A stretch of DNA of 58,057 bases. Source: a virus. Shown here one piece after another: positions 1 through 58,057 of this stretch (position 1 is the stretch's first letter; each line of letters opens with the position of its first letter). The position numbers and the translations under genes were made by a program. Under the pieces are notes generated by a model. It made no database searches and was not told the DNA's origin. It saw only the letters and a program-made list of their open reading frames with translations. The stretch lies in IMG/VR virus record IMGVR_UViG_3300030103_002567, positions 1 through 58,057 of that record, one strand, 5' to 3'.

Positions 1-66
1 GCTAGATTCTAAGCGGTGCGCTATCTGCAACGGCATTGCAAAAACGGCAAAAGTTTACAAAGGGTG

Positions 67-92
67 CACAATAAAGCGAAGGGGGCAACGTT
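67..92 (+). promoter_or_regulatory. Plus-strand copy of the phage CACAATAA-N12-AACGTT element
   Basis: CACAATAA (67-74), exactly 12 nt, then AACGTT (87-92). This is the same two-box layout that precedes many minus-strand genes at the far right of the window, but on the plus strand. Reading rightwards it would produce RNA antisense to the 160-720 gene. The TATA-rich tail found after most copies is missing. It may be a binding site rather than a promoter. Confidence 0.5.
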
Positions 93-104
93 TTACGAAA
101 CGTT
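87..104. repeat. Perfect 7-bp inverted repeat around AACGTTT
   Basis: AACGTTT (87-93), spacer TACG, AAACGTT (98-104). The left arm contains the AACGTT box of the promoter-like element at 67-92. No T-run follows on either strand, so a terminator is unlikely. A protein-binding operator is a reasonable guess. The rest of 1-159 holds no gene that I can support. Confidence 0.5.
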
Positions 105-159
105 TTAGTTTAGCAACGCAACGCTATAATATATATATTACCCAAAACGTCTATATGTC

Positions 160-720
160 TCACATATTTTTCAGCTCAATGTGCTTTACAAGGCTGGATG
201 TACTCTTGGGTTTCAGATGGGTCACATGGTCGGCAGCATCCATCTCGAACATTATGTATCTATTCTTGGGTTCTACCATGAACTCGGTTATCACCTCTCC
301 CTCACTGTCTACTCTACACAGACCATCCTTACATGAGAAATCGATAAACTCTAGATTCGCCAAAACTTTCGAGCCACCCACCTTTATATTAGACCCCCAT
401 AATCTATAGGGGGTACTCTTATAGATATACACTCTATCACTACTCATTGAGTCCTCGGTCATATACACCGATGTTATCGCACCATACACTCTACTCGGCT
501 CTATCGAGAACCTTAGGTTAAAGTCCTTATACATATCCATAGTGGTCATCCTCGAACAGGCGTTATAATATACTACTCCATCTATAGACTGAGGCTCATG
601 TTCAAGTCCTAATGAGAACCCCTTACCAATAATACCTACCCTCATAGAAGAGTAGTAATTCTTTGAACCATACTTAGGCTTCCTATTCTGAGCCTCGAAC
701 TCTATACCAAATCTTTTCAT
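160..720 (-). CDS. Hypothetical protein, 186 aa
   Basis: Family not recognised. The protein is soluble-looking, with many alternating hydrophobic stretches that suggest beta strands, and has no signal peptide or membrane segment. It is the last gene of a minus-strand run (tRNA, secreted protein, M23 peptidase, 58-aa protein). Its ATG begins one base after the stop of the 58-aa gene (TGA-T-ATG), so the two are probably translationally coupled. After it, transcription would run into the gene-free left end of the window. A role in host takeover or lysis is possible only by position. Confidence 0.75.
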   Translation of the reverse strand: MKRFGIEFEAQNRKPKYGSKNYYSSMRVGIIGKGFSLGLEHEPQSIDGVVYYNACSRMTTMDMYKDFNLRFSIEPSRVYGAITSVYMTEDSMSSDRVYIYKSTPYRLWGSNIKVGGSKVLANLEFIDFSCKDGLCRVDSEGEVITEFMVEPKNRYIMFEMDAADHVTHLKPKSTSSLVKHIELKNM

Positions 721-721
721 A

Positions 722-898
722 TCAATCAGCGCATCTTTCGTAACTATAACTTGTGTTCTCGTCAGAGTTCTTGTTTAATATGCCAACCAGAGAGTGTACG
801 TCCTCGTGGCTATCCAAACTAAGAACCTCACCCCATGGGTCTAACATATACACAACAACATCCTTATCATCTAACTTCTTTAATATCTTATAGCTCAT
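722..898 (-). CDS. Small hypothetical protein, 58 aa
   Basis: ATG at 898-896 and TGA at 724-722. The protein starts MSYKILKKLDDKDVVVYMLD and is acidic at its C-terminus. The start overlaps the end of the M23 peptidase gene by 11 nt, and the next gene starts one base after its stop, the packing expected of a real gene in a compact operon. It fills what would otherwise be the only gap in this minus-strand run. Family not recognised. Confidence 0.7.
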   Translation of the reverse strand: MSYKILKKLDDKDVVVYMLDPWGEVLSLDSHEDVHSLVGILNKNSDENTSYSYERCAD

Positions 899-1538
899 AA
901 CTAAATCCTTTACGTTTTATCAAAATACTATCTCTTGAGTGCAGCACATCGTCAGGGTCTATGGGCACACCCAGAAACCGAGTCTCATAATGTAGATGTG
1001 GCCCTGTCGACCTGCCTGTAGAACCTATCACCCCTATAGGGTCGCCTGCAAGTAAGGTATCACCCTCCTCAACCAATAGACTCCAGTGGTGAGCATAGTA
1101 CGTCTCAAGTCCGTTATAATGTCTAACGACAACTAAGTTGCCGTAGCCTCCATTATACCCTAGACTTGAATACCTAACCACTCCATCGAATGAAGACACT
1201 GACGTGTCCCTATTACATCCCGAATAGTCTACACCGTAGTGCATCCTACCCCATCTCCATCCGTACCCACTTGACTTATGAGCAAGAACAGGAAATACAG
1301 CGCTATCGTAATGTATCACTATGGAGTCTACAGCACTGTCGTGCTCGTAGTGTATGTATGGACAGTCATCACCGTATAGCGTGTCCAAAAAAAGAGGAGG
1401 CTCTTCAACCTCAACGGTATCCAAAACCTCCTCCTCTTCACATAAAAAGAAATCCTCGTTGAATTTATCTCTGTTGCAAAATAGTATGGCTATATCAATT
1501 AACAATATCCCCACAGCTATGGTCAATATATTATTCAT
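888..1538 (-). CDS. M23 family peptidase with N-terminal membrane anchor
   Basis: Probable zinc endopeptidase cutting peptide cross-links of peptidoglycan. Residues 3-21 form a hydrophobic anchor, followed by an acidic linker (34-47). The M23/LytM catalytic domain covers about 85-200: H100-x3-D104 supplies the first zinc ligands, H150/H151 the general-base position and H181-L-H183 the classic HxH motif. The core ends IDPDDVLH. The anchor would hold it at the inner membrane facing the periplasm. The downstream 58-aa gene overlaps by 11 nt and the upstream secreted protein by 8 nt. A second, unrelated wall hydrolase (amidase at 28990) sits in the late block, so this one may serve entry, wall remodelling or early lysis. 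Confidence 0.88.
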   Translation of the reverse strand: MNNILTIAVGILLIDIAILFCNRDKFNEDFFLCEEEEVLDTVEVEEPPLFLDTLYGDDCPYIHYEHDSAVDSIVIHYDSAVFPVLAHKSSGYGWRWGRMHYGVDYSGCNRDTSVSSFDGVVRYSSLGYNGGYGNLVVVRHYNGLETYYAHHWSLLVEEGDTLLAGDPIGVIGSTGRSTGPHLHYETRFLGVPIDPDDVLHSRDSILIKRKGFSYEL

Positions 1539-1770
1539 CCTCCCTATATATTATATATGATGGCAGCTTGCTGAGAGGACTGTATACTACCCTTATGGTG
1601 TCCCAGCCATTAGTCAGTGTATAGACAACATTATTGTCTATTAACTGAACTAAACTACGGTAGCCGTCTTGATAGGATTCCTTCATCAACTGCTCTTGTG
1701 TAAGTGTAAAATACGGATGTTGTCCGTAACAACAAGACAAACACATAAAAAATATTATAATAGCTTTCAC
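1531..1770 (-). CDS. Small secreted or lipoprotein-like protein, 79 aa
   Basis: Starts with a Sec-type signal sequence (MKAIIIFFMCLSCCYGQ) whose cysteines at 13-14 could be lipidated, though the lipobox is imperfect. The mature part is about 60 residues and not recognised. It begins 4 nt after the tRNA and overlaps the membrane-anchored M23 peptidase start by 8 nt, so the two are likely co-translated exports acting on the envelope. A lysis partner (outer-membrane spanin-like) is conceivable but not shown. Confidence 0.7.
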   Translation of the reverse strand: MKAIIIFFMCLSCCYGQHPYFTLTQEQLMKESYQDGYRSLVQLIDNNVVYTLTNGWDTIRVVYSPLSKLPSYIIYREDE

Positions 1771-1774
1771 TTTG

Positions 1775-1848
1775 TACTCCCATCAGGAATCGAACCTGAA
1801 ACCTACTGCTTAGAAGGCAGTTGCTCTATCCAGTTGAGCTATAGGAGC
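1775..1848 (-). tRNA. tRNA-Arg (anticodon UCU)
   Basis: Read on the minus strand, a complete 74-nt cloverleaf folds: acceptor GCTCCTA with TGGGAGT, D-stem GCTC/GAGC, anticodon stem ACTGC/GCAGT around CTTCTAA (anticodon TCT at 1814-1812), T-arm TCAGG-TTCGAAT-CCTGA and discriminator A. CCA is not encoded. It decodes AGA/AGG, the arginine codons this phage uses heavily, especially in the basic protein block at 4345-8283. It is the first element of the leftward transcription unit. Confidence 0.95.
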
Positions 1849-1900
1849 ATACTCTAAGATTATACTATTATACTACATAAACAAGGATTTATGACTAAAG

Positions 1901-2070
1901 TCGTCATTTAGATGACGAGAATAGTGACGAGAATTGATATCTAACTAATTGATTATCAATACTAGTGACGACTTTGACGACTTTTTTCTTGATTTTTAAA
2001 AGAAATAAAAAAAGATATATAAGAATATATATATATAGAAAAAGCAGGGATGAACTTGTCAGACTCGTCA
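1901..2070. promoter_or_regulatory. Divergent control region with TGACGA operator-like repeats
   Basis: Between the leftward tRNA and rightward groEL, the hexamer TGACGA or its complement occurs six times: a perfect inverted pair TCGTCAT-TTAG-ATGACGA (1901-1918), then 1925-1930, 1966-1971, 1975-1980 and TCGTCA at 2065-2070. TGACGAGAAT is directly repeated at 1913-1922 and 1925-1934. An ATTGATA/TATCAAT inverted pair lies at 1933-1939 and 1954-1960. The spacing suggests cooperative binding of a regulator controlling both directions. No clear -7 box was identified. Confidence 0.55.
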
Positions 2071-2105
2071 CACACTGCTATATTAGTGGCATAAAATTAA
2101 ATGTA

Positions 2106-3719
2106 ATGAATGAGTCAGGATATACACCAAAAGATTTACACTTTGACCAGGAGGCAAGAGAACGCCTTATATCTGGCATAGAAAAGATTGCTAAGGCAGT
2201 CAAGTCCACAATGGGCCCTATGGGTAAGACAGTTATCATAGAGTCGCCTAACCACACACATGGAATCACAGTTACCAAAGATGGAGTCACCGTGGCTAAA
2301 GCCGTGGCATTACTAGACCCGATTGAGAATCTAGCTGTAAAGATGGTTAGAGAGGCTGCCGACAGGACAGCCCTGTCGTCAGGTGATGGAACTACCACCG
2401 CTATCGTATTAACGGAGTCTATTGTTATGGAAGGGTTAAAAATGATTGAGCCACACCATAATGTGTCTGAGGTTATACGATGTATAAACAGGGAGTGCGA
2501 GAAAGTAATAGAAAAGCTAAACGAACACTCTATAAGTATAAACGAAAAGAGATTAAAGGATGTAGCGACTATATCTGCCAATAACGACCCTGATATAGGA
2601 AGTATCATCCATGATACCTATAAGAAGGTTGGAATGAAGGACGGTATAGTTACTGTAGAGAAAAGCCAGACTACGGAGACTAGTTCTGATGTTACGGACG
2701 GAATCAAGATAGATAGAGGGTATACTTCACCCTTATTCATAAACAACCACAAAAAGGATGAGTGCGTTTTTGATAACGTAGACATTCTTGTTACTGACAG
2801 CTCTATTGACAACCTTGAGAAGATTGCTCCTGTTCTTAATGCATGCATCACAGAGGGACGTAAGCTATTGATTATAGGACCATGCTCTCAGAATACTATG
2901 AACGCCTTAGCGGCTAATGCTGTAAGAGGTAAGCTTCAGGTGTGTAATGTATTACCACCAGACTTTGGATTCCGTAAGCACGAGCTGATGAGCGACATTG
3001 CTCTATCTGTTGGGGCTAAGTACTTCTCTGAGCAGACTATAGACAGTATACAGTTCTGTACTGTAGCTGACCTAGGAAAGGCTGACAGGGTCATTGTAGA
3101 CAGAGATGGCACTGTTGTCATTGGAGGTAAGGGAGACCAAGAGGAGATTGCTAGTCGCATTGAGGAGCTGAAGTCTGCTAAGGATAACTCGAAGAAGAAA
3201 GCTGAGAAGGACTTCATCCAAAGACGTATTGCAGGACTTAGAGGTTCGATAGGTGTAATACGTGTAGGGGGTAACTCAGATGTTGAGCAGAAGGAGCTGT
3301 ACGACAGAGTGGACGACGCTGTGTGTGCTGTGCGCTCTGCGCTTGATGATGGGGTGCTGCCAGGCGGAGGGGTTGCTCTACATAACGAGAGCATAGACCT
3401 GTTAGAGGTTGGTGAAACTCAAGAGGAGACTGTGGCCAGGAAGATTTTATTAGAGGCCATAAAAGCTCCTATGCGTCAGATACTTGAGAATGCAGGGTTG
3501 GACCACAACGAGATAGTCTCTAAGATTCAGTGTACCGCCACAGGTAGAGAGGGTTACGACGTTAAGAACGGGGTGCATGGTGACATGATTGACATGGGTA
3601 TTATTGACCCGACCAAGGTTACTAAGAACGCTCTGCGTAATGCTGTCTCTGTTGCGACAACTATACTAGGTACGAATGCGATAATCACAATGGCTAGAAG
3701 TTATGAGACCAGTAAATAA
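2106..3719 (+). CDS. groEL: Phage-encoded GroEL chaperonin (60 kDa type)
   Basis: ATP-driven folding chamber subunit. From the chosen ATG it is 537 aa, near the usual 540-550, and starts at the normal GroEL N-terminus. The frame is open to 1965, but that extra 47-residue stretch is low-complexity and unlike GroEL. Visible signatures: TMGPMGK (35-41), KDGVTVAK (58-65), the catalytic nucleotide loop GDGTTT (93-98) with D94, the apical domain in the middle, and the C-terminal nucleotide-site segment DRVDDA followed by GVLPGGGVAL. The GGM tail of bacterial GroEL is missing. groES overlaps its end by 17 nt, giving a complete chaperonin pair, probably for folding the phage capsid or giant virion proteins. 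Confidence 0.95.
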   Translation: MNESGYTPKDLHFDQEARERLISGIEKIAKAVKSTMGPMGKTVIIESPNHTHGITVTKDGVTVAKAVALLDPIENLAVKMVREAADRTALSSGDGTTTAIVLTESIVMEGLKMIEPHHNVSEVIRCINRECEKVIEKLNEHSISINEKRLKDVATISANNDPDIGSIIHDTYKKVGMKDGIVTVEKSQTTETSSDVTDGIKIDRGYTSPLFINNHKKDECVFDNVDILVTDSSIDNLEKIAPVLNACITEGRKLLIIGPCSQNTMNALAANAVRGKLQVCNVLPPDFGFRKHELMSDIALSVGAKYFSEQTIDSIQFCTVADLGKADRVIVDRDGTVVIGGKGDQEEIASRIEELKSAKDNSKKKAEKDFIQRRIAGLRGSIGVIRVGGNSDVEQKELYDRVDDAVCAVRSALDDGVLPGGGVALHNESIDLLEVGETQEETVARKILLEAIKAPMRQILENAGLDHNEIVSKIQCTATGREGYDVKNGVHGDMIDMGIIDPTKVTKNALRNAVSVATTILGTNAIITMARSYETSK

Positions 3720-3966
3720 ATATATTATAATCGAAAAGATAGAGGAGGAGCTCGTCAATAAGGAGGGGCTGATTCTATCTAAGGACGATGAGATTCACTA
3801 CAGATACAAGAAGGCTCGCGTGTTAGGCGTGGGCGAGAACGTGTCTGAGATTTCAAGTGGCGACCATATATACTACGACCAGTCGGGTGGGTACGACATG
3901 ATGATAGATGGCGAGAAGCATACCATCATACTTGACCGCGACGTTGTTGTCGTTCTTGATTCATAG
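3703..3966 (+). CDS. groES: Phage GroES-like co-chaperonin
   Basis: The 87-aa lid subunit for the adjacent GroEL. It follows the Cpn10 pattern: RPVNKYIIIEKIEE at the N-terminus, a mobile-loop region carrying the hydrophobic GLIL group, then GVGE and a GDHIYY turn equivalent to the GDIV segment, ending in DVVVVLD. It is about ten residues shorter than host GroES, with a shortened roof loop. It overlaps groEL by 17 nt and its last 41 nt overlap the converging winged-helix gene. Confidence 0.9.
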   Translation: MRPVNKYIIIEKIEEELVNKEGLILSKDDEIHYRYKKARVLGVGENVSEISSGDHIYYDQSGGYDMMIDGEKHTIILDRDVVVVLDS

Positions 3967-4339
3967 ACTCAATGGCTCTACGCCTTCTACGTTTCATATA
4001 AGTTTCGTCATTCCGAAGTGCAGGGTCTACTTCCTGTACACTCTCTCCTGACAGCACGCTGTACAGGTTGCGAATCATGCGCTTACTATTCGGACTGACT
4101 TCATAGAGGCCCTTTATGGGGCCTCTTTTACTTAGGTTGACTATCCACCCGTTAGATACTAATCGAGCAAACCTATTCTTGTCCCATGAGAAAACCTTCT
4201 CGAACCTCTTAAAGTGTTCACGCCTAAACCTTCCTTCATCAAAAAGGAAGAGTAGCATTTCTAAATCTGGGTACGATAATTTATGCTTGTCGCAGATGTA
4301 CATGCGTACCGTGCGCCAATACTTGAGATAATTATTCAT
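3926..4339 (-). CDS. Probable winged-helix regulator, 137 aa
   Basis: Start chosen at MNNYLKYWRTVRMYICDKHK. An in-frame ATG 19 codons upstream lies across the opposing promoter and is less likely. Residues about 5-100 alternate helices with a basic wing-like segment (SKRGPIKGLYEVSPNSKRM), resembling MarR/PadR-type winged helices. The C-terminus is strongly basic (KRRRRRA). It runs against both neighbours, overlapping the groES 3' end by 41 nt and diverging from the late block. By position it is a candidate switch between groEL/ES and late transcription. The fold call is by eye. Confidence 0.65.
   Translation of the reverse strand: MNNYLKYWRTVRMYICDKHKLSYPDLEMLLFLFDEGRFRREHFKRFEKVFSWDKNRFARLVSNGWIVNLSKRGPIKGLYEVSPNSKRMIRNLYSVLSGESVQEVDPALRNDETYMKRRRRRAIESMNQERQQRRGQV
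4105..4129 (+). terminator. Rho-independent terminator for groEL-groES, inside the antisense gene
   Basis: AGAGGCCC (4105-4112) pairs with GGGCCTCT (4119-4126) around a 6-nt loop, followed by TTTT. It lies 139 nt past the groES stop but within the coding sequence of the minus-strand winged-helix gene, so the same bases encode protein on one strand and stop RNA synthesis on the other. Confidence 0.7.
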
Positions 4340-4347
4340 TATATTTG
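4340..4347 (+). promoter_or_regulatory. Bacteroidota-type -7 box (TATATTTG)
   Basis: Exact match to the TAnnTTTG -7 consensus, between the divergent starts at 4339 and 4345/4366. It would start RNA near 4354, which favours GTG 4366 over TTG 4345 as the start of the first basic-protein gene and makes this the first late promoter. Confidence 0.65.
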
Positions 4348-4608
4348 ATTGATAAATATACAAAGGTGAGTAAGACTTCCGACTACTATAAATCAAATCC
4401 TGAGGCTAGAGAGAAGAGGCTTGAGTACCAAAGGAGGTATAACAGGCAAAGAAGGGAGCGATTGAGAAGAAGCTTCCTTAATAAAGAGAATAGAAAAAGG
4501 GGTACTTACGGAAATGGCGACGGACTGGATGTTTCTCACAGAAGCGATGGTTCGACGTTTTTAGAAGATGAAGGAACAAACAGAGCAAGAAACAGAGGCA
4601 AGGCATGA
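4345..4608 (+). CDS. Small basic conserved phage protein, up to 87 aa
   Basis: Resembles a short Lys/Arg-rich family seen in uncultured marine phages: SNPEAREKRLEYQRRYN, then a TYGNGDGLDVSH turn and an acidic-to-basic tail LEDEGTNRARNRG. The open frame starts at TTG 4345, but this lies inside a -7 promoter box. GTG at 4366 (VSKTSDYYKSN) is the better start, giving 80 aa. The last bases overlap the next gene (ATGA). Function unknown. Its charge suggests nucleic-acid or capsid-interior binding. Confidence 0.8.
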   Translation: MIDKYTKVSKTSDYYKSNPEAREKRLEYQRRYNRQRRERLRRSFLNKENRKRGTYGNGDGLDVSHRSDGSTFLEDEGTNRARNRGKA

Positions 4609-4922
4609 GTATATTGAATCCAAGATTTAGGAGAGGACCATTCTCTATGAGGTTTGCACAGTTCAACCCTTTGCAGAGTCAGTATACGCCACAGGCAAGC
4701 CTGACCATGAGAGGTAAAAGGGGTTTAACAACTACACTTAGCACCACCATGAGAAACACTCAGCCTGCTCCATTCTTAAAAGAAGGGTTTCAATATAAGC
4801 CTGCGCTTAGCTTTGGGGCTAACTTCAATAAAAGATTTAAAAAGGGTAACTTAAACCTTAATGTTAATGTAGACCCAAAGGGGCCACAGAAGGTCTCTGC
4901 GGGAGTTAGATACACGTTCTAA
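4605..4922 (+). CDS. Hypothetical basic protein, 105 aa
   Basis: Starts in an ATGA overlap with the previous gene and ends in a TAATG overlap with the next. The protein is basic, with Gly/Asn-rich alternating strands, and ends in NVDPKGPQKVSAGVRYTF, a terminal-Phe strand reminiscent of beta-barrel ends. No signal peptide, so it is probably not exported. Family not recognised; a minor virion protein by position. Confidence 0.75.
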   Translation: MSILNPRFRRGPFSMRFAQFNPLQSQYTPQASLTMRGKRGLTTTLSTTMRNTQPAPFLKEGFQYKPALSFGANFNKRFKKGNLNLNVNVDPKGPQKVSAGVRYTF

Positions 4923-5089
4923 TGGCAAAAGGAAGAACAAAAAAGAAAGGAAATAAAATTTGTCCAGAGGGCATAGCCTGGGCAAAGAGGACGTTTGATA
5001 CATACCCATCAGCGTATGCGAACATGGCGGCCTCTAAGTATTGTAAAGACCCGAACTATGCTAAGGGTGCTAAAAAAGGTAAGAAATAA
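4922..5089 (+). CDS. Small basic conserved phage protein, 55 aa
   Basis: ATG overlaps the previous stop (TAATG), and its own stop overlaps the next ATG the same way. It carries a recognisable motif of marine-phage small proteins, AWAKRTFDTYPSAYANMAA followed by SKYC, with flanking Lys/Gly-rich tails and two cysteines (C14, C41). Function unknown. Confidence 0.8.
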   Translation: MAKGRTKKKGNKICPEGIAWAKRTFDTYPSAYANMAASKYCKDPNYAKGAKKGKK

Positions 5090-5271
5090 TGCCAACAGTA
5101 ACATATAAATGCGGAATGTCTGGAAGGGAAATGACTAAAACGTTTCCTTATAATGCGACTGGGAAAGCTCAAGCTGACTCTTTTGCTAAAGTGACAGGCG
5201 GGACTTTGGTCAACAATCCAAACTACGGTATGGAGGGCCAGTCAACTACTAAGAAAAACAAGTCTTATTAA
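5089..5271 (+). CDS. Small conserved phage protein, 60 aa
   Basis: Starts in a TAATG overlap. Contains the pattern TFPYNATGKAQADSFAK, then GGTLVNNPNYGMEG and a Lys-rich tail. I recall similar short proteins beside the SAYAN-type protein in marine phages. No catalytic residues apparent. Part of the basic small-protein block. Confidence 0.78.
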   Translation: MPTVTYKCGMSGREMTKTFPYNATGKAQADSFAKVTGGTLVNNPNYGMEGQSTTKKNKSY

Positions 5272-5272
5272 T

Positions 5273-5434
5273 ATGGCTGATAAGAAAAGAGTTGCTGCCC
5301 CTAAAGGATTTCATTGGATGAAGGGCAGGGGTGGTAAACTCAAATTAATGAAGGACCCTTCATCTGGATATAAAAAGCATGCTGGTTCTTCCAAGTATGC
5401 TGATTTCCCAATTCAAAAAATACATAGGAAATAA
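5273..5434 (+). CDS. Small basic protein, 53 aa
   Basis: ATG one base after the previous stop; its stop overlaps the next ATG (TAATG). MADKKRVAAPKGFHWMKGRG at the N-terminus, strongly basic with evenly spread Lys and His. No known domain. Coding is supported by its exact fit between coupled genes and by its composition, which matches the neighbours. Confidence 0.72.
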   Translation: MADKKRVAAPKGFHWMKGRGGKLKLMKDPSSGYKKHAGSSKYADFPIQKIHRK

Positions 5435-5583
5435 TGGCAGGTTCAGTAAGATATGGCGATATAAACATAAGTGACGCTCAGGTTGATAGGCTTTTAACTG
5501 CTAAGCAGCAAACATTACCAAAAGACCTTCAGAAGAAAATAGTAAAGTCTAAATTGAAAGACAACAAACGTGGGAGAGCTTAA
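5434..5583 (+). CDS. Small protein, 49 aa
   Basis: TAATG start. MAGSVRYGDINISDAQVDRL is followed by a predicted amphipathic helix and a basic tail ending KRGRA. The next gene starts at GTG inside its last codons, a 14-nt overlap. Family unknown; the fifth of a chain of coupled small basic genes. Confidence 0.7.
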   Translation: MAGSVRYGDINISDAQVDRLLTAKQQTLPKDLQKKIVKSKLKDNKRGRA

Positions 5584-5824
5584 AAAATGGAGAGACGAGA
5601 AATGGGTACGAATAGGGACGGATGGTTCTATACTGGGCGCTTGTGGTACGAGCAAGAACAAGAAGAACCCAGACCGTTGCCTACCCCTGAAGAAGGCTCA
5701 GAGCATGAGCAAGGCGGAGCGTGCTGCCACTGCAAGGAAAAAGAAGCGTGCGGGTGCGAGAGGGAAGACTGTGGTTGCGAACACTGCTGCAGGAAGAGTA
5801 ACTAAAAAATATACTAAGCGATGA
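5570..5824 (+). CDS. Basic conserved phage protein, 84 aa
   Basis: GTG start, overlapping the previous gene by 14 nt. The N-terminal motif LKKWRDEKWVRIGTDGSI then GACGTSKNKK and C-terminal SKAERAATARKKKRAG match my memory of a widespread marine-phage small protein. Two cysteines (C25, C37) sit in the middle. Strongly basic; the stop overlaps the next ATG (ATGA). Confidence 0.82.
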   Translation: MGELKKWRDEKWVRIGTDGSILGACGTSKNKKNPDRCLPLKKAQSMSKAERAATARKKKRAGARGKTVVANTAAGRVTKKYTKR

Positions 5825-6270
5825 TAGATTACAATAGCATACCATTCAAGAACTCAGCCATTGATAAAATAGCTGGAACTCTCGGTAAAAAGAGAGATGT
5901 AGGACTTGGGGATACTCCTCAGGGTGGATACTCTAAGATTGTTACGGTCAAAGGCCCTCATACTTCTATTAGAAGGGAAACAAGATTAGAGCCTTCAGGA
6001 GATGTGTCTTTTAGTTTGTCCAAAGAGTTAAAGCATAAGAACAGGGTCAAAACAAAAGATGTGCAAATATCTGATGGTAGGGGCACAATAACCACGGTCA
6101 GGAAGACTGGCAAGGGTATTGTGACTAGAGAAATGAACATAAGGCCAGGCAGAGCAAGAAGGCTTCAAAGAAGATACACGAGAAGGGTTAACAGGATGCA
6201 TACAGACGGAGGCCCAGGGGCTACTCAAGTTCCTACTCAAGGAGGGGGTATGATATATAAATACGAATAA
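5821..6270 (+). CDS. Hypothetical basic virion-type protein, 149 aa
   Basis: ATGA overlap with the previous gene. The N-terminus (IPFKNSAIDKIAGTLG) leads into a central beta-strand stretch and a very Arg-rich segment RPGRARRLQRRYTRR near 110-124, ending in a Gly-rich tail. Its layout (ordered front, repetitive strand region, basic end) recurs in the 165- and 280-aa proteins downstream, so they may form a family of related virion components. Confidence 0.75.
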   Translation: MIDYNSIPFKNSAIDKIAGTLGKKRDVGLGDTPQGGYSKIVTVKGPHTSIRRETRLEPSGDVSFSLSKELKHKNRVKTKDVQISDGRGTITTVRKTGKGIVTREMNIRPGRARRLQRRYTRRVNRMHTDGGPGATQVPTQGGGMIYKYE

Positions 6271-6281
6271 TCCATAATTAG

Positions 6282-6289
6282 TATCTTTA
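6282..6289 (+). promoter_or_regulatory. TATCTTTA -7 box variant
   Basis: The same TATCTTTA octamer recurs just upstream of 21736 and 30830, each time at a gene preceded by a short gap. Here it sits 5 nt before the ATG at 6294, implying almost no leader. A variant of the TAnnTTTG box. Confidence 0.45.
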
Positions 6290-6293
6290 AGAC

Positions 6294-6467
6294 ATGAAAA
6301 AATTAAACGAAATTTTAAAGTGGGCTACCAGCGATTTAGCGGTAGCAGTGTATGCTGCAATTATTGCAGGAGTTTTGTTAGCTAAGGGTGTTACTGTTAT
6401 TGGCGGTGCAGGCCTAGGCATCGCTGCCACAAAGTTGTGGTCTGCGACTAAATCTTTGATAAAATAA
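6294..6467 (+). CDS. Small membrane protein, 57 aa (holin-like by size)
   Basis: ATG 6294, stop TAA 6465-6467. A short amphipathic N-terminus (MKKLNEILKWATSDL) is followed by one long hydrophobic stretch, about 16-49, rich in Ala/Gly/Val, and a basic C-terminus. It could span the membrane once or as a tight hairpin. It has its own TATCTTTA box and sits apart from the 3-segment holin at 10883, so it may be a second holin, an antiholin or a virion membrane peptide. Confidence 0.7.
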   Translation: MKKLNEILKWATSDLAVAVYAAIIAGVLLAKGVTVIGGAGLGIAATKLWSATKSLIK

Positions 6468-6471
6468 AAAT

Positions 6472-6969
6472 ATGCCAAAGTATAAATTACCAATGAGAGA
6501 TAGGGCCATTGACGTCCTTGGTGTTGTAGAGCCTCAATCAACAATGAAAGGTGGGAACAGACAATACTATACAATGGGTCGTGGAGCGGGCCAGGGTCAA
6601 TCGCCTGAGGGCCACTATAGATACTCTCAAAATATAGGGACTATAGGCTATAAAAATAAAAGGGGTAAAGGAAAGAAAATTAGCGTTACCGAAACAAACC
6701 TTTCCAAGGATGAGCAGTACCTGCCATCTGGTCAAATGAGATATGAGTATTCATTTGGGAAAGGAGGTAGAAGAACTAAAAGCTTTGTGGGAACCTATGA
6801 ACCAGACACTAGAGCTGGAGGTGACGACTACTATGTTGCTACAGGATTTGCATCCAAAAAGGATGAAAGAAAATACAAGAGATTTAGTAGAAAAGTAGAG
6901 CGATTTAACAAAAAGGCTGAGAAAAGAGGCTTGTCTCCTTTAAGCATTCCTGAGTTCAGACTTTTTTAA
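6472..6969 (+). CDS. Hypothetical basic protein, 165 aa
   Basis: Starts MPKYKLPMRDRAIDVLG. Gly/Tyr-rich in the middle (QYYTMGRGAGQG), then strand-like segments and a Lys/Arg-rich helical C-terminus (KYKRFSRKVERFNKKAEKRG). Charge and layout match the 149- and 280-aa neighbours. Ends in a TAATGG overlap with the next gene. Unknown function; virion or DNA-associated by position and charge. Confidence 0.75.
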   Translation: MPKYKLPMRDRAIDVLGVVEPQSTMKGGNRQYYTMGRGAGQGQSPEGHYRYSQNIGTIGYKNKRGKGKKISVTETNLSKDEQYLPSGQMRYEYSFGKGGRRTKSFVGTYEPDTRAGGDDYYVATGFASKKDERKYKRFSRKVERFNKKAEKRGLSPLSIPEFRLF

Positions 6970-7259
6970 TGGCGGACAAGGCTTCAATGCCCTGTAATAA
7001 GCCTAGAAGGTCAGACCGAGCAGGGAAAAAGAAAATGGTCAAAGCGTGCGAAGGGGGCAAGGAGAAGCTAATCCACTTCGGGGCTAAGGGCTATGGGCAT
7101 AACTATTCTGCTGCGGCAAGAAAATCATTCAGGGCAAGGCATAAGTGTGGTACAGCTAAGAGCAAGCTTACTGCTCGCTACTGGGCGTGTAAGACATTAT
7201 GGGCTGGCAAGGGTGGTTCAACTAAATCATCCCCCAAAAGCAGGAAAGGAAAATACTAG
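6969..7259 (+). CDS. Conserved Cys/Lys-rich phage protein, 96 aa
   Basis: A family I recognise from many marine phage genomes: MPCNKPRRSDRAGKKKMVK, ACEGGKEKLIHFGAKGYGHN, KSFRARHKCG and ARYWACKTLWAGKGGSTKS. Four cysteines (C9, C27, C60, C74) and conserved His could bind zinc, though this is unproven. Strongly basic. Overlaps the previous stop by one base. Function unknown despite strong conservation. Confidence 0.85.
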   Translation: MADKASMPCNKPRRSDRAGKKKMVKACEGGKEKLIHFGAKGYGHNYSAAARKSFRARHKCGTAKSKLTARYWACKTLWAGKGGSTKSSPKSRKGKY

Positions 7260-7267
7260 TATATTTA
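7260..7267 (+). promoter_or_regulatory. TATATTTA -7-like box
   Basis: TATATTTA differs from the TAnnTTTG consensus only at the last base and lies 15 nt before the ATG of the 280-aa protein, in one of the few intergenic gaps of the block. An internal late promoter is plausible. Confidence 0.4.
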
Positions 7268-7282
7268 CAAAAACATTTCTAA

Positions 7283-8125
7283 ATGGATAGGCAGAGAAGA
7301 TTTAATAGGAGAAACAACCCAAGAAGGGCCTTTAGAACAACCAATCTAAACAGGGTTACAGATGACCAGGGTAATATCATTGGCTATCAGTCCGTAACTA
7401 CTCAGTCTAGGAGAAAAGCCAAGGGCAAGTCATACAGAGAGAAAACATTAACTCCTGTGTTTGATGCTGCTGGAAACCAGGTTGGATTTGAAAGAAATGT
7501 TACAAGATATAGAAACGTCAACCAAAGCAGAAAAGATAGAGCTAGAGGTCGAGGAGTTGCATACACGCCAGGCGACGAGAAAGGAGCTGAGTACGTAGAA
7601 ACAAGAAGCAGAACAAGGCTAAGAGGAGATGCGAGGAATCTTCCTAAGACATCTAGAATGAACACTTCTATTGGTTCTAGAGCAAGGGCTTATGGCGCTA
7701 CAGGAGGATATGGAGGAGGTAGCTACACTCCAAAAAAAGAGGGCATGACTATGAAGGAGGCATTCTTCAGCATGAAGCCTGGGGATAGCATAGATGAAAG
7801 CGCACCATTGGCAGCTACTGGAATGGGCAGATACTCTAGAAATAGAAGAAAACTAGCCAAGCAGGGAGTTGAAGACTTTAATGCAAACAGAAGGCTTGCA
7901 GCTCACTTGAGGACAGAGGGCACTTTGCGACGTTCAAGAAAAATCGAAAGAAAGCTTCAGCGAAGCACTACAAATGTAAACCCATACACAGGCTCTTATA
8001 GAGGAGCTAGGTTTAACCCAGATGCTGGATTCAAGGGTATGGTTAACCTTCAAGGAGGTCCAGTAAGTACCAAAGGTAATGCTTATCAATACTCAAGAAC
8101 CACAGGAATTTACGGAGTAAGATAA
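7283..8125 (+). CDS. Large basic virion-type protein, 280 aa
   Basis: Extremely Arg-rich from the first residues (MDRQRRFNRRNNPRRAFRTT). A strand-rich stretch (VTDDQGNIIGYQSVTTQSRR) is repeated loosely at 57-75 (VFDAAGNQVGFERNVTRYRN), suggesting an internal duplication. The middle is Gly/Tyr-rich (GATGGYGGGSYT) and the C-terminus basic. The stop overlaps the next ATG. Probably a DNA-contacting structural protein; no known domain. Confidence 0.78.
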   Translation: MDRQRRFNRRNNPRRAFRTTNLNRVTDDQGNIIGYQSVTTQSRRKAKGKSYREKTLTPVFDAAGNQVGFERNVTRYRNVNQSRKDRARGRGVAYTPGDEKGAEYVETRSRTRLRGDARNLPKTSRMNTSIGSRARAYGATGGYGGGSYTPKKEGMTMKEAFFSMKPGDSIDESAPLAATGMGRYSRNRRKLAKQGVEDFNANRRLAAHLRTEGTLRRSRKIERKLQRSTTNVNPYTGSYRGARFNPDAGFKGMVNLQGGPVSTKGNAYQYSRTTGIYGVR

Positions 8126-8283
8126 TGAAGTCGAGAGGATTAGGCGATAGCATAGAGAAGTTTACTAAGGTTACGGGAATAAAAAAGGTTGTCGAGAAAG
8201 CTTCGGAGGTTACAGGTAAGCCGTGTGGATGCGGTGAGCGAAGGGACACCTTGAACAGGCTGTTTCCGTATGATAGAAAATAG
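8125..8283 (+). CDS. Small conserved phage protein with CGC motif, 52 aa
   Basis: ATG overlaps the previous stop. GLGDSIEKFTKVTGIKKVVE, then KPCGCGERRDTLNRLFPY. This GDxIxKxTKxTGI...CGCxxRxxxLNxLFPY pattern is familiar from marine myo- and podophages, where its function is unknown. Two cysteines (C34, C36) might bind metal with a partner. Last gene of the basic block, ending just before a -7 box. Confidence 0.82.
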   Translation: MKSRGLGDSIEKFTKVTGIKKVVEKASEVTGKPCGCGERRDTLNRLFPYDRK

Positions 8284-8284
8284 T

Positions 8285-8292
8285 TAAATTTG
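8285..8292 (+). promoter_or_regulatory. Bacteroidota-type -7 box (TAAATTTG)
   Basis: Matches TAnnTTTG and ends only 4 nt before the ATG at 8297, so the transcript would begin at or next to the start codon (leaderless or nearly so). Expected to drive the fibre/lysis genes. Confidence 0.6.
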
Positions 8293-8296
8293 CATT

Positions 8297-8797
8297 ATGG
8301 CACATCAAAAATTACAGACAGAAAGAGCGTATAGCGTAATACTTAACGGAGCGAATCAAGTTGCTATTCCAGACCCAGCGCTACAATATGCGTCTGGTGT
8401 TACAGAAGCCTACACAGGCTCAGCTCTAACTCCTAACAATCCAATGCAGGACAACGACGCAACATTTATAACTTCAGGCGCTGAGGTTGGAGACTTCATA
8501 ATAAACACTACCGCAGGAGCAGAGGCTATAACTAAGGTTAGAGAGGTTATAAGTGAGACGGTTCTAAATTTAGATGACAATATATTTTCAGCTAATCAAA
8601 ACTATATTATATACAAGAGGTCTGAAAATTCATCATGTGTTCTATATGTTGGGGGAGCAGGTGATGTTTCTGTAAGAACAATAGGTGGGGACGAGGTTGT
8701 CTTCAAAGCTATTCCAGCAGGCACATTTATACCAGTTCAAGTAACTCACGTTGGTTTATCAGGTCACACCGCCACTGACATCATAGCACTTAGGTAA
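8297..8797 (+). CDS. Probable virion surface protein, 166 aa
   Basis: Mostly predicted beta strand, with a C-terminal half (SCVLYVGGAGDVSVRTIGGD, then GTFIPVQVTHVGLSG and ATDIIALR) typical of small phage head- or fibre-associated barrels. No signal peptide or catalytic motif. It starts a unit with its own leaderless-type promoter and overlaps the following tail-spike gene by one base. Decoration protein or fibre base are the likely roles. Confidence 0.78.
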   Translation: MAHQKLQTERAYSVILNGANQVAIPDPALQYASGVTEAYTGSALTPNNPMQDNDATFITSGAEVGDFIINTTAGAEAITKVREVISETVLNLDDNIFSANQNYIIYKRSENSSCVLYVGGAGDVSVRTIGGDEVVFKAIPAGTFIPVQVTHVGLSGHTATDIIALR

Positions 8798-9642
8798 TGA
8801 TAGCCATATTTAATGGCATATCAGTTGGGCGACCTTGCATCCCAATGGATGGAGCCTCATTGTTGCTTGATGAGTATGGTGCAAACATAACTGCAGCATA
8901 TTCACTAAGAAAGCTACGTACTGCTTACACAGGTTCGGCTATTAGAATTAGAAGGTTTAGCGATAATACAGAGCAAGACATAGGATTTGATTCGGATGGT
9001 AACTTAGACACTACAGCAATAACATCTTTTGTTGGTTCAAACTCTGCCGCTGTTGTGACTTGGTATGAGCAAAGCGGTCAAGCAAGTAATTGGAATCTAA
9101 CCAACTCAACAACAACAGCACAGCCACGCATCACAGACTCAAGTGGGAATATATATACTTTAAATGGCAAGCCTGCAATCCAAGACACAAGTGGACCGCA
9201 AAGGCTAAGTTTCAATACAACGTTTGGAAATGCACCTTCAGCAATAAATCAGCCTTTTCATACTTTCAGTTTAGTGAAATACAGTAACACGTCTGACAAA
9301 GTTTTATTTGATGGTGAGTCGGGAGATGTTAGAATCTCTGCATATTATGGTGGAGTGTATAGAATAGGCGCAGGCACAAATGTAAACACAGGCACAACAC
9401 AGAGCAACACTCAAGTTCTTGTTGATGCAAGTTTTAACGGCACAAGCTCCTACCTGCTTGAAAATAATGTAAGTCAAGGCACAAGTCTAAACATTGGCAC
9501 AAACAATATGAGCAGACTTTACTTAATGGGTAAGTCAAGGGTGCTTGGTCAGACTCAAGAATTTATCATATATGGTGCAGATGTTACAACAGATAGGGCT
9601 AACATTGCCACAAACATTAACACATACTATTCAATTTATTAA
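8797..9642 (+). CDS. Tail fibre/spike with arabinofuranosidase-B-like (GH54) N-terminal motif
   Basis: Residues about 32-62 (AYSLRKLRTAYTGSAIRIRR followed by FSDNTEQDIGFDSDGNLD) and 84-95 (VTWYEQSGQASN) closely follow the sequence signature of the alpha-L-arabinofuranosidase B catalytic/concanavalin-like fold. The rest continues as a jelly-roll ending DRANIATNINTYYSIY. In phages this fold is used in receptor-binding proteins. Here it is shorter than the enzymes, so glycan binding may be retained without hydrolysis. It lies among other fibre-type genes. Overlaps the previous stop. Confidence 0.8.
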   Translation: MIAIFNGISVGRPCIPMDGASLLLDEYGANITAAYSLRKLRTAYTGSAIRIRRFSDNTEQDIGFDSDGNLDTTAITSFVGSNSAAVVTWYEQSGQASNWNLTNSTTTAQPRITDSSGNIYTLNGKPAIQDTSGPQRLSFNTTFGNAPSAINQPFHTFSLVKYSNTSDKVLFDGESGDVRISAYYGGVYRIGAGTNVNTGTTQSNTQVLVDASFNGTSSYLLENNVSQGTSLNIGTNNMSRLYLMGKSRVLGQTQEFIIYGADVTTDRANIATNINTYYSIY

Positions 9643-9644
9643 TT

Positions 9645-9926
9645 ATGCATCTATACTATCCATTCCCTGACGAACAAGCTGTCATTGAGGCAAGTTTAGA
9701 TATATATGACTTGAACGCACCTCCAAGAGATGAGCGTGTAACGTTATATTCTTTTGATTGGTTTCCCAATTCAGGTAATTCAACCTATGTTCTCGCATGG
9801 GAGGATGAGGAGCAAACATTTGATACAGGAGATATACTAGATGGAATTACAGGACTTACAGAAGAAGAAGCCATTGACGCAGGCTATCAATTGGGTGAAG
9901 AGCATAGTGGCAGAGCCAACGCTTAA
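9645..9926 (+). CDS. Hypothetical acidic protein, 93 aa
   Basis: Begins 2 nt after the spike gene, hence probably a partner of it. Contains YPFPDEQAVIEASLDIYDL and an acidic second half (DGITGLTEEEAIDAGYQLGE) that looks helical. In sharp contrast to the basic block, it is strongly acidic. Possible fibre chaperone or attachment protein, on position only. Its 3' end overlaps the open frame of the next gene. Confidence 0.7.
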   Translation: MHLYYPFPDEQAVIEASLDIYDLNAPPRDERVTLYSFDWFPNSGNSTYVLAWEDEEQTFDTGDILDGITGLTEEEAIDAGYQLGEEHSGRANA

Positions 9927-10635
9927 CTTGAGGGAAGCAGTTCCATATATGTTCTGCATATTCCTTGCGTTCATGCTACTAAACAAGTGTGAGCAGGAGA
10001 AGGGGTATCAGCAGGAGATAAAGAGAATTGAAAATAATAACGTTGCCCTACTAGACACTATCCGAAACTACATGGATGACGATGGCTTATATGCTGCTGA
10101 TATCAGGGCACTGAACCTAAAGCTGGATGAGTTAGGCGATAGTATAGCAGTCGATAGGTCTCAACCACCTGTAACCATAACCAATCAGACAACAGAGATA
10201 CGAGAGACTATTGAAGTCCCTGCGTTTATATACGACACAATTACTATAGTAAACACCGATACATTCTATAAGCAGATATACGTGGAGCGCACGGACACGT
10301 TCGGAAAGAGCAATAGGTCCATAGAGGTGACTATACCTACTGATGGCGTAGTAGTGGCGGATGCTATAATAAACCTAGAGCAGGACATATGGGTTGAGAA
10401 CACGATTGAGCAGAACAATAAGACGGGTGAGGTGTTCTTTAGAATGAGAACTGACTACCCAGGAGTTACGTTCAATAATGCAAGTGCTATACTAGTAGAC
10501 CCGAAGCAACTTGTAAAGGTACGCAAATCTTTTGGTGTTGGTTTTCAGACGGGTATAGGCATCACAACAACGGGTCAAACAAGGCATTACATAGGTGTGG
10601 GTATCCACTATTCGCCTAAGTTTTTACAATGGTAA
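9841..10635 (+). CDS. Spanin-like membrane-anchored coiled-coil protein, up to 264 aa
   Basis: One transmembrane segment at about 36-48 (YMFCIFLAFMLL) precedes a coiled-coil-rich region, then strand-rich repeats with many Thr/Ile, ending FGVGFQTGIGITTTGQTRHY then IGVGIHY. This matches a Bacteroidota-phage layout in which the N-terminus sits in the inner membrane and the rest crosses the periplasm, so an inner-membrane spanin role is reasonable. The first ATG (9841) overlaps the previous gene by 86 nt. GTG 9895, TTG 9928 or ATG 9949 (just before the membrane segment) are alternative starts. Confidence 0.65.
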   Translation: MELQDLQKKKPLTQAINWVKSIVAEPTLNLREAVPYMFCIFLAFMLLNKCEQEKGYQQEIKRIENNNVALLDTIRNYMDDDGLYAADIRALNLKLDELGDSIAVDRSQPPVTITNQTTEIRETIEVPAFIYDTITIVNTDTFYKQIYVERTDTFGKSNRSIEVTIPTDGVVVADAIINLEQDIWVENTIEQNNKTGEVFFRMRTDYPGVTFNNASAILVDPKQLVKVRKSFGVGFQTGIGITTTGQTRHYIGVGIHYSPKFLQW

Positions 10636-10656
10636 AAAAGTATTAATTTTAAGGGC

Positions 10657-10917
10657 ATGAAACTGATAACGAAAGAGACCGTTGTCGGCATGCCAATGTC
10701 AACCTTTGTATGGATAATGGGAATTATATTCTCAGTATTCTTGGCATACTTTGAATTGAAAGCTGAAATAGACGAGGCCAAGAAGATGCCTCCACAAGAA
10801 ATATCCGCTGAAGAGATTAAAGTTTCTCTTGACGGAATTCAAAAACAGCTTGACTTAATGAATACTAAAATCGACAGACTTGATGAGAGACTTTACGAAC
10901 TCAATTCTGCAGAGTAA
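10657..10917 (+). CDS. Small single-pass membrane protein with coiled coil, 86 aa
   Basis: Transmembrane helix at about 11-32 (GMPMSTFVWIMGIIFSVFLA), then a charged coiled coil to the end (VSLDGIQKQLDLMNTKIDRL). Typical of lysis-cassette accessory proteins placed before the holin. It overlaps the holin by 35 nt. TAATTTTA just upstream (10644-10651) could be a weak -7 box. Confidence 0.75.
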   Translation: MKLITKETVVGMPMSTFVWIMGIIFSVFLAYFELKAEIDEAKKMPPQEISAEEIKVSLDGIQKQLDLMNTKIDRLDERLYELNSAE

Positions 10918-11158
10918 AGGTTGGGAGATATTTCGTGCTGGCTGGAGACCAACTATAGGTTGGGTGTGTGGGCTGGCACTTTTTTACAACTTTATTGCTA
11001 GAGATATTATTGTTATCTTCACGGAACGATATGGCGAACCTGCACAGATGGAACATCTGATTACAATACTTGTAACGATGCTTGGTCTAGGCGGGATGAG
11101 GACATACGAAAAAATTAAACAAAATGAAATTAAAGAAAGAACAACTAGAATCGATTAA
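10883..11158 (+). CDS. Holin, 3-transmembrane type
   Basis: Forms inner-membrane lesions at lysis. The sequence GWRPTIGWVCGLALFYNFIA and, later, EHLITILVTMLGLGGMRTYE match the 3TM holin family (GTA-holin type): two or three hydrophobic helices with the conserved WRPxxGW entry and a GLGGMRTYEK exit. ATG 10883 is preceded directly by an in-frame TTG. Overlaps its neighbours on both sides, consistent with a coupled lysis cassette. Confidence 0.82.
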   Translation: MRDFTNSILQSKGWEIFRAGWRPTIGWVCGLALFYNFIARDIIVIFTERYGEPAQMEHLITILVTMLGLGGMRTYEKIKQNEIKERTTRID

Positions 11159-11360
11159 GGAATTAAGGTCTAGAATGGCAAGGCTAACTGATACTATTGC
11201 TAGACTAGAGATGCACAAGCACCAAGTGATTCAGGAATCTGTTGCTACGGGCAAAGCGCTTCAAGCATTAGAGGATAGCATTACGACTGAGCACGGGGCA
11301 GATGTATCTGTTAATTTAGAAACAGGAGAAATAAATAAAAAGAATGGGAAAGATATCTGA
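11124..11360 (+). CDS. Small coiled-coil protein of the lysis cassette, 78 aa
   Basis: Residues 1-50 are a continuous heptad-like helix (LKKEQLESIKELRSRMARLT, then IARLEMHKHQVI). The C-terminus ends in a short strand motif VSVNLETGEI. No membrane segment. It starts inside the holin gene (35-nt overlap), and the next fibre gene starts inside its end (17 nt). A holin regulator or structural adaptor is possible. Confidence 0.72.
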   Translation: MKLKKEQLESIKELRSRMARLTDTIARLEMHKHQVIQESVATGKALQALEDSITTEHGADVSVNLETGEINKKNGKDI

Positions 11361-11898
11361 TACTTCAAAGTACGCTACAGTAACACCTGCAACGGGAGAC
11401 CTTATTGTTGGGACTGACGTAAGCGATTCTAACAATACGAAAACATTCAAGGTAGGTGAGATTGCTGGGCTAACTGGCGAGCACATGGAGTATTTTGATG
11501 GAACATCTGCTGCTGTTACTACGATAAGCAACACTTCTGACTTTTTTGTGCTAAACACAACAACAGCTAGCAATCTTTCAAACGGCAACCTAACTCACGC
11601 CAATAACAAGATAACATACACGGGAGCAGAGACAAAAACATTTAAGTTTGAGGCAACTTGCAGTGGAAGCTCAAGTAACAACAATGAAATACATTTTGCT
11701 TTTTTCAAAAACACTTCCATAATAACATCTAGCGAGCAGGACTCAGTAACATCTAGTGGGGGTAAGGCTGTGTCTACTCCTTTCCAATGCTTGGTTAGTT
11801 TGGCGAAGGATGATTTTGTTCAGGTTAGGGTAAAAAATGCTACGGGGGCAAACGACTTTACACTAGCCCATCTAAATGTTATTGCAACAGAAGTGTAA
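11344..11898 (+). CDS. Fibre or head-fibre tip protein, jelly-roll type, 184 aa
   Basis: The N-terminus (KISDTSKYATVTPATGDLIV then GTDVSDSNNTKTF) is a motif I associate with Bacteroidota phage structural proteins that carry C1q/TNF-like beta-sandwich tips. The rest is Ser/Thr/Asn-rich strand (FKFEATCSGSSSNNNEIHFA, DFVQVRVKNATGANDFTLAH). No catalytic residues. Likely binds the host surface or another fibre. Confidence 0.75.
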   Translation: MGKISDTSKYATVTPATGDLIVGTDVSDSNNTKTFKVGEIAGLTGEHMEYFDGTSAAVTTISNTSDFFVLNTTTASNLSNGNLTHANNKITYTGAETKTFKFEATCSGSSSNNNEIHFAFFKNTSIITSSEQDSVTSSGGKAVSTPFQCLVSLAKDDFVQVRVKNATGANDFTLAHLNVIATEV

Positions 11899-12116
11899 TG
11901 CAAATCAGAAAAATTTCAATAGGAGCTGATTACAAGAACAGTGCTATGCACTATATCGTAGGGCAGGATGTTCTTGGAGGGGCTCACAAGATTCACTTAA
12001 TAAAAGAAGAGCAGGGTACATTTAAGGTTTGGATTGAGCAGAGAAACGAAGTGATGCTGTGGAAGTCCTTTGGCCCTAACATGCCTGTATCAGTAGAATA
12101 TAATATTAATTTTTAA
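11898..12116 (+). CDS. Small conserved phage protein, 72 aa
   Basis: Starts MQIRKISIGADYKNSAMHYI followed by VGQDVLGGAHKIHLI. The IRKISIGADYK...MHYIVGQ pattern recurs in marine phages near the terminase module. Ends in a strand-rich segment. Coupled on both sides by one-base overlaps. Function unknown. Confidence 0.8.
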   Translation: MQIRKISIGADYKNSAMHYIVGQDVLGGAHKIHLIKEEQGTFKVWIEQRNEVMLWKSFGPNMPVSVEYNINF

Positions 12117-12640
12117 TGCAATCACCATATTGCTTCATCGTAAAGCCTGAGGGTGGCTTGCGATACAACAACGAGAATGAGTTTGGTCTTATCCTCAGCA
12201 ATACCCATGAAGACCATACAATCACTAATCGGAAAGCGTTAGTGGTAGAAACTCCTATTGGATACAAGGGAGATGTAAAGAAGGGGGATACCCTGATAGT
12301 TCATCACAACGTATTTAGAACTTACAACGACATGAAGGGTAGGCATCGAAGTGGCAGGAGCTACTTGAAGGATGACCTATTCCTGATTGACCCTGACCAA
12401 TTCTTTATGTACTCCCATAAGGGAGGCTGGAAGTGTCCAGGGAAGTATTGCTTCGTAAAACCTACAGGAGAGCACCTAACAGGAGAGATGAAGTACATAA
12501 ATAAAGAGCTAGAGGAGTTAGGTATACAATCTGGCGATTTAGTATCTTTTACTCCAGACAGTGAATACGAGTTTGAAATTGAAGGGGAAAAGCTATATAG
12601 AATGTTCACCAATAACATTTCTATTAAATGGAAAAAGTAG
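12116..12640 (+). CDS. Conserved phage protein, possible GroES-like barrel, 174 aa
   Basis: Central segment VVETPIGYKGDVKKGDTLIV then HHNVFRTYNDMKGR and DLFLIDPDQFFMYS is a strongly conserved pattern in marine phages. The VKKGDTLIVHH part resembles the GD-containing barrel of Cpn10 co-chaperonins, and a co-chaperonin role has been suggested for similar genes, though I cannot confirm it. A second half repeats CFVKP (6-10: CFIVKP; 105-109: CFVKP). It sits immediately before the terminase genes. The genuine GroES is at 3703. Confidence 0.75.
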   Translation: MQSPYCFIVKPEGGLRYNNENEFGLILSNTHEDHTITNRKALVVETPIGYKGDVKKGDTLIVHHNVFRTYNDMKGRHRSGRSYLKDDLFLIDPDQFFMYSHKGGWKCPGKYCFVKPTGEHLTGEMKYINKELEELGIQSGDLVSFTPDSEYEFEIEGEKLYRMFTNNISIKWKK

Positions 12641-12807
12641 AGAGGTGGCTTGATTGCGGATGTAAGCTCGTAAAAGTAAAAAGTAAATACAGATGGCAGA
12701 GATGTCCAAAGGCAGTAGAGATATATGAGCAATTCCAAAAAACAAAAGACCCTTCCTGGGATAGGAAGTACAGTGAACACTTCAAAGATAAAGTCAGAAA
12801 TTATTGA
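12628..12807 (+). CDS. Small Cys-containing protein, 59 aa, nested before TerS
   Basis: ATG 12628 lies within the last codons of the previous gene and the stop (12805-12807) lies 83 nt into the next. MEKVERWLDCGCKLVKVKSK is followed by YRWQRCP, so C10, C12 and C26 could form part of a metal site. Size and position match a small zinc-ribbon-like gene I recall upstream of terminase in related phages. The long overlap makes it less certain. Confidence 0.6.
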   Translation: MEKVERWLDCGCKLVKVKSKYRWQRCPKAVEIYEQFQKTKDPSWDRKYSEHFKDKVRNY

Positions 12808-13042
12808 GGCAGGATACAAGGCTGTAAATCAATTAATAAAGGTTGCTCAAGAGGAGATAATAAAGCCCGACCCTGAGGACGAGCTTGCTGCTGACAGGTT
12901 GAAGAACGCTGCCGCCACAAAAAAATTAGCCATATTCGATGCTTTTGAGATACTATCAAGAATAGAATCTGAAAAAGAAACTTTAAATACTTCGGGAGGT
13001 AACACATCATTTACAGGATTTGCAGAACGAAACTCAAAATAA
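12725..13042 (+). CDS. terS: Probable small terminase subunit
   Basis: 105 aa, helical. TLPGIGSTVNTSKIKSEIIE, then AADRLKNAAATKKLAIFDAF and EILSRIESEKE form a helix-rich core typical of a DNA-recognising small subunit. It precedes the large terminase directly with a 23-nt overlap. The call rests mainly on position and size, since small terminases diverge strongly. It would bind the packaging site and hand DNA to the large subunit. Confidence 0.65.
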   Translation: MSNSKKQKTLPGIGSTVNTSKIKSEIIEAGYKAVNQLIKVAQEEIIKPDPEDELAADRLKNAAATKKLAIFDAFEILSRIESEKETLNTSGGNTSFTGFAERNSK

Positions 13043-15263
13043 ATTATACGTAATATTAAACGACCATGTTCCAAAGACTGTTTTGGCTAAAAAGAACAAG
13101 GCTAAGTCTTGGGTTTACGGCTATGACAAGGTGCATGACATTGTCGTTATATCTAGAGATGGGACTATAGGAGACATCTATAATATCAATGGGTTGAACG
13201 TTGCACTACCTAGGCAGTCTAAAAATGCAATCAAGAGGTCTTCAAATGAGAGGAGTCAGTATTGGGAGAGGAGTGAATACCCCAAGAACCTAAAAAGAAT
13301 AAAAAGCATATTCCAGTGGAACGACATGTCTTCGGACTTCAAGTCGTCTTGGGTTGAATATATAGAGCAAGAGTTTGATAGGAGGGAGCATGGAGTTTGG
13401 TTTTACAACGCTGGGATTCCTACATATATTACAGGCTCACACTACATGTATTTGCAGTGGACTAAGATTGATGTTGGCTATCCTGATTATAGAGAAGCCA
13501 ATAGAATATTCTATATTTTTTGGGAGGCATGCAAGGCGGACAAGAGGTGCTTCGGAATGTGCTATTTAAAGATTAGGCGTTCAGGGTTTTCTTTTATGGG
13601 TGCGTCAGAGTCTGTTAATATGGCTACACTAGCTAAGGACTCTAGGATTGGTGTTTTATCCAAGACGGGTAACGATGCTAAGAAGCTATTCGTAGATAAG
13701 ATTGTGCCCATATCAAACAACTACCCGTTCTTTTTCAAACCTATTCAGGACGGTATGGACAGGCCTAAGACTGAGTTAGCGTATCGTGTTCCTGCATCTA
13801 AGATTACTAAGAAGAATATGCATCAGCTCGGTGACGATGATATAGATGGGTTGGACACAACTATAGACTGGAAGAACACAGCCGACAACAGTTATGATGG
13901 TGAGAAGCTTAAGCTATTGGTGCATGACGAGAGTGGCAAGTGGGAGAAACCTGAGAACATCCTGAACAACTGGCGTGTAACCAAGACTTGCCTAAGGTTG
14001 GGTAGCAGGGTTATAGGTAAGTGTATGATGGGCTCAACGTGTAATGCTCTAAACAAAGGAGGTAATAATTTCAAGAAACTATACGAGGACTCCAACCCAT
14101 CCAAGAGAAACGCCAATGGGCAAACTAAGAGTGGTCTATACTCATTATTCATTCCTATGGAGTGGAACTTCGAGGGATATATAGACAGGCACGGAATGCC
14201 TGTGTTTGCATCTCCCAAAACTTCTGTGGAGGGCGTGGACGGAGAGATGATAGATATGGGAGCTGTTGACTACTGGAATAACGAGATTGAGTCTTTGAAA
14301 GCTGATAGCAATGCGATGAATGAGTTCTATCGACAGTTCCCTAGGACAGAGTCTCACGCCTTCAGGGACGAGAGTAAGTCGTCTATATTCAACCTTACTA
14401 AAATATATCAGCAGGTAGACTATAATGATAATATGGTTCAGGCTCACACGCTAACCAGAGGTAGATTTTTCTGGAGTAACGGGCCTGACAGCAAGGTGGT
14501 GTGGAGTCCTGACAGGAACGGCAGGTTCTTGGTTTCTTGGCTTCCAAAGTCTAGTCTCCAGAACAATGTACTTGTAAGGAATGGGAGAAAGTACCCTGGC
14601 AATGAGCACATAGGCTCTTTTGGCTGTGACCCTTACGACATATCAGGAACTGTTGGCGGAGGCTCATCTAACGGTGCGCTTCACGGGATGACTAAGATGC
14701 ATATGGATGATGCACCAACCAATGAGTTCTTCTTAGAATATATAGCTAGGCCTCAGACAGCGGAGATGTTTTTCGAGGATGTGCTTATGGCTTGTGTATT
14801 CTATGGGATGCCAATACTTGTAGAGAACAATAAGCCGAGACTACTATATCATTTCAAGAACAGAGGGTATAGGTCATTCTCTATCAACAGGCCCGACAAA
14901 CCCTCTAACAAGCTCTCTAAGACCGAGAAAGAGCTTGGGGGTATACCTAACTCATCTGAGGATGTAAAGCAGTCTCATGCGTCAGCTATAGAGTCTTACA
15001 TAGAGAAGCATGTGGGGATAGATATGGACGGTTCTTTTAGAGAAGTTGGGGATATAGGCTCTATGTATTTTAATAACACCCTTTTGGACTGGGCTAAGTT
15101 TGATATAAACAATCGTACAAAGTACGATGCATCGATAAGTTCAGGGTTGGCTATTATGGCCAATCAAAAGCACCTTTATCAACCTCAAAAAGAAAGTTCA
15201 AAAATATCAATTAAATTTGCAAGATATAATAACAAGGGCAACACCAGTCAATTACGCCAATGA
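13020..15263 (+). CDS. terL: Terminase large subunit (packaging ATPase/nuclease)
   Basis: 747 aa. Pumps DNA into the prohead and cuts concatemers. An adenine-binding-like YLQWTKID segment (about 143-150) is followed by a divergent Walker A region KIRRSGFSFMGASE (about 184-197), Walker B LKLLVHDES (about 299-307) and a C-terminal RNase-H-like nuclease whose first acidic residue is in GCDPYDISG (about 534-542), with a later acid in FFEDVLMA. It starts at TTG inside terS; no ATG occurs before about residue 100, so a non-ATG start is needed. Slightly longer than typical TerL. Confidence 0.88.
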   Translation: MQNETQNKLYVILNDHVPKTVLAKKNKAKSWVYGYDKVHDIVVISRDGTIGDIYNINGLNVALPRQSKNAIKRSSNERSQYWERSEYPKNLKRIKSIFQWNDMSSDFKSSWVEYIEQEFDRREHGVWFYNAGIPTYITGSHYMYLQWTKIDVGYPDYREANRIFYIFWEACKADKRCFGMCYLKIRRSGFSFMGASESVNMATLAKDSRIGVLSKTGNDAKKLFVDKIVPISNNYPFFFKPIQDGMDRPKTELAYRVPASKITKKNMHQLGDDDIDGLDTTIDWKNTADNSYDGEKLKLLVHDESGKWEKPENILNNWRVTKTCLRLGSRVIGKCMMGSTCNALNKGGNNFKKLYEDSNPSKRNANGQTKSGLYSLFIPMEWNFEGYIDRHGMPVFASPKTSVEGVDGEMIDMGAVDYWNNEIESLKADSNAMNEFYRQFPRTESHAFRDESKSSIFNLTKIYQQVDYNDNMVQAHTLTRGRFFWSNGPDSKVVWSPDRNGRFLVSWLPKSSLQNNVLVRNGRKYPGNEHIGSFGCDPYDISGTVGGGSSNGALHGMTKMHMDDAPTNEFFLEYIARPQTAEMFFEDVLMACVFYGMPILVENNKPRLLYHFKNRGYRSFSINRPDKPSNKLSKTEKELGGIPNSSEDVKQSHASAIESYIEKHVGIDMDGSFREVGDIGSMYFNNTLLDWAKFDINNRTKYDASISSGLAIMANQKHLYQPQKESSKISIKFARYNNKGNTSQLRQ
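15212..15219 (+). promoter_or_regulatory. TAAATTTG -7 box inside the end of terL
   Basis: Exact TAnnTTTG match in the last codons of the terminase gene, 40 nt before the portal ATG. It would give the portal gene its own transcript with a short leader. Confidence 0.45.
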
Positions 15264-17752
15264 AAGAAGTTAATATTAACATAGTCAAGAGAACATTTCC
15301 GAGTCAATTTGTAACCGATGAAGAAAAGGCTCTCCCTGAATTTGGCTTAAAGGTTGGTCAGGCAATACAGCACGAGTGGTTTAGAAGAGACGGGGGGTCT
15401 TGTAGATTTTATAATCAATTAGGTCAGTATCATAAACTAAGATTGTACGCAAGAGGTGAGCAGCCTGTGGGTAAGTACAAGAACGAGCTAGCTATAGATG
15501 GAGACCTAAGCTATCTAAACCTAGACTGGACACCAGTGCCTATCATTCCTAAGTTCGTTGACATTGTGGTAAATGGAATGTCAAGTCGATACTTCGACGT
15601 AAAGGCATATGCTCAAGACCCCGTATCCTCTGAGAGAAGAAATCTTTTCAAGGATATGGTAGAGGCCGATATGGCTGCAAGAGAGCTTCTTTTACAAGTA
15701 AAGGAAGACTTTGGCGTTGAAACATTTAATATACCTGAGGAAGAGCTACCAGGAAGCGACGAGGAGCTATCAATCTATATGCAGTTAAATTATAAGCCTG
15801 CAGTGGAGATGACAGCAGAGGAGGCAATCAAGACTGTTATGCTCGATAATAATTACGAGGATACAAGAAAAAGACTTGACTACGACCTCACTGTGCTAGG
15901 TAAGGCTATCGTTAAGCATGAGTTTAATCCAGGCGATGGCGTTAGTATCAAGTATGTTGACCCTGCGAATGTGATACATAGCTACACTGAAGACCCACAC
16001 TTCCAAGATTGTTTCTATTGGGGAGAGGTTAAGACCGTTCCTATTACGGAGCTAATAAAGATTAATCCGTCACTAGGCCCAGAGGACCTTGAAAAAATAT
16101 CAAAGTACAGCCAAAGCTGGTATGACTATTACAATGTAACACAGTTCTACAATGACGATGTGTTCAAGAGAGACACAGCCACTTTACTGTATTTCAACTA
16201 CAAGACAACCAACACATTCAAGTACAAAAAGAAAGTATCTGACAACGGCATCGAAAAAGTTATAGAGAAGCCATCTAGCTTCAACCCTCCACAGGAAATG
16301 GTAGATGAGGGTCGCTTTGAGGTTATCGAGAAAACTATTGATGTGTGGTATGAGGGGGTGATGGTTATGGGTACTGACATCGTGTTAAGATGGAATCTAA
16401 TGCAGAATATGGTTAGGCCAAAGTCTGCCTCTCAGCATGCAATGCCAAACTATGTATGTGTAGCTCCAAGGCTCTATAAAGGGAATGTGGAGTCTTTGGT
16501 AAGAAGAATGATTCCTTTCGCTGACCTCATCCAGATTACACACCTCAAGCTTCAGCAGGTTATGAATCGAATGACTCCAGATGGGGTATTCATTGATGCT
16601 GATGGCCTTAACGAGGTAGACTTAGGAACAGGGGCGGCATACAATCCTGAAGATGCACTTAGGCTATACTTCCAGACAGGTTCTGTTGTTGGCCGCTCTT
16701 ACACACAAGATGGAGAGTTCAACAATGCTAGAATTCCTATCCAACCTATTTCAGGTCACTCTGGGCAGGGCAAGATGTCTTCTCTGATAGGTAGCTACAA
16801 CTATTACCTGGACATGATAAGAAGTGTTACGGGTCTCAATGAGGCTAGAGATGGCTCAACGCCTGACCCCAACGCACTTGTAGGTGTTCAGAAAATGGCG
16901 GCACTAAACTCTAACACTGCCACTAGGCATATCCTTGATGGTAGCTTATCTATTATCAAGAGGCTTTCAGAGAGCCTTATGCTAAGAATATCTGATATAC
17001 TTGAATATGCTCCATTCAGAGAGGAGTTCGCAATGCAAATAGGTAAGCACAGTGTTTCTATGCTTGAAGACATTCAGGACTTATACCTAAGTGATTTTGG
17101 CATATTTATTAGCATCGCTCCAGATGAAGAGCAAAGAGCTATGTTGGAGCAGAACATACAAATAGCATTAAGCTCTGGAGACATCACTCTTGAGGATGCG
17201 ATTGATATTCGAGAGATAAAGAATATTAAGCTAGCCAATCAGGTTATTAAAATCAGGAGAGCAGTTCGAGAGAAGAATAGACAGAATCCTGAAATCATGA
17301 AACTTCAGATGAATCAGCAGGGGCAAATGCAGTCACAGCAACTAGCAGGACAGATAGCTGCACAGAAAATGCAGGTTCAGTCTCAGTTGAACATGCAGGA
17401 GGAACAGGCTAAGCTGCAGCTTGAAATGCAGAAAATGCAAATGGAGGCTGAGGTTAAGAGTAAACTCATGGCTGAGCAGTTTGAGTATGATATGCAGCTC
17501 AAGGGCAAGGATGATGAAAACCTAAAGAGCAGAGATGATGCAAAGGAAAAGGCTAAAGACAAAAGAGTCGATAGACAGAACACTCAGCAGTCTCAGCTTA
17601 TAGACCAAAGGAAGAAGGATTTACCACCAAAAGACTTTGAAAAGCAAAAGGAGGTTGATGAAACGCCACAGGCTCCCACTCCTGCGCAGTCAATGTTGTC
17701 CGCAATGAATCAAGCAGATGGCTTTGACTTCCGCCAATTCGGGCCTCGATAA
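15260..17752 (+). CDS. Portal protein
   Basis: 830 aa. Forms the dodecameric ring for DNA entry and exit. Recognised from context (directly after terL with a 4-nt overlap, before scaffold and capsid), size, and portal-like segments such as WTPVPIIPKFVDIVVNGMSS near 93-112 and the RSVTGLNEARDGSTPDPNAL stretch in the middle-to-late wing/stem region. The last 150 residues form a Gln/Met-rich coiled coil (MQSQQLAGQIAAQKMQVQSQ) as in podoviral portal barrels. Confidence 0.85.
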   Translation: MKEVNINIVKRTFPSQFVTDEEKALPEFGLKVGQAIQHEWFRRDGGSCRFYNQLGQYHKLRLYARGEQPVGKYKNELAIDGDLSYLNLDWTPVPIIPKFVDIVVNGMSSRYFDVKAYAQDPVSSERRNLFKDMVEADMAARELLLQVKEDFGVETFNIPEEELPGSDEELSIYMQLNYKPAVEMTAEEAIKTVMLDNNYEDTRKRLDYDLTVLGKAIVKHEFNPGDGVSIKYVDPANVIHSYTEDPHFQDCFYWGEVKTVPITELIKINPSLGPEDLEKISKYSQSWYDYYNVTQFYNDDVFKRDTATLLYFNYKTTNTFKYKKKVSDNGIEKVIEKPSSFNPPQEMVDEGRFEVIEKTIDVWYEGVMVMGTDIVLRWNLMQNMVRPKSASQHAMPNYVCVAPRLYKGNVESLVRRMIPFADLIQITHLKLQQVMNRMTPDGVFIDADGLNEVDLGTGAAYNPEDALRLYFQTGSVVGRSYTQDGEFNNARIPIQPISGHSGQGKMSSLIGSYNYYLDMIRSVTGLNEARDGSTPDPNALVGVQKMAALNSNTATRHILDGSLSIIKRLSESLMLRISDILEYAPFREEFAMQIGKHSVSMLEDIQDLYLSDFGIFISIAPDEEQRAMLEQNIQIALSSGDITLEDAIDIREIKNIKLANQVIKIRRAVREKNRQNPEIMKLQMNQQGQMQSQQLAGQIAAQKMQVQSQLNMQEEQAKLQLEMQKMQMEAEVKSKLMAEQFEYDMQLKGKDDENLKSRDDAKEKAKDKRVDRQNTQQSQLIDQRKKDLPPKDFEKQKEVDETPQAPTPAQSMLSAMNQADGFDFRQFGPR

Positions 17753-17759
17753 AATATAG

Positions 17760-17767
17760 TATATTTG
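17760..17767 (+). promoter_or_regulatory. Strong Bacteroidota-type -7 box (TATATTTG)
   Basis: Exact consensus between portal and scaffold, followed by an A-rich leader to ATG 17783. With the terminator at 20223 it defines a scaffold-capsid transcription unit. Confidence 0.65.
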
Positions 17768-17782
17768 CAAAAATAAAATTAA

Positions 17783-18802
17783 ATGGAAATTAAAGTAAAA
17801 GACTTAGGAGTTGTAGAAGAAAAATCCTCTCAACAAATTGAAGAGGAGCTTTTGAAGAAACATGAAGACCAGCAACAACAGGAAGCCGAACCAGTTGTCA
17901 CTGTTCAAACTCCTGAGTTAAAAGAAGAAGATGTTCTTTCATATTTAGGAAAAAGATACGGCAAAGAGATAAACTCCTTTGATGAATTAAATTCTGAAAG
18001 GTCTAAAAGTGAAGAGTTGCCAGAGGATGTTGCTGCATACTACAAGTTCAAAAAAGAAACTGGCAGGGGTCTTGAAGACTTCGTGGAATACAGCAAAAAG
18101 GTAGAAGACATCCCTGAGGACGATTTACTGAAGAAGTATTATTTAGAGACCGAGGAGGGTCTAGATAATGAGGATGTGGATTTAATTATTTCTGATAGGT
18201 TTGATAATAGTCACGATACTTTAACAGACCATGAGAAAAAGAAAAGGAGCATAGATAAAAAAAGAGAATTAGCTAAGGCAAAGAAGTTTTTAGAGGATAA
18301 GAGGAATGAGTACTTCACTAAGCTTGAGTCAAGTGATGTGAGTCCTAAAACGGAAAAGCCTAGCGAACAGGATGAAATAGCGAATAACCTTCATAAAGAG
18401 TTCCTTAAAAGAACTGATGAAGTTTTCGGAAGCGATTTCAAAGGTTTTGATTTCAACGTCGATGAAAAATCATTCACTTATAGCCCTGGTGATACTAACG
18501 AGGTAAAAGAGCAGCAGTCATCTTTATCAAATTTCTTAGAAAGATATATTGGTAATGACGGCAAAATCAACGACCCCGCTGGCTATCACAAAGCCCTTTC
18601 AGTAGCGATGAACCCTGAGCGTTTCGCTAAGTTCTTCTACGAAAAAGGGAAAGCCGATGCAATTGAAACTGATGCAAAGAGAGCCAAGAACATTAATATG
18701 GAACCTCGGCAAGCTCCTAGCTTCAATCAAGGCAGCGGATTAAAGGTAAGGTCTGTTGGAAAACAGATTGGTAAAGGTTTAAAAATAAAAAGTATAAAAT
18801 AA
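17783..18802 (+). CDS. Scaffolding protein
   Basis: 339 aa, highly charged (Glu/Lys/Asp), largely helical, with a Gln/Glu-rich stretch near 20-40 (KKHEDQQQQEAE) and coiled-coil-like regions. The end is a small basic domain (GLKVRSVGKQIGKGLKIKSI) suited to contacting capsid protein. This charge pattern and the position between portal and major capsid are characteristic of internal scaffolds, absent from mature virions. Ends 1 nt before the capsid gene. It has its own strong promoter. Confidence 0.82.
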   Translation: MEIKVKDLGVVEEKSSQQIEEELLKKHEDQQQQEAEPVVTVQTPELKEEDVLSYLGKRYGKEINSFDELNSERSKSEELPEDVAAYYKFKKETGRGLEDFVEYSKKVEDIPEDDLLKKYYLETEEGLDNEDVDLIISDRFDNSHDTLTDHEKKKRSIDKKRELAKAKKFLEDKRNEYFTKLESSDVSPKTEKPSEQDEIANNLHKEFLKRTDEVFGSDFKGFDFNVDEKSFTYSPGDTNEVKEQQSSLSNFLERYIGNDGKINDPAGYHKALSVAMNPERFAKFFYEKGKADAIETDAKRAKNINMEPRQAPSFNQGSGLKVRSVGKQIGKGLKIKSIK

Positions 18803-18803
18803 C

Positions 18804-20210
18804 ATGGCAGGTTCATTATCTGCTGCTGGCGTTAACTTACAACCCAGTGGCGAAAGAGTTGCTCTAGCGAGTAACTATCTTACATCATCAGATTTCAACT
18901 TCTTGAATCAGTATTTACCTGATACATATGAAGCTGAATTCGAACGGTATGGCAACAGAACAGTTGCTGCATTTTTAAGAATGGTTGGTGCAGAGATGCC
19001 AACTAATTCTGATTTAATCAAGTGGTCAGAGCACAGCAGACTTCACCCGAAGTATGTTAGCTGTACAACTCCTGCAAATGCTGGTGACGCAGTTGCAACA
19101 TTCACAATTGCAGATACTGGCGTTACAGACGGAGCTATCAGAGTTGGACAAACAGTTATGATTTCTAGCAACACTGCTGGGTCAACTGCTTCCAACAAAG
19201 CGATTGTTACTGGCGTTTCAGCACTTAGCCCTTCTTCGGCAAATACAGTATCAGTTGCTTACTACGAGTCTGGAGGGCAAGCAATGGCTGCTGCTGAGGT
19301 TTGTACCATCTTCGTTTATGGTTCTGAGTTCGCAAAAGGTCAAACTGGAATGGTTGGAACTGTTGAGGCTGAGCCACAAATCTTTGATAACAGCCCAATT
19401 ATCCTAAAAGACAAGTACTCCGTTAACGGTTCTGACTTGGCCCAAGTAGGATGGATTGAGGTTTCTACTGAGAATGGCGCATCAGGATATCTATGGTATC
19501 TAAAATCAGAGCACGAAACTAGACTTCGTTTCGAAGACTACATGGAGACTGCAATGATTGAGGCTGTTCCTATGGAAAACTCTACTAACGCTGCTTTGGC
19601 GAAAGGGACTAAAGGTATCTTCCACGAAGTAGAAAGTAGAGGAAATGAGTGGAACGGTGGCAACCCAACTACTCTTTCTGACTTTGACACTATCATTCAG
19701 AGATTAGACAAGCAAGGTTCTATCGAGGAGAACGTGTTGTTCATCAACCGTCAGTTCTCTTTCGACATTGACGATATGCTTGCTGCTCAGAACTCTTATG
19801 GAGCAGGTGGTACTTCTTACGGATTGTTCGACAACGACGAGCAAATGGCATTGAATCTTGGATTCAGTGGGTTCCGTAGAGGGTATGACTTCTATAAGAC
19901 TGACTGGAAATACTTGAACGATGCTTCTATGAGAGGCGGCATCACTGCTGGTAAAGTTAACGGACTTCTTGTTCCTGCTGGCTCTACTACTGTGTATGAC
20001 CAAATCCTTGGTAAGAATGCTGTTCGTCCATTCCTTCACGTTAGATATCGCGCTTCTGAAGCAGAAGATAGACGATACAAAACTTGGATTACTGGCTCTG
20101 CTGGCGCTGCTGGCATGTCAAGTGACCTTGATGCGATGGAGGTACACTTCCTCTCTGAAAGAGCGGTATGTGTAATGGGAGCTAACAACTTCTTCATCTT
20201 CAAGGACTAA
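18804..20210 (+). CDS. Major capsid protein
   Basis: 468 aa, the expected size of an HK97-fold capsid subunit. It follows the scaffold gene by one base and is closed by a strong terminator, as highly expressed genes often are. The N-terminal arm contains SDFNFLNQYLPDTYEAEFER. A strand-rich insertion (about 90-160) is followed by a helix-strand spine (EDYMETAMIEAVPMENSTNA). Gene boundaries and context leave little alternative, though the fold is inferred. Confidence 0.85.
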   Translation: MAGSLSAAGVNLQPSGERVALASNYLTSSDFNFLNQYLPDTYEAEFERYGNRTVAAFLRMVGAEMPTNSDLIKWSEHSRLHPKYVSCTTPANAGDAVATFTIADTGVTDGAIRVGQTVMISSNTAGSTASNKAIVTGVSALSPSSANTVSVAYYESGGQAMAAAEVCTIFVYGSEFAKGQTGMVGTVEAEPQIFDNSPIILKDKYSVNGSDLAQVGWIEVSTENGASGYLWYLKSEHETRLRFEDYMETAMIEAVPMENSTNAALAKGTKGIFHEVESRGNEWNGGNPTTLSDFDTIIQRLDKQGSIEENVLFINRQFSFDIDDMLAAQNSYGAGGTSYGLFDNDEQMALNLGFSGFRRGYDFYKTDWKYLNDASMRGGITAGKVNGLLVPAGSTTVYDQILGKNAVRPFLHVRYRASEAEDRRYKTWITGSAGAAGMSSDLDAMEVHFLSERAVCVMGANNFFIFKD

Positions 20211-20222
20211 TCCTTAACTAAT

Positions 20223-20248
20223 GCGGGGGCTTCGGCCCCTGCTTTTTT
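20223..20248 (+). terminator. Rho-independent terminator after the capsid gene
   Basis: GCGGGGGC (20223-20230), loop TTCG, GCCCCTGC (20235-20242), then six T. The C(UUCG)G tetraloop is exceptionally stable. It lies 13 nt past the capsid stop. Confidence 0.93.
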
Positions 20249-20260
20249 AAATTAAATCAA

Positions 20261-21001
20261 ATGAAAAAAAATAAAGTTATAGAGGACAAGGTGTACGTCC
20301 TAAAATCAAAAGCAGCACCAATAAGCTTTATATTGTCTTCACGACATACTCACAGGTCTCCGTTACTACACTTTGACGGTAAAATAAATAGACCTTTAAG
20401 GTATTCTTCAAATCAAAAGAGCCCATTCGAGGACGAGCAGGATGGTAATGTTATTCTCGAGCCAATCATTTTTGAAGATGGCTTTCTAAGAGTTCCTTCT
20501 ACTAATCCTGTATTACAACAATTCATGTCTTTGCATCCAGGGAATGGTAGATTGTTTGAGGAAATAAATGAAGAGCAGGATGCTCAAGATGATGTGGAAG
20601 TATTAAACTTAGAACTCGATGCCATGGTTTCGGCAAGAGAGTTAGACATATCAACTATGGAGCGAGTGGCTAGAATCGCATTAGGTAGAAATGTTGACCT
20701 GATGACTAGTGCAGAGCTAAAGAGAGATATTCTTCTTTTTGCTAAGCAATACCCATCTGACTTCTTAGACACTATTAACGACCCAGTTCTTGAGCTTCAA
20801 GACAAGGTTGCTAAGATGTTTGAGCAGAAGCTACTTACTCTTAGAAATAAGAATAGAGATATTTATTTCAACCTATCTAATAACAAAAAGAAGCTTTTAA
20901 CTGTTCCTTATGGAGAGGAGCCTAATTCGGCTGCTTTATCCTTCTTCTTGACAGAGGATGGTGAAGAAACATTAAAAACTCTTTCAAGTAAGCTGAAATA
21001 A
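20261..21001 (+). CDS. Conserved phage protein of the head module, 246 aa
   Basis: Starts after an A/T-rich leader only 12 nt beyond the capsid terminator, so it needs read-through or a cryptic promoter. The front (FILSSRHTHRSPLLHFDGK, RYSSNQKSPFEDEQDGN) and middle (STMERVARIALGRNVDLMTS) match a family I recall beside capsid genes of marine phages. It is helical in the second half and ends in KKKLLTVPYGEEP. No enzyme motif. It is bracketed by terminators on both sides. Confidence 0.82.
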   Translation: MKKNKVIEDKVYVLKSKAAPISFILSSRHTHRSPLLHFDGKINRPLRYSSNQKSPFEDEQDGNVILEPIIFEDGFLRVPSTNPVLQQFMSLHPGNGRLFEEINEEQDAQDDVEVLNLELDAMVSARELDISTMERVARIALGRNVDLMTSAELKRDILLFAKQYPSDFLDTINDPVLELQDKVAKMFEQKLLTLRNKNRDIYFNLSNNKKKLLTVPYGEEPNSAALSFFLTEDGEETLKTLSSKLK

Positions 21002-21039
21002 TTGTATATTTAAACGTATAGTTCATAATTTGTGTTTAG

Positions 21040-21062
21040 AGAGCCCTTCGGGGCTCTTTTTT
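21040..21062 (+). terminator. Rho-independent terminator
   Basis: AGAGCCC (21040-21046), TTCG loop, GGGCTCT (21051-21057), then a T-run. Closes the 246-aa protein gene. A TATATTTA box at 21005-21012 lies between stop and terminator and, if active, would give only a very short RNA. Confidence 0.92.
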
Positions 21063-21070
21063 ATTTTGCT

Positions 21071-21078
21071 TATATTTG
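21071..21078 (+). promoter_or_regulatory. Bacteroidota-type -7 box (TATATTTG)
   Basis: Exact consensus immediately after a terminator, 35 nt before ATG 21114. It starts the isolated two-gene unit that ends at the 21692 terminator. Confidence 0.65.
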
Positions 21079-21083
21079 CATAG

Positions 21084-21104
21084 TATTTTTTTAATTACCA
21101 TAAA
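21084..21104 (+). repeat. Duplicated leader, copy 1
   Basis: A 21-nt A/T-rich leader (T-run followed by AATTACCATAAA) is identical to 21382-21402. With the first 24 coding bases (21114-21137), it marks a tandem duplication that included the untranslated leader. Confidence 0.85.
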
Positions 21105-21113
21105 ACTTAAAAC

Positions 21114-21374
21114 ATGGAAAAATATCTTAAACTACCTGGAAACGGCAGGATAATCAAGGCTACTAATGTTACAAAAGTATTAGTATCAGGCGGAACTACT
21201 ATAGATGTTCATTATAGAGGTGGCGCGAAGGTTACAATAAATCACGGAGTCGACCCAACAGCTAATATTCTAAAGCTAGAGGATGCAATTTCAACAGCTC
21301 TTGCTAGTAAATGGAACGAAGTTCTACATACTATAGAATCATTACCAGTGGCCCCTACAGGAGCACTAGCCTAA
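21114..21374 (+). CDS. Small conserved virion-type protein, copy 1 (86 aa)
   Basis: MEKYLKLPGNGRIIKATNVT begins a strand-helix protein with the shared pattern ANILKLEDAISTALASKW and a VAPTG end. A MEKYLK-type family with this layout is common in marine phages, often near capsid genes, and may be a capsid-associated or abundant internal protein. It has its own promoter, and a downstream paralogue (21411) shares its leader and first eight residues. Confidence 0.8.
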   Translation: MEKYLKLPGNGRIIKATNVTKVLVSGGTTIDVHYRGGAKVTINHGVDPTANILKLEDAISTALASKWNEVLHTIESLPVAPTGALA

Positions 21375-21381
21375 CAAACAA

Positions 21382-21402
21382 TATTTTTTTAATTACCATA
21401 AA
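21382..21402 (+). repeat. Duplicated leader, copy 2
   Basis: Identical to 21084-21104. It lies in the 36-nt gap between the two paralogues and is probably a translation-promoting leader, since no promoter box or Shine-Dalgarno sequence is evident in the gap. Confidence 0.85.
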
Positions 21403-21410
21403 TTATCATC

Positions 21411-21668
21411 ATGGAAAAATATCTTAAACTACCTTCAATATCAAGGTTACTCTTAGTAAACGGAATTATCAAGATTGTTAGAAGTACTACCACTCTTGTT
21501 GTTACTTATGAGGATAGCTCGACTGTAACTATAACTCACGCCGCAGCAGCAGACCCTAGACCTAACATTTCAGAATTAGAGGCTGCAATTACAGAGGTTC
21601 TTGCAACTAAGTGGGATGAGATTGTTCATCCCGTTACACTAAGTGTTGCGCCAACGGGCATATCGTAA
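21411..21668 (+). CDS. Small conserved virion-type protein, copy 2 (85 aa)
   Basis: Paralogue of 21114-21374: identical first eight residues (MEKYLKLP) with identical codons, then diverged, keeping the NISELEAAITEVLATKWDEI helix and the SVAPTG end. Internal divergence with a preserved 5' end suggests an old duplication kept for high expression or different positions in a shell. Closed by the terminator at 21692. Confidence 0.8.
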   Translation: MEKYLKLPSISRLLLVNGIIKIVRSTTTLVVTYEDSSTVTITHAAAADPRPNISELEAAITEVLATKWDEIVHPVTLSVAPTGIS

Positions 21669-21691
21669 GACATTATTGTCAATCATTAATT

Positions 21692-21716
21692 AGGGGTCGG
21701 TTTCGACCCCTTTTTT
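21692..21716 (+). terminator. Rho-independent terminator
   Basis: AGGGGTCG (21692-21699), GTTT loop, CGACCCCT (21704-21711), then T-run. Ends the duplicated-protein unit. Confidence 0.92.
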
Positions 21717-21722
21717 ATTTTG

Positions 21723-21730
21723 TATCTTTA
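21723..21730 (+). promoter_or_regulatory. TATCTTTA -7 box variant
   Basis: Same octamer as at 6282 and 30804, 5 nt before ATG 21736 and straight after a terminator, so a start site for the tail genes is needed here. A very short or absent leader is implied. Confidence 0.55.
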
Positions 21731-21735
21731 GCGTT

Positions 21736-22662
21736 ATGATTAACGAAGTTAGAGAGACTGTACTCGCTATAGCGAACAAAGAGAACTTTGGATACATTGC
21801 TCCAACCGACTTTAACAGATATGCAGTTAGTGCACAGCTGGACATTTTCACACAGCTGATGTATGACTACAATCATCAAGTCAACAAGCAAAATAAAAGG
21901 ACAGCCATACTTGCGGCATCAGTGGCATCAAATGATGACTTCGCTGATTTAGCTAAAAGGAAGTTGCAGGTCATTGAAAAGTTCTCTACGTCAAAGCCAC
22001 TGTTTGATGGTTCTTACATTTTAACAATGCCTAGTGATTCGTATTTCCTAAATAATCTTCTTCACTATGGCGCACCAACTTTTACAGGGACTGCCACAAC
22101 AGCATCTCTGTCTTTTAATCTAGAAGATACATCGGCAACGTTCACTTCAGCTGTTGAGGGGGCCCCGATATTAAATACTGCAACTAGGCAGTTTGGTTAT
22201 GTGACTAGATTTGTGGACGCAAACAACATAGAGGTGTCTATAAGTGGAATGTTTGCATTAGGCAACGCATACGAAATATATCCTACGTCAAGCACAGAGA
22301 TTGAGCATCAAGAAAAAAACAAGGTAAACAAGTTGCTGTCCTCTAATCTTACAGCACCATCCACGACATTCCCAGTGTTCACCATAAGTGACTTCGGGGT
22401 TACAGTATATCCAAACACTCTGGCAGCTACGGGTATTATAGTGGCTAATTATATTAGATATCCTAAAGACCCTAAGTGGACTTACGTAGGTAATAACTTC
22501 AACCAATCAGCTGCGGATTATCAGGACTTTGAACTTCCAGATTCAGAAATGCCATTGCTTATATATAAAATATTAGAGTATGCGGGCATTCAGATAAGAG
22601 AAAGTGAATTAGCTCAGTATGCGCTTGGACAAACAACTTTAGAAACTCAAGAAGATAGATAA
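21736..22662 (+). CDS. Head-tail connector/neck protein, 308 aa
   Basis: Position (after the capsid module, before the tail nozzle) and length point to a neck component. Helical N-terminus (MINEVRETVLAIANKENFGY, FNRYAVSAQLDIFTQLMYDY), a strand-rich insert in the middle and a helical end with LLIYKILEYAGIQIRESELA. No enzyme motif. Overlaps the next gene by one base. Confidence 0.7.
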   Translation: MINEVRETVLAIANKENFGYIAPTDFNRYAVSAQLDIFTQLMYDYNHQVNKQNKRTAILAASVASNDDFADLAKRKLQVIEKFSTSKPLFDGSYILTMPSDSYFLNNLLHYGAPTFTGTATTASLSFNLEDTSATFTSAVEGAPILNTATRQFGYVTRFVDANNIEVSISGMFALGNAYEIYPTSSTEIEHQEKNKVNKLLSSNLTAPSTTFPVFTISDFGVTVYPNTLAATGIIVANYIRYPKDPKWTYVGNNFNQSAADYQDFELPDSEMPLLIYKILEYAGIQIRESELAQYALGQTTLETQEDR

Positions 22663-23585
22663 TGTCATACTTATCAGCATATCAATACTACGAAAACTCA
22701 GGGAACGCTCCTGAAGGAGCCAACTGGGGCTCATACCAATATGTCTCATTAAAAGACATTGTCAACAATTTCATGTTGATGTACGTGGGCAATAACGAAT
22801 TGCTTGCAAACATACCAAGACAGAGAGTCTTGTTTCACGCCAAGAGAGCTATTCAAGAACTTAACTACGATGCTTTCAAAGAAATCAAAGCGCTAGAGCT
22901 TGACGTGTGTGAGAACTTAAGATTTGTTTTACCTCATGATTATGTGAACTGGGTTAGAATATCACTATTTAAAGATGGGGCGTTATTCCCATTGACCGAG
23001 AACATTCAGGCCAACGGAGCGAAAGCCTATCTGCAAGACAACAATTGCAATATACTTTTTGATGAAAGTGGCAATATCTTGGAGGCAGAGTCATCTGGGG
23101 TAGATTTGGCAAGAATAAATTCTACAGCTAAGACTTTATATCTAAATGAGTCTAGCCCTTTCCATAACACTATGGGGTGCTGTATTGATGGCTCTTGGTA
23201 TTTTGACTATACCGTAGGAGCTAGATATGGACTAAACGCTGAGACGGCAAATGCCAACCCTACATTCAGAATAGATAAAAAGGCTGGCGTTATAAACTTC
23301 TCATCTGACATGTCTGGGCAGACGTGCTTATTAGAATATGTATCTGACGGAATGGAAGGTGGAGATGATTCTTTGGTTACAGTCAATAAGTTGTTTGAAG
23401 AGTATGTATATGCTTATATTAAGTATTCGCTTTTAAACAACAGAACAAATATTCAGAGCTATGTTATTGTCATGGCTAAAAGAGATAAGTCAGCATTGCT
23501 TAGAAATGCTAAAATAAGAATGAGCAACATACACCCTGGCAGACTTCTTATGAGCCTGAGGGGGCAACATAAAACAATTAAATGA
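22662..23585 (+). CDS. Tail adaptor (tubular-A-like) protein, 307 aa
   Basis: NIPRQRVLFHAKRAIQELNY and DVCENLRFVLPHDYVNWVRI are hallmarks I associate with the podoviral adaptor that joins portal and tail in marine phages. An Arg/Lys helix at the C-terminus ends RLLMSLRGQHKTIK. It overlaps the giant nozzle gene by 4 nt (ATGA), as T7 gp11 and gp12 equivalents do. Precise assignment among adaptor and ring proteins is inferred. Confidence 0.75.
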   Translation: MSYLSAYQYYENSGNAPEGANWGSYQYVSLKDIVNNFMLMYVGNNELLANIPRQRVLFHAKRAIQELNYDAFKEIKALELDVCENLRFVLPHDYVNWVRISLFKDGALFPLTENIQANGAKAYLQDNNCNILFDESGNILEAESSGVDLARINSTAKTLYLNESSPFHNTMGCCIDGSWYFDYTVGARYGLNAETANANPTFRIDKKAGVINFSSDMSGQTCLLEYVSDGMEGGDDSLVTVNKLFEEYVYAYIKYSLLNNRTNIQSYVIVMAKRDKSALLRNAKIRMSNIHPGRLLMSLRGQHKTIK

Positions 23586-26500
23586 AGCTAATTAGAAGTT
23601 TTGAGAAGGGCTACATGAACAAGTCCTTCAATAACAGGATACTACCTAAGGGTGAATACTCTGATGCCACTAACGTATCGGTATCTTCTGACGACCAGGC
23701 TATTGGTCTTGTGGAAGAGGCTGATGGCAATAAGAGACTTTCTGCTATTAGATTTAATGGTGTTCGAGCTTCATTGTTCGCAGAGTGTATAGGAGCGCTT
23801 ACCGACGATGCTGAGGAAACTATATACTGGTTTGTACATGACCCAGGAGGGGTGAATGCTGCAGGAGCCACTGCACCTGCTCTAGACTATATTGTTTCAT
23901 ACAACATGGTTGAGCTAAGACTAGTATATCATGTAGTCAGCGCTAGCGTTCTTAACTTCAGCCTGAAACATAGAATAAATGGCGTAGATAAGATTGACGA
24001 CTTACTGTTCTTTACGGATAACCTTAATCCACCCAGAAAGATTAACGTCAACAGGAACTACGCATTCCCTACGGGCTCTCCACTAGTAGATGTAATAACT
24101 CAAGACGATGTTAATGTTATTGTCAAGCCACCTGCCTGCGCTCCAGGCGTAGTGCCATTCGACAACGGGAGTGAAGAAAACTTTATGGAGGATAAGTTTT
24201 TATCCTTTGCATACAGGTATAGATATCAGGACGGAGAGTATAGTGCACTGTCAGCCTTTTCTGAAGTGGCTTTTGATGCTAGGAAGTTCGAATTAGAGGG
24301 AGGTAACTATGACAACCTAGGGATGCTCAACAAATACAACTCAGCTAGAGTCACCGTAGACACAGGCCCTTCTAGGGTTATTGGCTTTGACGTTGTATTT
24401 AAGTTAAGTGATTCAACGATTATAAATGTTATTGAGCGAGTAGATAAGAACAAGTCTCTTATCGCTGACAATGTAGACTACACTCTAACGTTTGACAATA
24501 GTAAAATATATACTGTCCTTCCAACAGGAGAAATAAACAGGATATTCGACAACGTTCCACTCACGGCTAAGGCTCAGACCATTATGGGCAACAGGCTTAT
24601 CTATGGCAACTACGAGGAGGGGAGAGACCTTGTGGATGTGGATGACCAGCCTATAAGTTTAGACTACAATGTAGAGTTAAATTCAGAGCAAGTAAACTCT
24701 GACGAGGTTGAGGGTGTGACATCATCATTCACTTACACCTCATTGGGTGGAGGCTCCTCCACGGCAACTGCTACATTCTCTATACCTTCAAGCAGATTGG
24801 TGTCTGGAACGGAGATGGCTTTTGAGATAGCCTACGAGGGAGACTCATTCGCAGGGACGGATGCGCCATCTTCAAATCACCCATCAAGCGTAATAAACTT
24901 CTCCTTTAAACTTCATAGAGACTTCTCCTCTGTAGCTGATTTAGTTCTTGCACCAGATGGGTTAAGTACTGCCACAGGTACGGGGTCTTCAGGGTCACAC
25001 CCAATCGTTGCGCCAATAGCTTCAGGCTCATGTGACAGTCCATTGGGAACAGACAGGTATAATTGTGATATAAGAAACAACAACCCAGCCACTCACACGC
25101 TGCAAGGGACGGGAACATCGGCTGTGAATCAACCACTCAAACTGGAGTACTCAGGGTCAGACCTTAAAATAACTATCCTAGCAGTTCAAAGACAGAACAT
25201 ATCCACTACTAATGTATCATATGAATACATGGATATAACTAGGGCTACGGTAGACCTATCTATAGGTCAGGCCTTCAGAAGTCTTCACAGCAATAGGGAT
25301 TATGACGTAGGGATTGTATACCTAGATGAATACAACAGGTCATCAACTGTTCTTATCAGTAGAGCGAACACCGTGTATATCCCGCCTGAAAACTCAATAA
25401 CAAAGAACACGCTGAAGGTAAACATACCTACAACTCAAAAGCCCCCCAAGTGGGCTAAGAGCTATAAGTTTTTTGTCAAGCCGTCGGGTGGGGCATATGA
25501 GACTATATACTCAAACATATTCTATCAGCATCCTGAGACAAAGATTAATTACTTCAAACTAGAGGGTAACAACCAAACAAAGATGGCTGATGATGAGACA
25601 TTAATAATAAAGGCTGATGCTTCAGGGCCTTTAGATGTTTTAGAAGAAGCCACTGTTATAGATATTGAGGCGCAAGAAAGAAACTTCTTGCAGGATGCAG
25701 GGCTAGCGGGAACTCAGTTTGGAGGATTATATATGGCTATGGACCCTGGAGGGTTTGACACATCTACATCAATAGAGGTCAAGACTCAGGGCACAATTAA
25801 AAAGTCTACAGATAAAAGAGGCGTAGTTAATGACAACTATGACATTCCTGGGTTTGACGATGTGGTAACAGGAAGTACTGTTTGGGAGTCAACTCCTTAT
25901 GTCAGATATCCATTATTTAACGTAACAGACTCTTCGGGCGCTCCTGCAGACCCTGTTCAGGTAGAAAATTTCAATGTGCCTCAAGGTGCTAGAGTAAGAA
26001 TAGAGTTTGAGTTTAGAAGAAAACAAAAAACTAGCAACAAGGGGTCTAAACTTTACAAATTCGATAGGGAGTTTGTATCTAATGACGACTACAATAACCT
26101 CTACGACTTCTGGGTGGGAGAGTCTATATCTAATTATATAGATGACCCAGCTCAGTTCGATACATCTTCAAACGTGCCAACTAGGGTGGAGTACTTTAAC
26201 ACGGTGGCTGATGTTGCTACTGTAGATAGCAGGACAACACTAGAGCCTAAGACATTTGCAACGCCAGGGGATGAAGAAGTTTTAAGTTATCATGGGTTTG
26301 GGTCTAACGTGTCTGGATTTAATATCACTAATATATTGGATGACTTGGAAAGAAGCGCAGACAAGAACCTGATTCAGTTCTATAGAGTTCCTGCGAGTAT
26401 CGCAACCAATGCTCCATCAGAGGATGTTTATTGGCTTGCCATGAGGTCAGGTGCTATGGGGTATGATGGCATTCGGGGGGGCAACAAGTCGGTAGCAAAG

Positions 26501-28996
26501 ATTAAGATTGAAATATTCACGTCTAAATCTACTATGATTTTTGAGACTAGGCCGAAGGATATTAGCGACGAGTTATACTACGAGACTAGTCAGTGCTTTG
26601 ACATCATTGAAGATGCAGGCGACCTGTTTCATGCAGGTAATACGCAAAATCAAAGTGCATCACAAAAGGCTATATGCGACTTGACAGTATTTAATTGCTA
26701 CGCTTTCGGAAATGGAGCGGAGAGTTTCAGAGTGAGAGACCGAACTAGCACAAAAGAATTCCAAATAGGGGAGCGAGCGAACGCTGTGGCCAACCAAGAT
26801 TATAAGAACATACGACGATTCGCATCGCTAACCTATAGTGGCATATACAACGAAGACACTAACCTAAACAGGCTGAACGAGTTCAATCTGGGGCTTGCCA
26901 ACTTCAAGGACTTGGAGAAGATGTATGGTACAATAGAGGTTATTGATGGAAGGCAGACAGATATTCTTGTGTTGCAAGAAGACAGGGTGTCATATGTACT
27001 AGCTGGCAAGAACCTACTATCAGATGCTGCAGGGGGTGGAGATATTGCATCTATACCTGAAGTATTAGGAACTCAGATTGCAAGAATGGAGGAGTATGGC
27101 ATTAGCAAGAATCCTGAGAGTTACGATGTTTATGGGCCTGCTAAGTTCTTTACCGATGTTAAGAGAGGTTCTGTTATACAAATAAATGGCTCTTCATACA
27201 GTGACGAGCAAATGCTTATCTCATCTGAAAAGTTCATGACTGACTTCTTTAGAGATGAGTTCTCTACAATGGGTCAGTACACGCAGAAGCTTGGAGGTTA
27301 TGATGCCAATATTGATGAGTACATATTGTTTGCTAGCAAAAAAGCTTTACCAAGAGACCCTGTTATACAGCCTTGCGACTATGAGTACACAGAAGGAAGT
27401 GAACAGCCTGACTCAGCCAAGAGCCTAACCATAGACCTAGGCGAAGCAACAGGTACTGTTCAAGTAAACTTTGGCATAGACTCTATAGTTAGAAAGCAAA
27501 TGGAGGGCACTATCAAGTTGGCTTCTGAAAATAAAACTACAGGGCAGACAACGTCTACGAGTAATAACAAGCTCATAGATAATAACGCCACGTTTACATC
27601 CACTGTAGCGCCAGGAGACCAAGTGTTTAGAGGAAATGAATTGAGACCATACAATGTGAACTCTGTTGACTCCGACACTCAACTTACACTTAACGTATAC
27701 TCTAACAGTCAGTTCAAGGCCAACGAAAATTATATAATTAAGGGGGCTACAGAAGCTAAGACGGTTATAGACGAGTCTAAAGACTTCACTACACTTAGCG
27801 CTTCCTTGGCTAACTACAGGCTTAGAAATAAAACCAATGGCCAGGAGGTGGCTATAGATACAGTTGTGTCAGCCACTAAGATTGTTGTCCATGACCCTGT
27901 AATTACGGATGGTGTTGCTTACGATATTGTAGACACAACAAATGGAAGTGTCACTCCAACTATAACTTGGAATGGAGTTGTTCAGGGAGGAAGTGGAGCA
28001 GCTATATCTACTAGTAAAGCGTTCTCCTTTAACAAGACAACTAAAACGCCAACGGTAGCTGATTTAGACATTTCTGTTCCTGTAAACGACCTGGTTACAT
28101 ACAGGGTGTTTGTGCCTTGTCCTCAGAATGACCAAGTAGAGGTCAGGAGGTTTGTTATTACAACTCCTGCGCAGGCGGGGCTATTTACAGACTTTGGGCA
28201 TGGAACAGGAACAGGTGCAGATATCCCTTACAATGCCATAAACAGTGTTTTTGAGGTTGGCTCAAACAACATAGTTTCACACTATTCTGTTATTGAGGGA
28301 ACTAAAGGTGTAGACCCAGTACCTGATGATGGTGAGACTGTAACTATGGCGGTTCTAGAGCCACCATCTAATGGCAAACCATCAATATCATCTCCTCAGT
28401 TTAACTTTGTGCCTAATGGCATAGACCCTGCTCAGAATGGGCATAGAATGATGTTCTTGTTGTCTGCAACAGATTACAATGCAACGTCTAGTCAAGCAGA
28501 CCTGGTGGCGATGATGAGTGCCGCAGCCTCTGGAGGTGGGGTGACAGGTGGGGTATTGACACCATCTTCTTCCGCACTATTCTCAGGCACGACAGGCTCG
28601 TTTACTTATAACAACCCAACAAATCTTAAGCTGTATTTGATTTGGGATTTGAGAGACATATTTACCATGAGCTTAGGATTTAGTTCTAGCTCTGCATCAA
28701 ATGCGTGTATAGCTGGAGGCTCAACATATTATACTGACTCTAGGTACATTATACCTGGTAATACTCCTACTTCCATACCTGCTGGAGTTCAGTACAATCC
28801 TAGTAGGCTTGCTAAGAACATATGGACAAACACAGATTTGACAAGTGCGGCAGCTGATGGATTTTACAAGGATTTAGGTGTTACTCAACTTACAGGACAC
28901 GTTCTTGCTTTAGTACAGAATGGTGTATATTCGGATAGGAACATAGCTATGGCCCCTATAATTGATTCAAATAATACATCACTTTACGTATGCTAA
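23582..28996 (+). CDS. Tail nozzle/hub (tubular-B-like) protein, 1804 aa
   Basis: The opening (MKLIRSFEKGYMNKSFNNRI then LPKGEYSDATNVSVSS) is the conserved start of podoviral tail-nozzle and stabilisation proteins, in which early beta-propeller blades follow. Repeated beta-rich, Asp/Asn/Gly-rich modules continue for the whole length, including fibronectin-like linkers around 600-620. At 1804 aa it is about twice T7 gp12, so insertions probably form extra receptor-facing domains. Overlaps both neighbours by a few nt. Confidence 0.8.
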   Translation: MKLIRSFEKGYMNKSFNNRILPKGEYSDATNVSVSSDDQAIGLVEEADGNKRLSAIRFNGVRASLFAECIGALTDDAEETIYWFVHDPGGVNAAGATAPALDYIVSYNMVELRLVYHVVSASVLNFSLKHRINGVDKIDDLLFFTDNLNPPRKINVNRNYAFPTGSPLVDVITQDDVNVIVKPPACAPGVVPFDNGSEENFMEDKFLSFAYRYRYQDGEYSALSAFSEVAFDARKFELEGGNYDNLGMLNKYNSARVTVDTGPSRVIGFDVVFKLSDSTIINVIERVDKNKSLIADNVDYTLTFDNSKIYTVLPTGEINRIFDNVPLTAKAQTIMGNRLIYGNYEEGRDLVDVDDQPISLDYNVELNSEQVNSDEVEGVTSSFTYTSLGGGSSTATATFSIPSSRLVSGTEMAFEIAYEGDSFAGTDAPSSNHPSSVINFSFKLHRDFSSVADLVLAPDGLSTATGTGSSGSHPIVAPIASGSCDSPLGTDRYNCDIRNNNPATHTLQGTGTSAVNQPLKLEYSGSDLKITILAVQRQNISTTNVSYEYMDITRATVDLSIGQAFRSLHSNRDYDVGIVYLDEYNRSSTVLISRANTVYIPPENSITKNTLKVNIPTTQKPPKWAKSYKFFVKPSGGAYETIYSNIFYQHPETKINYFKLEGNNQTKMADDETLIIKADASGPLDVLEEATVIDIEAQERNFLQDAGLAGTQFGGLYMAMDPGGFDTSTSIEVKTQGTIKKSTDKRGVVNDNYDIPGFDDVVTGSTVWESTPYVRYPLFNVTDSSGAPADPVQVENFNVPQGARVRIEFEFRRKQKTSNKGSKLYKFDREFVSNDDYNNLYDFWVGESISNYIDDPAQFDTSSNVPTRVEYFNTVADVATVDSRTTLEPKTFATPGDEEVLSYHGFGSNVSGFNITNILDDLERSADKNLIQFYRVPASIATNAPSEDVYWLAMRSGAMGYDGIRGGNKSVAKIKIEIFTSKSTMIFETRPKDISDELYYETSQCFDIIEDAGDLFHAGNTQNQSASQKAICDLTVFNCYAFGNGAESFRVRDRTSTKEFQIGERANAVANQDYKNIRRFASLTYSGIYNEDTNLNRLNEFNLGLANFKDLEKMYGTIEVIDGRQTDILVLQEDRVSYVLAGKNLLSDAAGGGDIASIPEVLGTQIARMEEYGISKNPESYDVYGPAKFFTDVKRGSVIQINGSSYSDEQMLISSEKFMTDFFRDEFSTMGQYTQKLGGYDANIDEYILFASKKALPRDPVIQPCDYEYTEGSEQPDSAKSLTIDLGEATGTVQVNFGIDSIVRKQMEGTIKLASENKTTGQTTSTSNNKLIDNNATFTSTVAPGDQVFRGNELRPYNVNSVDSDTQLTLNVYSNSQFKANENYIIKGATEAKTVIDESKDFTTLSASLANYRLRNKTNGQEVAIDTVVSATKIVVHDPVITDGVAYDIVDTTNGSVTPTITWNGVVQGGSGAAISTSKAFSFNKTTKTPTVADLDISVPVNDLVTYRVFVPCPQNDQVEVRRFVITTPAQAGLFTDFGHGTGTGADIPYNAINSVFEVGSNNIVSHYSVIEGTKGVDPVPDDGETVTMAVLEPPSNGKPSISSPQFNFVPNGIDPAQNGHRMMFLLSATDYNATSSQADLVAMMSAAASGGGVTGGVLTPSSSALFSGTTGSFTYNNPTNLKLYLIWDLRDIFTMSLGFSSSSASNACIAGGSTYYTDSRYIIPGNTPTSIPAGVQYNPSRLAKNIWTNTDLTSAAADGFYKDLGVTQLTGHVLALVQNGVYSDRNIAMAPIIDSNNTSLYVC

Positions 28997-29868
28997 TAAG
29001 AAAAGGAGACACAGGAGAAGAAGTAAGACAGATTCAGCGAGAACTCGACATTGAGGCTGATGGCATATTTGGCCCTGTAACGGAGGCTGAGGTCATGAGG
29101 TTTCAGCGAGAAGAAGATTTGGATGTCGATGGTATTGTAGGCCCTATAACATGGGCGATGCTGTTTGGCCTTACTACAGATAGGCAGGAGACAATAGGGG
29201 GCACTCACGATATAGTTATCAATAACCACTTTCTACCTAGAGGTGAATACTTGGATGGCCCTACAAAGAAGGAGTGGCTATTTATTCACCACACAGCAGG
29301 ATGGCAGAACCCATACAGAACTGTGAACAATTGGGCTAGAGATTCTAGGGGGCGAATTGCAACCGAGTTCCTTGTTGGAGGCCCATCAATATTCAATACA
29401 GATTTTGAGCACGACGGAGAGATTGTTAGATGTATTCCTGACGGTGGATATGCGTGGCATTTAGGAAAAAATGGGAAGCACAAAATGCATACAAACAGTG
29501 TAGGCATCGAGGTGTGCAACTTCGGATACCTAAAGAATGGCAAGACATACGCTGGGCATACTGTTCACGATGAACAGGTGGTTGAGCTTGACAAGCCATT
29601 CAAGGGATACAAGTTTTGGCATAAATACTCTGACGCTCAGATTGAGTCTCTTAGAGAGCTGATTCTTTATATAGCAGAGAGAGACAATATAAACGTCAGG
29701 GAGGGTCTTCCTGCCCTTATAAAAGAAAAAGGGGCTGATGCCTTCGAATGGAATCAGGACGCTTATTACGGGCTTGTTAAGGGCCTTTGGTCGCATTCTA
29801 ACACCAATAAGGGTAAGAGTGACATGTTCCCTCAAGAAGAATTACTAACCATGTTAACAGAACTATAA
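28990..29868 (+). CDS. Endolysin: PG-binding domain plus N-acetylmuramoyl-L-alanine amidase
   Basis: Residues 1-60 form a peptidoglycan-binding domain 1 with two repeats (VRQIQRELDIEADGIFGPVT, FQREEDLDVDGIVGPITWAM). Residues about 95-285 are an Amidase_2 domain: IHHTAGW supplies zinc ligand H100 or H101, E174 lies in GIEVCN, H269 in GLWSHSN, and D278 in GKSDMFP completes the site. It cleaves the bond between glycan and peptide stem. No signal peptide, so release needs the holin. It overlaps the nozzle gene by 7 nt, so it could also be virion-carried. Confidence 0.92.
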   Translation: MLIRKGDTGEEVRQIQRELDIEADGIFGPVTEAEVMRFQREEDLDVDGIVGPITWAMLFGLTTDRQETIGGTHDIVINNHFLPRGEYLDGPTKKEWLFIHHTAGWQNPYRTVNNWARDSRGRIATEFLVGGPSIFNTDFEHDGEIVRCIPDGGYAWHLGKNGKHKMHTNSVGIEVCNFGYLKNGKTYAGHTVHDEQVVELDKPFKGYKFWHKYSDAQIESLRELILYIAERDNINVREGLPALIKEKGADAFEWNQDAYYGLVKGLWSHSNTNKGKSDMFPQEELLTMLTEL

Positions 29869-30797
29869 TGCCATTTACAGCAGCATACTCGCCCAAGATA
29901 CAGGGATGGTCAACATTCTACTCATACAAGCCTGAAAAGGCCATAAGTATGAACAATGACTTCTTTACGTTTAAAGGAGGCAACCTGTACCTACACCACG
30001 ACAAGACCGTGAGGAGGGTTGATGATGCTGGGAATGTTACTGAAACTCAGTTTTCACCAAGTAAGTGCACATACTACGCTGAGCACCTAAACGAAGTATT
30101 TGTGAATCAACCTGCGGCTATAGACTTGCTGACTCCAGACCTAGGGTATGTTCAGGCTAGCATATCATCCACGTTTAATGATGGGCCGTTAGATAACAAG
30201 CTGTTTAAGACAATAGAGATAGAGGGCGACAGGCCATCACTAACGCTTACCACACAGGGTGACGTTGGGTTCGTTTCTGAGTACGTTACAAAAGAGAACA
30301 CACACTACGCATACATTAGGGGAGATGTAAGCGGGTCGTTTGACCTTAGATACACCAAAGGTGTGGGTGTTATTCCTCAGGACTCGGTGCTGCAATCTGG
30401 AGGGTATCCTCCGACGCAAACAGCCATAGAGACCTCTGGCTTGGAGCATATTTCAGCAACACATAGATACGTTTTCCCTCTTACTCACGAGTTTGATGGA
30501 ATGATAAATCAAGGATACTCAACAAGTGCAGCGGGAGGAGACCTTATTCATGGGCCTTTTGGTGTTTTTGGGCAGGTTGTTAACATCATAGATAGATTTG
30601 ACTTCAAGGCAATCGAAGTGGTAGAGCTAGACCCGTCGCAGCCTGGATTACTTCCAACAAATGGAGACTATCTTCGAGTTGTAAAAGACAATACTGTGGA
30701 ATCTTTAGGACTTAGAGGCACATATATGGACTTCACAATGGGATTTAGTGGGTCTATATTTACAATAGGGACTGAAGCTGTTAAGAGTTTCGCTTAA
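29868..30797 (+). CDS. Structural protein of the tail region, 309 aa
   Basis: Strand-rich; starts MPFTAAYSPKIQGWSTFYSY, then MNNDFFTFKGGNLYLHHDK, a beta-propeller-like pattern seen in phage tail proteins that pack against the nozzle. Ends GTYMDFTMGFSGSIFTIGTE. No enzymatic motif. Translationally coupled to the endolysin (TAATG). Confidence 0.72.
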   Translation: MPFTAAYSPKIQGWSTFYSYKPEKAISMNNDFFTFKGGNLYLHHDKTVRRVDDAGNVTETQFSPSKCTYYAEHLNEVFVNQPAAIDLLTPDLGYVQASISSTFNDGPLDNKLFKTIEIEGDRPSLTLTTQGDVGFVSEYVTKENTHYAYIRGDVSGSFDLRYTKGVGVIPQDSVLQSGGYPPTQTAIETSGLEHISATHRYVFPLTHEFDGMINQGYSTSAAGGDLIHGPFGVFGQVVNIIDRFDFKAIEVVELDPSQPGLLPTNGDYLRVVKDNTVESLGLRGTYMDFTMGFSGSIFTIGTEAVKSFA

Positions 30798-30803
30798 TTT
30801 TGG

Positions 30804-30811
30804 TATCTTTA
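30804..30811 (+). promoter_or_regulatory. TATCTTTA -7 box variant
   Basis: Third copy of this octamer, in the 32-nt gap before the ejection-protein genes, with an 18-nt leader to ATG 30830. Confidence 0.5.
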
Positions 30812-30829
30812 ATGGTAAAGTTATAGCCT

Positions 30830-31744
30830 ATGGACCCGTTTACACTTGCCGCAGGAGCGGTAAATATAGGAGGTATGATTGCTAGCACATTCGGTGCTAA
30901 AGCTCAGCAGAGAATAATCTCCAAAACCACCAAATCCCTAAAAGAAAGCGTTAAAGAACAAGAGTCATTAGCCAATATATTACGAACAGAAGAGCTAAGG
31001 ACTAGAACTGGCATTACTGATGAGGTTGCGGGTCGAATGTTAGCCGCTCAAGAAATGGGAACAAAAGGCCTCCAAGAGGCTGGAGCGAGAGCGGTGTTAG
31101 GGGGCGCAACTGCACAGGCTCAAGCCACTCTAGGCAATATGCTTGGGCTACGTCAGAATCTTATCGACCAGGAGCAGGCTAGACAGCAGGCTGTGGTTCA
31201 AGACAAGCAGAGAAGAGACCAAACTCTTGGAGCTATAGCTCAGCAGGAGGCAATAGGAGCTAGAGAGGCTCAAGCCGAAGCAGCAGCAGCCAAGGCTGGA
31301 ATGATTCAAAGCGCAGTAGGGGCGGGCTCTCAAATTGTTGGAGCAGCACTGAAAAATATACCGCTATATCAGAAGGGTCGCCAAGGTAGACTTGCTGAAA
31401 AAGCAATGACTAAGTTTGATGAAGCAGGAAGACCGCAAGAGGTTTTAGACGATTTGCAGTCTAGGGGGCTATATAGTCCTACAGCAGAGGGAGGATTTAA
31501 TCAAGCATCTTTCCTTGACGCTCTCAGCAAGACGGGCTCAAAGAAACTAAAAGAATTTCTTGACGCTGGAGAAGGTGATGCTCTAACTGGCCTTATAACA
31601 GGATATGGAGCGAAGGGTATTAATACATCTGATTTGTTTGGAGAGACTTCGGATGCTGAAGAAGGAGGAAAAGGTGATTTTGGGGAGTTCCTAAATGAAT
31701 TATACAAGCAATTTCAAGAAACAAAAACCGTAGGAGGAAGCTAA
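30830..31744 (+). CDS. Internal virion (ejection) protein, Ala/Gln-rich, 304 aa
   Basis: Hydrophobic N-terminus (MDPFTLAAGAVNIGGMIAST), then long helices rich in Ala, Gln and Glu (LAAQEMGTKGLQEAGARAVL; EAIGAREAQAEAAAAKAGMI), the composition of podoviral core proteins such as T7 gp14. A membrane-active segment near 160-180 (AVGAGSQIVGAAL) fits a channel-forming role in DNA entry. First of three genes coding the presumed inner core. Confidence 0.75.
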   Translation: MDPFTLAAGAVNIGGMIASTFGAKAQQRIISKTTKSLKESVKEQESLANILRTEELRTRTGITDEVAGRMLAAQEMGTKGLQEAGARAVLGGATAQAQATLGNMLGLRQNLIDQEQARQQAVVQDKQRRDQTLGAIAQQEAIGAREAQAEAAAAKAGMIQSAVGAGSQIVGAALKNIPLYQKGRQGRLAEKAMTKFDEAGRPQEVLDDLQSRGLYSPTAEGGFNQASFLDALSKTGSKKLKEFLDAGEGDALTGLITGYGAKGINTSDLFGETSDAEEGGKGDFGEFLNELYKQFQETKTVGGS

Positions 31745-33876
31745 TGTCATATTACGGATATAAAAGAGGTACTACGCCAAGAGTAGACTATGGTGCGCTA
31801 GCTCAGCAGTTTAGCCTAGGGCTAATGCAGGAGAAAGCAAATAGAGACCAGCAGAAAGCTGACATTGCTAAGGCTCAGCGCAAGGAGTACGCCAACCTAG
31901 AGAGTAAATACTTAGGCCCTGAGCGTAGTTTGAATCAAGACATGATTAACGTGACTGAGCAGGCTAAGCAGGCATACCTTCAAAGTGTTCGCCTTATGCG
32001 TAGAGGGCTTATATCACCAAGTAATGCCAGAGTGGGTCAGCAAAGGCTAACAGACTCGTTTAAGCTTTTCGGTCAGAACTTCAAAATGAGAGCCGAGGAG
32101 TACGAGGAGATGGTTGTCAATAGAGAGGGAAGTATCAGCGATGACGTGATTCAAAATGAAAAGTTTCAGTTTGGAGACTCTAGGAAGTGGGTTCCTGTTG
32201 TCGATGGCTCTGACCTTACGAATATGCGAGTCGTACTTGCAAAGAGAGATGAAAATGGCAACCCAATACCTGGAACAGCCGTTGACATGGCATGGATGAA
32301 CAATCTAGGGAAAGACAAGCACGATGCGTTTGATATAGCAGAGGCAGCAGGGAAGATAGGAGAGTTATCTAGCACTATAAAGTCAATAAAAGAAAGCACA
32401 GCTATTCAAGTAACTGGCGGAGCGCAAGTGGTTATAACGTCTGAGGACTACTATAAGGTCGGAACAGATGTCAATGTATTTTTTGACGCTTATGAAAGCG
32501 CACTGAAAAATGAGCCAGGAGGGTTTGCGGCTCTTGAGGAGATAAGCCCAGACTTTTCAAACGGAACAGATTCATTAAGCACAGAGGCTATAGCATATTA
32601 CACTATGTACAAGGCCATAGAGGGCAAGTTCACTGAGTATGACGACAGAGATGTATCTCACATACTGGCTAATATTTCTGGCCTAAATTACACAGCCAAT
32701 ATGGACGTTTTTGACTCTAGAGATGAGGCTCAAGCGGCTTATGATGAGATGGCTAAAACAGATGAGACCCAAGCAGAAATTGAAAAGCTTGAGGCTGAGA
32801 TAGAGGAAAAAAGACAAGCCTCAAGAGCAGCACCATTCTTAGGAGCTGGCGTAGACATTTTGCAAAAAAGGTTAGATGGCTTAAGAGACGGTAGCATAAT
32901 GTTGCAAGACGCATTAGTCACTGAAATACAATATTACTACGACGACAAGGGCGATGTTCAGCCGCTTATCACCGACGACATGAAAGACATCGCCAAGATA
33001 GATTTCATTCAAAGAACTCAGGGTACAAAAAACTGGGTTCAGAGCGGAACTAAATTTATTAAGCCTAGTACCCGTGGTGGTAGCAGTAACCAAATATCAA
33101 CAAACATCCCAATGTTTACACACTGGGCGAACGCTCACCTAGGAACAACTCAGCAAATCACTGAAAGGGGGTTAAGTGGCCTTGGGTTAAACCTTAATGT
33201 AAATACGGCAAGAAGAGGTACTGATGGTACATTAACTCTAGGAGGCAAGGACTACGGTTACATATCAGGAACTGTTGAAGAGTTGACAGATATTATTATT
33301 GGAGAAATGAAGGCTGCTAAGCAGCTTACTCAAGGAGCAACAGATGATTGGGACAACGACGAGCCTGGTGTAAGAGAAAGATATCGACGTGTTATTAGGC
33401 AGGGGTTAGCTGATGGGACATTTAGCACTGACTTATCTAACTTAAATAGCTACTCTATTCAGCCTGCTGGCACAACTACGTCAGCTGTAGGCTCAGGAGG
33501 GGTTGGCGTTAGCACTAATCTCGTTGCATATGGCGGACCTTTCTCAAGTCAAGTTGGCTATATTGGGGCGTTTGCTGACATAGTCTCAGCCACAAGTCCT
33601 AATAATACTGCCAGAGCGACTCTTCAAAACCAGATTGAAAAATTTGGAGGCAACTTATTGCAGTGGGCAAATGGCGAAACAGGAACTATAAATTCATCTG
33701 GGCGCAGCATCGCTAACACAATAAAGTCTCAAACTAGCGTTCAATACGCAAGCGGTGGAGACATACTAGTAGTAAGAATTGGTGGGGACTCAATTCAGTT
33801 GAGAACGGATGATGCTAACCAAATGAAAGATGATTTCGAAGACTTTATGAATGGTGTTTTATCTAGAATACAATGA
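31744..33876 (+). CDS. Internal virion (ejection) protein, 710 aa
   Basis: Starts MSYYGYKRGTTPRVDYGALA, then Lys/Gln/Ala-rich helices. Coiled-coil-like segment EIEKLEAEIEEKRQASRAA near 345-363. The second half is strand-containing, ending DDFEDFMNGVLSRIQ. Equivalent by order and size to T7 gp15. It overlaps the giant protein by 4 nt (ATGA). No transglycosylase motif seen. Confidence 0.72.
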   Translation: MSYYGYKRGTTPRVDYGALAQQFSLGLMQEKANRDQQKADIAKAQRKEYANLESKYLGPERSLNQDMINVTEQAKQAYLQSVRLMRRGLISPSNARVGQQRLTDSFKLFGQNFKMRAEEYEEMVVNREGSISDDVIQNEKFQFGDSRKWVPVVDGSDLTNMRVVLAKRDENGNPIPGTAVDMAWMNNLGKDKHDAFDIAEAAGKIGELSSTIKSIKESTAIQVTGGAQVVITSEDYYKVGTDVNVFFDAYESALKNEPGGFAALEEISPDFSNGTDSLSTEAIAYYTMYKAIEGKFTEYDDRDVSHILANISGLNYTANMDVFDSRDEAQAAYDEMAKTDETQAEIEKLEAEIEEKRQASRAAPFLGAGVDILQKRLDGLRDGSIMLQDALVTEIQYYYDDKGDVQPLITDDMKDIAKIDFIQRTQGTKNWVQSGTKFIKPSTRGGSSNQISTNIPMFTHWANAHLGTTQQITERGLSGLGLNLNVNTARRGTDGTLTLGGKDYGYISGTVEELTDIIIGEMKAAKQLTQGATDDWDNDEPGVRERYRRVIRQGLADGTFSTDLSNLNSYSIQPAGTTTSAVGSGGVGVSTNLVAYGGPFSSQVGYIGAFADIVSATSPNNTARATLQNQIEKFGGNLLQWANGETGTINSSGRSIANTIKSQTSVQYASGGDILVVRIGGDSIQLRTDDANQMKDDFEDFMNGVLSRIQ

Positions 33877-36800
33877 TAGAAAAGAACTCAATATTTGAAA
33901 ATGAAATGTTCCCTGGGGATGATGTTGTGCCTGGTGATGAAACCACAGGAGGGGAAACAGGGGGTGAAGTAAATATTTCTGTAGCAATGGAGTCGGTAGC
34001 TCCTATGGGGCGAGTTGGCTTGCCTAACGATATATCTGGGCTACCAGACTCAAGTAAACTAATACTTGTTGGTGAGCAGATTCCATTCTATGACGGAGAG
34101 CTGGCCAAAAATCTCATATTTGGGAACGTAGGCTTAGAAGACTTAACAAGTAGAGATGTTAATATATCAGTAGCCACAGAGGAGGGTCTACTTTCGGGTG
34201 AAACTAAAGACATAAAAATACCCGCCAGTGAATGGGGTCCTACAATGCAGACCACTATCAATGCCGCTTCTGAAGCAACGGGAATACCTGTGGGTGTTTT
34301 CACAAGAAATTTAGGGCTAGAGGGGGGAGCTAAATCAGCAACTACTGAGGGTGTAAATGTAATGACATACAACAAGGATGACATCAATTCTATGTACGTG
34401 TCGTTGCCAGACCCTATCACTGCAACAATAGCGGCTCAAAATGCCAATAACCTGATTCAAACTTCTTTTGGAGAAGGTCAGGAGTTCAAGGTATACCCTT
34501 CCGTATCAAGGGGGTTTAGCGGAGAGCAGATAATGTCAAAAACATCTGAAGAGATGTTCAACGACCTTTACACCTTTATGCCATTCATGCCAAACAATCA
34601 GAAGCAGGAGGTGATAGATATGTTTTTGCAGGCTTCAGACACTGACAAGATAACCATATATAAAGAGCTATTTAGTCTGGAGTCATATAGCGAGACTACA
34701 GACATGTATGAGAGTCTTGACGACTTTGCTTATCCACTTCACAGCGCTGTTGTCGAAGCGGGTGTAAGGTTTGACCAGCAAATGTCTACCGAGCTAAACA
34801 CCATGAAGGGGGCAATAGAAAAGGGCCTTCCAGTAAATGAGAAAAGCCTATTGTACAACATATATGGCATGTACGATTTTGAGCCCATTCTCCCTCCCGA
34901 CCAAGTATCTCAAGGGCTAGACCCTGAGAGTGCAGGGTATCCTACTCAGCCCATGCTTATTCCAGACCAAGAGGCGGGAACTACCCCTACTGGGCAACCT
35001 GGGCAGGTAACTAAGGAGGAGGTGAAGGAAATGGTTGTTAGACCAGAATCTGCTCAAGAGCAAGGTTCGGGCACCCCATCTTTTTTACCTAAAGACCTCA
35101 ATGGGTATTCGATAGATGAGGTTGAATATATGAAGGCCAGAAGGGAGTTCATATCTGACTTTCTTACTCCAATGTACGGAGAGCAGTGGAGGAAAGCATT
35201 TAACAATGAGACTAAGACAATGACCGCTTTGGCTCAGTTAGATAAAGATGCAAAGGCTTCTGGTAAAACAAGAGAAGAGGTTCTTAATGAGTATGTTGGC
35301 TTTGTTCTACCAAGCATAGACCCTGAGCAATTTGGTGATGGGAAGTCTGCAATTCCAAGTTTCAATGTGCCTGGCTTAAAAAGCTATAGCCCTTCTAGAG
35401 AGTACTATTTAAGAAATCTAGATGAAGGTGTGATTCAGGACCTTAGAAAAAACATGAACATGTACCAAACCTTAGTAACATCTGAGGGGGGTATATTCAG
35501 AAAGAGAGACCTATCAACTGACGAGGCTTATGAATTAGCCAAGTCAACCACAGCGGGGATACAGGGTTTTGATATAAATGAAGATGGAGTAGTTGAAGAC
35601 AGTGAGATAAGAGTAGCGATATCATCCTACCAAGATGCTTATGTCAGTGAGCTAAACTACTTAAAGTTTCAAATAGAGAACAACACCAACTTAGCGATAG
35701 CATCGGTTGTCATGACTGATAACGTAGACCTGGTTGACAAGGGGCTTTTAGTACCGTTGGAAGTTGGGGGTGTTAAGTACAATGTAACTCCAAGGCAATT
35801 GCAGATGTTTGGCTACTTTAGTCAGCAAGCAGACAATTACTCAAAAAGACTATTAACGATAGGAGATGTTCCTGGTGGGAACATTATGACCGACCTAATG
35901 AATATCAGGTACAAAGACCAGATGGCGTTGGACGAATGGGCAAGAGAGAACCCTGCCTTAGCTTTATTTTCTTTTGCTATGGAGGGTATTACGGCAGGCT
36001 CGTTTGGAACTGTAGGGGGCGCTATGTCAGCAATGAATAGTGGAACGGCTCTACTTGTTGATGTATTAGACTTTTTAACTCTTGACAATATTGACGGGCT
36101 TGAAGGTCTGCGTAATAGCCTTTACGCTGACGCGAAGGGGTTTGCTGACCTTAGTAAAAGAGAGGCTGAGGCAACTCCTTACCAGGGCATGGGTAAATAC
36201 ATGACTAATTATTTCGGGCAATATGCGGCACTAACAGACAAAGCTGGTAATGACCTAGGACTTGTTGTGGATAGTAGAGGGTATTTAGTGGATGCCGAAA
36301 CAGCAGCTGAATGGAGGAATCAATTTAGCGATGAGCAGTACAAGGAGATTTTATCTACTTCTGAGTATGAGAGGTCTGCGGTAGGTATATTCACTACAGG
36401 CCTTAGAACAGGTACAGAAATAGCAATGGCTATTGGCATACCTACAGCAACGTATCCTATAATATTTAGCCAGTCCTACGGAAGAACATATGGTGAGCTT
36501 ATTGACATGGGTGTAACTGAGAATGCCGCAGCCGCTACAGCAATATTTACCTCTCTTCTTACGGTGGGTAGTGCCAAAGTGTTAGGGGTTGAGGGTCTCA
36601 TAAAAGGAGACAATTTAATTGCCAAAGGGGTGCAAAAAGTATTAGGCCAATATGGTGACGATGTCATAGCTAACATCAACAGGCTTGATGCTAAAACAAT
36701 AGCAGGAATAAGCACAGAAATAATGGCTCACTATGGTATAAGCGTTACTGCTGAAACTACACAGGAGCTTTTTGACCAAATACAAAAGAATTTTGCTAAG

Positions 36801-39800
36801 TTCTTACTGACTGGAGAGGGAGATATTTTAGTAGATTCAGAGCAAGCGCTTGACATTACAATCCTATCCACCATTTTTGGCGCAGGGGGTGCTAAATTAA
36901 CGCAACCAGACAGGAGTAATGTATTCTATGATTACTTTGTGTCTTTGGCTAAAACACCCAACAAGCTGCAGTCGTTACTAGAAAGAGGGGTTCAAGAAGG
37001 GAGTATAACTCAAGAGCAGGCAAATGTCGCCATGATTGATGCCGAGAATGTTATTAAGTCAGGCAAGGGACTTGAGTTTGTTCAGACAGATGTTAGATAT
37101 GAGCTTATTCTTTCTCAGATGCAGATTAACAATGATATGGCTGAAGTGGCTAAGATGGAAGACTCTGAGCTGAAAAATGAAAAGATGGCTGAGCTTGAAC
37201 AAGCTCAAGAGAATCTTAACGAAAGAAAAGCGGATGCTTTAGAGTATAACACTCTAAGAGAGTACACTTTTGACGACCCTAGCATCTTGCCGTCTACTAT
37301 TTCTGACCGTGCCACAAAGGTGAACGAGGACGGGTCTGTAACAGTGGTGGCCACCTTAGCAGAGATATTCTTTAATCAAGGCAACCAAATAAACTTAACT
37401 GTTAAGTCTCCTAGACAAAGTGATATGGAGATTGCAGAAGGAGCTGAAGCTGCTCGTTCGTATACTGCAAGAAGCAGTACAGGTGCTAAAATTGAGGTTG
37501 AGGGTGGTAACGCCAAGGTGACTGTTCAGGAGAGCCTAAGAGTAGAGGGTGGTGCAATAGTTGATGTGTACAACAAGGATGATAAACTAATATTTACGGT
37601 CAAGGCTGATGCTGATGGGGTGGCGAACATTCCTCTGGAGACGCTTAATGACGGGTCATATTCTGTTCGTGTTGTTGGACAATACGACCTAGACCTTAAA
37701 ATTCTTGAAGATATAGCTGAGGATGTTAAAACCGATGTTGTGCCTCAAGGTAAAACAGAGGCTCAAATAGCGTCAGACTATCAGGCTGCATCGAATCAAA
37801 GAGCTGTTGATATGGCATCTGCCACAGGAGTGCCTGTAGTGGAGCTTACCGATGCGGAGTACAATACTATAGTTCCAGCTATGATGGCTGAGCAGGGAGT
37901 AGATGCTCCTACAAAATACAAGCCAGAAGAGACATCTGCTATGGTTATAGGTGGGACAATATATATCAATGAAAATAAGCTCCCTTCAATGCCTACAGCA
38001 AGACTGATGGAGGAGTTTGCTCACTATGCTTTGACAACTGGTAATGCTTTGACGGGGGCCGATGGCAATCCCGTGAGTGTGAATTTTGATGGTCTGATTG
38101 ATATTCTTAGCGGAGACCCTGCGTTTGATAATATAATGTCACCAGAAAATGTTCAGCGAATTCAAGAGCTGTATGACGAGGGTAATGTTTCTAGTGAAAC
38201 AATAGCTGCATTTTTAGGAGACCTAGCGACATCTTTTGAGACGCTTAGCACAGAGACAAAGTCAACAGTCTTTAGTAAGCTTATAAAACCATTTAGGGAT
38301 TTAGTATCTCCTAATACCACCACTGTGGGAGTGGATGGGAGTATAGAAATTAAGGACGACTCAGCTATCCCTATAAGAACTGATGAAGACATAAAAGGCG
38401 CTATTCAGAATATAGCAGACATGATAAGCAATGGTGGCATTATACCAGCTGCTGATTTTGCTGCAGAGACGCTACCGACTACAGAAGGGACAGGCCCTCA
38501 GGCTGATGCCAGTATCGACAATACAGGAAGGCTTAACAATGAGATAAACCAAGGTAGAATCAATTCTGAAAACATAGATGAGATTCAGAATGCACTATCT
38601 GAAGACTTAAGAGATAGCAGTGATTTAACTACTCTTAGAGAGAATTTCGCAGCTGATGCCCTAAGAGACCCTGCAAATGTTGACACATACTTCGAGGCAT
38701 ATAAAGAAAGCAAGGCAGGGATTGAGGCGGAGCAAGATGCTGTCGCTACCCCTGAAGAAAGAGCAGAGGCTTCAAGGAACGCAGACATAGCTCTGGCTAA
38801 TCTTAAGGATGGCAATGTTCAGGGGGCAATCGAGGCCGCCAACGAGGCTCTAGATTTAAACCCCAATAGTGCCAATGGACAGGCGATGCTAGATATTGGT
38901 ACAGCTGCTGTCATAAGGGATATGCAAGACAACGGAGCTAGCAACAGTGAGATAGCAGAAGAGCTTTCAAATCCAAAGTATGACAGGTCAGACGTTGCTA
39001 AAAGAGCGATAGATGAAATGTCTGGTAAAGCATCCGATACGACTCCTCAGGATACTGACCAAGAGGCAATGCCTGAGCAGGAGCCTCAACAACCTGAGCA
39101 GGACCCTGAACAGTTTGAGGAGACTCCTGAACCAGCAGGCGATGTTTCTGTGCTTAGAACTAGAGAGTTGCTAGCCCAGCTAAACAACCCTGAGTTCTTG
39201 GATAATATATCTAATCCTATTACAAAGCAGTTTTTGATGGATGTCATAAGGGACTTCACTAATGTTCCAAATGATAAGCTAGCTCAGATGGGAGAACAAA
39301 GAATGGCTGAGCTAAACGGAGCACTTGCTCAAGCACTAGATGGGGATTTCCACCCTATATACGGCACACACATATCATCTATGGCATTTATAAGTGCTAA
39401 GCAGATAGAGTCTGTAGTTGATAATCTTCCTAAGCTTACTGCCGACAAGTTGCTTCTTGTAAGAACAGAGCTTGCGACCCTTGTATCGTCAACTACTAAG
39501 CAGATAATGGGCGCGAACGATGCCAATCAGATGCTAGACAAGATGAGGCGAATGCGTGCTACATTGATTGATATAGCTGTTGGTAACGGAGGCAAGACAG
39601 ACTTCAAAGATGCGTTCATCCAGCCTTTTATAACGAGCACCTCAAAATTCTTAGAGAACTACTACAGAATGAGAGACGATGCTGAGGCGGCTATGAAGCC
39701 TATCTTAAGACGCAAAGGGGCTTGGAGTCTTTTATCTAGCAACAAAGAGGTAATGTCAAGAATGAGAATTATGCTTTCTCTTCTTCAGCAAGAATACTTG

Positions 39801-42800
39801 GCAAACCCAGAATCAAAACAAGTTGCAACAGCACTTGAGTATGTTGAGTCTACTATAGAAAACTTCGGAGATAACGCTAGGTTAAACAAACACGACTTGA
39901 GACTTCTGCAGAAGTTAAGAGATGAGCTCAAGACAACAGAAAACAGGACAGGGGTGTTTGATACTGATGCCACTTTTGAGCAACAGCTTTCAGAATTCCT
40001 GAACAAAAAAGAGATGGAGGCTTTCCTTGGAATGTCTGAGCAGTTCAATAAGCTTGGCGACTATCATGACTTCATCAGTACGGTTATTGAGGGTGAAGCG
40101 CCAGGCGGATTTGTTTCTTATGTTCATCACAGTGCTTTGATTAACCCTAAGCCTGAGCTAAGTAACGATGCTTCTGGCAGGATGCAGGAGATTTATAACA
40201 ACTCTGCGCCTAAGCAAGCTAAGGCAGAGATGGAAAGAACCGAGGGAACGCCTAGTTTAATATTTGACCCGCTATACTCTTTTGGGGTGGCATCAAAAGA
40301 ATTGGCAGCCTATGCATTTATGCATTCTGCTGTAGAAAGAAACAACCAAATACAAAATCAGTTCAACAAAGATGGGTATGGAACTGATGGTATTATTCGC
40401 TCCGTCAAGCAGTATATGAATTCATATGTCAATACTGTTCTTAACAAGGTGTCAGCCGCTGACATGACTACTGGCCCACTATCTAATCTGAAAGCCATAG
40501 CATACAGAGGAGCACTAACAAACGTTAATAGGGGGGCTGACTTTGTAGGTAACGCTGCCCTCGGACTTATTTATGCCGACGTTGCGTTAAGTGGCGCTAG
40601 GCATCATGCAGTAATTAGGTCCTCAAATGGCATGAGCATGGAGAACGTATTGCTGAACATACAGTCTGGTATGATGGAGAGGTTGCTAGGTAGAACAAGT
40701 ACAGGTACTACAAGGGGGCAATACGGAAATAAGCTTTCTAATGACATTTTGAATGCTCAGTCTGGATATAGAAACATTATGGAGACTATCCTAAAGATTG
40801 GGACTTCTCCTCTTAGAATAGGTTCAGACGTAATAGGAAAGGTAGCTGACAGGATTATTACCGCTCCAGAGGACTCAATGAAGTATAGCTTATACCTTGG
40901 GTCTTTTGCTAAGGAGTTTAAAAAGCTTACTGGGGAATCACCAGATTTTGCTAGAATATCTGCAAACGACACGGAGTACATGACCGAGTACGCCAGCGCC
41001 ATTGAGCAGTCTAGATTAGCGGCTGATGAATTCGGAACTGCATTCATGACTAATATCACATCAATGGCAGACCTCCGATTAAGAACATCTGCTATAGATG
41101 AGACATTAAAGAATGGAGGTCCGTTGGCTCAGGCTTACGCTAAGATGGCAGACAGTGAAGCATTCAGAGGGATTATGTATGTGTTTAGCTCATTCCAAAT
41201 GAATGATGCTGACACTCAAAGGAAAGCTCTTTCAGATATGGTGAGAGATGGTAAGGTGAGTCCATTCGATGCTGCAAGATTATATGCAGCTGTGCACGGA
41301 AGACAAATAGCTTACTACTCATCAATACCGTTTTTCCAGTCAATGTTGAGAGACCTATATGATGATGAGGATAGAATCCCTAGTCGTGATGAGGTCTTAG
41401 GGATTGGTCCAGGTGGTGGAGATAGATACTGGTGGAGAAGCGGAGACCTTGATGTCTACTATGACGAAGCAAAGAATGGGCTTGAAAGAGGACTGTTTAG
41501 CTCTTTAGGTATATTTGATGCCAACGGGCTTACTGCTCAATTTGGTAGCTTGGCCTATGAGAAGACCATGGGGTGGATGGGATTCGGAGATGTAGAGACG
41601 GGTCTTGAATATACTGATAGACTTGGATACGCAAATCAAATATTAAGGTCAATGATGTTTGATGGAGCTGGTAATGAGTTCAAGAATACAGGAGACTTTT
41701 TCACGTCAGCCGTATCCTTGATGTCTGGCCCATACGGATACTTTACAAATATGATGACTCAAGGGATAGATGCTTACTATCATATAAAAGAAATTGGCAA
41801 GAATAGAGATGTAAGTGATGCTCAGCAAAACAGAGACCTAGAGATGTACACTAGGCAGCTTAATCAAGCTACGGCATTTTTCTCAGGCGGCATTGTTGAA
41901 TATGATACTCCTGAGGGCGGATACAAGGCTGAGTTTTCATTCGGTAACCCGTTCGATATAAGCAATGGATACATAGGATTCCCTGGTGGCATAACTCTTT
42001 TTAATACCAACCAGAGACAATACTTTAGAGACCTAACGTCTCAGGAGTTCTACGAACAGTACGACTATCAACAAGACTTTGTATCAAATCTTTATCGTTT
42101 TCAAAACACGCTCAATGATGAGCCAGTAATTAGCTACAGGGAACAGATTAAAAGAGATTACGCTGATGAGAGCCAAGCCATGGGGAAAACAACCATAACT
42201 AGAGGGTACTTGGTTGACGATAATATAGACTACAGATATACTTCAGAAATAAAGCTAGACCCCGAAGTTTATGATGAAGAGGCGGCAATAGCTTTTGCTG
42301 AAAGAGAAGGTGCTGTTTGGAATGCAGAATCGTACTCTTTATATACCAAATCAAAAGCTCAAAGTAAAGAGTTAAGGGATGCTATTAAAAATAACTATGT
42401 TCAAGAGCTACCACCACCCAAAACAAAAGGTGCTCACTGGTATGATATTGTTGAGGGAAGATGGTCGGGCCAAAACGGAGTGGCTGTTCAAAGAAACCTT
42501 GCTTTTAACGAGAACAAATCGAACATCGTAAACGCTGATGGCTCAACTAGGGAAGGGGTGTACTATAGGGAATATATTCAGCCGTTTGCCGACGTGGCAT
42601 ATACCCACTTTGCTCCAGCTCAGACTTATATAGTTAACGGCCCGCACGGAGGAGTTCCTGAAGACTCAAAGGGAAATCCCATACTTACTCAAAGAAGCTC
42701 TTATGCTGCCACTGTGCCAGTATACTTTACTTACGAGCAGCTTAACGCACTGAAGCTAGAGGAGTGGAACTTCTACAATGAACTAGACGGCAGATACACT

Positions 42801-43271
42801 ATGACTGTCGGAGAGGTTAAGAGCCTTTGGACGGACAGCAAAGTTCTAAATAGTGTCAATAAGCAGAAGCCTGTGTCTGACTATGGCTCTAGCCTTCTTA
42901 ACTACTCTGATGAGCACTTTAACACGGCTCTTGAGGACTTAGGGAATACATCTCTAGCGATGCCCGCCTTGCTACAGAACAAGGCTGACAATGAAACATT
43001 AACCATGGATGAGGTAAAGTCCCTAACGCCATATGGCTATATGCTTCATGACTATGCCGATACGGAAAGTGCTGAAGTTAGAGCTGATGGTGAGCTTAGT
43101 CTTGAAATGTACGAGTTCCTTTACGGAGACCCTGATAGAGGAGAAGACTTCTGGAAGAGCCCTCACTCAAACCTAACTGAGCTTGGAACTTTCTCAGGAG
43201 AATGGAATGAGTTAGTGCCACCTGTAGCTCCTTATGTAGGCCAACACAGTATCGGAAATACCTTAGACTAA
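33873..43271 (+). CDS. Giant multidomain internal virion protein, 3132 aa
   Basis: At 9.4 kb, 16% of the window. Seen in order: acidic/Gly N-terminus; Pro/Gln linker near 370-405; two Ala/Gly-rich, membrane-prone segments (about 693-736 and 839-910); charged coiled coil (about 1088-1123); Ig-like strand module with YNKDDKLIFTVKADADG (about 1228-1250); EEFAH motif (1380-1384); one TPR-like unit (about 1628-1673); Pro/Glu/Gln linker (about 1722-1756); a long helical C-terminal half with a segment (about 2180-2500) resembling large polyvalent-protein domains. Its place after two ejection proteins suggests it is packed in the head and injected. No RNA-polymerase or lysozyme motif was recognised. 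Confidence 0.8.
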   Translation: MIEKNSIFENEMFPGDDVVPGDETTGGETGGEVNISVAMESVAPMGRVGLPNDISGLPDSSKLILVGEQIPFYDGELAKNLIFGNVGLEDLTSRDVNISVATEEGLLSGETKDIKIPASEWGPTMQTTINAASEATGIPVGVFTRNLGLEGGAKSATTEGVNVMTYNKDDINSMYVSLPDPITATIAAQNANNLIQTSFGEGQEFKVYPSVSRGFSGEQIMSKTSEEMFNDLYTFMPFMPNNQKQEVIDMFLQASDTDKITIYKELFSLESYSETTDMYESLDDFAYPLHSAVVEAGVRFDQQMSTELNTMKGAIEKGLPVNEKSLLYNIYGMYDFEPILPPDQVSQGLDPESAGYPTQPMLIPDQEAGTTPTGQPGQVTKEEVKEMVVRPESAQEQGSGTPSFLPKDLNGYSIDEVEYMKARREFISDFLTPMYGEQWRKAFNNETKTMTALAQLDKDAKASGKTREEVLNEYVGFVLPSIDPEQFGDGKSAIPSFNVPGLKSYSPSREYYLRNLDEGVIQDLRKNMNMYQTLVTSEGGIFRKRDLSTDEAYELAKSTTAGIQGFDINEDGVVEDSEIRVAISSYQDAYVSELNYLKFQIENNTNLAIASVVMTDNVDLVDKGLLVPLEVGGVKYNVTPRQLQMFGYFSQQADNYSKRLLTIGDVPGGNIMTDLMNIRYKDQMALDEWARENPALALFSFAMEGITAGSFGTVGGAMSAMNSGTALLVDVLDFLTLDNIDGLEGLRNSLYADAKGFADLSKREAEATPYQGMGKYMTNYFGQYAALTDKAGNDLGLVVDSRGYLVDAETAAEWRNQFSDEQYKEILSTSEYERSAVGIFTTGLRTGTEIAMAIGIPTATYPIIFSQSYGRTYGELIDMGVTENAAAATAIFTSLLTVGSAKVLGVEGLIKGDNLIAKGVQKVLGQYGDDVIANINRLDAKTIAGISTEIMAHYGISVTAETTQELFDQIQKNFAKFLLTGEGDILVDSEQALDITILSTIFGAGGAKLTQPDRSNVFYDYFVSLAKTPNKLQSLLERGVQEGSITQEQANVAMIDAENVIKSGKGLEFVQTDVRYELILSQMQINNDMAEVAKMEDSELKNEKMAELEQAQENLNERKADALEYNTLREYTFDDPSILPSTISDRATKVNEDGSVTVVATLAEIFFNQGNQINLTVKSPRQSDMEIAEGAEAARSYTARSSTGAKIEVEGGNAKVTVQESLRVEGGAIVDVYNKDDKLIFTVKADADGVANIPLETLNDGSYSVRVVGQYDLDLKILEDIAEDVKTDVVPQGKTEAQIASDYQAASNQRAVDMASATGVPVVELTDAEYNTIVPAMMAEQGVDAPTKYKPEETSAMVIGGTIYINENKLPSMPTARLMEEFAHYALTTGNALTGADGNPVSVNFDGLIDILSGDPAFDNIMSPENVQRIQELYDEGNVSSETIAAFLGDLATSFETLSTETKSTVFSKLIKPFRDLVSPNTTTVGVDGSIEIKDDSAIPIRTDEDIKGAIQNIADMISNGGIIPAADFAAETLPTTEGTGPQADASIDNTGRLNNEINQGRINSENIDEIQNALSEDLRDSSDLTTLRENFAADALRDPANVDTYFEAYKESKAGIEAEQDAVATPEERAEASRNADIALANLKDGNVQGAIEAANEALDLNPNSANGQAMLDIGTAAVIRDMQDNGASNSEIAEELSNPKYDRSDVAKRAIDEMSGKASDTTPQDTDQEAMPEQEPQQPEQDPEQFEETPEPAGDVSVLRTRELLAQLNNPEFLDNISNPITKQFLMDVIRDFTNVPNDKLAQMGEQRMAELNGALAQALDGDFHPIYGTHISSMAFISAKQIESVVDNLPKLTADKLLLVRTELATLVSSTTKQIMGANDANQMLDKMRRMRATLIDIAVGNGGKTDFKDAFIQPFITSTSKFLENYYRMRDDAEAAMKPILRRKGAWSLLSSNKEVMSRMRIMLSLLQQEYLANPESKQVATALEYVESTIENFGDNARLNKHDLRLLQKLRDELKTTENRTGVFDTDATFEQQLSEFLNKKEMEAFLGMSEQFNKLGDYHDFISTVIEGEAPGGFVSYVHHSALINPKPELSNDASGRMQEIYNNSAPKQAKAEMERTEGTPSLIFDPLYSFGVASKELAAYAFMHSAVERNNQIQNQFNKDGYGTDGIIRSVKQYMNSYVNTVLNKVSAADMTTGPLSNLKAIAYRGALTNVNRGADFVGNAALGLIYADVALSGARHHAVIRSSNGMSMENVLLNIQSGMMERLLGRTSTGTTRGQYGNKLSNDILNAQSGYRNIMETILKIGTSPLRIGSDVIGKVADRIITAPEDSMKYSLYLGSFAKEFKKLTGESPDFARISANDTEYMTEYASAIEQSRLAADEFGTAFMTNITSMADLRLRTSAIDETLKNGGPLAQAYAKMADSEAFRGIMYVFSSFQMNDADTQRKALSDMVRDGKVSPFDAARLYAAVHGRQIAYYSSIPFFQSMLRDLYDDEDRIPSRDEVLGIGPGGGDRYWWRSGDLDVYYDEAKNGLERGLFSSLGIFDANGLTAQFGSLAYEKTMGWMGFGDVETGLEYTDRLGYANQILRSMMFDGAGNEFKNTGDFFTSAVSLMSGPYGYFTNMMTQGIDAYYHIKEIGKNRDVSDAQQNRDLEMYTRQLNQATAFFSGGIVEYDTPEGGYKAEFSFGNPFDISNGYIGFPGGITLFNTNQRQYFRDLTSQEFYEQYDYQQDFVSNLYRFQNTLNDEPVISYREQIKRDYADESQAMGKTTITRGYLVDDNIDYRYTSEIKLDPEVYDEEAAIAFAEREGAVWNAESYSLYTKSKAQSKELRDAIKNNYVQELPPPKTKGAHWYDIVEGRWSGQNGVAVQRNLAFNENKSNIVNADGSTREGVYYREYIQPFADVAYTHFAPAQTYIVNGPHGGVPEDSKGNPILTQRSSYAATVPVYFTYEQLNALKLEEWNFYNELDGRYTMTVGEVKSLWTDSKVLNSVNKQKPVSDYGSSLLNYSDEHFNTALEDLGNTSLAMPALLQNKADNETLTMDEVKSLTPYGYMLHDYADTESAEVRADGELSLEMYEFLYGDPDRGEDFWKSPHSNLTELGTFSGEWNELVPPVAPYVGQHSIGNTLD

Positions 43272-43984
43272 TCACCCATCATAACATTGATGGCAGTGTG
43301 CCCTCCAATGACAACGCCACAGGCGATGGCAGGCTTCTTATAGTTGCGAGCATAGGCTTGGGAATAACTTTCCCTATCTATGCCACATCCCACCTGCATA
43401 GCGAAAATATTTTTATCCTGACCACACATATGCTCGACATAGCACTGTGTATGTATATGCCCTTGTACGCAACTAATCATATCGTTCTTCACCCTAGTAC
43501 GGGCGGTTCCTCCCTCCCCGTGCACGTATTGTACGCCATCAATTACAAATCGTGGCTGCCAATCCCAGTTAGTGCCAAGCACTTCATTGTAGGATTTAAT
43601 CCAAGCCTTGGGTATGTTAGATGAGAAGGCCTTGCGGGCTATGAGCCTGTCATGGTTGCCCACACAAACCGTCGCCTTCTTAAACGCCTTGCTCCACTGC
43701 TGAACTTTCTCTATCGCAAAGTCAAGCTCCATCCCACCTGATAGACCATTGGGGTCTGTCTCATGGTATGAGGCATAGTGATTATCGATGATGTCCCCGC
43801 AGAAGTGGACTGCGTTGCAGTTAAATTTTTGATAAGTCTCTACACAGAAGTCAAGGTATCCTGGTAGACAGAAAGGTTCATGGATATCGCCCACGATTAG
43901 CAAACGCTTCTCGTTACTTGTAAGGTTGTTATAGGCGGCTAACTTTTGCCCCCTAAGTCTAGGTCTAACTTCAGTCATTTTCAA
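43268..43984 (-). CDS. Calcineurin-like metallophosphoesterase, 238 aa
   Basis: Two-metal phosphoesterase with all signature motifs: GDIHEPF (D33, H35), CGDIIDNH (D64), VGNHDR (N110, H111), VHGEG (H155) and GHIHT (H176, H178). Related phage enzymes act on DNA ends, cyclic nucleotides or protein phosphates; the substrate here is unknown. The last gene of the minus-strand DNA module; its stop codon interlocks with that of the giant protein from the other strand. Starts 14 nt inside the upstream small gene. Confidence 0.92.
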   Translation of the reverse strand: MKMTEVRPRLRGQKLAAYNNLTSNEKRLLIVGDIHEPFCLPGYLDFCVETYQKFNCNAVHFCGDIIDNHYASYHETDPNGLSGGMELDFAIEKVQQWSKAFKKATVCVGNHDRLIARKAFSSNIPKAWIKSYNEVLGTNWDWQPRFVIDGVQYVHGEGGTARTRVKNDMISCVQGHIHTQCYVEHMCGQDKNIFAMQVGCGIDRESYSQAYARNYKKPAIACGVVIGGHTAINVMMGD

Positions 43985-44135
43985 TGGATTTCAGTATGTC
44001 GGTAATCTTAGCACAGAGCACCTCAACCGCCTCACAGTCTTCGTCCGCCCAGGCTTCGTACAGCTCGTTGACAAGGTCATGAAGCTCTTCCATCGTTGTC
44101 AATATGTGTAGAAACCTGTGTGCGTGTCGTATCAT
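43971..44135 (-). CDS. Small acidic protein, 54 aa
   Basis: ATG 44135 overlaps the previous stop (TAATG); the TGA lies 14 nt inside the phosphoesterase gene. The sequence (MEELHDLVNELYEAWADEDC from Met15) is a helical acidic segment. Met15 at 44093 is an alternative start that avoids the basic leader. Family unknown. Confidence 0.65.
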   Translation of the reverse strand: MIRHAHRFLHILTTMEELHDLVNELYEAWADEDCEAVEVLCAKITDILKSIEND

Positions 44136-44377
44136 TACTTATCCATTGCCCTAACCATAGTATCGCCTAAAGTTTTGTCCACCCTACCAACGCCCCTGTA
44201 TATTTTCCTGGACGCAACCTTGACGCTTCTGATTTCTTCTTTTGTGGAATCGAGGCCTAGATTTGTATACATGATACAATCCATTTCTAACAGCGCATCT
44301 ATCTTTTGCCTGTCAGACCAAGTCTTATATCCGACTATCTTGTCAATTTTAGACTCTATGTTCTGATTCATTACCAC
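44135..44377 (-). CDS. Hypothetical protein, 80 aa
   Basis: Helical, mixed charge: IESKIDKIVGYKTWSDRQKI, then TKEEIRSVKVASRKIYRGVG. It overlaps the DnaA-like gene upstream by 29 nt and the next gene by one base. Possibly DNA-associated, by neighbourhood only. No motif recognised. Confidence 0.7.
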   Translation of the reverse strand: MVMNQNIESKIDKIVGYKTWSDRQKIDALLEMDCIMYTNLGLDSTKEEIRSVKVASRKIYRGVGRVDKTLGDTMVRAMDK

Positions 44378-44804
44378 AATTTATTGACTTATTGTCAAAA
44401 GATTCCAGCAACTTTTCAACAAACACTATTTTTTTGCCTATTGTTGTGAACGATTCTAATGATTCTAGTATACTTATGGCCCTGTTTCTTGAGCTTGTCA
44501 CCTGCTCACTTTGAACTATACTATCTGTATGGCCATAGTCGCTTACATAGGTCTCGTCAGTAGCCAATAAACTTTTGTGTGTTTCCATGCCATGTATCAC
44601 TGTGGCGTGATGCCTATTGAACAGCCTTGCTATCTCAGAAAGATTAGCGCCATACCTGTAGTATAGAATATTATACGACATACATCTGACTCGAACCAGC
44701 TCATGCTTCCTTGTCTTGCTTAATAGACTTTCTACACTAAGATTGTTTACTTCAGCAATCTGATTCCTCACTGCTTCGAATGTCTCTGTCCTGGTCGATT
44801 TCAT
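44349..44804 (-). CDS. Stand-alone DnaA domain IV-like DNA-binding protein, 151 aa
   Basis: Residues about 28-77 (SLLSKTRKHELVRVRCMSYN, ANLSEIARLFNRHHATVIHG) closely follow the DnaA-box-binding domain: basic helix, LSxxxIxxxF turn and HATVIH motif replacing DHSTVIHA. The AAA+ part of DnaA is absent. The C-terminal 70 residues are unrelated. It may bind host or phage DnaA boxes to hijack, block or mark an origin. In a polymerase-poor phage this could recruit host replication machinery. Confidence 0.82.
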   Translation of the reverse strand: MKSTRTETFEAVRNQIAEVNNLSVESLLSKTRKHELVRVRCMSYNILYYRYGANLSEIARLFNRHHATVIHGMETHKSLLATDETYVSDYGHTDSIVQSEQVTSSRNRAISILESLESFTTIGKKIVFVEKLLESFDNKSINCGNESEHRV

Positions 44805-45153
44805 ATATAATTTTATTTAGGTTAAAGTAATCAAGGTATTCATCTGATGAAATCTCATCGATGTCCATTATAAAGAACGGGTCAGTCCCATCATTATAAT
44901 ATTCCATCTCCATAAACACATCATTGTCGTCATCATTTCTAACAAGAAATCCTACCTTCTCAGGGTCTTCGGTGACATCAAAGTGACCGATGTTCGAAGC
45001 TACAAGTTTCATAGCAGAAACCCTAACCTTTCTTGGAAACTTAATCATTTTCTCTACAATGAAATCACTAATCTCTACCATAAACTTCTGTTCGGCACCC
45101 GTGGCTTTCGAGTTCTTTGAGTCTGTATTCTTGGAGTTTTGAAAGTCTTCCAT
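44752..45153 (-). CDS. Hypothetical acidic protein, about 133 aa
   Basis: Start taken at MEDFQNSKNTDSKNSKATGA. A further upstream ATG (45222) lies deep in the nuclease gene, and MVEISDFIVEKM at 45081 would shorten the overlap to 14 nt. The core (FPRKVRVSAMKLVASNIGHF) is followed by an Asp/Glu-rich half, giving a strongly acidic protein that could be a DNA mimic. The 3' end overlaps the DnaA-like gene by 53 nt. Not recognised. Confidence 0.65.
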   Translation of the reverse strand: MEDFQNSKNTDSKNSKATGAEQKFMVEISDFIVEKMIKFPRKVRVSAMKLVASNIGHFDVTEDPEKVGFLVRNDDDNDVFMEMEYYNDGTDPFFIMDIDEISSDEYLDYFNLNKIIYEIDQDRDIRSSEESDC

Positions 45154-45310
45154 TTTTTGTTTTGATTTCAGAAAATAATATATCCGCACCAGGAGGTATT
45201 GCAATGAGGTCAGGAATCCCATTCTTATTTGTTTTTATTAGTTTAATAACATAGTACCCTTCGGCTTCGAGTTCTTTAATTCGTTTGGATTGTATTTGCT
45301 GTTCTCGCAT
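45068..45310 (-). CDS. VRR-NUC domain nuclease, 80 aa
   Basis: The whole protein is a minimal VRR-NUC fold: N-terminal helix IQSKRIKELEAEGYYVIKL, KNGIPDLIA (D34), the catalytic SEIKTKNG (E48-I-K50) and LSKLQEYRLKELESHG with Q60. Phage VRR-NUC proteins resolve branched DNA such as Holliday junctions, and this single-domain form fits that. It neighbours a second nuclease and the helicase. Confidence 0.9.
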   Translation of the reverse strand: MREQQIQSKRIKELEAEGYYVIKLIKTNKNGIPDLIAIPPGADILFSEIKTKNGRLSKLQEYRLKELESHGCRTEVYGRD

Positions 45311-45321
45311 CCTTTAAGATA

Positions 45322-45711
45322 CTAGAATTTAAGCTTAGTTATATCCCAAAATATACCCAAACTATTCAATGCATCCTTAACATTCTTGTCCGTATCATGC
45401 CACGCCCCTTTCATGTAGTAACACTTAACATTGCAGAGGTGTAGCTGAATTGGGGCGCTGCCCAGTTGGTTGTGTACGATGTACATGGCAATGGCCTTTG
45501 GCGTATGCCAAGAGTCAACCAGCCTTTCTAGTAACAACCTCTGACCAGTAGGTATGCCTGAGCTTTTTACATCCTTCAGCTCCATGAATATGATAGCTTC
45601 GTTGTTAAACTCTAGTACAGCATCAATATCTGTAGGGTGTAGCTTACCGTTCTGTAGCCCAGTGAAATCAATGGGCTGATTTATATGGTCTACGTTCCTA
45701 ATCAGCGTCAT
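45322..45711 (-). CDS. PD-(D/E)XK nuclease-like protein, 129 aa
   Basis: LHPTDIDAVLEFNNEAIIFM leads into ELKDVKSSGIPTGQRLLLER: an acidic residue at D28/D30, the E44-L-K46 active-site pair and a conserved GQR (Q57) on the following helix match the PD-(D/E)XK fold. The C-terminal half (LCNVKCYYMKGAWHDTDKNV) may bind nucleic acid. Branched-DNA resolution or host-DNA degradation are possible. It overlaps the next upstream gene by 14 nt. Confidence 0.8.
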   Translation of the reverse strand: MTLIRNVDHINQPIDFTGLQNGKLHPTDIDAVLEFNNEAIIFMELKDVKSSGIPTGQRLLLERLVDSWHTPKAIAMYIVHNQLGSAPIQLHLCNVKCYYMKGAWHDTDKNVKDALNSLGIFWDITKLKF

Positions 45712-45985
45712 CAGCAGGGGTTAGCATCTCAAGTAGTTCTTCAACCTCATCTCTTGACGTGCCATTGAAATCGTTAACCCAAACAGGCGTACCCTCTCCA
45801 ACGTAAGCACCCCATACGTTATACTCTAGATACTCAACAGCCTCCTCGTGAGACATGCCCTCCTCAATAAGTATATCAACCATCTTAACCTTAGAATATA
45901 CTACCCTTGGGATAGCCATCCACTCCTCACTCAATCCAATTATGGCATCATTGAATCCATCTGCAAATAACGTTTGGTCTTTCAT
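45698..45985 (-). CDS. Conserved hypothetical acidic protein, 95 aa
   Basis: FADGFNDAIIGLSEEWMAIP, a helix-turn region, then EEAVEYLEYNVWGAYVGEGT and PVWV, a NVWGAYxGExTP pattern I recall from phage early genes. Acidic C-terminus. Overlaps the helicase start by 4 nt (ATGA) and the nuclease by 14 nt. Function unknown. Confidence 0.78.
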   Translation of the reverse strand: MKDQTLFADGFNDAIIGLSEEWMAIPRVVYSKVKMVDILIEEGMSHEEAVEYLEYNVWGAYVGEGTPVWVNDFNGTSRDEVEELLEMLTPADDAD

Positions 45986-47208
45986 AGGAAATCCTTTTTA
46001 AAATGTTTCAGCGTATAATCTTTCTTGTTGATTACGGCCTTGTAAATACGGGTCTCAATACCCCCTTCAGCGAACACCCAATATACATCATTCTTTTTTC
46101 TATCCTTGGTGGTCATTCTATCTCTAGACTGCCAGTACGATGTCGCACTGAAGTCAATGTTGTAGTACACTAGAGCGTCAGCCTCACGAAGACTGATGCC
46201 CTCTCTACCGCTTACAATCTGCAACGCAATATTCTTGTCACTGCCATTGAAGTCGTCGAGCTCAGTGCATAGGCTATCTCCAAAGACAGCCTTCAATGCA
46301 TTCAGCTCTTCCTTGAACTTGTAGAAGATACCTATCTTCTTACCCTTGAACCGCTCCTTGATAAACTCAGCCTTGCTGTAGTCAAGGACCATACTATTCC
46401 CACTTTCAAACTTAACGGTTCCGCTATACATTTGGTGTAGCTTACCCATCAACTTAACTGCAGTATCCGCAAGGACAACCTCCTCCTTGCCCTCCAGGAC
46501 TAGGTCCTTTTTTAGTTGCTTTGCCATGGCGTAGGTGTGGTCGCACATCTTAACAAACAACGCTCGCTCATGTGTATCAACCACGAACCCAGCATCCTTC
46601 TGAGAGAAGCTGATTGTGTATGGCTGCATCCTCTTCATGATAGACTCCTTGCCCTTGCTGTAGTCATTGATGGTGTGAGTGCCTATCTTCTTCTGACTCT
46701 TGTAGACCATTTGGTCAGCGAATCTGTAGAAGTTCTTGTAGAAATGGAACGGGTTGTTTGGAATACCATACACCTGATGATACATCTGAGAGTAAGACTC
46801 AGGAGTTGGTGTCCCTGATAATAGGATGACCTTTGCGCCTGTAGTTCGCAGTAGCTTTGACACGTCCTTAGCTCTCTTGCTTGGCTTAGGGAAAGCACCC
46901 ATCCCATGCGCCTCATCACACACGATAACGTCCCACTTAATCTTTGGAATCTTATGTAGGCTCTCGTAGTTTATAGTGGTCATGGCATACTCAGGAGCAA
47001 GCAGATTGTAGTCGCCCTCGATTGAGCTGATAGCCTTCTTCTTTGTTATGAACAGCACGTTCTGTGCGCCCAGACGTTGGCATATGCCCAGACTAGTGAG
47101 CGTCTTACCTGTACGAACCTCCATGGCTAGGTATACAAACCCATACCTCCTGATGATAGACGTACCGCGCTCAATTATTTGCTCCTGATAATCTCTAAAC
47201 TGTATCAT
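45982..47208 (-). CDS. SF2 (SNF2-like) DNA helicase, 408 aa
   Basis: Motifs in order: RDYQEQ (Q motif, 5-10), Walker A EVRTGKT (30-36), Walker B DEAH (98-101), SGTPTPES (131-138) as motif III and, in the C-terminal half, GREGISLREADALVYYN (motif V) and SYWQSRDRM (motif VI-like). An ATP-driven double-stranded DNA translocase or remodeller, about half the size of cellular SNF2 proteins. Phage relatives act in recombination-dependent replication. One base overlap with the primase gene. Confidence 0.92.
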   Translation of the reverse strand: MIQFRDYQEQIIERGTSIIRRYGFVYLAMEVRTGKTLTSLGICQRLGAQNVLFITKKKAISSIEGDYNLLAPEYAMTTINYESLHKIPKIKWDVIVCDEAHGMGAFPKPSKRAKDVSKLLRTTGAKVILLSGTPTPESYSQMYHQVYGIPNNPFHFYKNFYRFADQMVYKSQKKIGTHTINDYSKGKESIMKRMQPYTISFSQKDAGFVVDTHERALFVKMCDHTYAMAKQLKKDLVLEGKEEVVLADTAVKLMGKLHQMYSGTVKFESGNSMVLDYSKAEFIKERFKGKKIGIFYKFKEELNALKAVFGDSLCTELDDFNGSDKNIALQIVSGREGISLREADALVYYNIDFSATSYWQSRDRMTTKDRKKNDVYWVFAEGGIETRIYKAVINKKDYTLKHFKKDFL

Positions 47209-49589
47209 TAGAATGGCACATCATCGTTAAAAAATCTAAACCATCTACCACTAGCATCCTTGCCCTCTTCAGGAGCCTTGCCATACTTGAACGTGCCATA
47301 GGCAGATATCCACTTGTAGAACTTGATTCTACTTACAGTCATCTTGGCCTTAGGTGCGAAGTCAGGATACTCGTCCGTGAACTTGCCATACATCTCCTGA
47401 GCATGTATCCTGCCCTTTCTCTCAAGAATCTCAGCTGCATCACTACCCTCGATAAGCCCACACCACTCAATGAACTCATGACAGGTCTCAGCACTAAGCT
47501 TACGCACTGCAAGGTTGACGAACTCACTCTTGATTAATCCCTCCACCATGTACAGCTGAAGACATCCAATCATGTAGTTGTCAAACGAGCACCACTCATC
47601 ATCATCCCAATCGCCAAACATCATACGCCCGAACTCATCGAACGGTGTGAAGTCCTTGTTGTAGAACTGATGTAGCTCCAGCTCCCACTTACGTCGCTCA
47701 AAGGAGTTACCCTTACCCTTGATGGCATAGTTAGTAGTGATTGAAATCTTAGGAGACTTATTAAATGGTATCTTGATTGCATCCTTGTTCTTCTTCTCTA
47801 GTGTGAGCCCCTCCGTAACTACAGAGAACAGCCGCTCAAAGTTAAACGCCTTGCGTACATCATCGAAGCATAGTATCTGAGTGTCTGCTGATACTAACTG
47901 ATACGCAAACGAACTCTCGAACGTGAATGACTTGCCATCGATAGTGACTAGCTTCTTCATATGCGACAGGGCATTCATAAGCAGTCCCTTACCAGTGCCT
48001 CCCTCAGGATTATCTGATATAACCTCATCATTCAGGATAACAGCAGGGCAATACGACATATTCTTGTGGCCATGCATCAGGTATCCTATCGTGGACTCCA
48101 TTGACTGTATTCTTTTTTGGTCACTTGCACATATGTTTGTTATAAACGTCCTGAAATCACAGGCAGTAGGCTCACACATCGTGAAGTTCCTGTCAATGAC
48201 GTGGTCCTTCCATACGTAACCACCCAAGTCAAGGTAGTCAATAGGTATCACCTCAGTAGGAGTAATCTTTACAGCGCAGTTGCGGTAGTACAGATAGCTC
48301 ACATGCTTTTCATCCTCGATGAAGTACACATCAATAGATGCAAGCAACGTCAGGAACTCCTCCCTGAAGTATCGCACGTTGTCAGCGAAGTAGTTGTACA
48401 GTGTGGCATCCTCCAACTCAAGCAAGTAGTTAAGGACGAAGTCCTTTATCTCCTTCTCAGAGGTGTGGTCAATCAAGTTGTTGGTCACCCTGACAAAGAC
48501 GTAGTTCTTACTACCCTCAGGGTTGTACTTGTAGAACCCATGCTCCTCCAAGAAGTTCTTGAATGACAGGTGCATTATCTTGATGCGCCCCTTGTCATCC
48601 TTTGTCCAGAACTTCATGTTGCTCTGCTCCTCCTCGATGCGACTAACCACAGAGTCAACCACACCAGGTGACATCTCTGAAGTCTCAACCTCAGCACGTA
48701 TCTCCTTGCGAGACATACCTGCCTTGACCATGTCACGTATCTTACCCACCTTATCTTGGTCCTCATACGACCTAGTGTTGAACTTGTCTACGTGACGATA
48801 AGCAGAAGCGACAGTGGCCTTTATCTCCTCTGAAGAGAAGTCCTCAGCTTCATACCTAGTCAATACATACTCAGCCAATGAACGCTGAATACCAAAGTCA
48901 TTGAACGCAGCTGCGAGAATATAGATGTTATGATTACGTTGACCCTCCACCATAGGATACTTACGCTCCCACCACGACAGTAAGATGTCTACTATCTTAC
49001 CCTCGTTTGTGATTGGTATTGTAACGTCACCAGTGATTACCTCCTTGTGCTCATCCTCAGCTATGGAATCCCATACTGAGCTGTTCTCATTGATGTGAAG
49101 CAATGGGTCATAACTTTCATAGCACACCCGACTCACGTTCTTGCAGGACACATCGAAGTGGTCCGACTTGAAGTAAGACTTGAGCGAGTTGAAATAGTTG
49201 ACGTGGTTGTGAGGCTCTGCAGGTATCTTTACAATGACCTTGAGGCCATTGCCTGAAGGAGAAACAAATACGGAATAAACGAACTTGTTCTTCTTCATCT
49301 GCTCCTTGTCCTGAAGCATATCTTTTTGTCTTTCGTATCCATCGAAATCAAGTCCGATGAATCCACTGTGCTCGACTAATGCTGAATCTGACCTGCGAGA
49401 GAACTTACCACTGAAACAGATAGCAGGTAGCCCTTGCTTCAGCTCATTGCGTCTTGTCTTATCTTTTTCTGACCGTATCTTCTTAATTAAATCTTTGGAC
49501 GCACCATCTCTTATTCTGTGTAAGATGTAGTTTATGTCTTTGTAAAAAGGTTGGTCGGTATCTTTTATGTTTCGGAATATAGTTATCAT
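47208..49589 (-). CDS. Primase-helicase: BT4734/VirE-like N-terminus plus SF3-type helicase, 793 aa
   Basis: N-terminus (SGKFSRRSDSALVEHSGFIG LDFDGYE; VSPSGNGLKVIVKIP; NVSRVCYESYDP) follows the BT4734-like/VirE primase-type domain common in Bacteroidota mobile DNA. A central helical PriCT-like region is GQRNHNIYILAAAFNDFGI. The helicase has Walker A NPEGGTGKG (about 523-531), Walker B ILCFDDV (about 570-576) and SITTNY sensor-like residues. It should open the origin, unwind and prime. It starts a long coupled run of DNA genes. Confidence 0.88.
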   Translation of the reverse strand: MITIFRNIKDTDQPFYKDINYILHRIRDGASKDLIKKIRSEKDKTRRNELKQGLPAICFSGKFSRRSDSALVEHSGFIGLDFDGYERQKDMLQDKEQMKKNKFVYSVFVSPSGNGLKVIVKIPAEPHNHVNYFNSLKSYFKSDHFDVSCKNVSRVCYESYDPLLHINENSSVWDSIAEDEHKEVITGDVTIPITNEGKIVDILLSWWERKYPMVEGQRNHNIYILAAAFNDFGIQRSLAEYVLTRYEAEDFSSEEIKATVASAYRHVDKFNTRSYEDQDKVGKIRDMVKAGMSRKEIRAEVETSEMSPGVVDSVVSRIEEEQSNMKFWTKDDKGRIKIMHLSFKNFLEEHGFYKYNPEGSKNYVFVRVTNNLIDHTSEKEIKDFVLNYLLELEDATLYNYFADNVRYFREEFLTLLASIDVYFIEDEKHVSYLYYRNCAVKITPTEVIPIDYLDLGGYVWKDHVIDRNFTMCEPTACDFRTFITNICASDQKRIQSMESTIGYLMHGHKNMSYCPAVILNDEVISDNPEGGTGKGLLMNALSHMKKLVTIDGKSFTFESSFAYQLVSADTQILCFDDVRKAFNFERLFSVVTEGLTLEKKNKDAIKIPFNKSPKISITTNYAIKGKGNSFERRKWELELHQFYNKDFTPFDEFGRMMFGDWDDDEWCSFDNYMIGCLQLYMVEGLIKSEFVNLAVRKLSAETCHEFIEWCGLIEGSDAAEILERKGRIHAQEMYGKFTDEYPDFAPKAKMTVSRIKFYKWISAYGTFKYGKAPEEGKDASGRWFRFFNDDVPF

Positions 49590-49623
49590 TTGATTTCATT
49601 TACCGCCCAAAAAATAGTAGAGG

Positions 49624-49639
49624 AGGGGGCGAACCCCCT
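49624..49639 (-). terminator. UUCG-loop hairpin between early genes (possible attenuator)
   Basis: On the minus strand AGGGGG-TTCG-CCCCCT folds between the 74-aa gene stop and the primase start. A run of six T follows only after 11 nt, so termination would be partial. It could lower primase-helicase expression relative to the upstream recombination genes. Confidence 0.55.
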
Positions 49640-49664
49640 ACCATCTACAGACAAAGCACAAACC

Positions 49665-49889
49665 TTAGAATTCCTCCTTCTTTTTGGGCTCGTAGGTGTC
49701 CAGCTCCACGTAATAGCTACCACCTTTTGATTGGTTGATGTTGAGGTTGACCCATCCGTTCTTTGTTCTATCCTTGATGAACTGAACGGCATCTTCAGCC
49801 TTGAGGCTGAGGTTCCCAACTACAAAGTCAGGGGCATTGTCCCTACGCTTGAAGCTGAAACCGTCTGCGAAAATTTTCTCTTTATTCAT
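49665..49889 (-). CDS. Conserved small early protein, 74 aa (possible single-strand DNA-binding role)
   Basis: MNKEKIFADGFSFKRRDNAP then DFVVGNLSLKAEDAVQFIKD and NGWVNLNINQSKGGSYYVEL. The family recurs beside recombination genes in marine and Bacteroidota phages. The compact beta-rich pattern with aromatic residues is compatible with a small DNA-binding fold, but I saw no decisive motif. Downstream of the exonuclease, with a short A/T leader. Confidence 0.78.
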   Translation of the reverse strand: MNKEKIFADGFSFKRRDNAPDFVVGNLSLKAEDAVQFIKDRTKNGWVNLNINQSKGGSYYVELDTYEPKKKEEF

Positions 49890-49900
49890 ATTAAATTAAT

Positions 49901-50638
49901 TTAAAGTTCCTCCACAATATAATGATTCTCGATTGATTCGGTGGAGGATTCCCCGAAGAATCGATTGTATATATCTGATGCCTCCTTCACCTTCTGCTCA
50001 CCAGACCGCAGAAACTCATCCGAACAATGGAACATGCCCATCGCCAATGTATTCTTGTCAATAACCCAGAACTCCATAGGCTTACCAAACAATGTTTGGT
50101 AAATGTACGCCTGACTATCGTAGTTGAATTTATATGCAGAGTTCCTGAAACTACCGATTGATGACGTTGTCTTCAAGTCGATAATCTTATCACTAGATAT
50201 GATATCAGCCTTGCCCTTCCATGATAGCCCACATATATCCCCAACAGCAGGTTGCTCGTATACATTCCCCTCCTCATAGATGCCATCAAAGAAATCAAAG
50301 TTACCCTTCATAGCATCCACCATCGCATCCACCTGAGCCTGTTCATGACATAGCATAGCCATGCCACCATCCTTAGTGGCTTCCTTGTATACCTTAGTAG
50401 ACCTTGTAGTGGCATCAACACACTGTATCTCCTTAGCCTTCTCAGGCTCTAGTACAGACCAGTGAAAGTATCTACCCATGAGTAGAGCCTTGCTATCTGA
50501 ACTTCCCTTGCGAAACATGTTTGGATTGTTAAGTAACGCTGATATATCTGAGTTGGATAGCCATTGCTTACCGAACTCACCGTAGTACATCTCATCATCC
50601 TTCAGCTTGGACAGTATACTATTATCTCCTCTAGACAT
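49901..50638 (-). CDS. RecE-like PD-(D/E)XK exonuclease (DUF3799-type), 245 aa
   Basis: Signature GRYFHWSVLEPE (H59), then WKGKADIISSD (D145), the catalytic IIDLKTTSS (D154-L-K156) and a Gln helix YDSQAYIYQ (Q176): the RecB/exonuclease VIII core. It resects double-stranded ends 5'-3' to feed the annealing protein encoded just upstream (8-nt overlap), forming a Red-like recombination pair. Length is close to other phage versions of the nuclease domain. Confidence 0.9.
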   Translation of the reverse strand: MSRGDNSILSKLKDDEMYYGEFGKQWLSNSDISALLNNPNMFRKGSSDSKALLMGRYFHWSVLEPEKAKEIQCVDATTRSTKVYKEATKDGGMAMLCHEQAQVDAMVDAMKGNFDFFDGIYEEGNVYEQPAVGDICGLSWKGKADIISSDKIIDLKTTSSIGSFRNSAYKFNYDSQAYIYQTLFGKPMEFWVIDKNTLAMGMFHCSDEFLRSGEQKVKEASDIYNRFFGESSTESIENHYIVEEL

Positions 50639-51200
50639 TCTTCTTCAATTCTTTGATTACAGACTGCGATAACTTAGAGTACTTCGTTTCAAGAGTAACT
50701 ACCAAGTCATCAAACTTACCTTTGTTGGCCTGAACATACTTGACCACCTTGTCCCAGTTCTCATCACCAACCTTCAGCGTAGGCTTCTTGGCAGGTTTCT
50801 TTGGGGCAGGTTGACTGCTAGGCAGGTCTTCACCTGTCCACAACTGCAACCCTAGACCATGCATGGCAATCGCCTTAGCTGTTGACCTTTGGATTGTCTT
50901 GTTGACATCGAACGCAGTCATCGTTTCTACGCTCAGCGCTCGGTTACGATAATCCATGACAGGCAACATATCAATATGCTCTAGCCCATCGATAGTGATA
51001 CCCACCTTGACGTATGCCGTACTGCCATCACTGAAGAAGTTCAACCCAGTGTGCTCATGTTCGTACACTGTACGCTGTGCATTAGGATAATGCTTCTTGA
51101 CTAGTGACCAAGCATCGGCCCACGACACATAGTCGAGCTGACCTTTACGCTTGATGCGGTCTTTGAAATCTATACTACTTAACTTTTGGAAAACGCTCAT
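50631..51200 (-). CDS. Single-strand annealing protein, Sak/DUF1071-type, 189 aa
   Basis: LDYVSWADAWSLVKKHYPNA, LPVMDYRNRALSVETMTAFD and VNKTIQRSTAKAIAMHGLGL with QLWTGEDL match the DUF1071 (Sak-like, Rad52-related) annealing family. A Pro/Ala/Lys linker (SSQPAPKKPAKKP) joins a C-terminal helical tail that may contact a partner. It works with the adjacent RecE-like exonuclease in recombination and probably in replication restart. Confidence 0.9.
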   Translation of the reverse strand: MSVFQKLSSIDFKDRIKRKGQLDYVSWADAWSLVKKHYPNAQRTVYEHEHTGLNFFSDGSTAYVKVGITIDGLEHIDMLPVMDYRNRALSVETMTAFDVNKTIQRSTAKAIAMHGLGLQLWTGEDLPSSQPAPKKPAKKPTLKVGDENWDKVVKYVQANKGKFDDLVVTLETKYSKLSQSVIKELKKNV

Positions 51201-51495
51201 AATACTTATTTAATTTTGATTTAGCTGATTTAATAACGACCTCTGACTCACTATTATTGTGCAGTCGAGTATACTTATCCAAATATAATTGTTTAACTCC
51301 TTCTACCCAACCCAACTCGCCTAAAACCTCCATCTCAGACTCGCCAACAGGCCTTATCTTACTGTACTCAGATATCGAACATATAATTATATCTCCTTCC
51401 TTTGTTCTACGCACCTTGTAGCCCATAAAGAATGCACTGTCACTTGTTTTTATGCCATGTTTGGTGCTCATGGCTTCTTCGTATACCGCTACCAT
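51175..51495 (-). CDS. Hypothetical protein, 106 aa
   Basis: Starts MVAVYEEAMSTKHGIKTSDS, strand-containing core (IICSISEYSKIRPVGESEME) and a basic helical end. It overlaps the annealing gene by 26 nt and the upstream lipoprotein by 7 nt. No motif recognised; likely an accessory of the recombination set by co-transcription. Confidence 0.68.
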   Translation of the reverse strand: MVAVYEEAMSTKHGIKTSDSAFFMGYKVRRTKEGDIIICSISEYSKIRPVGESEMEVLGELGWVEGVKQLYLDKYTRLHNNSESEVVIKSAKSKLNKYYERFPKVK

Positions 51496-51848
51496 TCGAA
51501 AGGATAATACTGTCCATCTTCAAGGTTTAATACGGTCTTATCGCAAGGGTCTACAACCCTCTCCATCCATATGTAACCCCCACCTCTCCAATCAAAAAGG
51601 TAACATCCAGTAGCGCAGTTGTGAACCATCGTGTCTCCTCGATATATGGAATACCCATCAGCAGTAACGTCGATAGGAACTTTCCTGTAAAAGTGATAGT
51701 CCTCATCTCTTACGATACTATCAGGAGGGAATGTGTAACGCTTACGCTTTGTTATGTGACTCTTGTGGGCAGTAATCGGCAATGCCAATTCATACTTCAC
51801 TAGATGGCAACTGCTCAATAGCAGTGCAATTATTAATAACTTCTTCAT
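51489..51848 (-). CDS. Predicted lipoprotein, 119 aa
   Basis: Type II signal peptide: MKKLLIIALLLSSC with a lipobox LSSC, so C14 would be lipidated. The mature domain is basic then strand-rich, with two cysteine pairs (CATGC near 80 and DPC near 103) that could form disulfides. An envelope lipoprotein expressed with early DNA genes is typical of superinfection-exclusion proteins, which is my inference; a lysis role is less likely at this position. Confidence 0.75.
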   Translation of the reverse strand: MKKLLIIALLLSSCHLVKYELALPITAHKSHITKRKRYTFPPDSIVRDEDYHFYRKVPIDVTADGYSIYRGDTMVHNCATGCYLFDWRGGGYIWMERVVDPCDKTVLNLEDGQYYPFEW

Positions 51849-52006
51849 ACTTTACTATATTGAATTACTGTGAAAAAATCCTCTCTGCTCAACTCTAATA
51901 CAAAATCAAGTGAGCATTGAGTTAACGTGAATGGCTCCCCTTCACCTTCTATCGGGCGTATCAACCCCTCGCCATCGATGATACAATTAACTGACTTTAG
52001 GTACAT
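51845..52006 (-). CDS. Small hypothetical protein, 53 aa
   Basis: Start taken at Met (52006), MYLKSVNCIIDGEGLIRPIE. The frame stays open to an ATG at 52048, but that would lie inside the neighbouring 37-aa gene. Acidic, with LDFVLELSREDFFTVIQYSK near the end. Overlaps the lipoprotein start by 4 nt. No family recognised. Confidence 0.65.
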   Translation of the reverse strand: MYLKSVNCIIDGEGLIRPIEGEGEPFTLTQCSLDFVLELSREDFFTVIQYSKV

Positions 52007-52100
52007 CTTTTTCTTTTTTGATTTTAGCGTACACCATAGCACCTTCATGCACCAGAGGGTGTACTACCTTAATAAACTCTATATACTTTTTTACATCCAT
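51987..52100 (-). CDS. Small basic protein, 37 aa
   Basis: ATG 52100-52098, TAA 51989-51987. MDVKKYIEFIKVVHPLVHEG is helical, with a Lys-rich tail. It fits between the 69-aa gene (2-nt gap) and the 53-aa gene (20-nt overlap), the packing of the whole arm. Low certainty because of its size. Confidence 0.55.
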   Translation of the reverse strand: MDVKKYIEFIKVVHPLVHEGAMVYAKIKKEKDVPKVS

Positions 52101-52102
52101 TA

Positions 52103-52312
52103 CTATTTGATTTTAAATTGCCATTTACTTGCCAATAGAATCGCATTAAGTTCATCTTTGACGGTGCTTATATTATCTCTTACCTCCATACGTGTATCGT
52201 AATCCATGCCATCCATTAGTTGATACATATCAATCAACTGCCCTTTAATAACGGCAACATACTGCACTATATTGCGTAACCGTTGCTCTTTTTGTTCCTT
52301 ACTTAACTCCAT
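52103..52312 (-). CDS. Small coiled-coil protein, 69 aa
   Basis: Start taken at MELSKEQKEQRLRNIVQYVA. An open extension to 52396 overlaps the upstream gene. Entire sequence is heptad-like helix (LIDMYQLMDGMDYDTRMEVR). No family recognised; probably an oligomeric regulator or inhibitor. Confidence 0.65.
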   Translation of the reverse strand: MELSKEQKEQRLRNIVQYVAVIKGQLIDMYQLMDGMDYDTRMEVRDNISTVKDELNAILLASKWQFKIK

Positions 52313-52328
52313 TGCTTTAATTTTTAGT

Positions 52329-52676
52329 TTAGAAACAACCCTGTTCAGGGCATGTTTCATTGTGATTGTTAACCCATGATGAATGGTATTTCTCATTCAG
52401 CGTAGGCGATATGAATGGCTTATCACTGAACGCTAGGTCTATGCCTAGGAGACGGTCTTTTTCGACGTCACCAGTCAACCCCTCGACCTCATTCATTTCG
52501 GCTAGTAGTTGATAGAAATCTTTATTACCGAAAACCCCATACCCATCGTATGCATCTTCCATCCACACGTTACCCTTGTTATCTCGCATATATGTCATTT
52601 GTGGCTTATAACCATCAGACCATGTATTTCTGATACTTCTTCTCGTATCATTTGTAATCCAGCTAAAACATCCCAT
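52329..52676 (-). CDS. Conserved phage protein, 115 aa
   Basis: Familiar pattern in marine phages: GCFSWITNDTRRSIRNTWSD, then YMRDNKGNVWMEDAYDGYGV and FGNKDFYQLLAEMN. Strand-rich with conserved Tyr/Gly and terminal cysteines (C110, C114). Function unknown, but the conserved family makes it a firm gene call. Confidence 0.85.
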   Translation of the reverse strand: MGCFSWITNDTRRSIRNTWSDGYKPQMTYMRDNKGNVWMEDAYDGYGVFGNKDFYQLLAEMNEVEGLTGDVEKDRLLGIDLAFSDKPFISPTLNEKYHSSWVNNHNETCPEQGCF

Positions 52677-52681
52677 AATTT

Positions 52682-52990
52682 CTATTTTAAAATTTTAATT
52701 AAATACTCCTTGAGTATATCCTCAAGATACCCACGCTCGACCTCCTCTAGGAAATCAACAATCCATTCCTGCTGATAGTGACCACCCTCTAGGTAAGGGT
52801 TAGAACTATCTAGCACACGATACTGCAACCCCTCATCGTAGTAGAACTGCTGAAGTACATCGAAGTCTACTATCGTGGTTTCCCACTTTATGTTCTGTGC
52901 ATCGCCATTCCTTGTGAATTCAACCTCCAGGTCGACACAGTAATTTGGCTTATCTATTTCTTTGATTTCTTCAATGTGTAACTTTCTCAT
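52682..52990 (-). CDS. Hypothetical acidic protein, 102 aa
   Basis: First gene after the promoter-like element at 52999-53024, whose AACGTT box ends 9 nt before its ATG. Strand-rich, acidic (VDLEVEFTRNGDAQNIKWET; FLEEVERGYLEDILKEYLIK). By position it opens the operon that continues into the DNA-replication module. Family not recognised. Confidence 0.75.
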   Translation of the reverse strand: MRKLHIEEIKEIDKPNYCVDLEVEFTRNGDAQNIKWETTIVDFDVLQQFYYDEGLQYRVLDSSNPYLEGGHYQQEWIVDFLEEVERGYLEDILKEYLIKILK

Positions 52991-52998
52991 ATCTATAT

Positions 52999-53024
52999 AA
53001 CGTTTAATTATTCTGTTTATTGTG
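52999..53024 (-). promoter_or_regulatory. Right-arm promoter element, copy 11 (drives the replication operon)
   Basis: Minus strand: CACAATAA-N12-AACGTT, followed by ATATAGATATG, the ATG being that of the 52990 gene. No further copy was seen downstream, so this one probably drives 52990 through 43268. Confidence 0.8.
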
Positions 53025-53027
53025 TTG

Positions 53028-53381
53028 TTAATCTAAGTCGCTATCCATGTCTGCTATTCTAATCTTCATCATCCTTTCGGTATCTGTGTTCTCTCGAATG
53101 AATCTTACTACTGCATCGTAGGTAGACGATAGTTTGTCTTTTGATGTGAAACATTGAGGTTTACTTATCATCTCTCCAAACTCAGCCTTACCTCCTTGTA
53201 TGGTGAAAACATACCCTAAACTTTCTATCTTCTGCACTACAGGTATCAACCAATCCCAAGAGGTGTGAAACTTTAGGTCTAGATAGCACTTGTTCTCTCC
53301 TAACACACCTTCGTAATCGAACCATCCATCTCGCCCAAGAGACATGCCCATAAACTCTGCTATTAACTTATTTTCTTTCAT
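53028..53381 (-). CDS. Conserved hypothetical protein, 117 aa
   Basis: NKLIAEFMGMSLGRDGWFDY and LDLKFHTSWDWLIPVVQKIE: the IAEFMG...HTSWDWL(I/M)PVVxKIE pattern is recurrent in Bacteroidota and phage genomes. No known activity. The stop is 3 nt from promoter copy 11. It overlaps its upstream neighbour by 4 nt (ATGA). Confidence 0.82.
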   Translation of the reverse strand: MKENKLIAEFMGMSLGRDGWFDYEGVLGENKCYLDLKFHTSWDWLIPVVQKIESLGYVFTIQGGKAEFGEMISKPQCFTSKDKLSSTYDAVVRFIRENTDTERMMKIRIADMDSDLD

Positions 53382-53809
53382 GATTCCTTCTTTTCAATTC
53401 CTTCTTGACTACACACCTCGTCGATGACACCGAAGATGACCTCCATTACATACTCATTGTTCAATGCTCTGCGAATGACATCCATCGCATCCTCATCACA
53501 GCAATCGTAGTTTTGTAAGACATCATCAATGTGCCAAAGGTTTGCCGTTTGAAAGCCCCTATCGGCTAACTCGTTCCGCAAATCCTCTGTGCTTAATTCT
53601 TTCATTCGCCCTCCAAGAATTGGGGTTTCCTCCAATTGGTCTGAAATAATTTGCTGATTTCGAAGAGACAAATCTTGAATCAGCATAACCTCTTCATCTC
53701 CATACAAGTCATCCATAGCCTCTTGCTTATCGCCATAGATGACTACCTCTCCAGTAGTAAAGCGTAGCATATTGTCTAACGCTCTGTTGTAAATAATATA
53801 ATCTTTCAT
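53378..53809 (-). CDS. Hypothetical acidic protein, 143 aa
   Basis: Start taken at MKDYIIYNRALDNMLRFTTG, 9 nt after the AACGTT box of promoter copy 10. Acidic and helical, with ELADRGFQTANLWHIDDVLQ in the middle and a Cys pair (CCDED) near 105. Ends in an overlap with the 117-aa gene. Not recognised; early host-directed role presumed from the arm. Confidence 0.72.
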   Translation of the reverse strand: MKDYIIYNRALDNMLRFTTGEVVIYGDKQEAMDDLYGDEEVMLIQDLSLRNQQIISDQLEETPILGGRMKELSTEDLRNELADRGFQTANLWHIDDVLQNYDCCDEDAMDVIRRALNNEYVMEVIFGVIDEVCSQEGIEKKES

Positions 53810-53817
53810 AATTGTAT

Positions 53818-53843
53818 AACGTTTAATCTTCAATTGTATTGCC
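53818..53843 (-). promoter_or_regulatory. Right-arm promoter element, copy 10 (variant first box)
   Basis: Minus strand: GGCAATAC-N12-AACGTT then ATACAATTATG. The first box is degenerate but spacing to AACGTT is preserved, and the ATG of 53809 follows at once. Lies inside the 28-aa membrane peptide gene. Confidence 0.6.
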
Positions 53844-53909
53844 CACATGATAAAGTATTCCGAAAATTATCGCTAGGCATACCACCATCAGTATAATTTT
53901 TGATATCAT
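53823..53909 (-). CDS. Tiny membrane peptide, 28 aa
   Basis: ATG 53909-53907 overlaps the stop of the upstream 110-aa gene (ATGA) and ends TAA 53825-53823. MISKIILMVVCLAIIFGILY is a single transmembrane helix, with HVGNTIED outside. Its 3' part overlaps promoter copy 10. Tiny membrane peptides in early arms often act as antiholins or host-membrane modulators; that is inference. Confidence 0.6.
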   Translation of the reverse strand: MISKIILMVVCLAIIFGILYHVGNTIED

Positions 53910-54238
53910 AGTAGGTCGTTTATGTAGTCAGTAGAAGCGCCCTCGAAGTCCCCATCCCTTGCAATATCTCCTAATATGTTTTCCAGTAGGTCGCAATCTA
54001 CATTGTCGCCTATATATCTATTAAATAGCGTCTCTAACTCCTCGGGCAATCTGTATTCAATGAAATCCTTAATGTCATCATCATCAAGTTCTTCCTCCTC
54101 TTGACCTAGTGTCCGACGTGCTTTGTTTTTTTCCTCATGCTCTTCAATGAAATCATCTTTGAGTGCTTCAATGGCATCCAATACATCGCTTTCATTTAGC
54201 ATATCTCTAATCTCTTCTTTTGATAAATCGTAATTCAT
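53906..54238 (-). CDS. Very acidic hypothetical protein, 110 aa
   Basis: About a third of the residues are Asp or Glu (TLGQEEEELDDDDIKDFIEY). All helical by eye. Acidic small early proteins frequently mimic DNA to inhibit host nucleases or restriction enzymes, so this is a good anti-defence candidate, though nothing in sequence proves it. Preceded by promoter copy 9, 23 nt upstream. Confidence 0.75.
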   Translation of the reverse strand: MNYDLSKEEIRDMLNESDVLDAIEALKDDFIEEHEEKNKARRTLGQEEEELDDDDIKDFIEYRLPEELETLFNRYIGDNVDCDLLENILGDIARDGDFEGASTDYINDLL

Positions 54239-54260
54239 AATTTCTATTGTTTAATTGTTT

Positions 54261-54286
54261 AACGTTTAGTTTTTAAGTTTATTAAG
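54261..54286 (-). promoter_or_regulatory. Right-arm promoter element, copy 9
   Basis: Minus strand: CTTAATAA-N12-AACGTT (variant first box), then a 22-nt A/T leader to ATG 54238. Directly preceded by the hairpin 54287-54308. Confidence 0.65.
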
Positions 54287-54308
54287 ACGCTGAGCGTACA
54301 CCCAGCGT
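54287..54308 (-). other. Hairpin between transcription units
   Basis: ACGCTG and CAGCGT form a 6-bp stem with 10-nt loop on the minus strand, directly ahead of promoter copy 9 and after the 75-aa gene. No T-run follows. It may insulate adjacent units or stabilise the upstream transcript end. Confidence 0.5.
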
Positions 54309-54336
54309 TTCGCCTATTGAAGGCTCATCAGTTAAT

Positions 54337-54564
54337 CTATCCGAACATCATTTCAATCCATCTTTTATGCTCTTTCTTATTGCGCCAACCATTTTGTTTC
54401 GCTTTCTTGTACATAAGTTCATATATAAGGTTATGAACTTCGTCACTTGATAGGACTTCTTTAAGCATAGATTCAGCATCTTTATGGCTCATACGTGTGT
54501 GGTCATAGTCCACCAATACATCATCCATAATGCAGTCAATATCGATTATATCTTGAATTTTCAT
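54337..54564 (-). CDS. Hypothetical protein, 75 aa
   Basis: MKIQDIIDIDCIMDDVLVDY is acidic; the C-terminus is basic and aromatic (KKAKQNGWRNKKEHKRWIEM). Bipolar charge with helical pattern. Upstream is CACAATCA with a shortened spacer before AACATT-ATG, a degenerate relative of the arm promoter. Not recognised. Confidence 0.68.
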   Translation of the reverse strand: MKIQDIIDIDCIMDDVLVDYDHTRMSHKDAESMLKEVLSSDEVHNLIYELMYKKAKQNGWRNKKEHKRWIEMMFG

Positions 54565-54584
54565 AATGTTTAATTTGATTGTGT

Positions 54585-54707
54585 CTACATTGTAGACATC
54601 CAGTAATCGGGCATATCTCCACTAAATACCATGTAGAAAATTTTTGCCACCCCATATAATACAGGCGAACCCATAGCCATACCGATAATTATATAAATTG
54701 TGTTCAT
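54585..54707 (-). CDS. Small membrane protein, 40 aa
   Basis: ATG 54707-54705 to TAG 54587-54585. MNTIYIIIGMAMGSPVLYGV then AKIFYMVFSG: a hydrophobic helix rich in Met/Ile/Gly, ending in a polar tail. It lies 12 nt after the 98-aa gene. Short size leaves some doubt, but it fills the gap between two coupled genes. Confidence 0.55.
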   Translation of the reverse strand: MNTIYIIIGMAMGSPVLYGVAKIFYMVFSGDMPDYWMSTM

Positions 54708-54719
54708 GTGTTGTTTAAT

Positions 54720-55016
54720 TTATCTGCTTACTACACTAGCAACCTTTGACGTTCCTGTGTTTATCATTCTTACTACATCCTCCCATTGCTCATCATCTGC
54801 GAACCATTCCAATTCGAAACGCTCGAAATCCATTTGCCAATTGGAAAGGGAGAACCCGTTCCCATGCAATCTAAAATCCCCTTGCTTATCTTTCTTAAAT
54901 GTAAGATGGTGTACATTATCGCACATACAGCCAATGGTCTTAAAAATTACCTCCCTTGCGCTTTCCTTGACCTCAATAGTCGGCGGGTCAAATATTAATT
55001 CTCTATACTTTCTCAT
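54720..55016 (-). CDS. Hypothetical protein, 98 aa
   Basis: FDPPTIEVKESAREVIFKTI, then CMCDNVHHLTFKKDKQGDFR and an acidic, Trp-rich segment (FELEWFADDEQWEDVVRMIN). The C-x-C and HH could bind metal. First gene after promoter copy 8. Family not recognised. Confidence 0.7.
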   Translation of the reverse strand: MRKYRELIFDPPTIEVKESAREVIFKTIGCMCDNVHHLTFKKDKQGDFRLHGNGFSLSNWQMDFERFELEWFADDEQWEDVVRMINTGTSKVASVVSR

Positions 55017-55035
55017 GTGTTCTATTTTATATATT

Positions 55036-55061
55036 AACGTTTAAGATTTTGGTTTATTGTG
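55036..55061 (-). promoter_or_regulatory. Right-arm promoter element, copy 8
   Basis: Minus strand: CACAATAA-N12-AACGTT, then AATATATAAAATAGAACAC to ATG 55016. The 5' end lies one base after the stop of the 55063 gene. Confidence 0.8.
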
Positions 55062-55062
55062 T

Positions 55063-55449
55063 TTAATCAATGTTTAATTCGTTGCACAATTCAAGACCAT
55101 ACCAATACACTAAATGATTCACTAGCGTTTCGGTATCAAAGTCTGTTCCTCTGTATCTAAGGCGCATCGCCTCTCTGCCAAGTCCATGCTTTTTTAACCA
55201 TTCAATCGAGCGATAATATCCTATTATGTCGGGATAATCTTCAATTTCTCCGAAATGTTCACGTTCAAAATCTTTGCAGATATTTACGGCTTCAAGTTCG
55301 CCTAATCCATGCTCTTTTAACCATTGGCTACTTTGGTAATATCCTATTATGTAGTAATCTTCATTGAACATTTCATGATGGGTTGTCAATCCATCCTTTT
55401 GACTTTCATTGATATGCTCTAGTAGTTCTGTTTTAATTGAATTTTTCAT
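55063..55449 (-). CDS. Protein with internal GYY-WLK-HGLG tandem repeat, 128 aa
   Basis: Two copies of a helical unit: IIGYYQSSQWLKEHGLGELE (about 34-53) and IIGYYRSIEWLKKHGLGREA (about 75-94), 41 residues apart. The flanking parts are helical and acidic. A repeat-built helical protein is suited to binding a protein partner. No known function. Driven by promoter copy 7, 19 nt upstream. Confidence 0.78.
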   Translation of the reverse strand: MKNSIKTELLEHINESQKDGLTTHHEMFNEDYYIIGYYQSSQWLKEHGLGELEAVNICKDFEREHFGEIEDYPDIIGYYRSIEWLKKHGLGREAMRLRYRGTDFDTETLVNHLVYWYGLELCNELNID

Positions 55450-55468
55450 GCTGTTTGTTTTATATATT

Positions 55469-55494
55469 AACGTTTAGTTTATTCTTTTATTGTG
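55469..55494 (-). promoter_or_regulatory. Right-arm promoter element, copy 7
   Basis: Minus strand: CACAATAA-N12-AACGTT, then AATATATAAAACAAACAGC to ATG 55449. It overlaps the last codons of the 55479 gene, so these bases are both coding and regulatory. Confidence 0.82.
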
Positions 55495-55694
55495 TCCTTT
55501 AATAAAAAATATTTTATACCTCCGCAGTAGATAGCCATTAATAGAATACCTAAGGCGCTAAAAATTAGGCTGTTTAGTTCTGCTGTATTTTCGCATGTAT
55601 CTACCCTCAATCCAGTAAGGAAAAAGAATACAAGGCATACATTTTTCAAGGCTCCGAAAAATTTAGCCGTTGCGCGTGTTATCTTATTATTCAT
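55479..55694 (-). CDS. Small membrane protein with two transmembrane segments, 71 aa
   Basis: Hydrophobic segments at about 15-29 (LKNVCLVFFFLTGL) and 41-62 (LNSLIFSALGILLMAIYCGG), with basic N-terminus and charged C-terminus. It follows the 55-aa gene by 5 nt. Two-pass early membrane proteins can block superinfection or alter host membranes, by analogy only. Confidence 0.72.
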   Translation of the reverse strand: MNNKITRATAKFFGALKNVCLVFFFLTGLRVDTCENTAELNSLIFSALGILLMAIYCGGIKYFLLKDTIKE

Positions 55695-55699
55695 AGCCC

Positions 55700-55867
55700 T
55701 TATATTTTATATCCAACGCAATAAACATCGTTATACTCGTTCAACATCTGCATTAATTTTTTATATGCTTTTGTTGCGGTTGGACGTTTACAAAATTGAG
55801 TCTTGAATAGGTATTCTCTACCGTCTTTTGTCTTATAGTAAAATATATATAGTTGTCTACTTTCCAT
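55700..55867 (-). CDS. Small basic protein, 55 aa
   Basis: ATG 55867-55865 to TAA 55702-55700. MESRQLYIFYYKTKDGREYL then FKTQFCKRPTATKAYKKLMQ is strand-strand-helix with basic Lys/Tyr face, the pattern of a small nucleic-acid-binding fold. It is immediately downstream of promoter copy 6 (20 nt). No family recognised. Confidence 0.7.
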   Translation of the reverse strand: MESRQLYIFYYKTKDGREYLFKTQFCKRPTATKAYKKLMQMLNEYNDVYCVGYKI

Positions 55868-55886
55868 TGTTTCTATTTTATATTAT

Positions 55887-55912
55887 AACGTATAGTTTTT
55901 AATCTTATTGTG
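55887..55912 (-). promoter_or_regulatory. Right-arm promoter element, copy 6
   Basis: Minus strand: CACAATAA-N12-TACGTT, then ATAATATAAAATAGAAAC leading to ATG 55867. One base differs in the second box. Confidence 0.78.
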
Positions 55913-55928
55913 TGCGTGAGTGTGAACA

Positions 55929-55949
55929 CCCCCCCGCAGGGGGGCGCAC
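55929..55949 (-). other. GC-rich hairpin ahead of promoter copy 6
   Basis: Six G/C pairs (CCCCCC 55930-55935 with GGGGGG 55939-55944) around GCA, extended by a GTG/CAC closing pair. It lies between the stop of the Cys-rich protein gene and promoter copy 6. There is no T-run, so it is an unusual terminator at best and may be a transcript end-stabiliser. Confidence 0.55.
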
Positions 55950-55963
55950 AAACAAACAAACAT

Positions 55964-56671
55964 CTAATGTTTAAGGATATATATATCCTTTTTCTTTTTA
56001 CCGCCAAACGTGCCACTACATAGACCACATTCAAGACAGGTTTTTTTCTTTCCACTTTCAGCGGACGCAGGGCAATTGAAACCCTCCGAAATTTCCTCAT
56101 CGCTTACAATGAATGAGCGGTAACCCCTAGCCCTAGCCTCTACCATATCTGCGAGGGTGTGTGTTGAGGCCATGAAGCGCGTTTCACTTACTTTGTGCCA
56201 TTGGTGCGTATATCCTGTAACCTTTGCCCTCACGTCATTAGCCAATCTAAAAAGCGCGTCACGTATTGGGGCTTCAAGCGTTACGGCTTCGCCATACGTC
56301 CCGAAGCGAATTAATTTAGGACTAACCTTGTTTTTTGCGAAGTCAATAAATTTCTTGAATTCCTTCGCGTTGAATTCTTTTAACGTGCCGTTATCTAGTT
56401 GTTTTTTAAGGCTTCTAAGTTTAGATTTCAACCCCCTTAGTTGGTCATGTTTGTGAGTATAGCACCCCCCAGACTTGCCGTTGTTTTGGTTGTAACTAAA
56501 GGGGCAATCCATACAATTTTCAGCATCAAGTGTCAAATCATATTTTTTTACCTGCTTTATGCTAAAGTGGTATGTCTGCAATACCAACCCGATACCAATT
56601 TTAGAATTTTGTGAGACTTTCAAGTCTAGCGAATGGATAACTTTCCCGTCTATGTATGCATAAATTTTCAT
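55964..56671 (-). CDS. Cys-rich conserved protein, possible Fe-S/metal-binding, 235 aa
   Basis: Two cysteine groups: C53-x2-C56 with C70 (ENCMDCPFSY, SGGCYTHK) and C200, C212, C215, C218 near the end (NCPASAESGKKKTC, ECGLCSG). A core strand motif is LIRFGTYGEAVTLE (about 120-133), then TGYTHQWHK. I recognise the family from phages and plasmids, where it has no known function. Seven conserved cysteines suggest an iron-sulfur cluster or zinc. Driven by promoter copy 5, 9 nt upstream. Confidence 0.82.
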   Translation of the reverse strand: MKIYAYIDGKVIHSLDLKVSQNSKIGIGLVLQTYHFSIKQVKKYDLTLDAENCMDCPFSYNQNNGKSGGCYTHKHDQLRGLKSKLRSLKKQLDNGTLKEFNAKEFKKFIDFAKNKVSPKLIRFGTYGEAVTLEAPIRDALFRLANDVRAKVTGYTHQWHKVSETRFMASTHTLADMVEARARGYRSFIVSDEEISEGFNCPASAESGKKKTCLECGLCSGTFGGKKKKDIYILKH

Positions 56672-56679
56672 GATGTTAT

Positions 56680-56705
56680 AACGCTTTATGTTTTACTTTA
56701 TTGTG
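56680..56705 (-). promoter_or_regulatory. Right-arm promoter element, copy 5
   Basis: Minus strand: CACAATAA-N12-AGCGTT, then ATAACATCATG. The second box has one change; spacing is exact. Confidence 0.78.
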
Positions 56706-56708
56706 CTA

Positions 56709-56975
56709 TTATCCAAAAATTGATTTCGGCATAGAGGTTTCAAGTTCCCATATCTTTTCAACGTGTTGAAACCACTTGTAAGTATCTTCAATATCCTTTA
56801 CATAACTTTCGAAATATTCAAGTTCTACTTCTTCTGCTTCCTGTATGTGTTCGTGCATCCCGTCTAGTTGATACACCATCCAGTCATGATATCTGTCTAA
56901 ATCAATACCCTCGTATATTTTACGGCATCTAGACTGTAACTGCCACATTCTTTCTATTTGTTGTTTGCGTTCCAT
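56709..56975 (-). CDS. Hypothetical helical protein, 88 aa
   Basis: Helical, mixed charge, with YEGIDLDRYHDWMVYQLDGM, an acidic helix and a Trp-rich end (DTYKWFQHVEKIWELETSMP). Four Trp in 88 residues is high. Preceded by promoter copy 4. No family recognised. Confidence 0.72.
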   Translation of the reverse strand: MERKQQIERMWQLQSRCRKIYEGIDLDRYHDWMVYQLDGMHEHIQEAEEVELEYFESYVKDIEDTYKWFQHVEKIWELETSMPKSIFG

Positions 56976-56983
56976 ATCTATAT

Positions 56984-57010
56984 AACGTTTAGTTGTTTTA
57001 CTTTATTGTG
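56984..57010 (-). promoter_or_regulatory. Right-arm promoter element, copy 4
   Basis: Minus strand: CACAATAA-N13-AACGTT, then ATATAGATATG, identical to the sequence after copy 11. Directly downstream of the terminator at 57020-57051. Confidence 0.8.
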
Positions 57011-57204
57011 TGTTTTTTGAAAAAATCCTCAGCGTTAACGACTACCTGAGGGGTCACCGTGCGCTAACTAGTATAGCGCCTTCCTGTTATCTACTCAAAA
57101 TACCTTTTTACTCTGCAGTCGTTACCTATACTTTTCTAAAGGTCTTAGGGTGTTATATAGTGGATAGGTCAATATTGCCATATTTCCAATGCACCCCGTA
57201 AAAG
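57011..57204 (-). ncRNA. Candidate small RNA (or 19-aa peptide gene) between promoter and terminator
   Basis: A minus-strand stretch of about 190 nt that begins at promoter copy 3 and ends at a terminator, with no conventional gene. It contains a hairpin GCGCTA/TAGCGC (57061-57079, 7-nt loop). The only frame after the promoter is MAILTYPLYNTLRPLEKYR (57181-57122), 19 codons. Either a phage small RNA with a protective hairpin or a leader-type peptide is possible. Confidence 0.5.
57020..57051 (-). terminator. Minus-strand terminator closing the small-RNA unit
   Basis: CCTCAG (57051-57046 on the minus strand) pairs with CTGAGG around a 13-nt loop containing GTTAAC, followed by ATTTTTT. The 6-bp stem is modest, but the T-run is in the right place. 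Confidence 0.65.
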
Positions 57205-57230
57205 AACGTTTCTTGTTTTATTTTATTGTG
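57205..57230 (-). promoter_or_regulatory. Right-arm promoter element, copy 3
   Basis: Minus strand: CACAATAA-N12-AACGTT. The first box overlaps the 3' end of the 98-aa gene. Feeds the short unit 57020-57204. Confidence 0.8.
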
Positions 57231-57514
57231 TCAAGTTTCACAAAATTTTCATCCCAATTGTCACAAAGAAAAACCAACTCTTCAGACGTGTCCGCCTTGG
57301 CTACAATATTAAACCCGTTAGCGGTTAGTAGATTGAAGGCTTGTTTGTCTGCACCCCCTGCGCTATATGAGAAAGGTACTGTAATGCTTTCGGTTTTATC
57401 TCCTGCCCACCTGCCAGGCTCGAAAATTTTAACCCTTGCGCCTCTATGGTTAGTAGGTCCTAAAAACTTCACTTTGATTTGTCTTAGTGTTTGAACGTCT
57501 GCTAAATTTTTCAT
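57218..57514 (-). CDS. Hypothetical protein, 98 aa
   Basis: Basic N-terminus (LADVQTLRQIKVKFLGPTNH RGARVKIFEPGRW), then strands and an acidic C-terminal part. The QIKVKFLGPTNxRGARVKI pattern seems familiar from phages of Bacteroidota, but I know no function. Its last codons overlap promoter copy 3. Driven by copy 2 (18 nt upstream). Confidence 0.75.
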   Translation of the reverse strand: MKNLADVQTLRQIKVKFLGPTNHRGARVKIFEPGRWAGDKTESITVPFSYSAGGADKQAFNLLTANGFNIVAKADTSEELVFLCDNWDENFVKLDTIK

Positions 57515-57532
57515 GATTTCCTTTTATATATT

Positions 57533-57558
57533 AACGTTTAGTTTTCTAGTTTATTGTG
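57533..57558 (-). promoter_or_regulatory. Right-arm promoter element, copy 2
   Basis: Minus strand: CACAATAA-N12-AACGTT, then AATATATAAAAGGAAATC to ATG 57514, here with an AGGA that could act as ribosome-binding site. Its first box supplies the TAA stop codon of the 76-aa gene upstream. Confidence 0.85.
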
Positions 57559-57781
57559 CGTTTTTTTCAGCGAATGAATCCAAGAATACCCGAGCAATCC
57601 AAAACAATTGCCCAATCATTGTAATGAGCCCAATGTTAACCCATAGTTCAAATTTTGCATCAATCCCTTTTGCGTTCCCAATGTTTAGGAAGGCTACTAA
57701 TACCGCAAGGGAAAAGAAGGTCGCCATCAATTGATTAAGGCTTGTTCGGAGTGTTCTAAGTTTTAAGTTTTTCATGTTCAT
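57551..57781 (-). CDS. Small membrane protein with two transmembrane segments, 76 aa
   Basis: Basic start (MNMKNLKLRTLRTSLNQLMA), hydrophobic segments at about 21-35 (TFFSLAVLVAFLNI) and 47-66 (WVNIGLITMIGQLFWIARVF). Met3 at 57775 is an equally good start. The stop TAA (57553-57551) is the end of CACAATAA in promoter copy 2. First gene of the leftward arm; a membrane takeover or exclusion role is inference. Confidence 0.72.
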   Translation of the reverse strand: MNMKNLKLRTLRTSLNQLMATFFSLAVLVAFLNIGNAKGIDAKFELWVNIGLITMIGQLFWIARVFLDSFAEKNAQ

Positions 57782-57804
57782 TGTTTGTTTGTTTACACTA
57801 TTAA

Positions 57805-57831
57805 AACGTTGGAGTGTGTGGTCTTATTGTG
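57805..57831 (-). promoter_or_regulatory. Right-arm promoter element, copy 1
   Basis: Minus strand: CACAATAA-N13-AACGTT, then TTAATAGTG and a 23-nt leader to ATG 57781. The outermost intact copy of the arm. Confidence 0.78.
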
Positions 57832-57882
57832 CTAGTATGATATTTTTTTTCACTTGCCTTAACTGCCGTCGTTCCCTATAAT

Positions 57883-57909
57883 AACGTACAAACAGGGGGC
57901 GGTATTGTA
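57883..57909 (-). promoter_or_regulatory. Degenerate right-arm promoter element
   Basis: Minus strand: TACAATAC-N13-TACGTT, both boxes with mismatches but the spacing kept. It would read through a non-coding 50-nt stretch into copy 1. Confidence 0.4.
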
Positions 57910-57985
57910 TAGAATTATAAAAAAAAGTGAATTTATTTTACCCTATTTCGTACGGGTGCGGGTGCGCGTTGGGGGTTGTGCCCTC

Positions 57986-58003
57986 TCTCGTTGCGTATTA
58001 TTT
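57986..58003 (+). repeat. Direct repeat copy 1 (18 bp)
   Basis: TCTCGTTGCGTATTATTT, repeated exactly at 58029-58046 with start-to-start distance 43 nt. CGTTGCG also appears on the minus strand near 113-121 at the other end of the window. Confidence 0.8.
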
Positions 58004-58028
58004 TGAAACGGGGGGGGTGGGGGTGGTG

Positions 58029-58046
58029 TCTCGTTGCGTATTATTT
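58029..58046 (+). repeat. Direct repeat copy 2 (18 bp)
   Basis: Identical to 57986-58003; the intervening 25 nt are almost all G after TGAAAC. Likely iteron-like or packaging-related if the region is non-coding as it appears. Confidence 0.8.
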
Positions 58047-58057
58047 AGAGGGGGGCG

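Follow-up and report, generated by a model that had tools for sequence, protein, structure and literature searches.

The window analyzed here, the whole 58,057-nucleotide stretch of the viral record IMGVR_UViG_3300030103_002567, carries at its right end an arm of 5.05 kb in which minus-strand genes, presumed to be early genes, are mostly preceded by a repeated two-box element. The initial annotation had described this element as CACAATAA-N12/13-AACGTT at 11 sites, and the repeat proved to be real: all 11 sites fit the common core AATA-N15/16-CGTT on the minus strand (Table 1). The exact pattern was found eight times in the window (seven times on the minus strand and once on the plus strand), compared with 0.00 expected from 100 shuffles of the window. 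The copies at 55887 (TACGTT) and 56680 (AGCGTT) deviate from it only at the edge of box 2, and those at 53818 and 54261 have a box 1 without CAC but fit the core AATA-N15-CGTT exactly. CGTT is present at 11/11 sites. The conserved letters are CACAATAA and CGTT; of the proposed AACGTT box, the preceding AA is a mere preference.

Table 1. Copies and candidate copies of the two-box element, and a terminator-like hairpin, in the window (N, spacing to CGTT or to the second box given)
Feature	Positions	Strand	Boxes and spacing	Downstream gene	ATG past CGTT (nt)	Remark
Putative ECF-type promoter copy	57805..57831	-	CACAATAA-N15-CGTT	57551-57781	23	first of the arm
Putative ECF-type promoter copy	57533..57558	-	N14	57218-57514	18	
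Putative ECF-type promoter copy	57205..57230	-				no downstream ORF of at least 25 aa; 19-codon ORF 57181-57122, then terminator
Intrinsic-terminator-like hairpin	57020..57051	-	CCTCAG...CTGAGG, then ATTTTTT			between copies 57205 and 56984
Putative ECF-type promoter copy	56984..57010	-	N15	56709-56975	8	predicted near-leaderless
Putative ECF-type promoter copy	56680..56705	-	N14, AGCGTT	55964-56671	8	
Putative ECF-type promoter copy	55887..55912	-	N14, TACGTT	55700-55867	19	
Putative ECF-type promoter copy	55469..55494	-	N14	55063-55449	19	
Putative ECF-type promoter copy	55036..55061	-	N14	54720-55016	19	
Putative promoter copy	54261..54286	-	TTAATAA; core AATA-N15-CGTT	53906-54238	22	
Putative promoter copy	53818..53843	-	CAATAC; core AATA-N15-CGTT	53378-53809	8	
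Putative ECF-type promoter copy	52999..53024	-	N14	52682-52990	8	
Candidate extra copy	51235..51261	-	CACAATAA-N15-CGTTATTA	50631-51200		matrix score 16.7 (weaker)
Weak candidate	57883..57910	-	ATACAATA-N16-CGTTATTA			upstream of the first copy of the arm
Plus-strand copy	67..92	+	CACAATAA-N14-CGTT			faces a minus-strand gene; matrix score 21.1

The distribution of the element was assessed by scoring the window with a two-box matrix derived from these nine full-length matches. These copies scored 24.5-30.2, the next-best score in the window was 21.1 (plus strand, 66), and the top score in five Markov shuffles was 16.0. A score of 19.6 was obtained on the plus strand at 33716, within a late gene and with a spacing of 11. 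Matches as frequent in late genes as in the arm had been named as grounds for abandoning the element; since nine arm sites reached at least 24.5 and nothing elsewhere exceeded 21.1, this objection does not hold. The core occurred 12 times on the minus strand of the early arm, where 0.27 matches were expected, and eight times in the remaining window, for which the whole-window null was 2.5. The element had been said to precede nearly every transcription unit, which is correct for most early genes but not for all, as those at 55694, 54564, 53381 and 52676 lack it. Copy 57205 is followed by a 19-codon ORF but by none of at least 25 aa, and a small RNA or a leader peptide is possible there. The distances from CGTT to ATG fall at 8, 18-19 or 22-23 nt rather than forming the smooth range of 9-24 nt first described. 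The terminator-like hairpin was read in the sequence and is also present in the computed fold. A structured RNA at 57199-57014 was considered and dismissed, because its fold was no better than that of shuffles (z -0.25). A search of the window for known RNA families returned a tRNA alone at the curated threshold. At copy 54261, box 1 and the 3' end of a hammerhead-like motif overlap.

In other environmental contigs of the same phage group the element recurs before early genes and on one strand only; a search in related phages, as had been suggested, yielded 54 distinct sites. The spacing from CACAATAA to CGTT is 14 in 29 of them and 15 in 25; the presence of CGTT in all 54 is by selection. The closest relative retains the boxes but differs in the spacer and the ATG distance, and a 39-nt cassette stands before a different gene. 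Copy 55036 is identical over 39 nt to a copy that precedes a different gene in L227. Across phages the ATG distance takes several values, up to 35 outside the window. The exact pattern was absent from 21 terminase relatives, and conservation was therefore sought in other branches. De novo pair counts (G001-G006, elemoF and isolate phages) gave no comparable repeated pair. The element is missing from related phages isolated on Flavobacterium, Cellulophaga, Maribacter and Tenacibaculum, and the hosts that matter may therefore lie elsewhere in Bacteroidota. No published description of the phage motif was found within the open-licence literature.

Bacterial chromosomes were then considered. When 84,980 genomes were scanned with the three-part phage pattern, matches fell mainly in Bacteroidota (69/80 among the matches listed), and the genes downstream of chromosomal matches included PorV, PorU, PorT, PorQ, PorV2, PorZ and the plug of the type IX secretion system (T9SS), as identified with curated models. 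The exact CACAATAA form is at background level in most Bacteroidia genomes, and host copies usually retain AATA alone. The full position weight matrix from the phage sites worked for some host genes but was too strict for this reason, and the core was used for testing instead. In an unselected test, AATAA-N14..16-CGTT was found upstream of 8/30 PorV and 7/30 PorT genes compared with 0/30 rpsB genes, with nulls of about 0.2. AATA-N15-CGTT preceded PorU in 19/30 Flavobacterium genomes (null 0.15), where no AATA-CGTT pair was seen at spacing 14, 16 or 17; it also preceded 5/30 PorT and 4/30 PorV genes and 0/30 rpsB genes. Flavobacterium PorU thus uses spacing 15 exclusively, whereas spacing 16 is about as frequent as 15 in the phages. 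The Bacteroidales genome G033 gave 23 matches, compared with none in its control, before varied genes.

The host genes point to a known class of promoter. The published transcription start site map of F. psychrophilum assigns PorU to motif SM6, which is attributed to an extracytoplasmic-function (ECF) sigma factor and has CGT as its -10 box (PMC9723704). The same motif lies before GldN, a PorM/PorN partner and an ECF/anti-sigma pair, and is possibly read by several ECF sigmas (PMC9723704). The phage element has the CGT(T) box of SM6/SigP-type promoters, and its AATA stands at a fixed distance (N15 or N16) as it does before host T9SS genes. Its likeness to SM6 was judged on the -10 box and the target genes, PorU and other T9SS genes; the phage copies differ in having the extended CACAATAA box at -35, in permitting spacing 16 and in driving phage early genes. 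In Porphyromonas gingivalis the por promoters are bound by SigP, the ECF sigma of the PorX/PorY-SigP system (PMC4800418, PMC8265659). Its consensus is vague and has no visible match to the phage element (PMC4800418); P. gingivalis was compared by description rather than by sequence, and SigP-type targets such as PorT and PorV carry the element in other Bacteroidia. The motif PM2 of Bacteroides thetaiotaomicron is also of the -10/-30 alternative-sigma type, is tied to oxidative stress and was likewise set beside the phage element by description, not by its letters (PMC7366714).

We consider it likely, from these sequence comparisons, that every copy acts as a promoter read by the host RNA polymerase together with an ECF sigma factor of the SigP/SM6 (T9SS) type. 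CACAATAA, with its core AATA, would act as the -35 box and CGTT, separated from AATA by 15 or 16 bp, as the -10 box. Transcription would probably start about 7-12 nt past CGTT, near a stretch rich in A that frequently reads AAAC in the longer copies, and the leaders would measure between 0 and about 15 nt. Short or leaderless early mRNAs, proposed from the start, are plausible because CGTT lies 9-11 nt upstream of the ATG in Flavobacterium PorU. With such a promoter placed before most early-arm genes, early expression would rely on a host alternative sigma and not on the primary sigma. Host RNA polymerase with an unusual sigma factor was one of three options in the initial annotation, and it is now well supported by the same boxes and spacing before Bacteroidota T9SS genes and by the agreement of the gene set and the CGT -10 box with the mapped ECF-sigma motif (PMC9723704). 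It would nevertheless be unusual for a phage to make its early programme dependent on a conditional sigma.

Other types of promoter were searched for in the arm. The Bacteroidota primary-sigma promoter (-33 TTTG/-7 TAnnTTTG) likewise has two boxes upstream of coding genes, but both box sequences differ from those of the phage element, as first noted, and no TAnnTTTG was found up to 120 nt upstream of the 11 element-bearing positions in the 52.9-57.9 kb arm. A single TATATTTG was seen at -87 relative to the Sak gene (51200). The companion claim that the late arm uses -33/-7 promoters was not borne out, as TTG-N16..20-TAnnTTTG showed no enrichment (6 observed, 4.25 expected). No sigma-54 signature (TGGCA-N6..8-TTGC, -24/-12) lies near the arm genes. 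The missing sigma-A and sigma-54 signatures also argue against the proposal that the element is an operator through which a host or phage transcription factor controls nearby promoters of another type. In its favor, MW202828, the closest isolate-genome relative, has an annotated repressor and a perfect palindrome, GTGTCGTTAACGACAC, before its early genes, which shows that operators can be located here; AACGTT is itself palindromic. However, the whole element is asymmetric and the AA of AACGTT is not kept across phages; we give this proposal a slim chance.

A promoter read by an RNA polymerase or sigma factor that the phage encodes or carries in its virion would fit the restriction of the repeat to the early arm of one phage group, and close relatives without the element or with another repeat would reflect phage-specific turnover. 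In crAss-like phages, which are also phages of Bacteroidota and whose early arm likewise faces away from the virion genes, a virion RNA polymerase transcribes early genes. Here, by contrast, no polymerase motif was found, and host chromosomes bear the same promoter: a private system would not explain equal boxes and spacing before host T9SS genes. Sigma70_r2 (PF04542) and r4_2 (PF08281) were absent from 12 element-bearing phage records, some of them fragments, while controls were positive; a PF00940 search gave no match, but neither did its control, so that a divergent polymerase may still be encoded. The giant late-arm protein (the 3132-aa ORF) was rejected as an RNA polymerase, having no DxDGD motif and no PDB or phage relative. 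The virion-polymerase option is accordingly without support and a phage-specific system as a whole is very improbable. The host copies likewise disfavor the regulator-bound leader, and they agree with the mapped CGT -10 box. A signal in the RNA leader (5' UTR) for a regulator or the ribosome, rather than a promoter, could account for the closeness of the element to ATG, for distances tightly set within each phage and for the hammerhead-like motif abutting copy 54261. However, the constant feature is the distance between the boxes, about two helical turns, whereas that to ATG varies (8, 19, 22-23 and up to 35); one copy has no downstream ORF of at least 25 aa, and no conserved pairing between the boxes was seen by eye. 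We regard it as the least probable of these readings. A much more serious alternative keeps the ECF-type promoter but assigns it to a non-T9SS ECF sigma, or to several overlapping ones. The possible reading of SM6 by several ECF sigmas (PMC9723704) and the varied downstream genes in G033 speak for it; nevertheless, it is T9SS genes that recur as named targets across several unrelated genomes, and on balance we judge it possible but rather doubtful.

If recognition is by the SigP/SM6-type sigma, the phage group, which is marine and freshwater, might have brought most of its early genes under the control of the T9SS/envelope ECF sigma of its Bacteroidota hosts, and early infection would then be confined to, or be fastest in, cells that are assembling their surface for secretion and gliding. 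We offer this tentatively. The surface state of the host would then control infection at the level of transcription in addition to that of receptors, anti-sigma factors would serve as a phage-resistance switch, and the success of the phage would hinge on a regulon for envelope stress or secretion. Infection by phages is usually launched from strong primary-sigma promoters or by a polymerase that the phage supplies; a phage group that multiplies an ECF-sigma promoter would represent a new mode of transcription takeover. The phage copies would also define more closely the sequence that the T9SS sigma recognizes in Bacteroidota (AATA-N15/16-CGTT), aiding the prediction of host targets, and their compactness could make them useful as promoters in tools for organisms in which the standard ones do not work.

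The candidate extra copy at 51235..51261 lies 34 nt upstream of the Sak-like annealing gene and, if functional, would drive recombination and replication genes.

The strict form of the element, CACAATAA-N12/13-AACGTT, was matched eight times in the window, where no match was expected; seven of the eight matches lie at 52,999-57,831 and are minus-strand. With a position matrix covering both boxes, nine window sites scored 24.5-30.2, compared with at most 21.1 elsewhere in the window and at most 16.0 in shuffled sequence, confirming the repeated two-box element described in the initial annotation. The core AATA-N15/16-CGTT gave 12 matches in the 5-kb arm versus 0.27 expected. All 11 minus-strand copies proposed earlier were recovered by this core, including two that lack CAC. 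The ATG followed CGTT in distance classes of 8, 18-19 or 22-23 nt.

Portal and terminase matches place the window phage among podovirus-like phages of Flavobacteriia. Within the phage collection MW202828 came nearest (portal 62.8% identical), and phages of Maribacter, Flavobacterium (elemo) and Cellulophaga ranked next. In the nearest relative, the 20-kb contig L158/L227, the element preceded orthologous genes with conserved boxes and variable spacer and ATG distance. A 39-nt copy in this contig equals window 55,063-55,025 but lies before a different gene. Repeats of one promoter seem to travel between genes as cassettes. Distant homologues of window genes, among them terminase (~45%), primase and exonuclease, occur in contigs L139, L150, L159, L168, L172, L186 and L228-L230. 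In these, the element was repeated almost exclusively on one strand, with the ATG mostly 32-60 nt past the CAATAA start. The 54 distinct sites collected from phages are, by selection, invariant in CACAATAA and CGTT, and the column before CACAATAA was uninformative because the pattern allowed only A or G. Their spacing was either 14 (29 sites) or 15 (25 sites), and the sequence 3' of CGTT was A-rich, frequently with an AAAC-like stretch ~8-12 nt on. The element was absent from the isolate phages elemoF, phi38:1, phi13:2, Panino and Gundel and from contigs G001-G006. Its absence from related phages of Flavobacteriaceae isolates means that the hosts concerned could belong to other groups of Bacteroidota. 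In each of four phages, a conserved GGGGAGGC...GTCTCCCC hairpin lies between one copy and the ATG. Many early genes of MW202828 (L089), the closest isolate-genome relative, are preceded by copies of a perfect 16-bp palindrome, GTGTCGTTAACGACAC; this genome also has an annotated repressor. The palindrome is operator-like, an early-arm signal of another kind in the place where the window has its element.

One genome per species was scanned with a three-part pattern taken from the phage sites; at least 119 stretches matched, mostly a short distance upstream of a start codon. Among the matches listed, 69 of 80 titles were Bacteroidota and 9 of 80 named members of other phyla; Bacteroidota make up about one eighth of the scanned genome set. 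Of 295 Bacteroidia genomes sampled at class level, 10 contained at least six exact CACAATAA-N13..15-CGTTA sites (backwards pattern, 0), and most were at background. An eleventh genome (G033, Bacteroidales) had 23 sites versus 0 for the backwards pattern. Curated models identified the adjoining genes as PorT, PorV2, PorQ, PorV (three loci), PorU (two loci) and the type IX secretion (T9SS) plug, and Pfam added PorZ and others. Judged by these models, the genes beside the host copies form a T9SS regulon. Near-identical three-part elements (CACAATAA...CGTTATTTGATTTAGAAAC) were also seen in L291, L300, L305 and L335, records titled Victivallales or uncultured bacterium and thus by title outside Bacteroidota.

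Upstream regions of 30 PorV, 30 PorT and 30 rpsB genes were picked from the same class sample without regard to the motif. AATAA-N14..16-CGTT was present in 8, 7 and 0 of these, respectively (shuffles, ~0.2; reversed sequence, 0). For Flavobacterium PorU, 19 of 30 upstream regions contained AATA-N15-CGTT (null, 0.15) and none had spacings of 14, 16 or 17; CGTT ended mostly 9-11 nt upstream of the ATG. These counts are descriptive, since the pattern took its final form during inspection of sequences of the same kinds; the rpsB control and the narrowness of the spacing are their strongest parts.

Motif SM6 of the Flavobacterium psychrophilum transcription-start map, whose -10 region contains a conserved CGT box, was assigned to an ECF sigma factor; its targets include PorU, GldN, a PG0189 homologue and a gene pair for an ECF sigma and its anti-sigma (PMC9723704). 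SigP of Porphyromonas gingivalis, an ECF sigma that works with PorX/PorY, binds por promoters (PMC4800418; PMC8265659). Set against the SM6 CGT box and target genes and the host T9SS sites, the phage element thus shares its -10 box, gene company and geometry with this ECF promoter class. Neither a primary-sigma -7 box within 120 nt upstream nor a sigma-54 signature was found at those genes of the 52.9-57.9 kb arm that carry the element. Sigma70 region 2 and region 4 domains were absent from 12 element-bearing phage records, several of them fragments, and control genomes were positive. No polymerase was recognised, a weak point given that no control worked in the Pfam polymerase search. Most likely, host polymerase carrying an ECF sigma would bind AATA(A) and CGTT after entry, and transcription is predicted to start ~7-12 nt downstream of CGTT. 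The ATG distance classes would then give near-leaderless mRNAs or very short leaders. Genes with no copy of their own would be reached by read-through, and a candidate copy at 51,261-51,235 could drive recombination and replication genes. Gene content suggests both the sequence of steps and the early timing.

Downstream of the copy at 57205, no ORF of at least 25 aa was found; a 19-codon ORF is followed by a terminator-like hairpin and its T run, an arrangement as might be expected of a separate short transcript. The region possibly encodes a small RNA or leader peptide, and its fold was no better than that of shuffles. A hammerhead-ribozyme-like motif near the 54261 copy comprises CTGATGAG, a 4-bp stem II, CGAAAC, a strong stem III, GTC and stem I (ATTAA/TTAAT). 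With E 0.59 to the RAGATH-1 hammerhead, it did not reach the Rfam threshold; the predicted cleavage after GTC would fall within box 1 of that copy. Like motifs in five other contigs suggest that hammerheads recur across the phage group.

Positions of individual features in the window and in compared phage records
Feature	Record	Position	Strand
GroEL gene	window	1965-3719	plus
3132-aa ORF	window	33873-43271	plus
DnaA C-terminal (domain IV) protein	window	44349-44804	minus
Candidate element copy	window	51,261-51,235	minus
Hammerhead-like motif	window	54281-54337	minus
Region downstream of 57205 copy	window	57015-57200	minus
21-nt repeat	window	57986-58049	
Hammerhead-like motif (read from sequence)	L172		
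Hammerhead-like motif	L213	19949	minus
Hammerhead-like motif	L222	15100	minus
Hammerhead-like motif	L224	10679	plus
Hammerhead-like motif	L210	17894	minus
Copy with hairpin	L159	8954	
Copy with hairpin	L168	737	
Copy with hairpin	L150	11664	minus
Copy with hairpin	L172	11895	
Palindrome repeats	MW202828	28746-36769	

In the window, an IMG/VR virus record of 58,057 bases, the virion genes occupy the plus strand at ~2-43 kb, and the minus-strand arm runs from the right end to ~43 kb. The virion arm ends with the 3132-aa ORF; for this ORF, tblastn against the phage collection found no match, and no domain passed the cut-off. The window also encodes a DnaA domain IV protein and a phage GroEL, and a 21-nt repeat (TCTCGTTGCGTATTATTTTGA / ...TTTAGA) lies near the right end of the contig.
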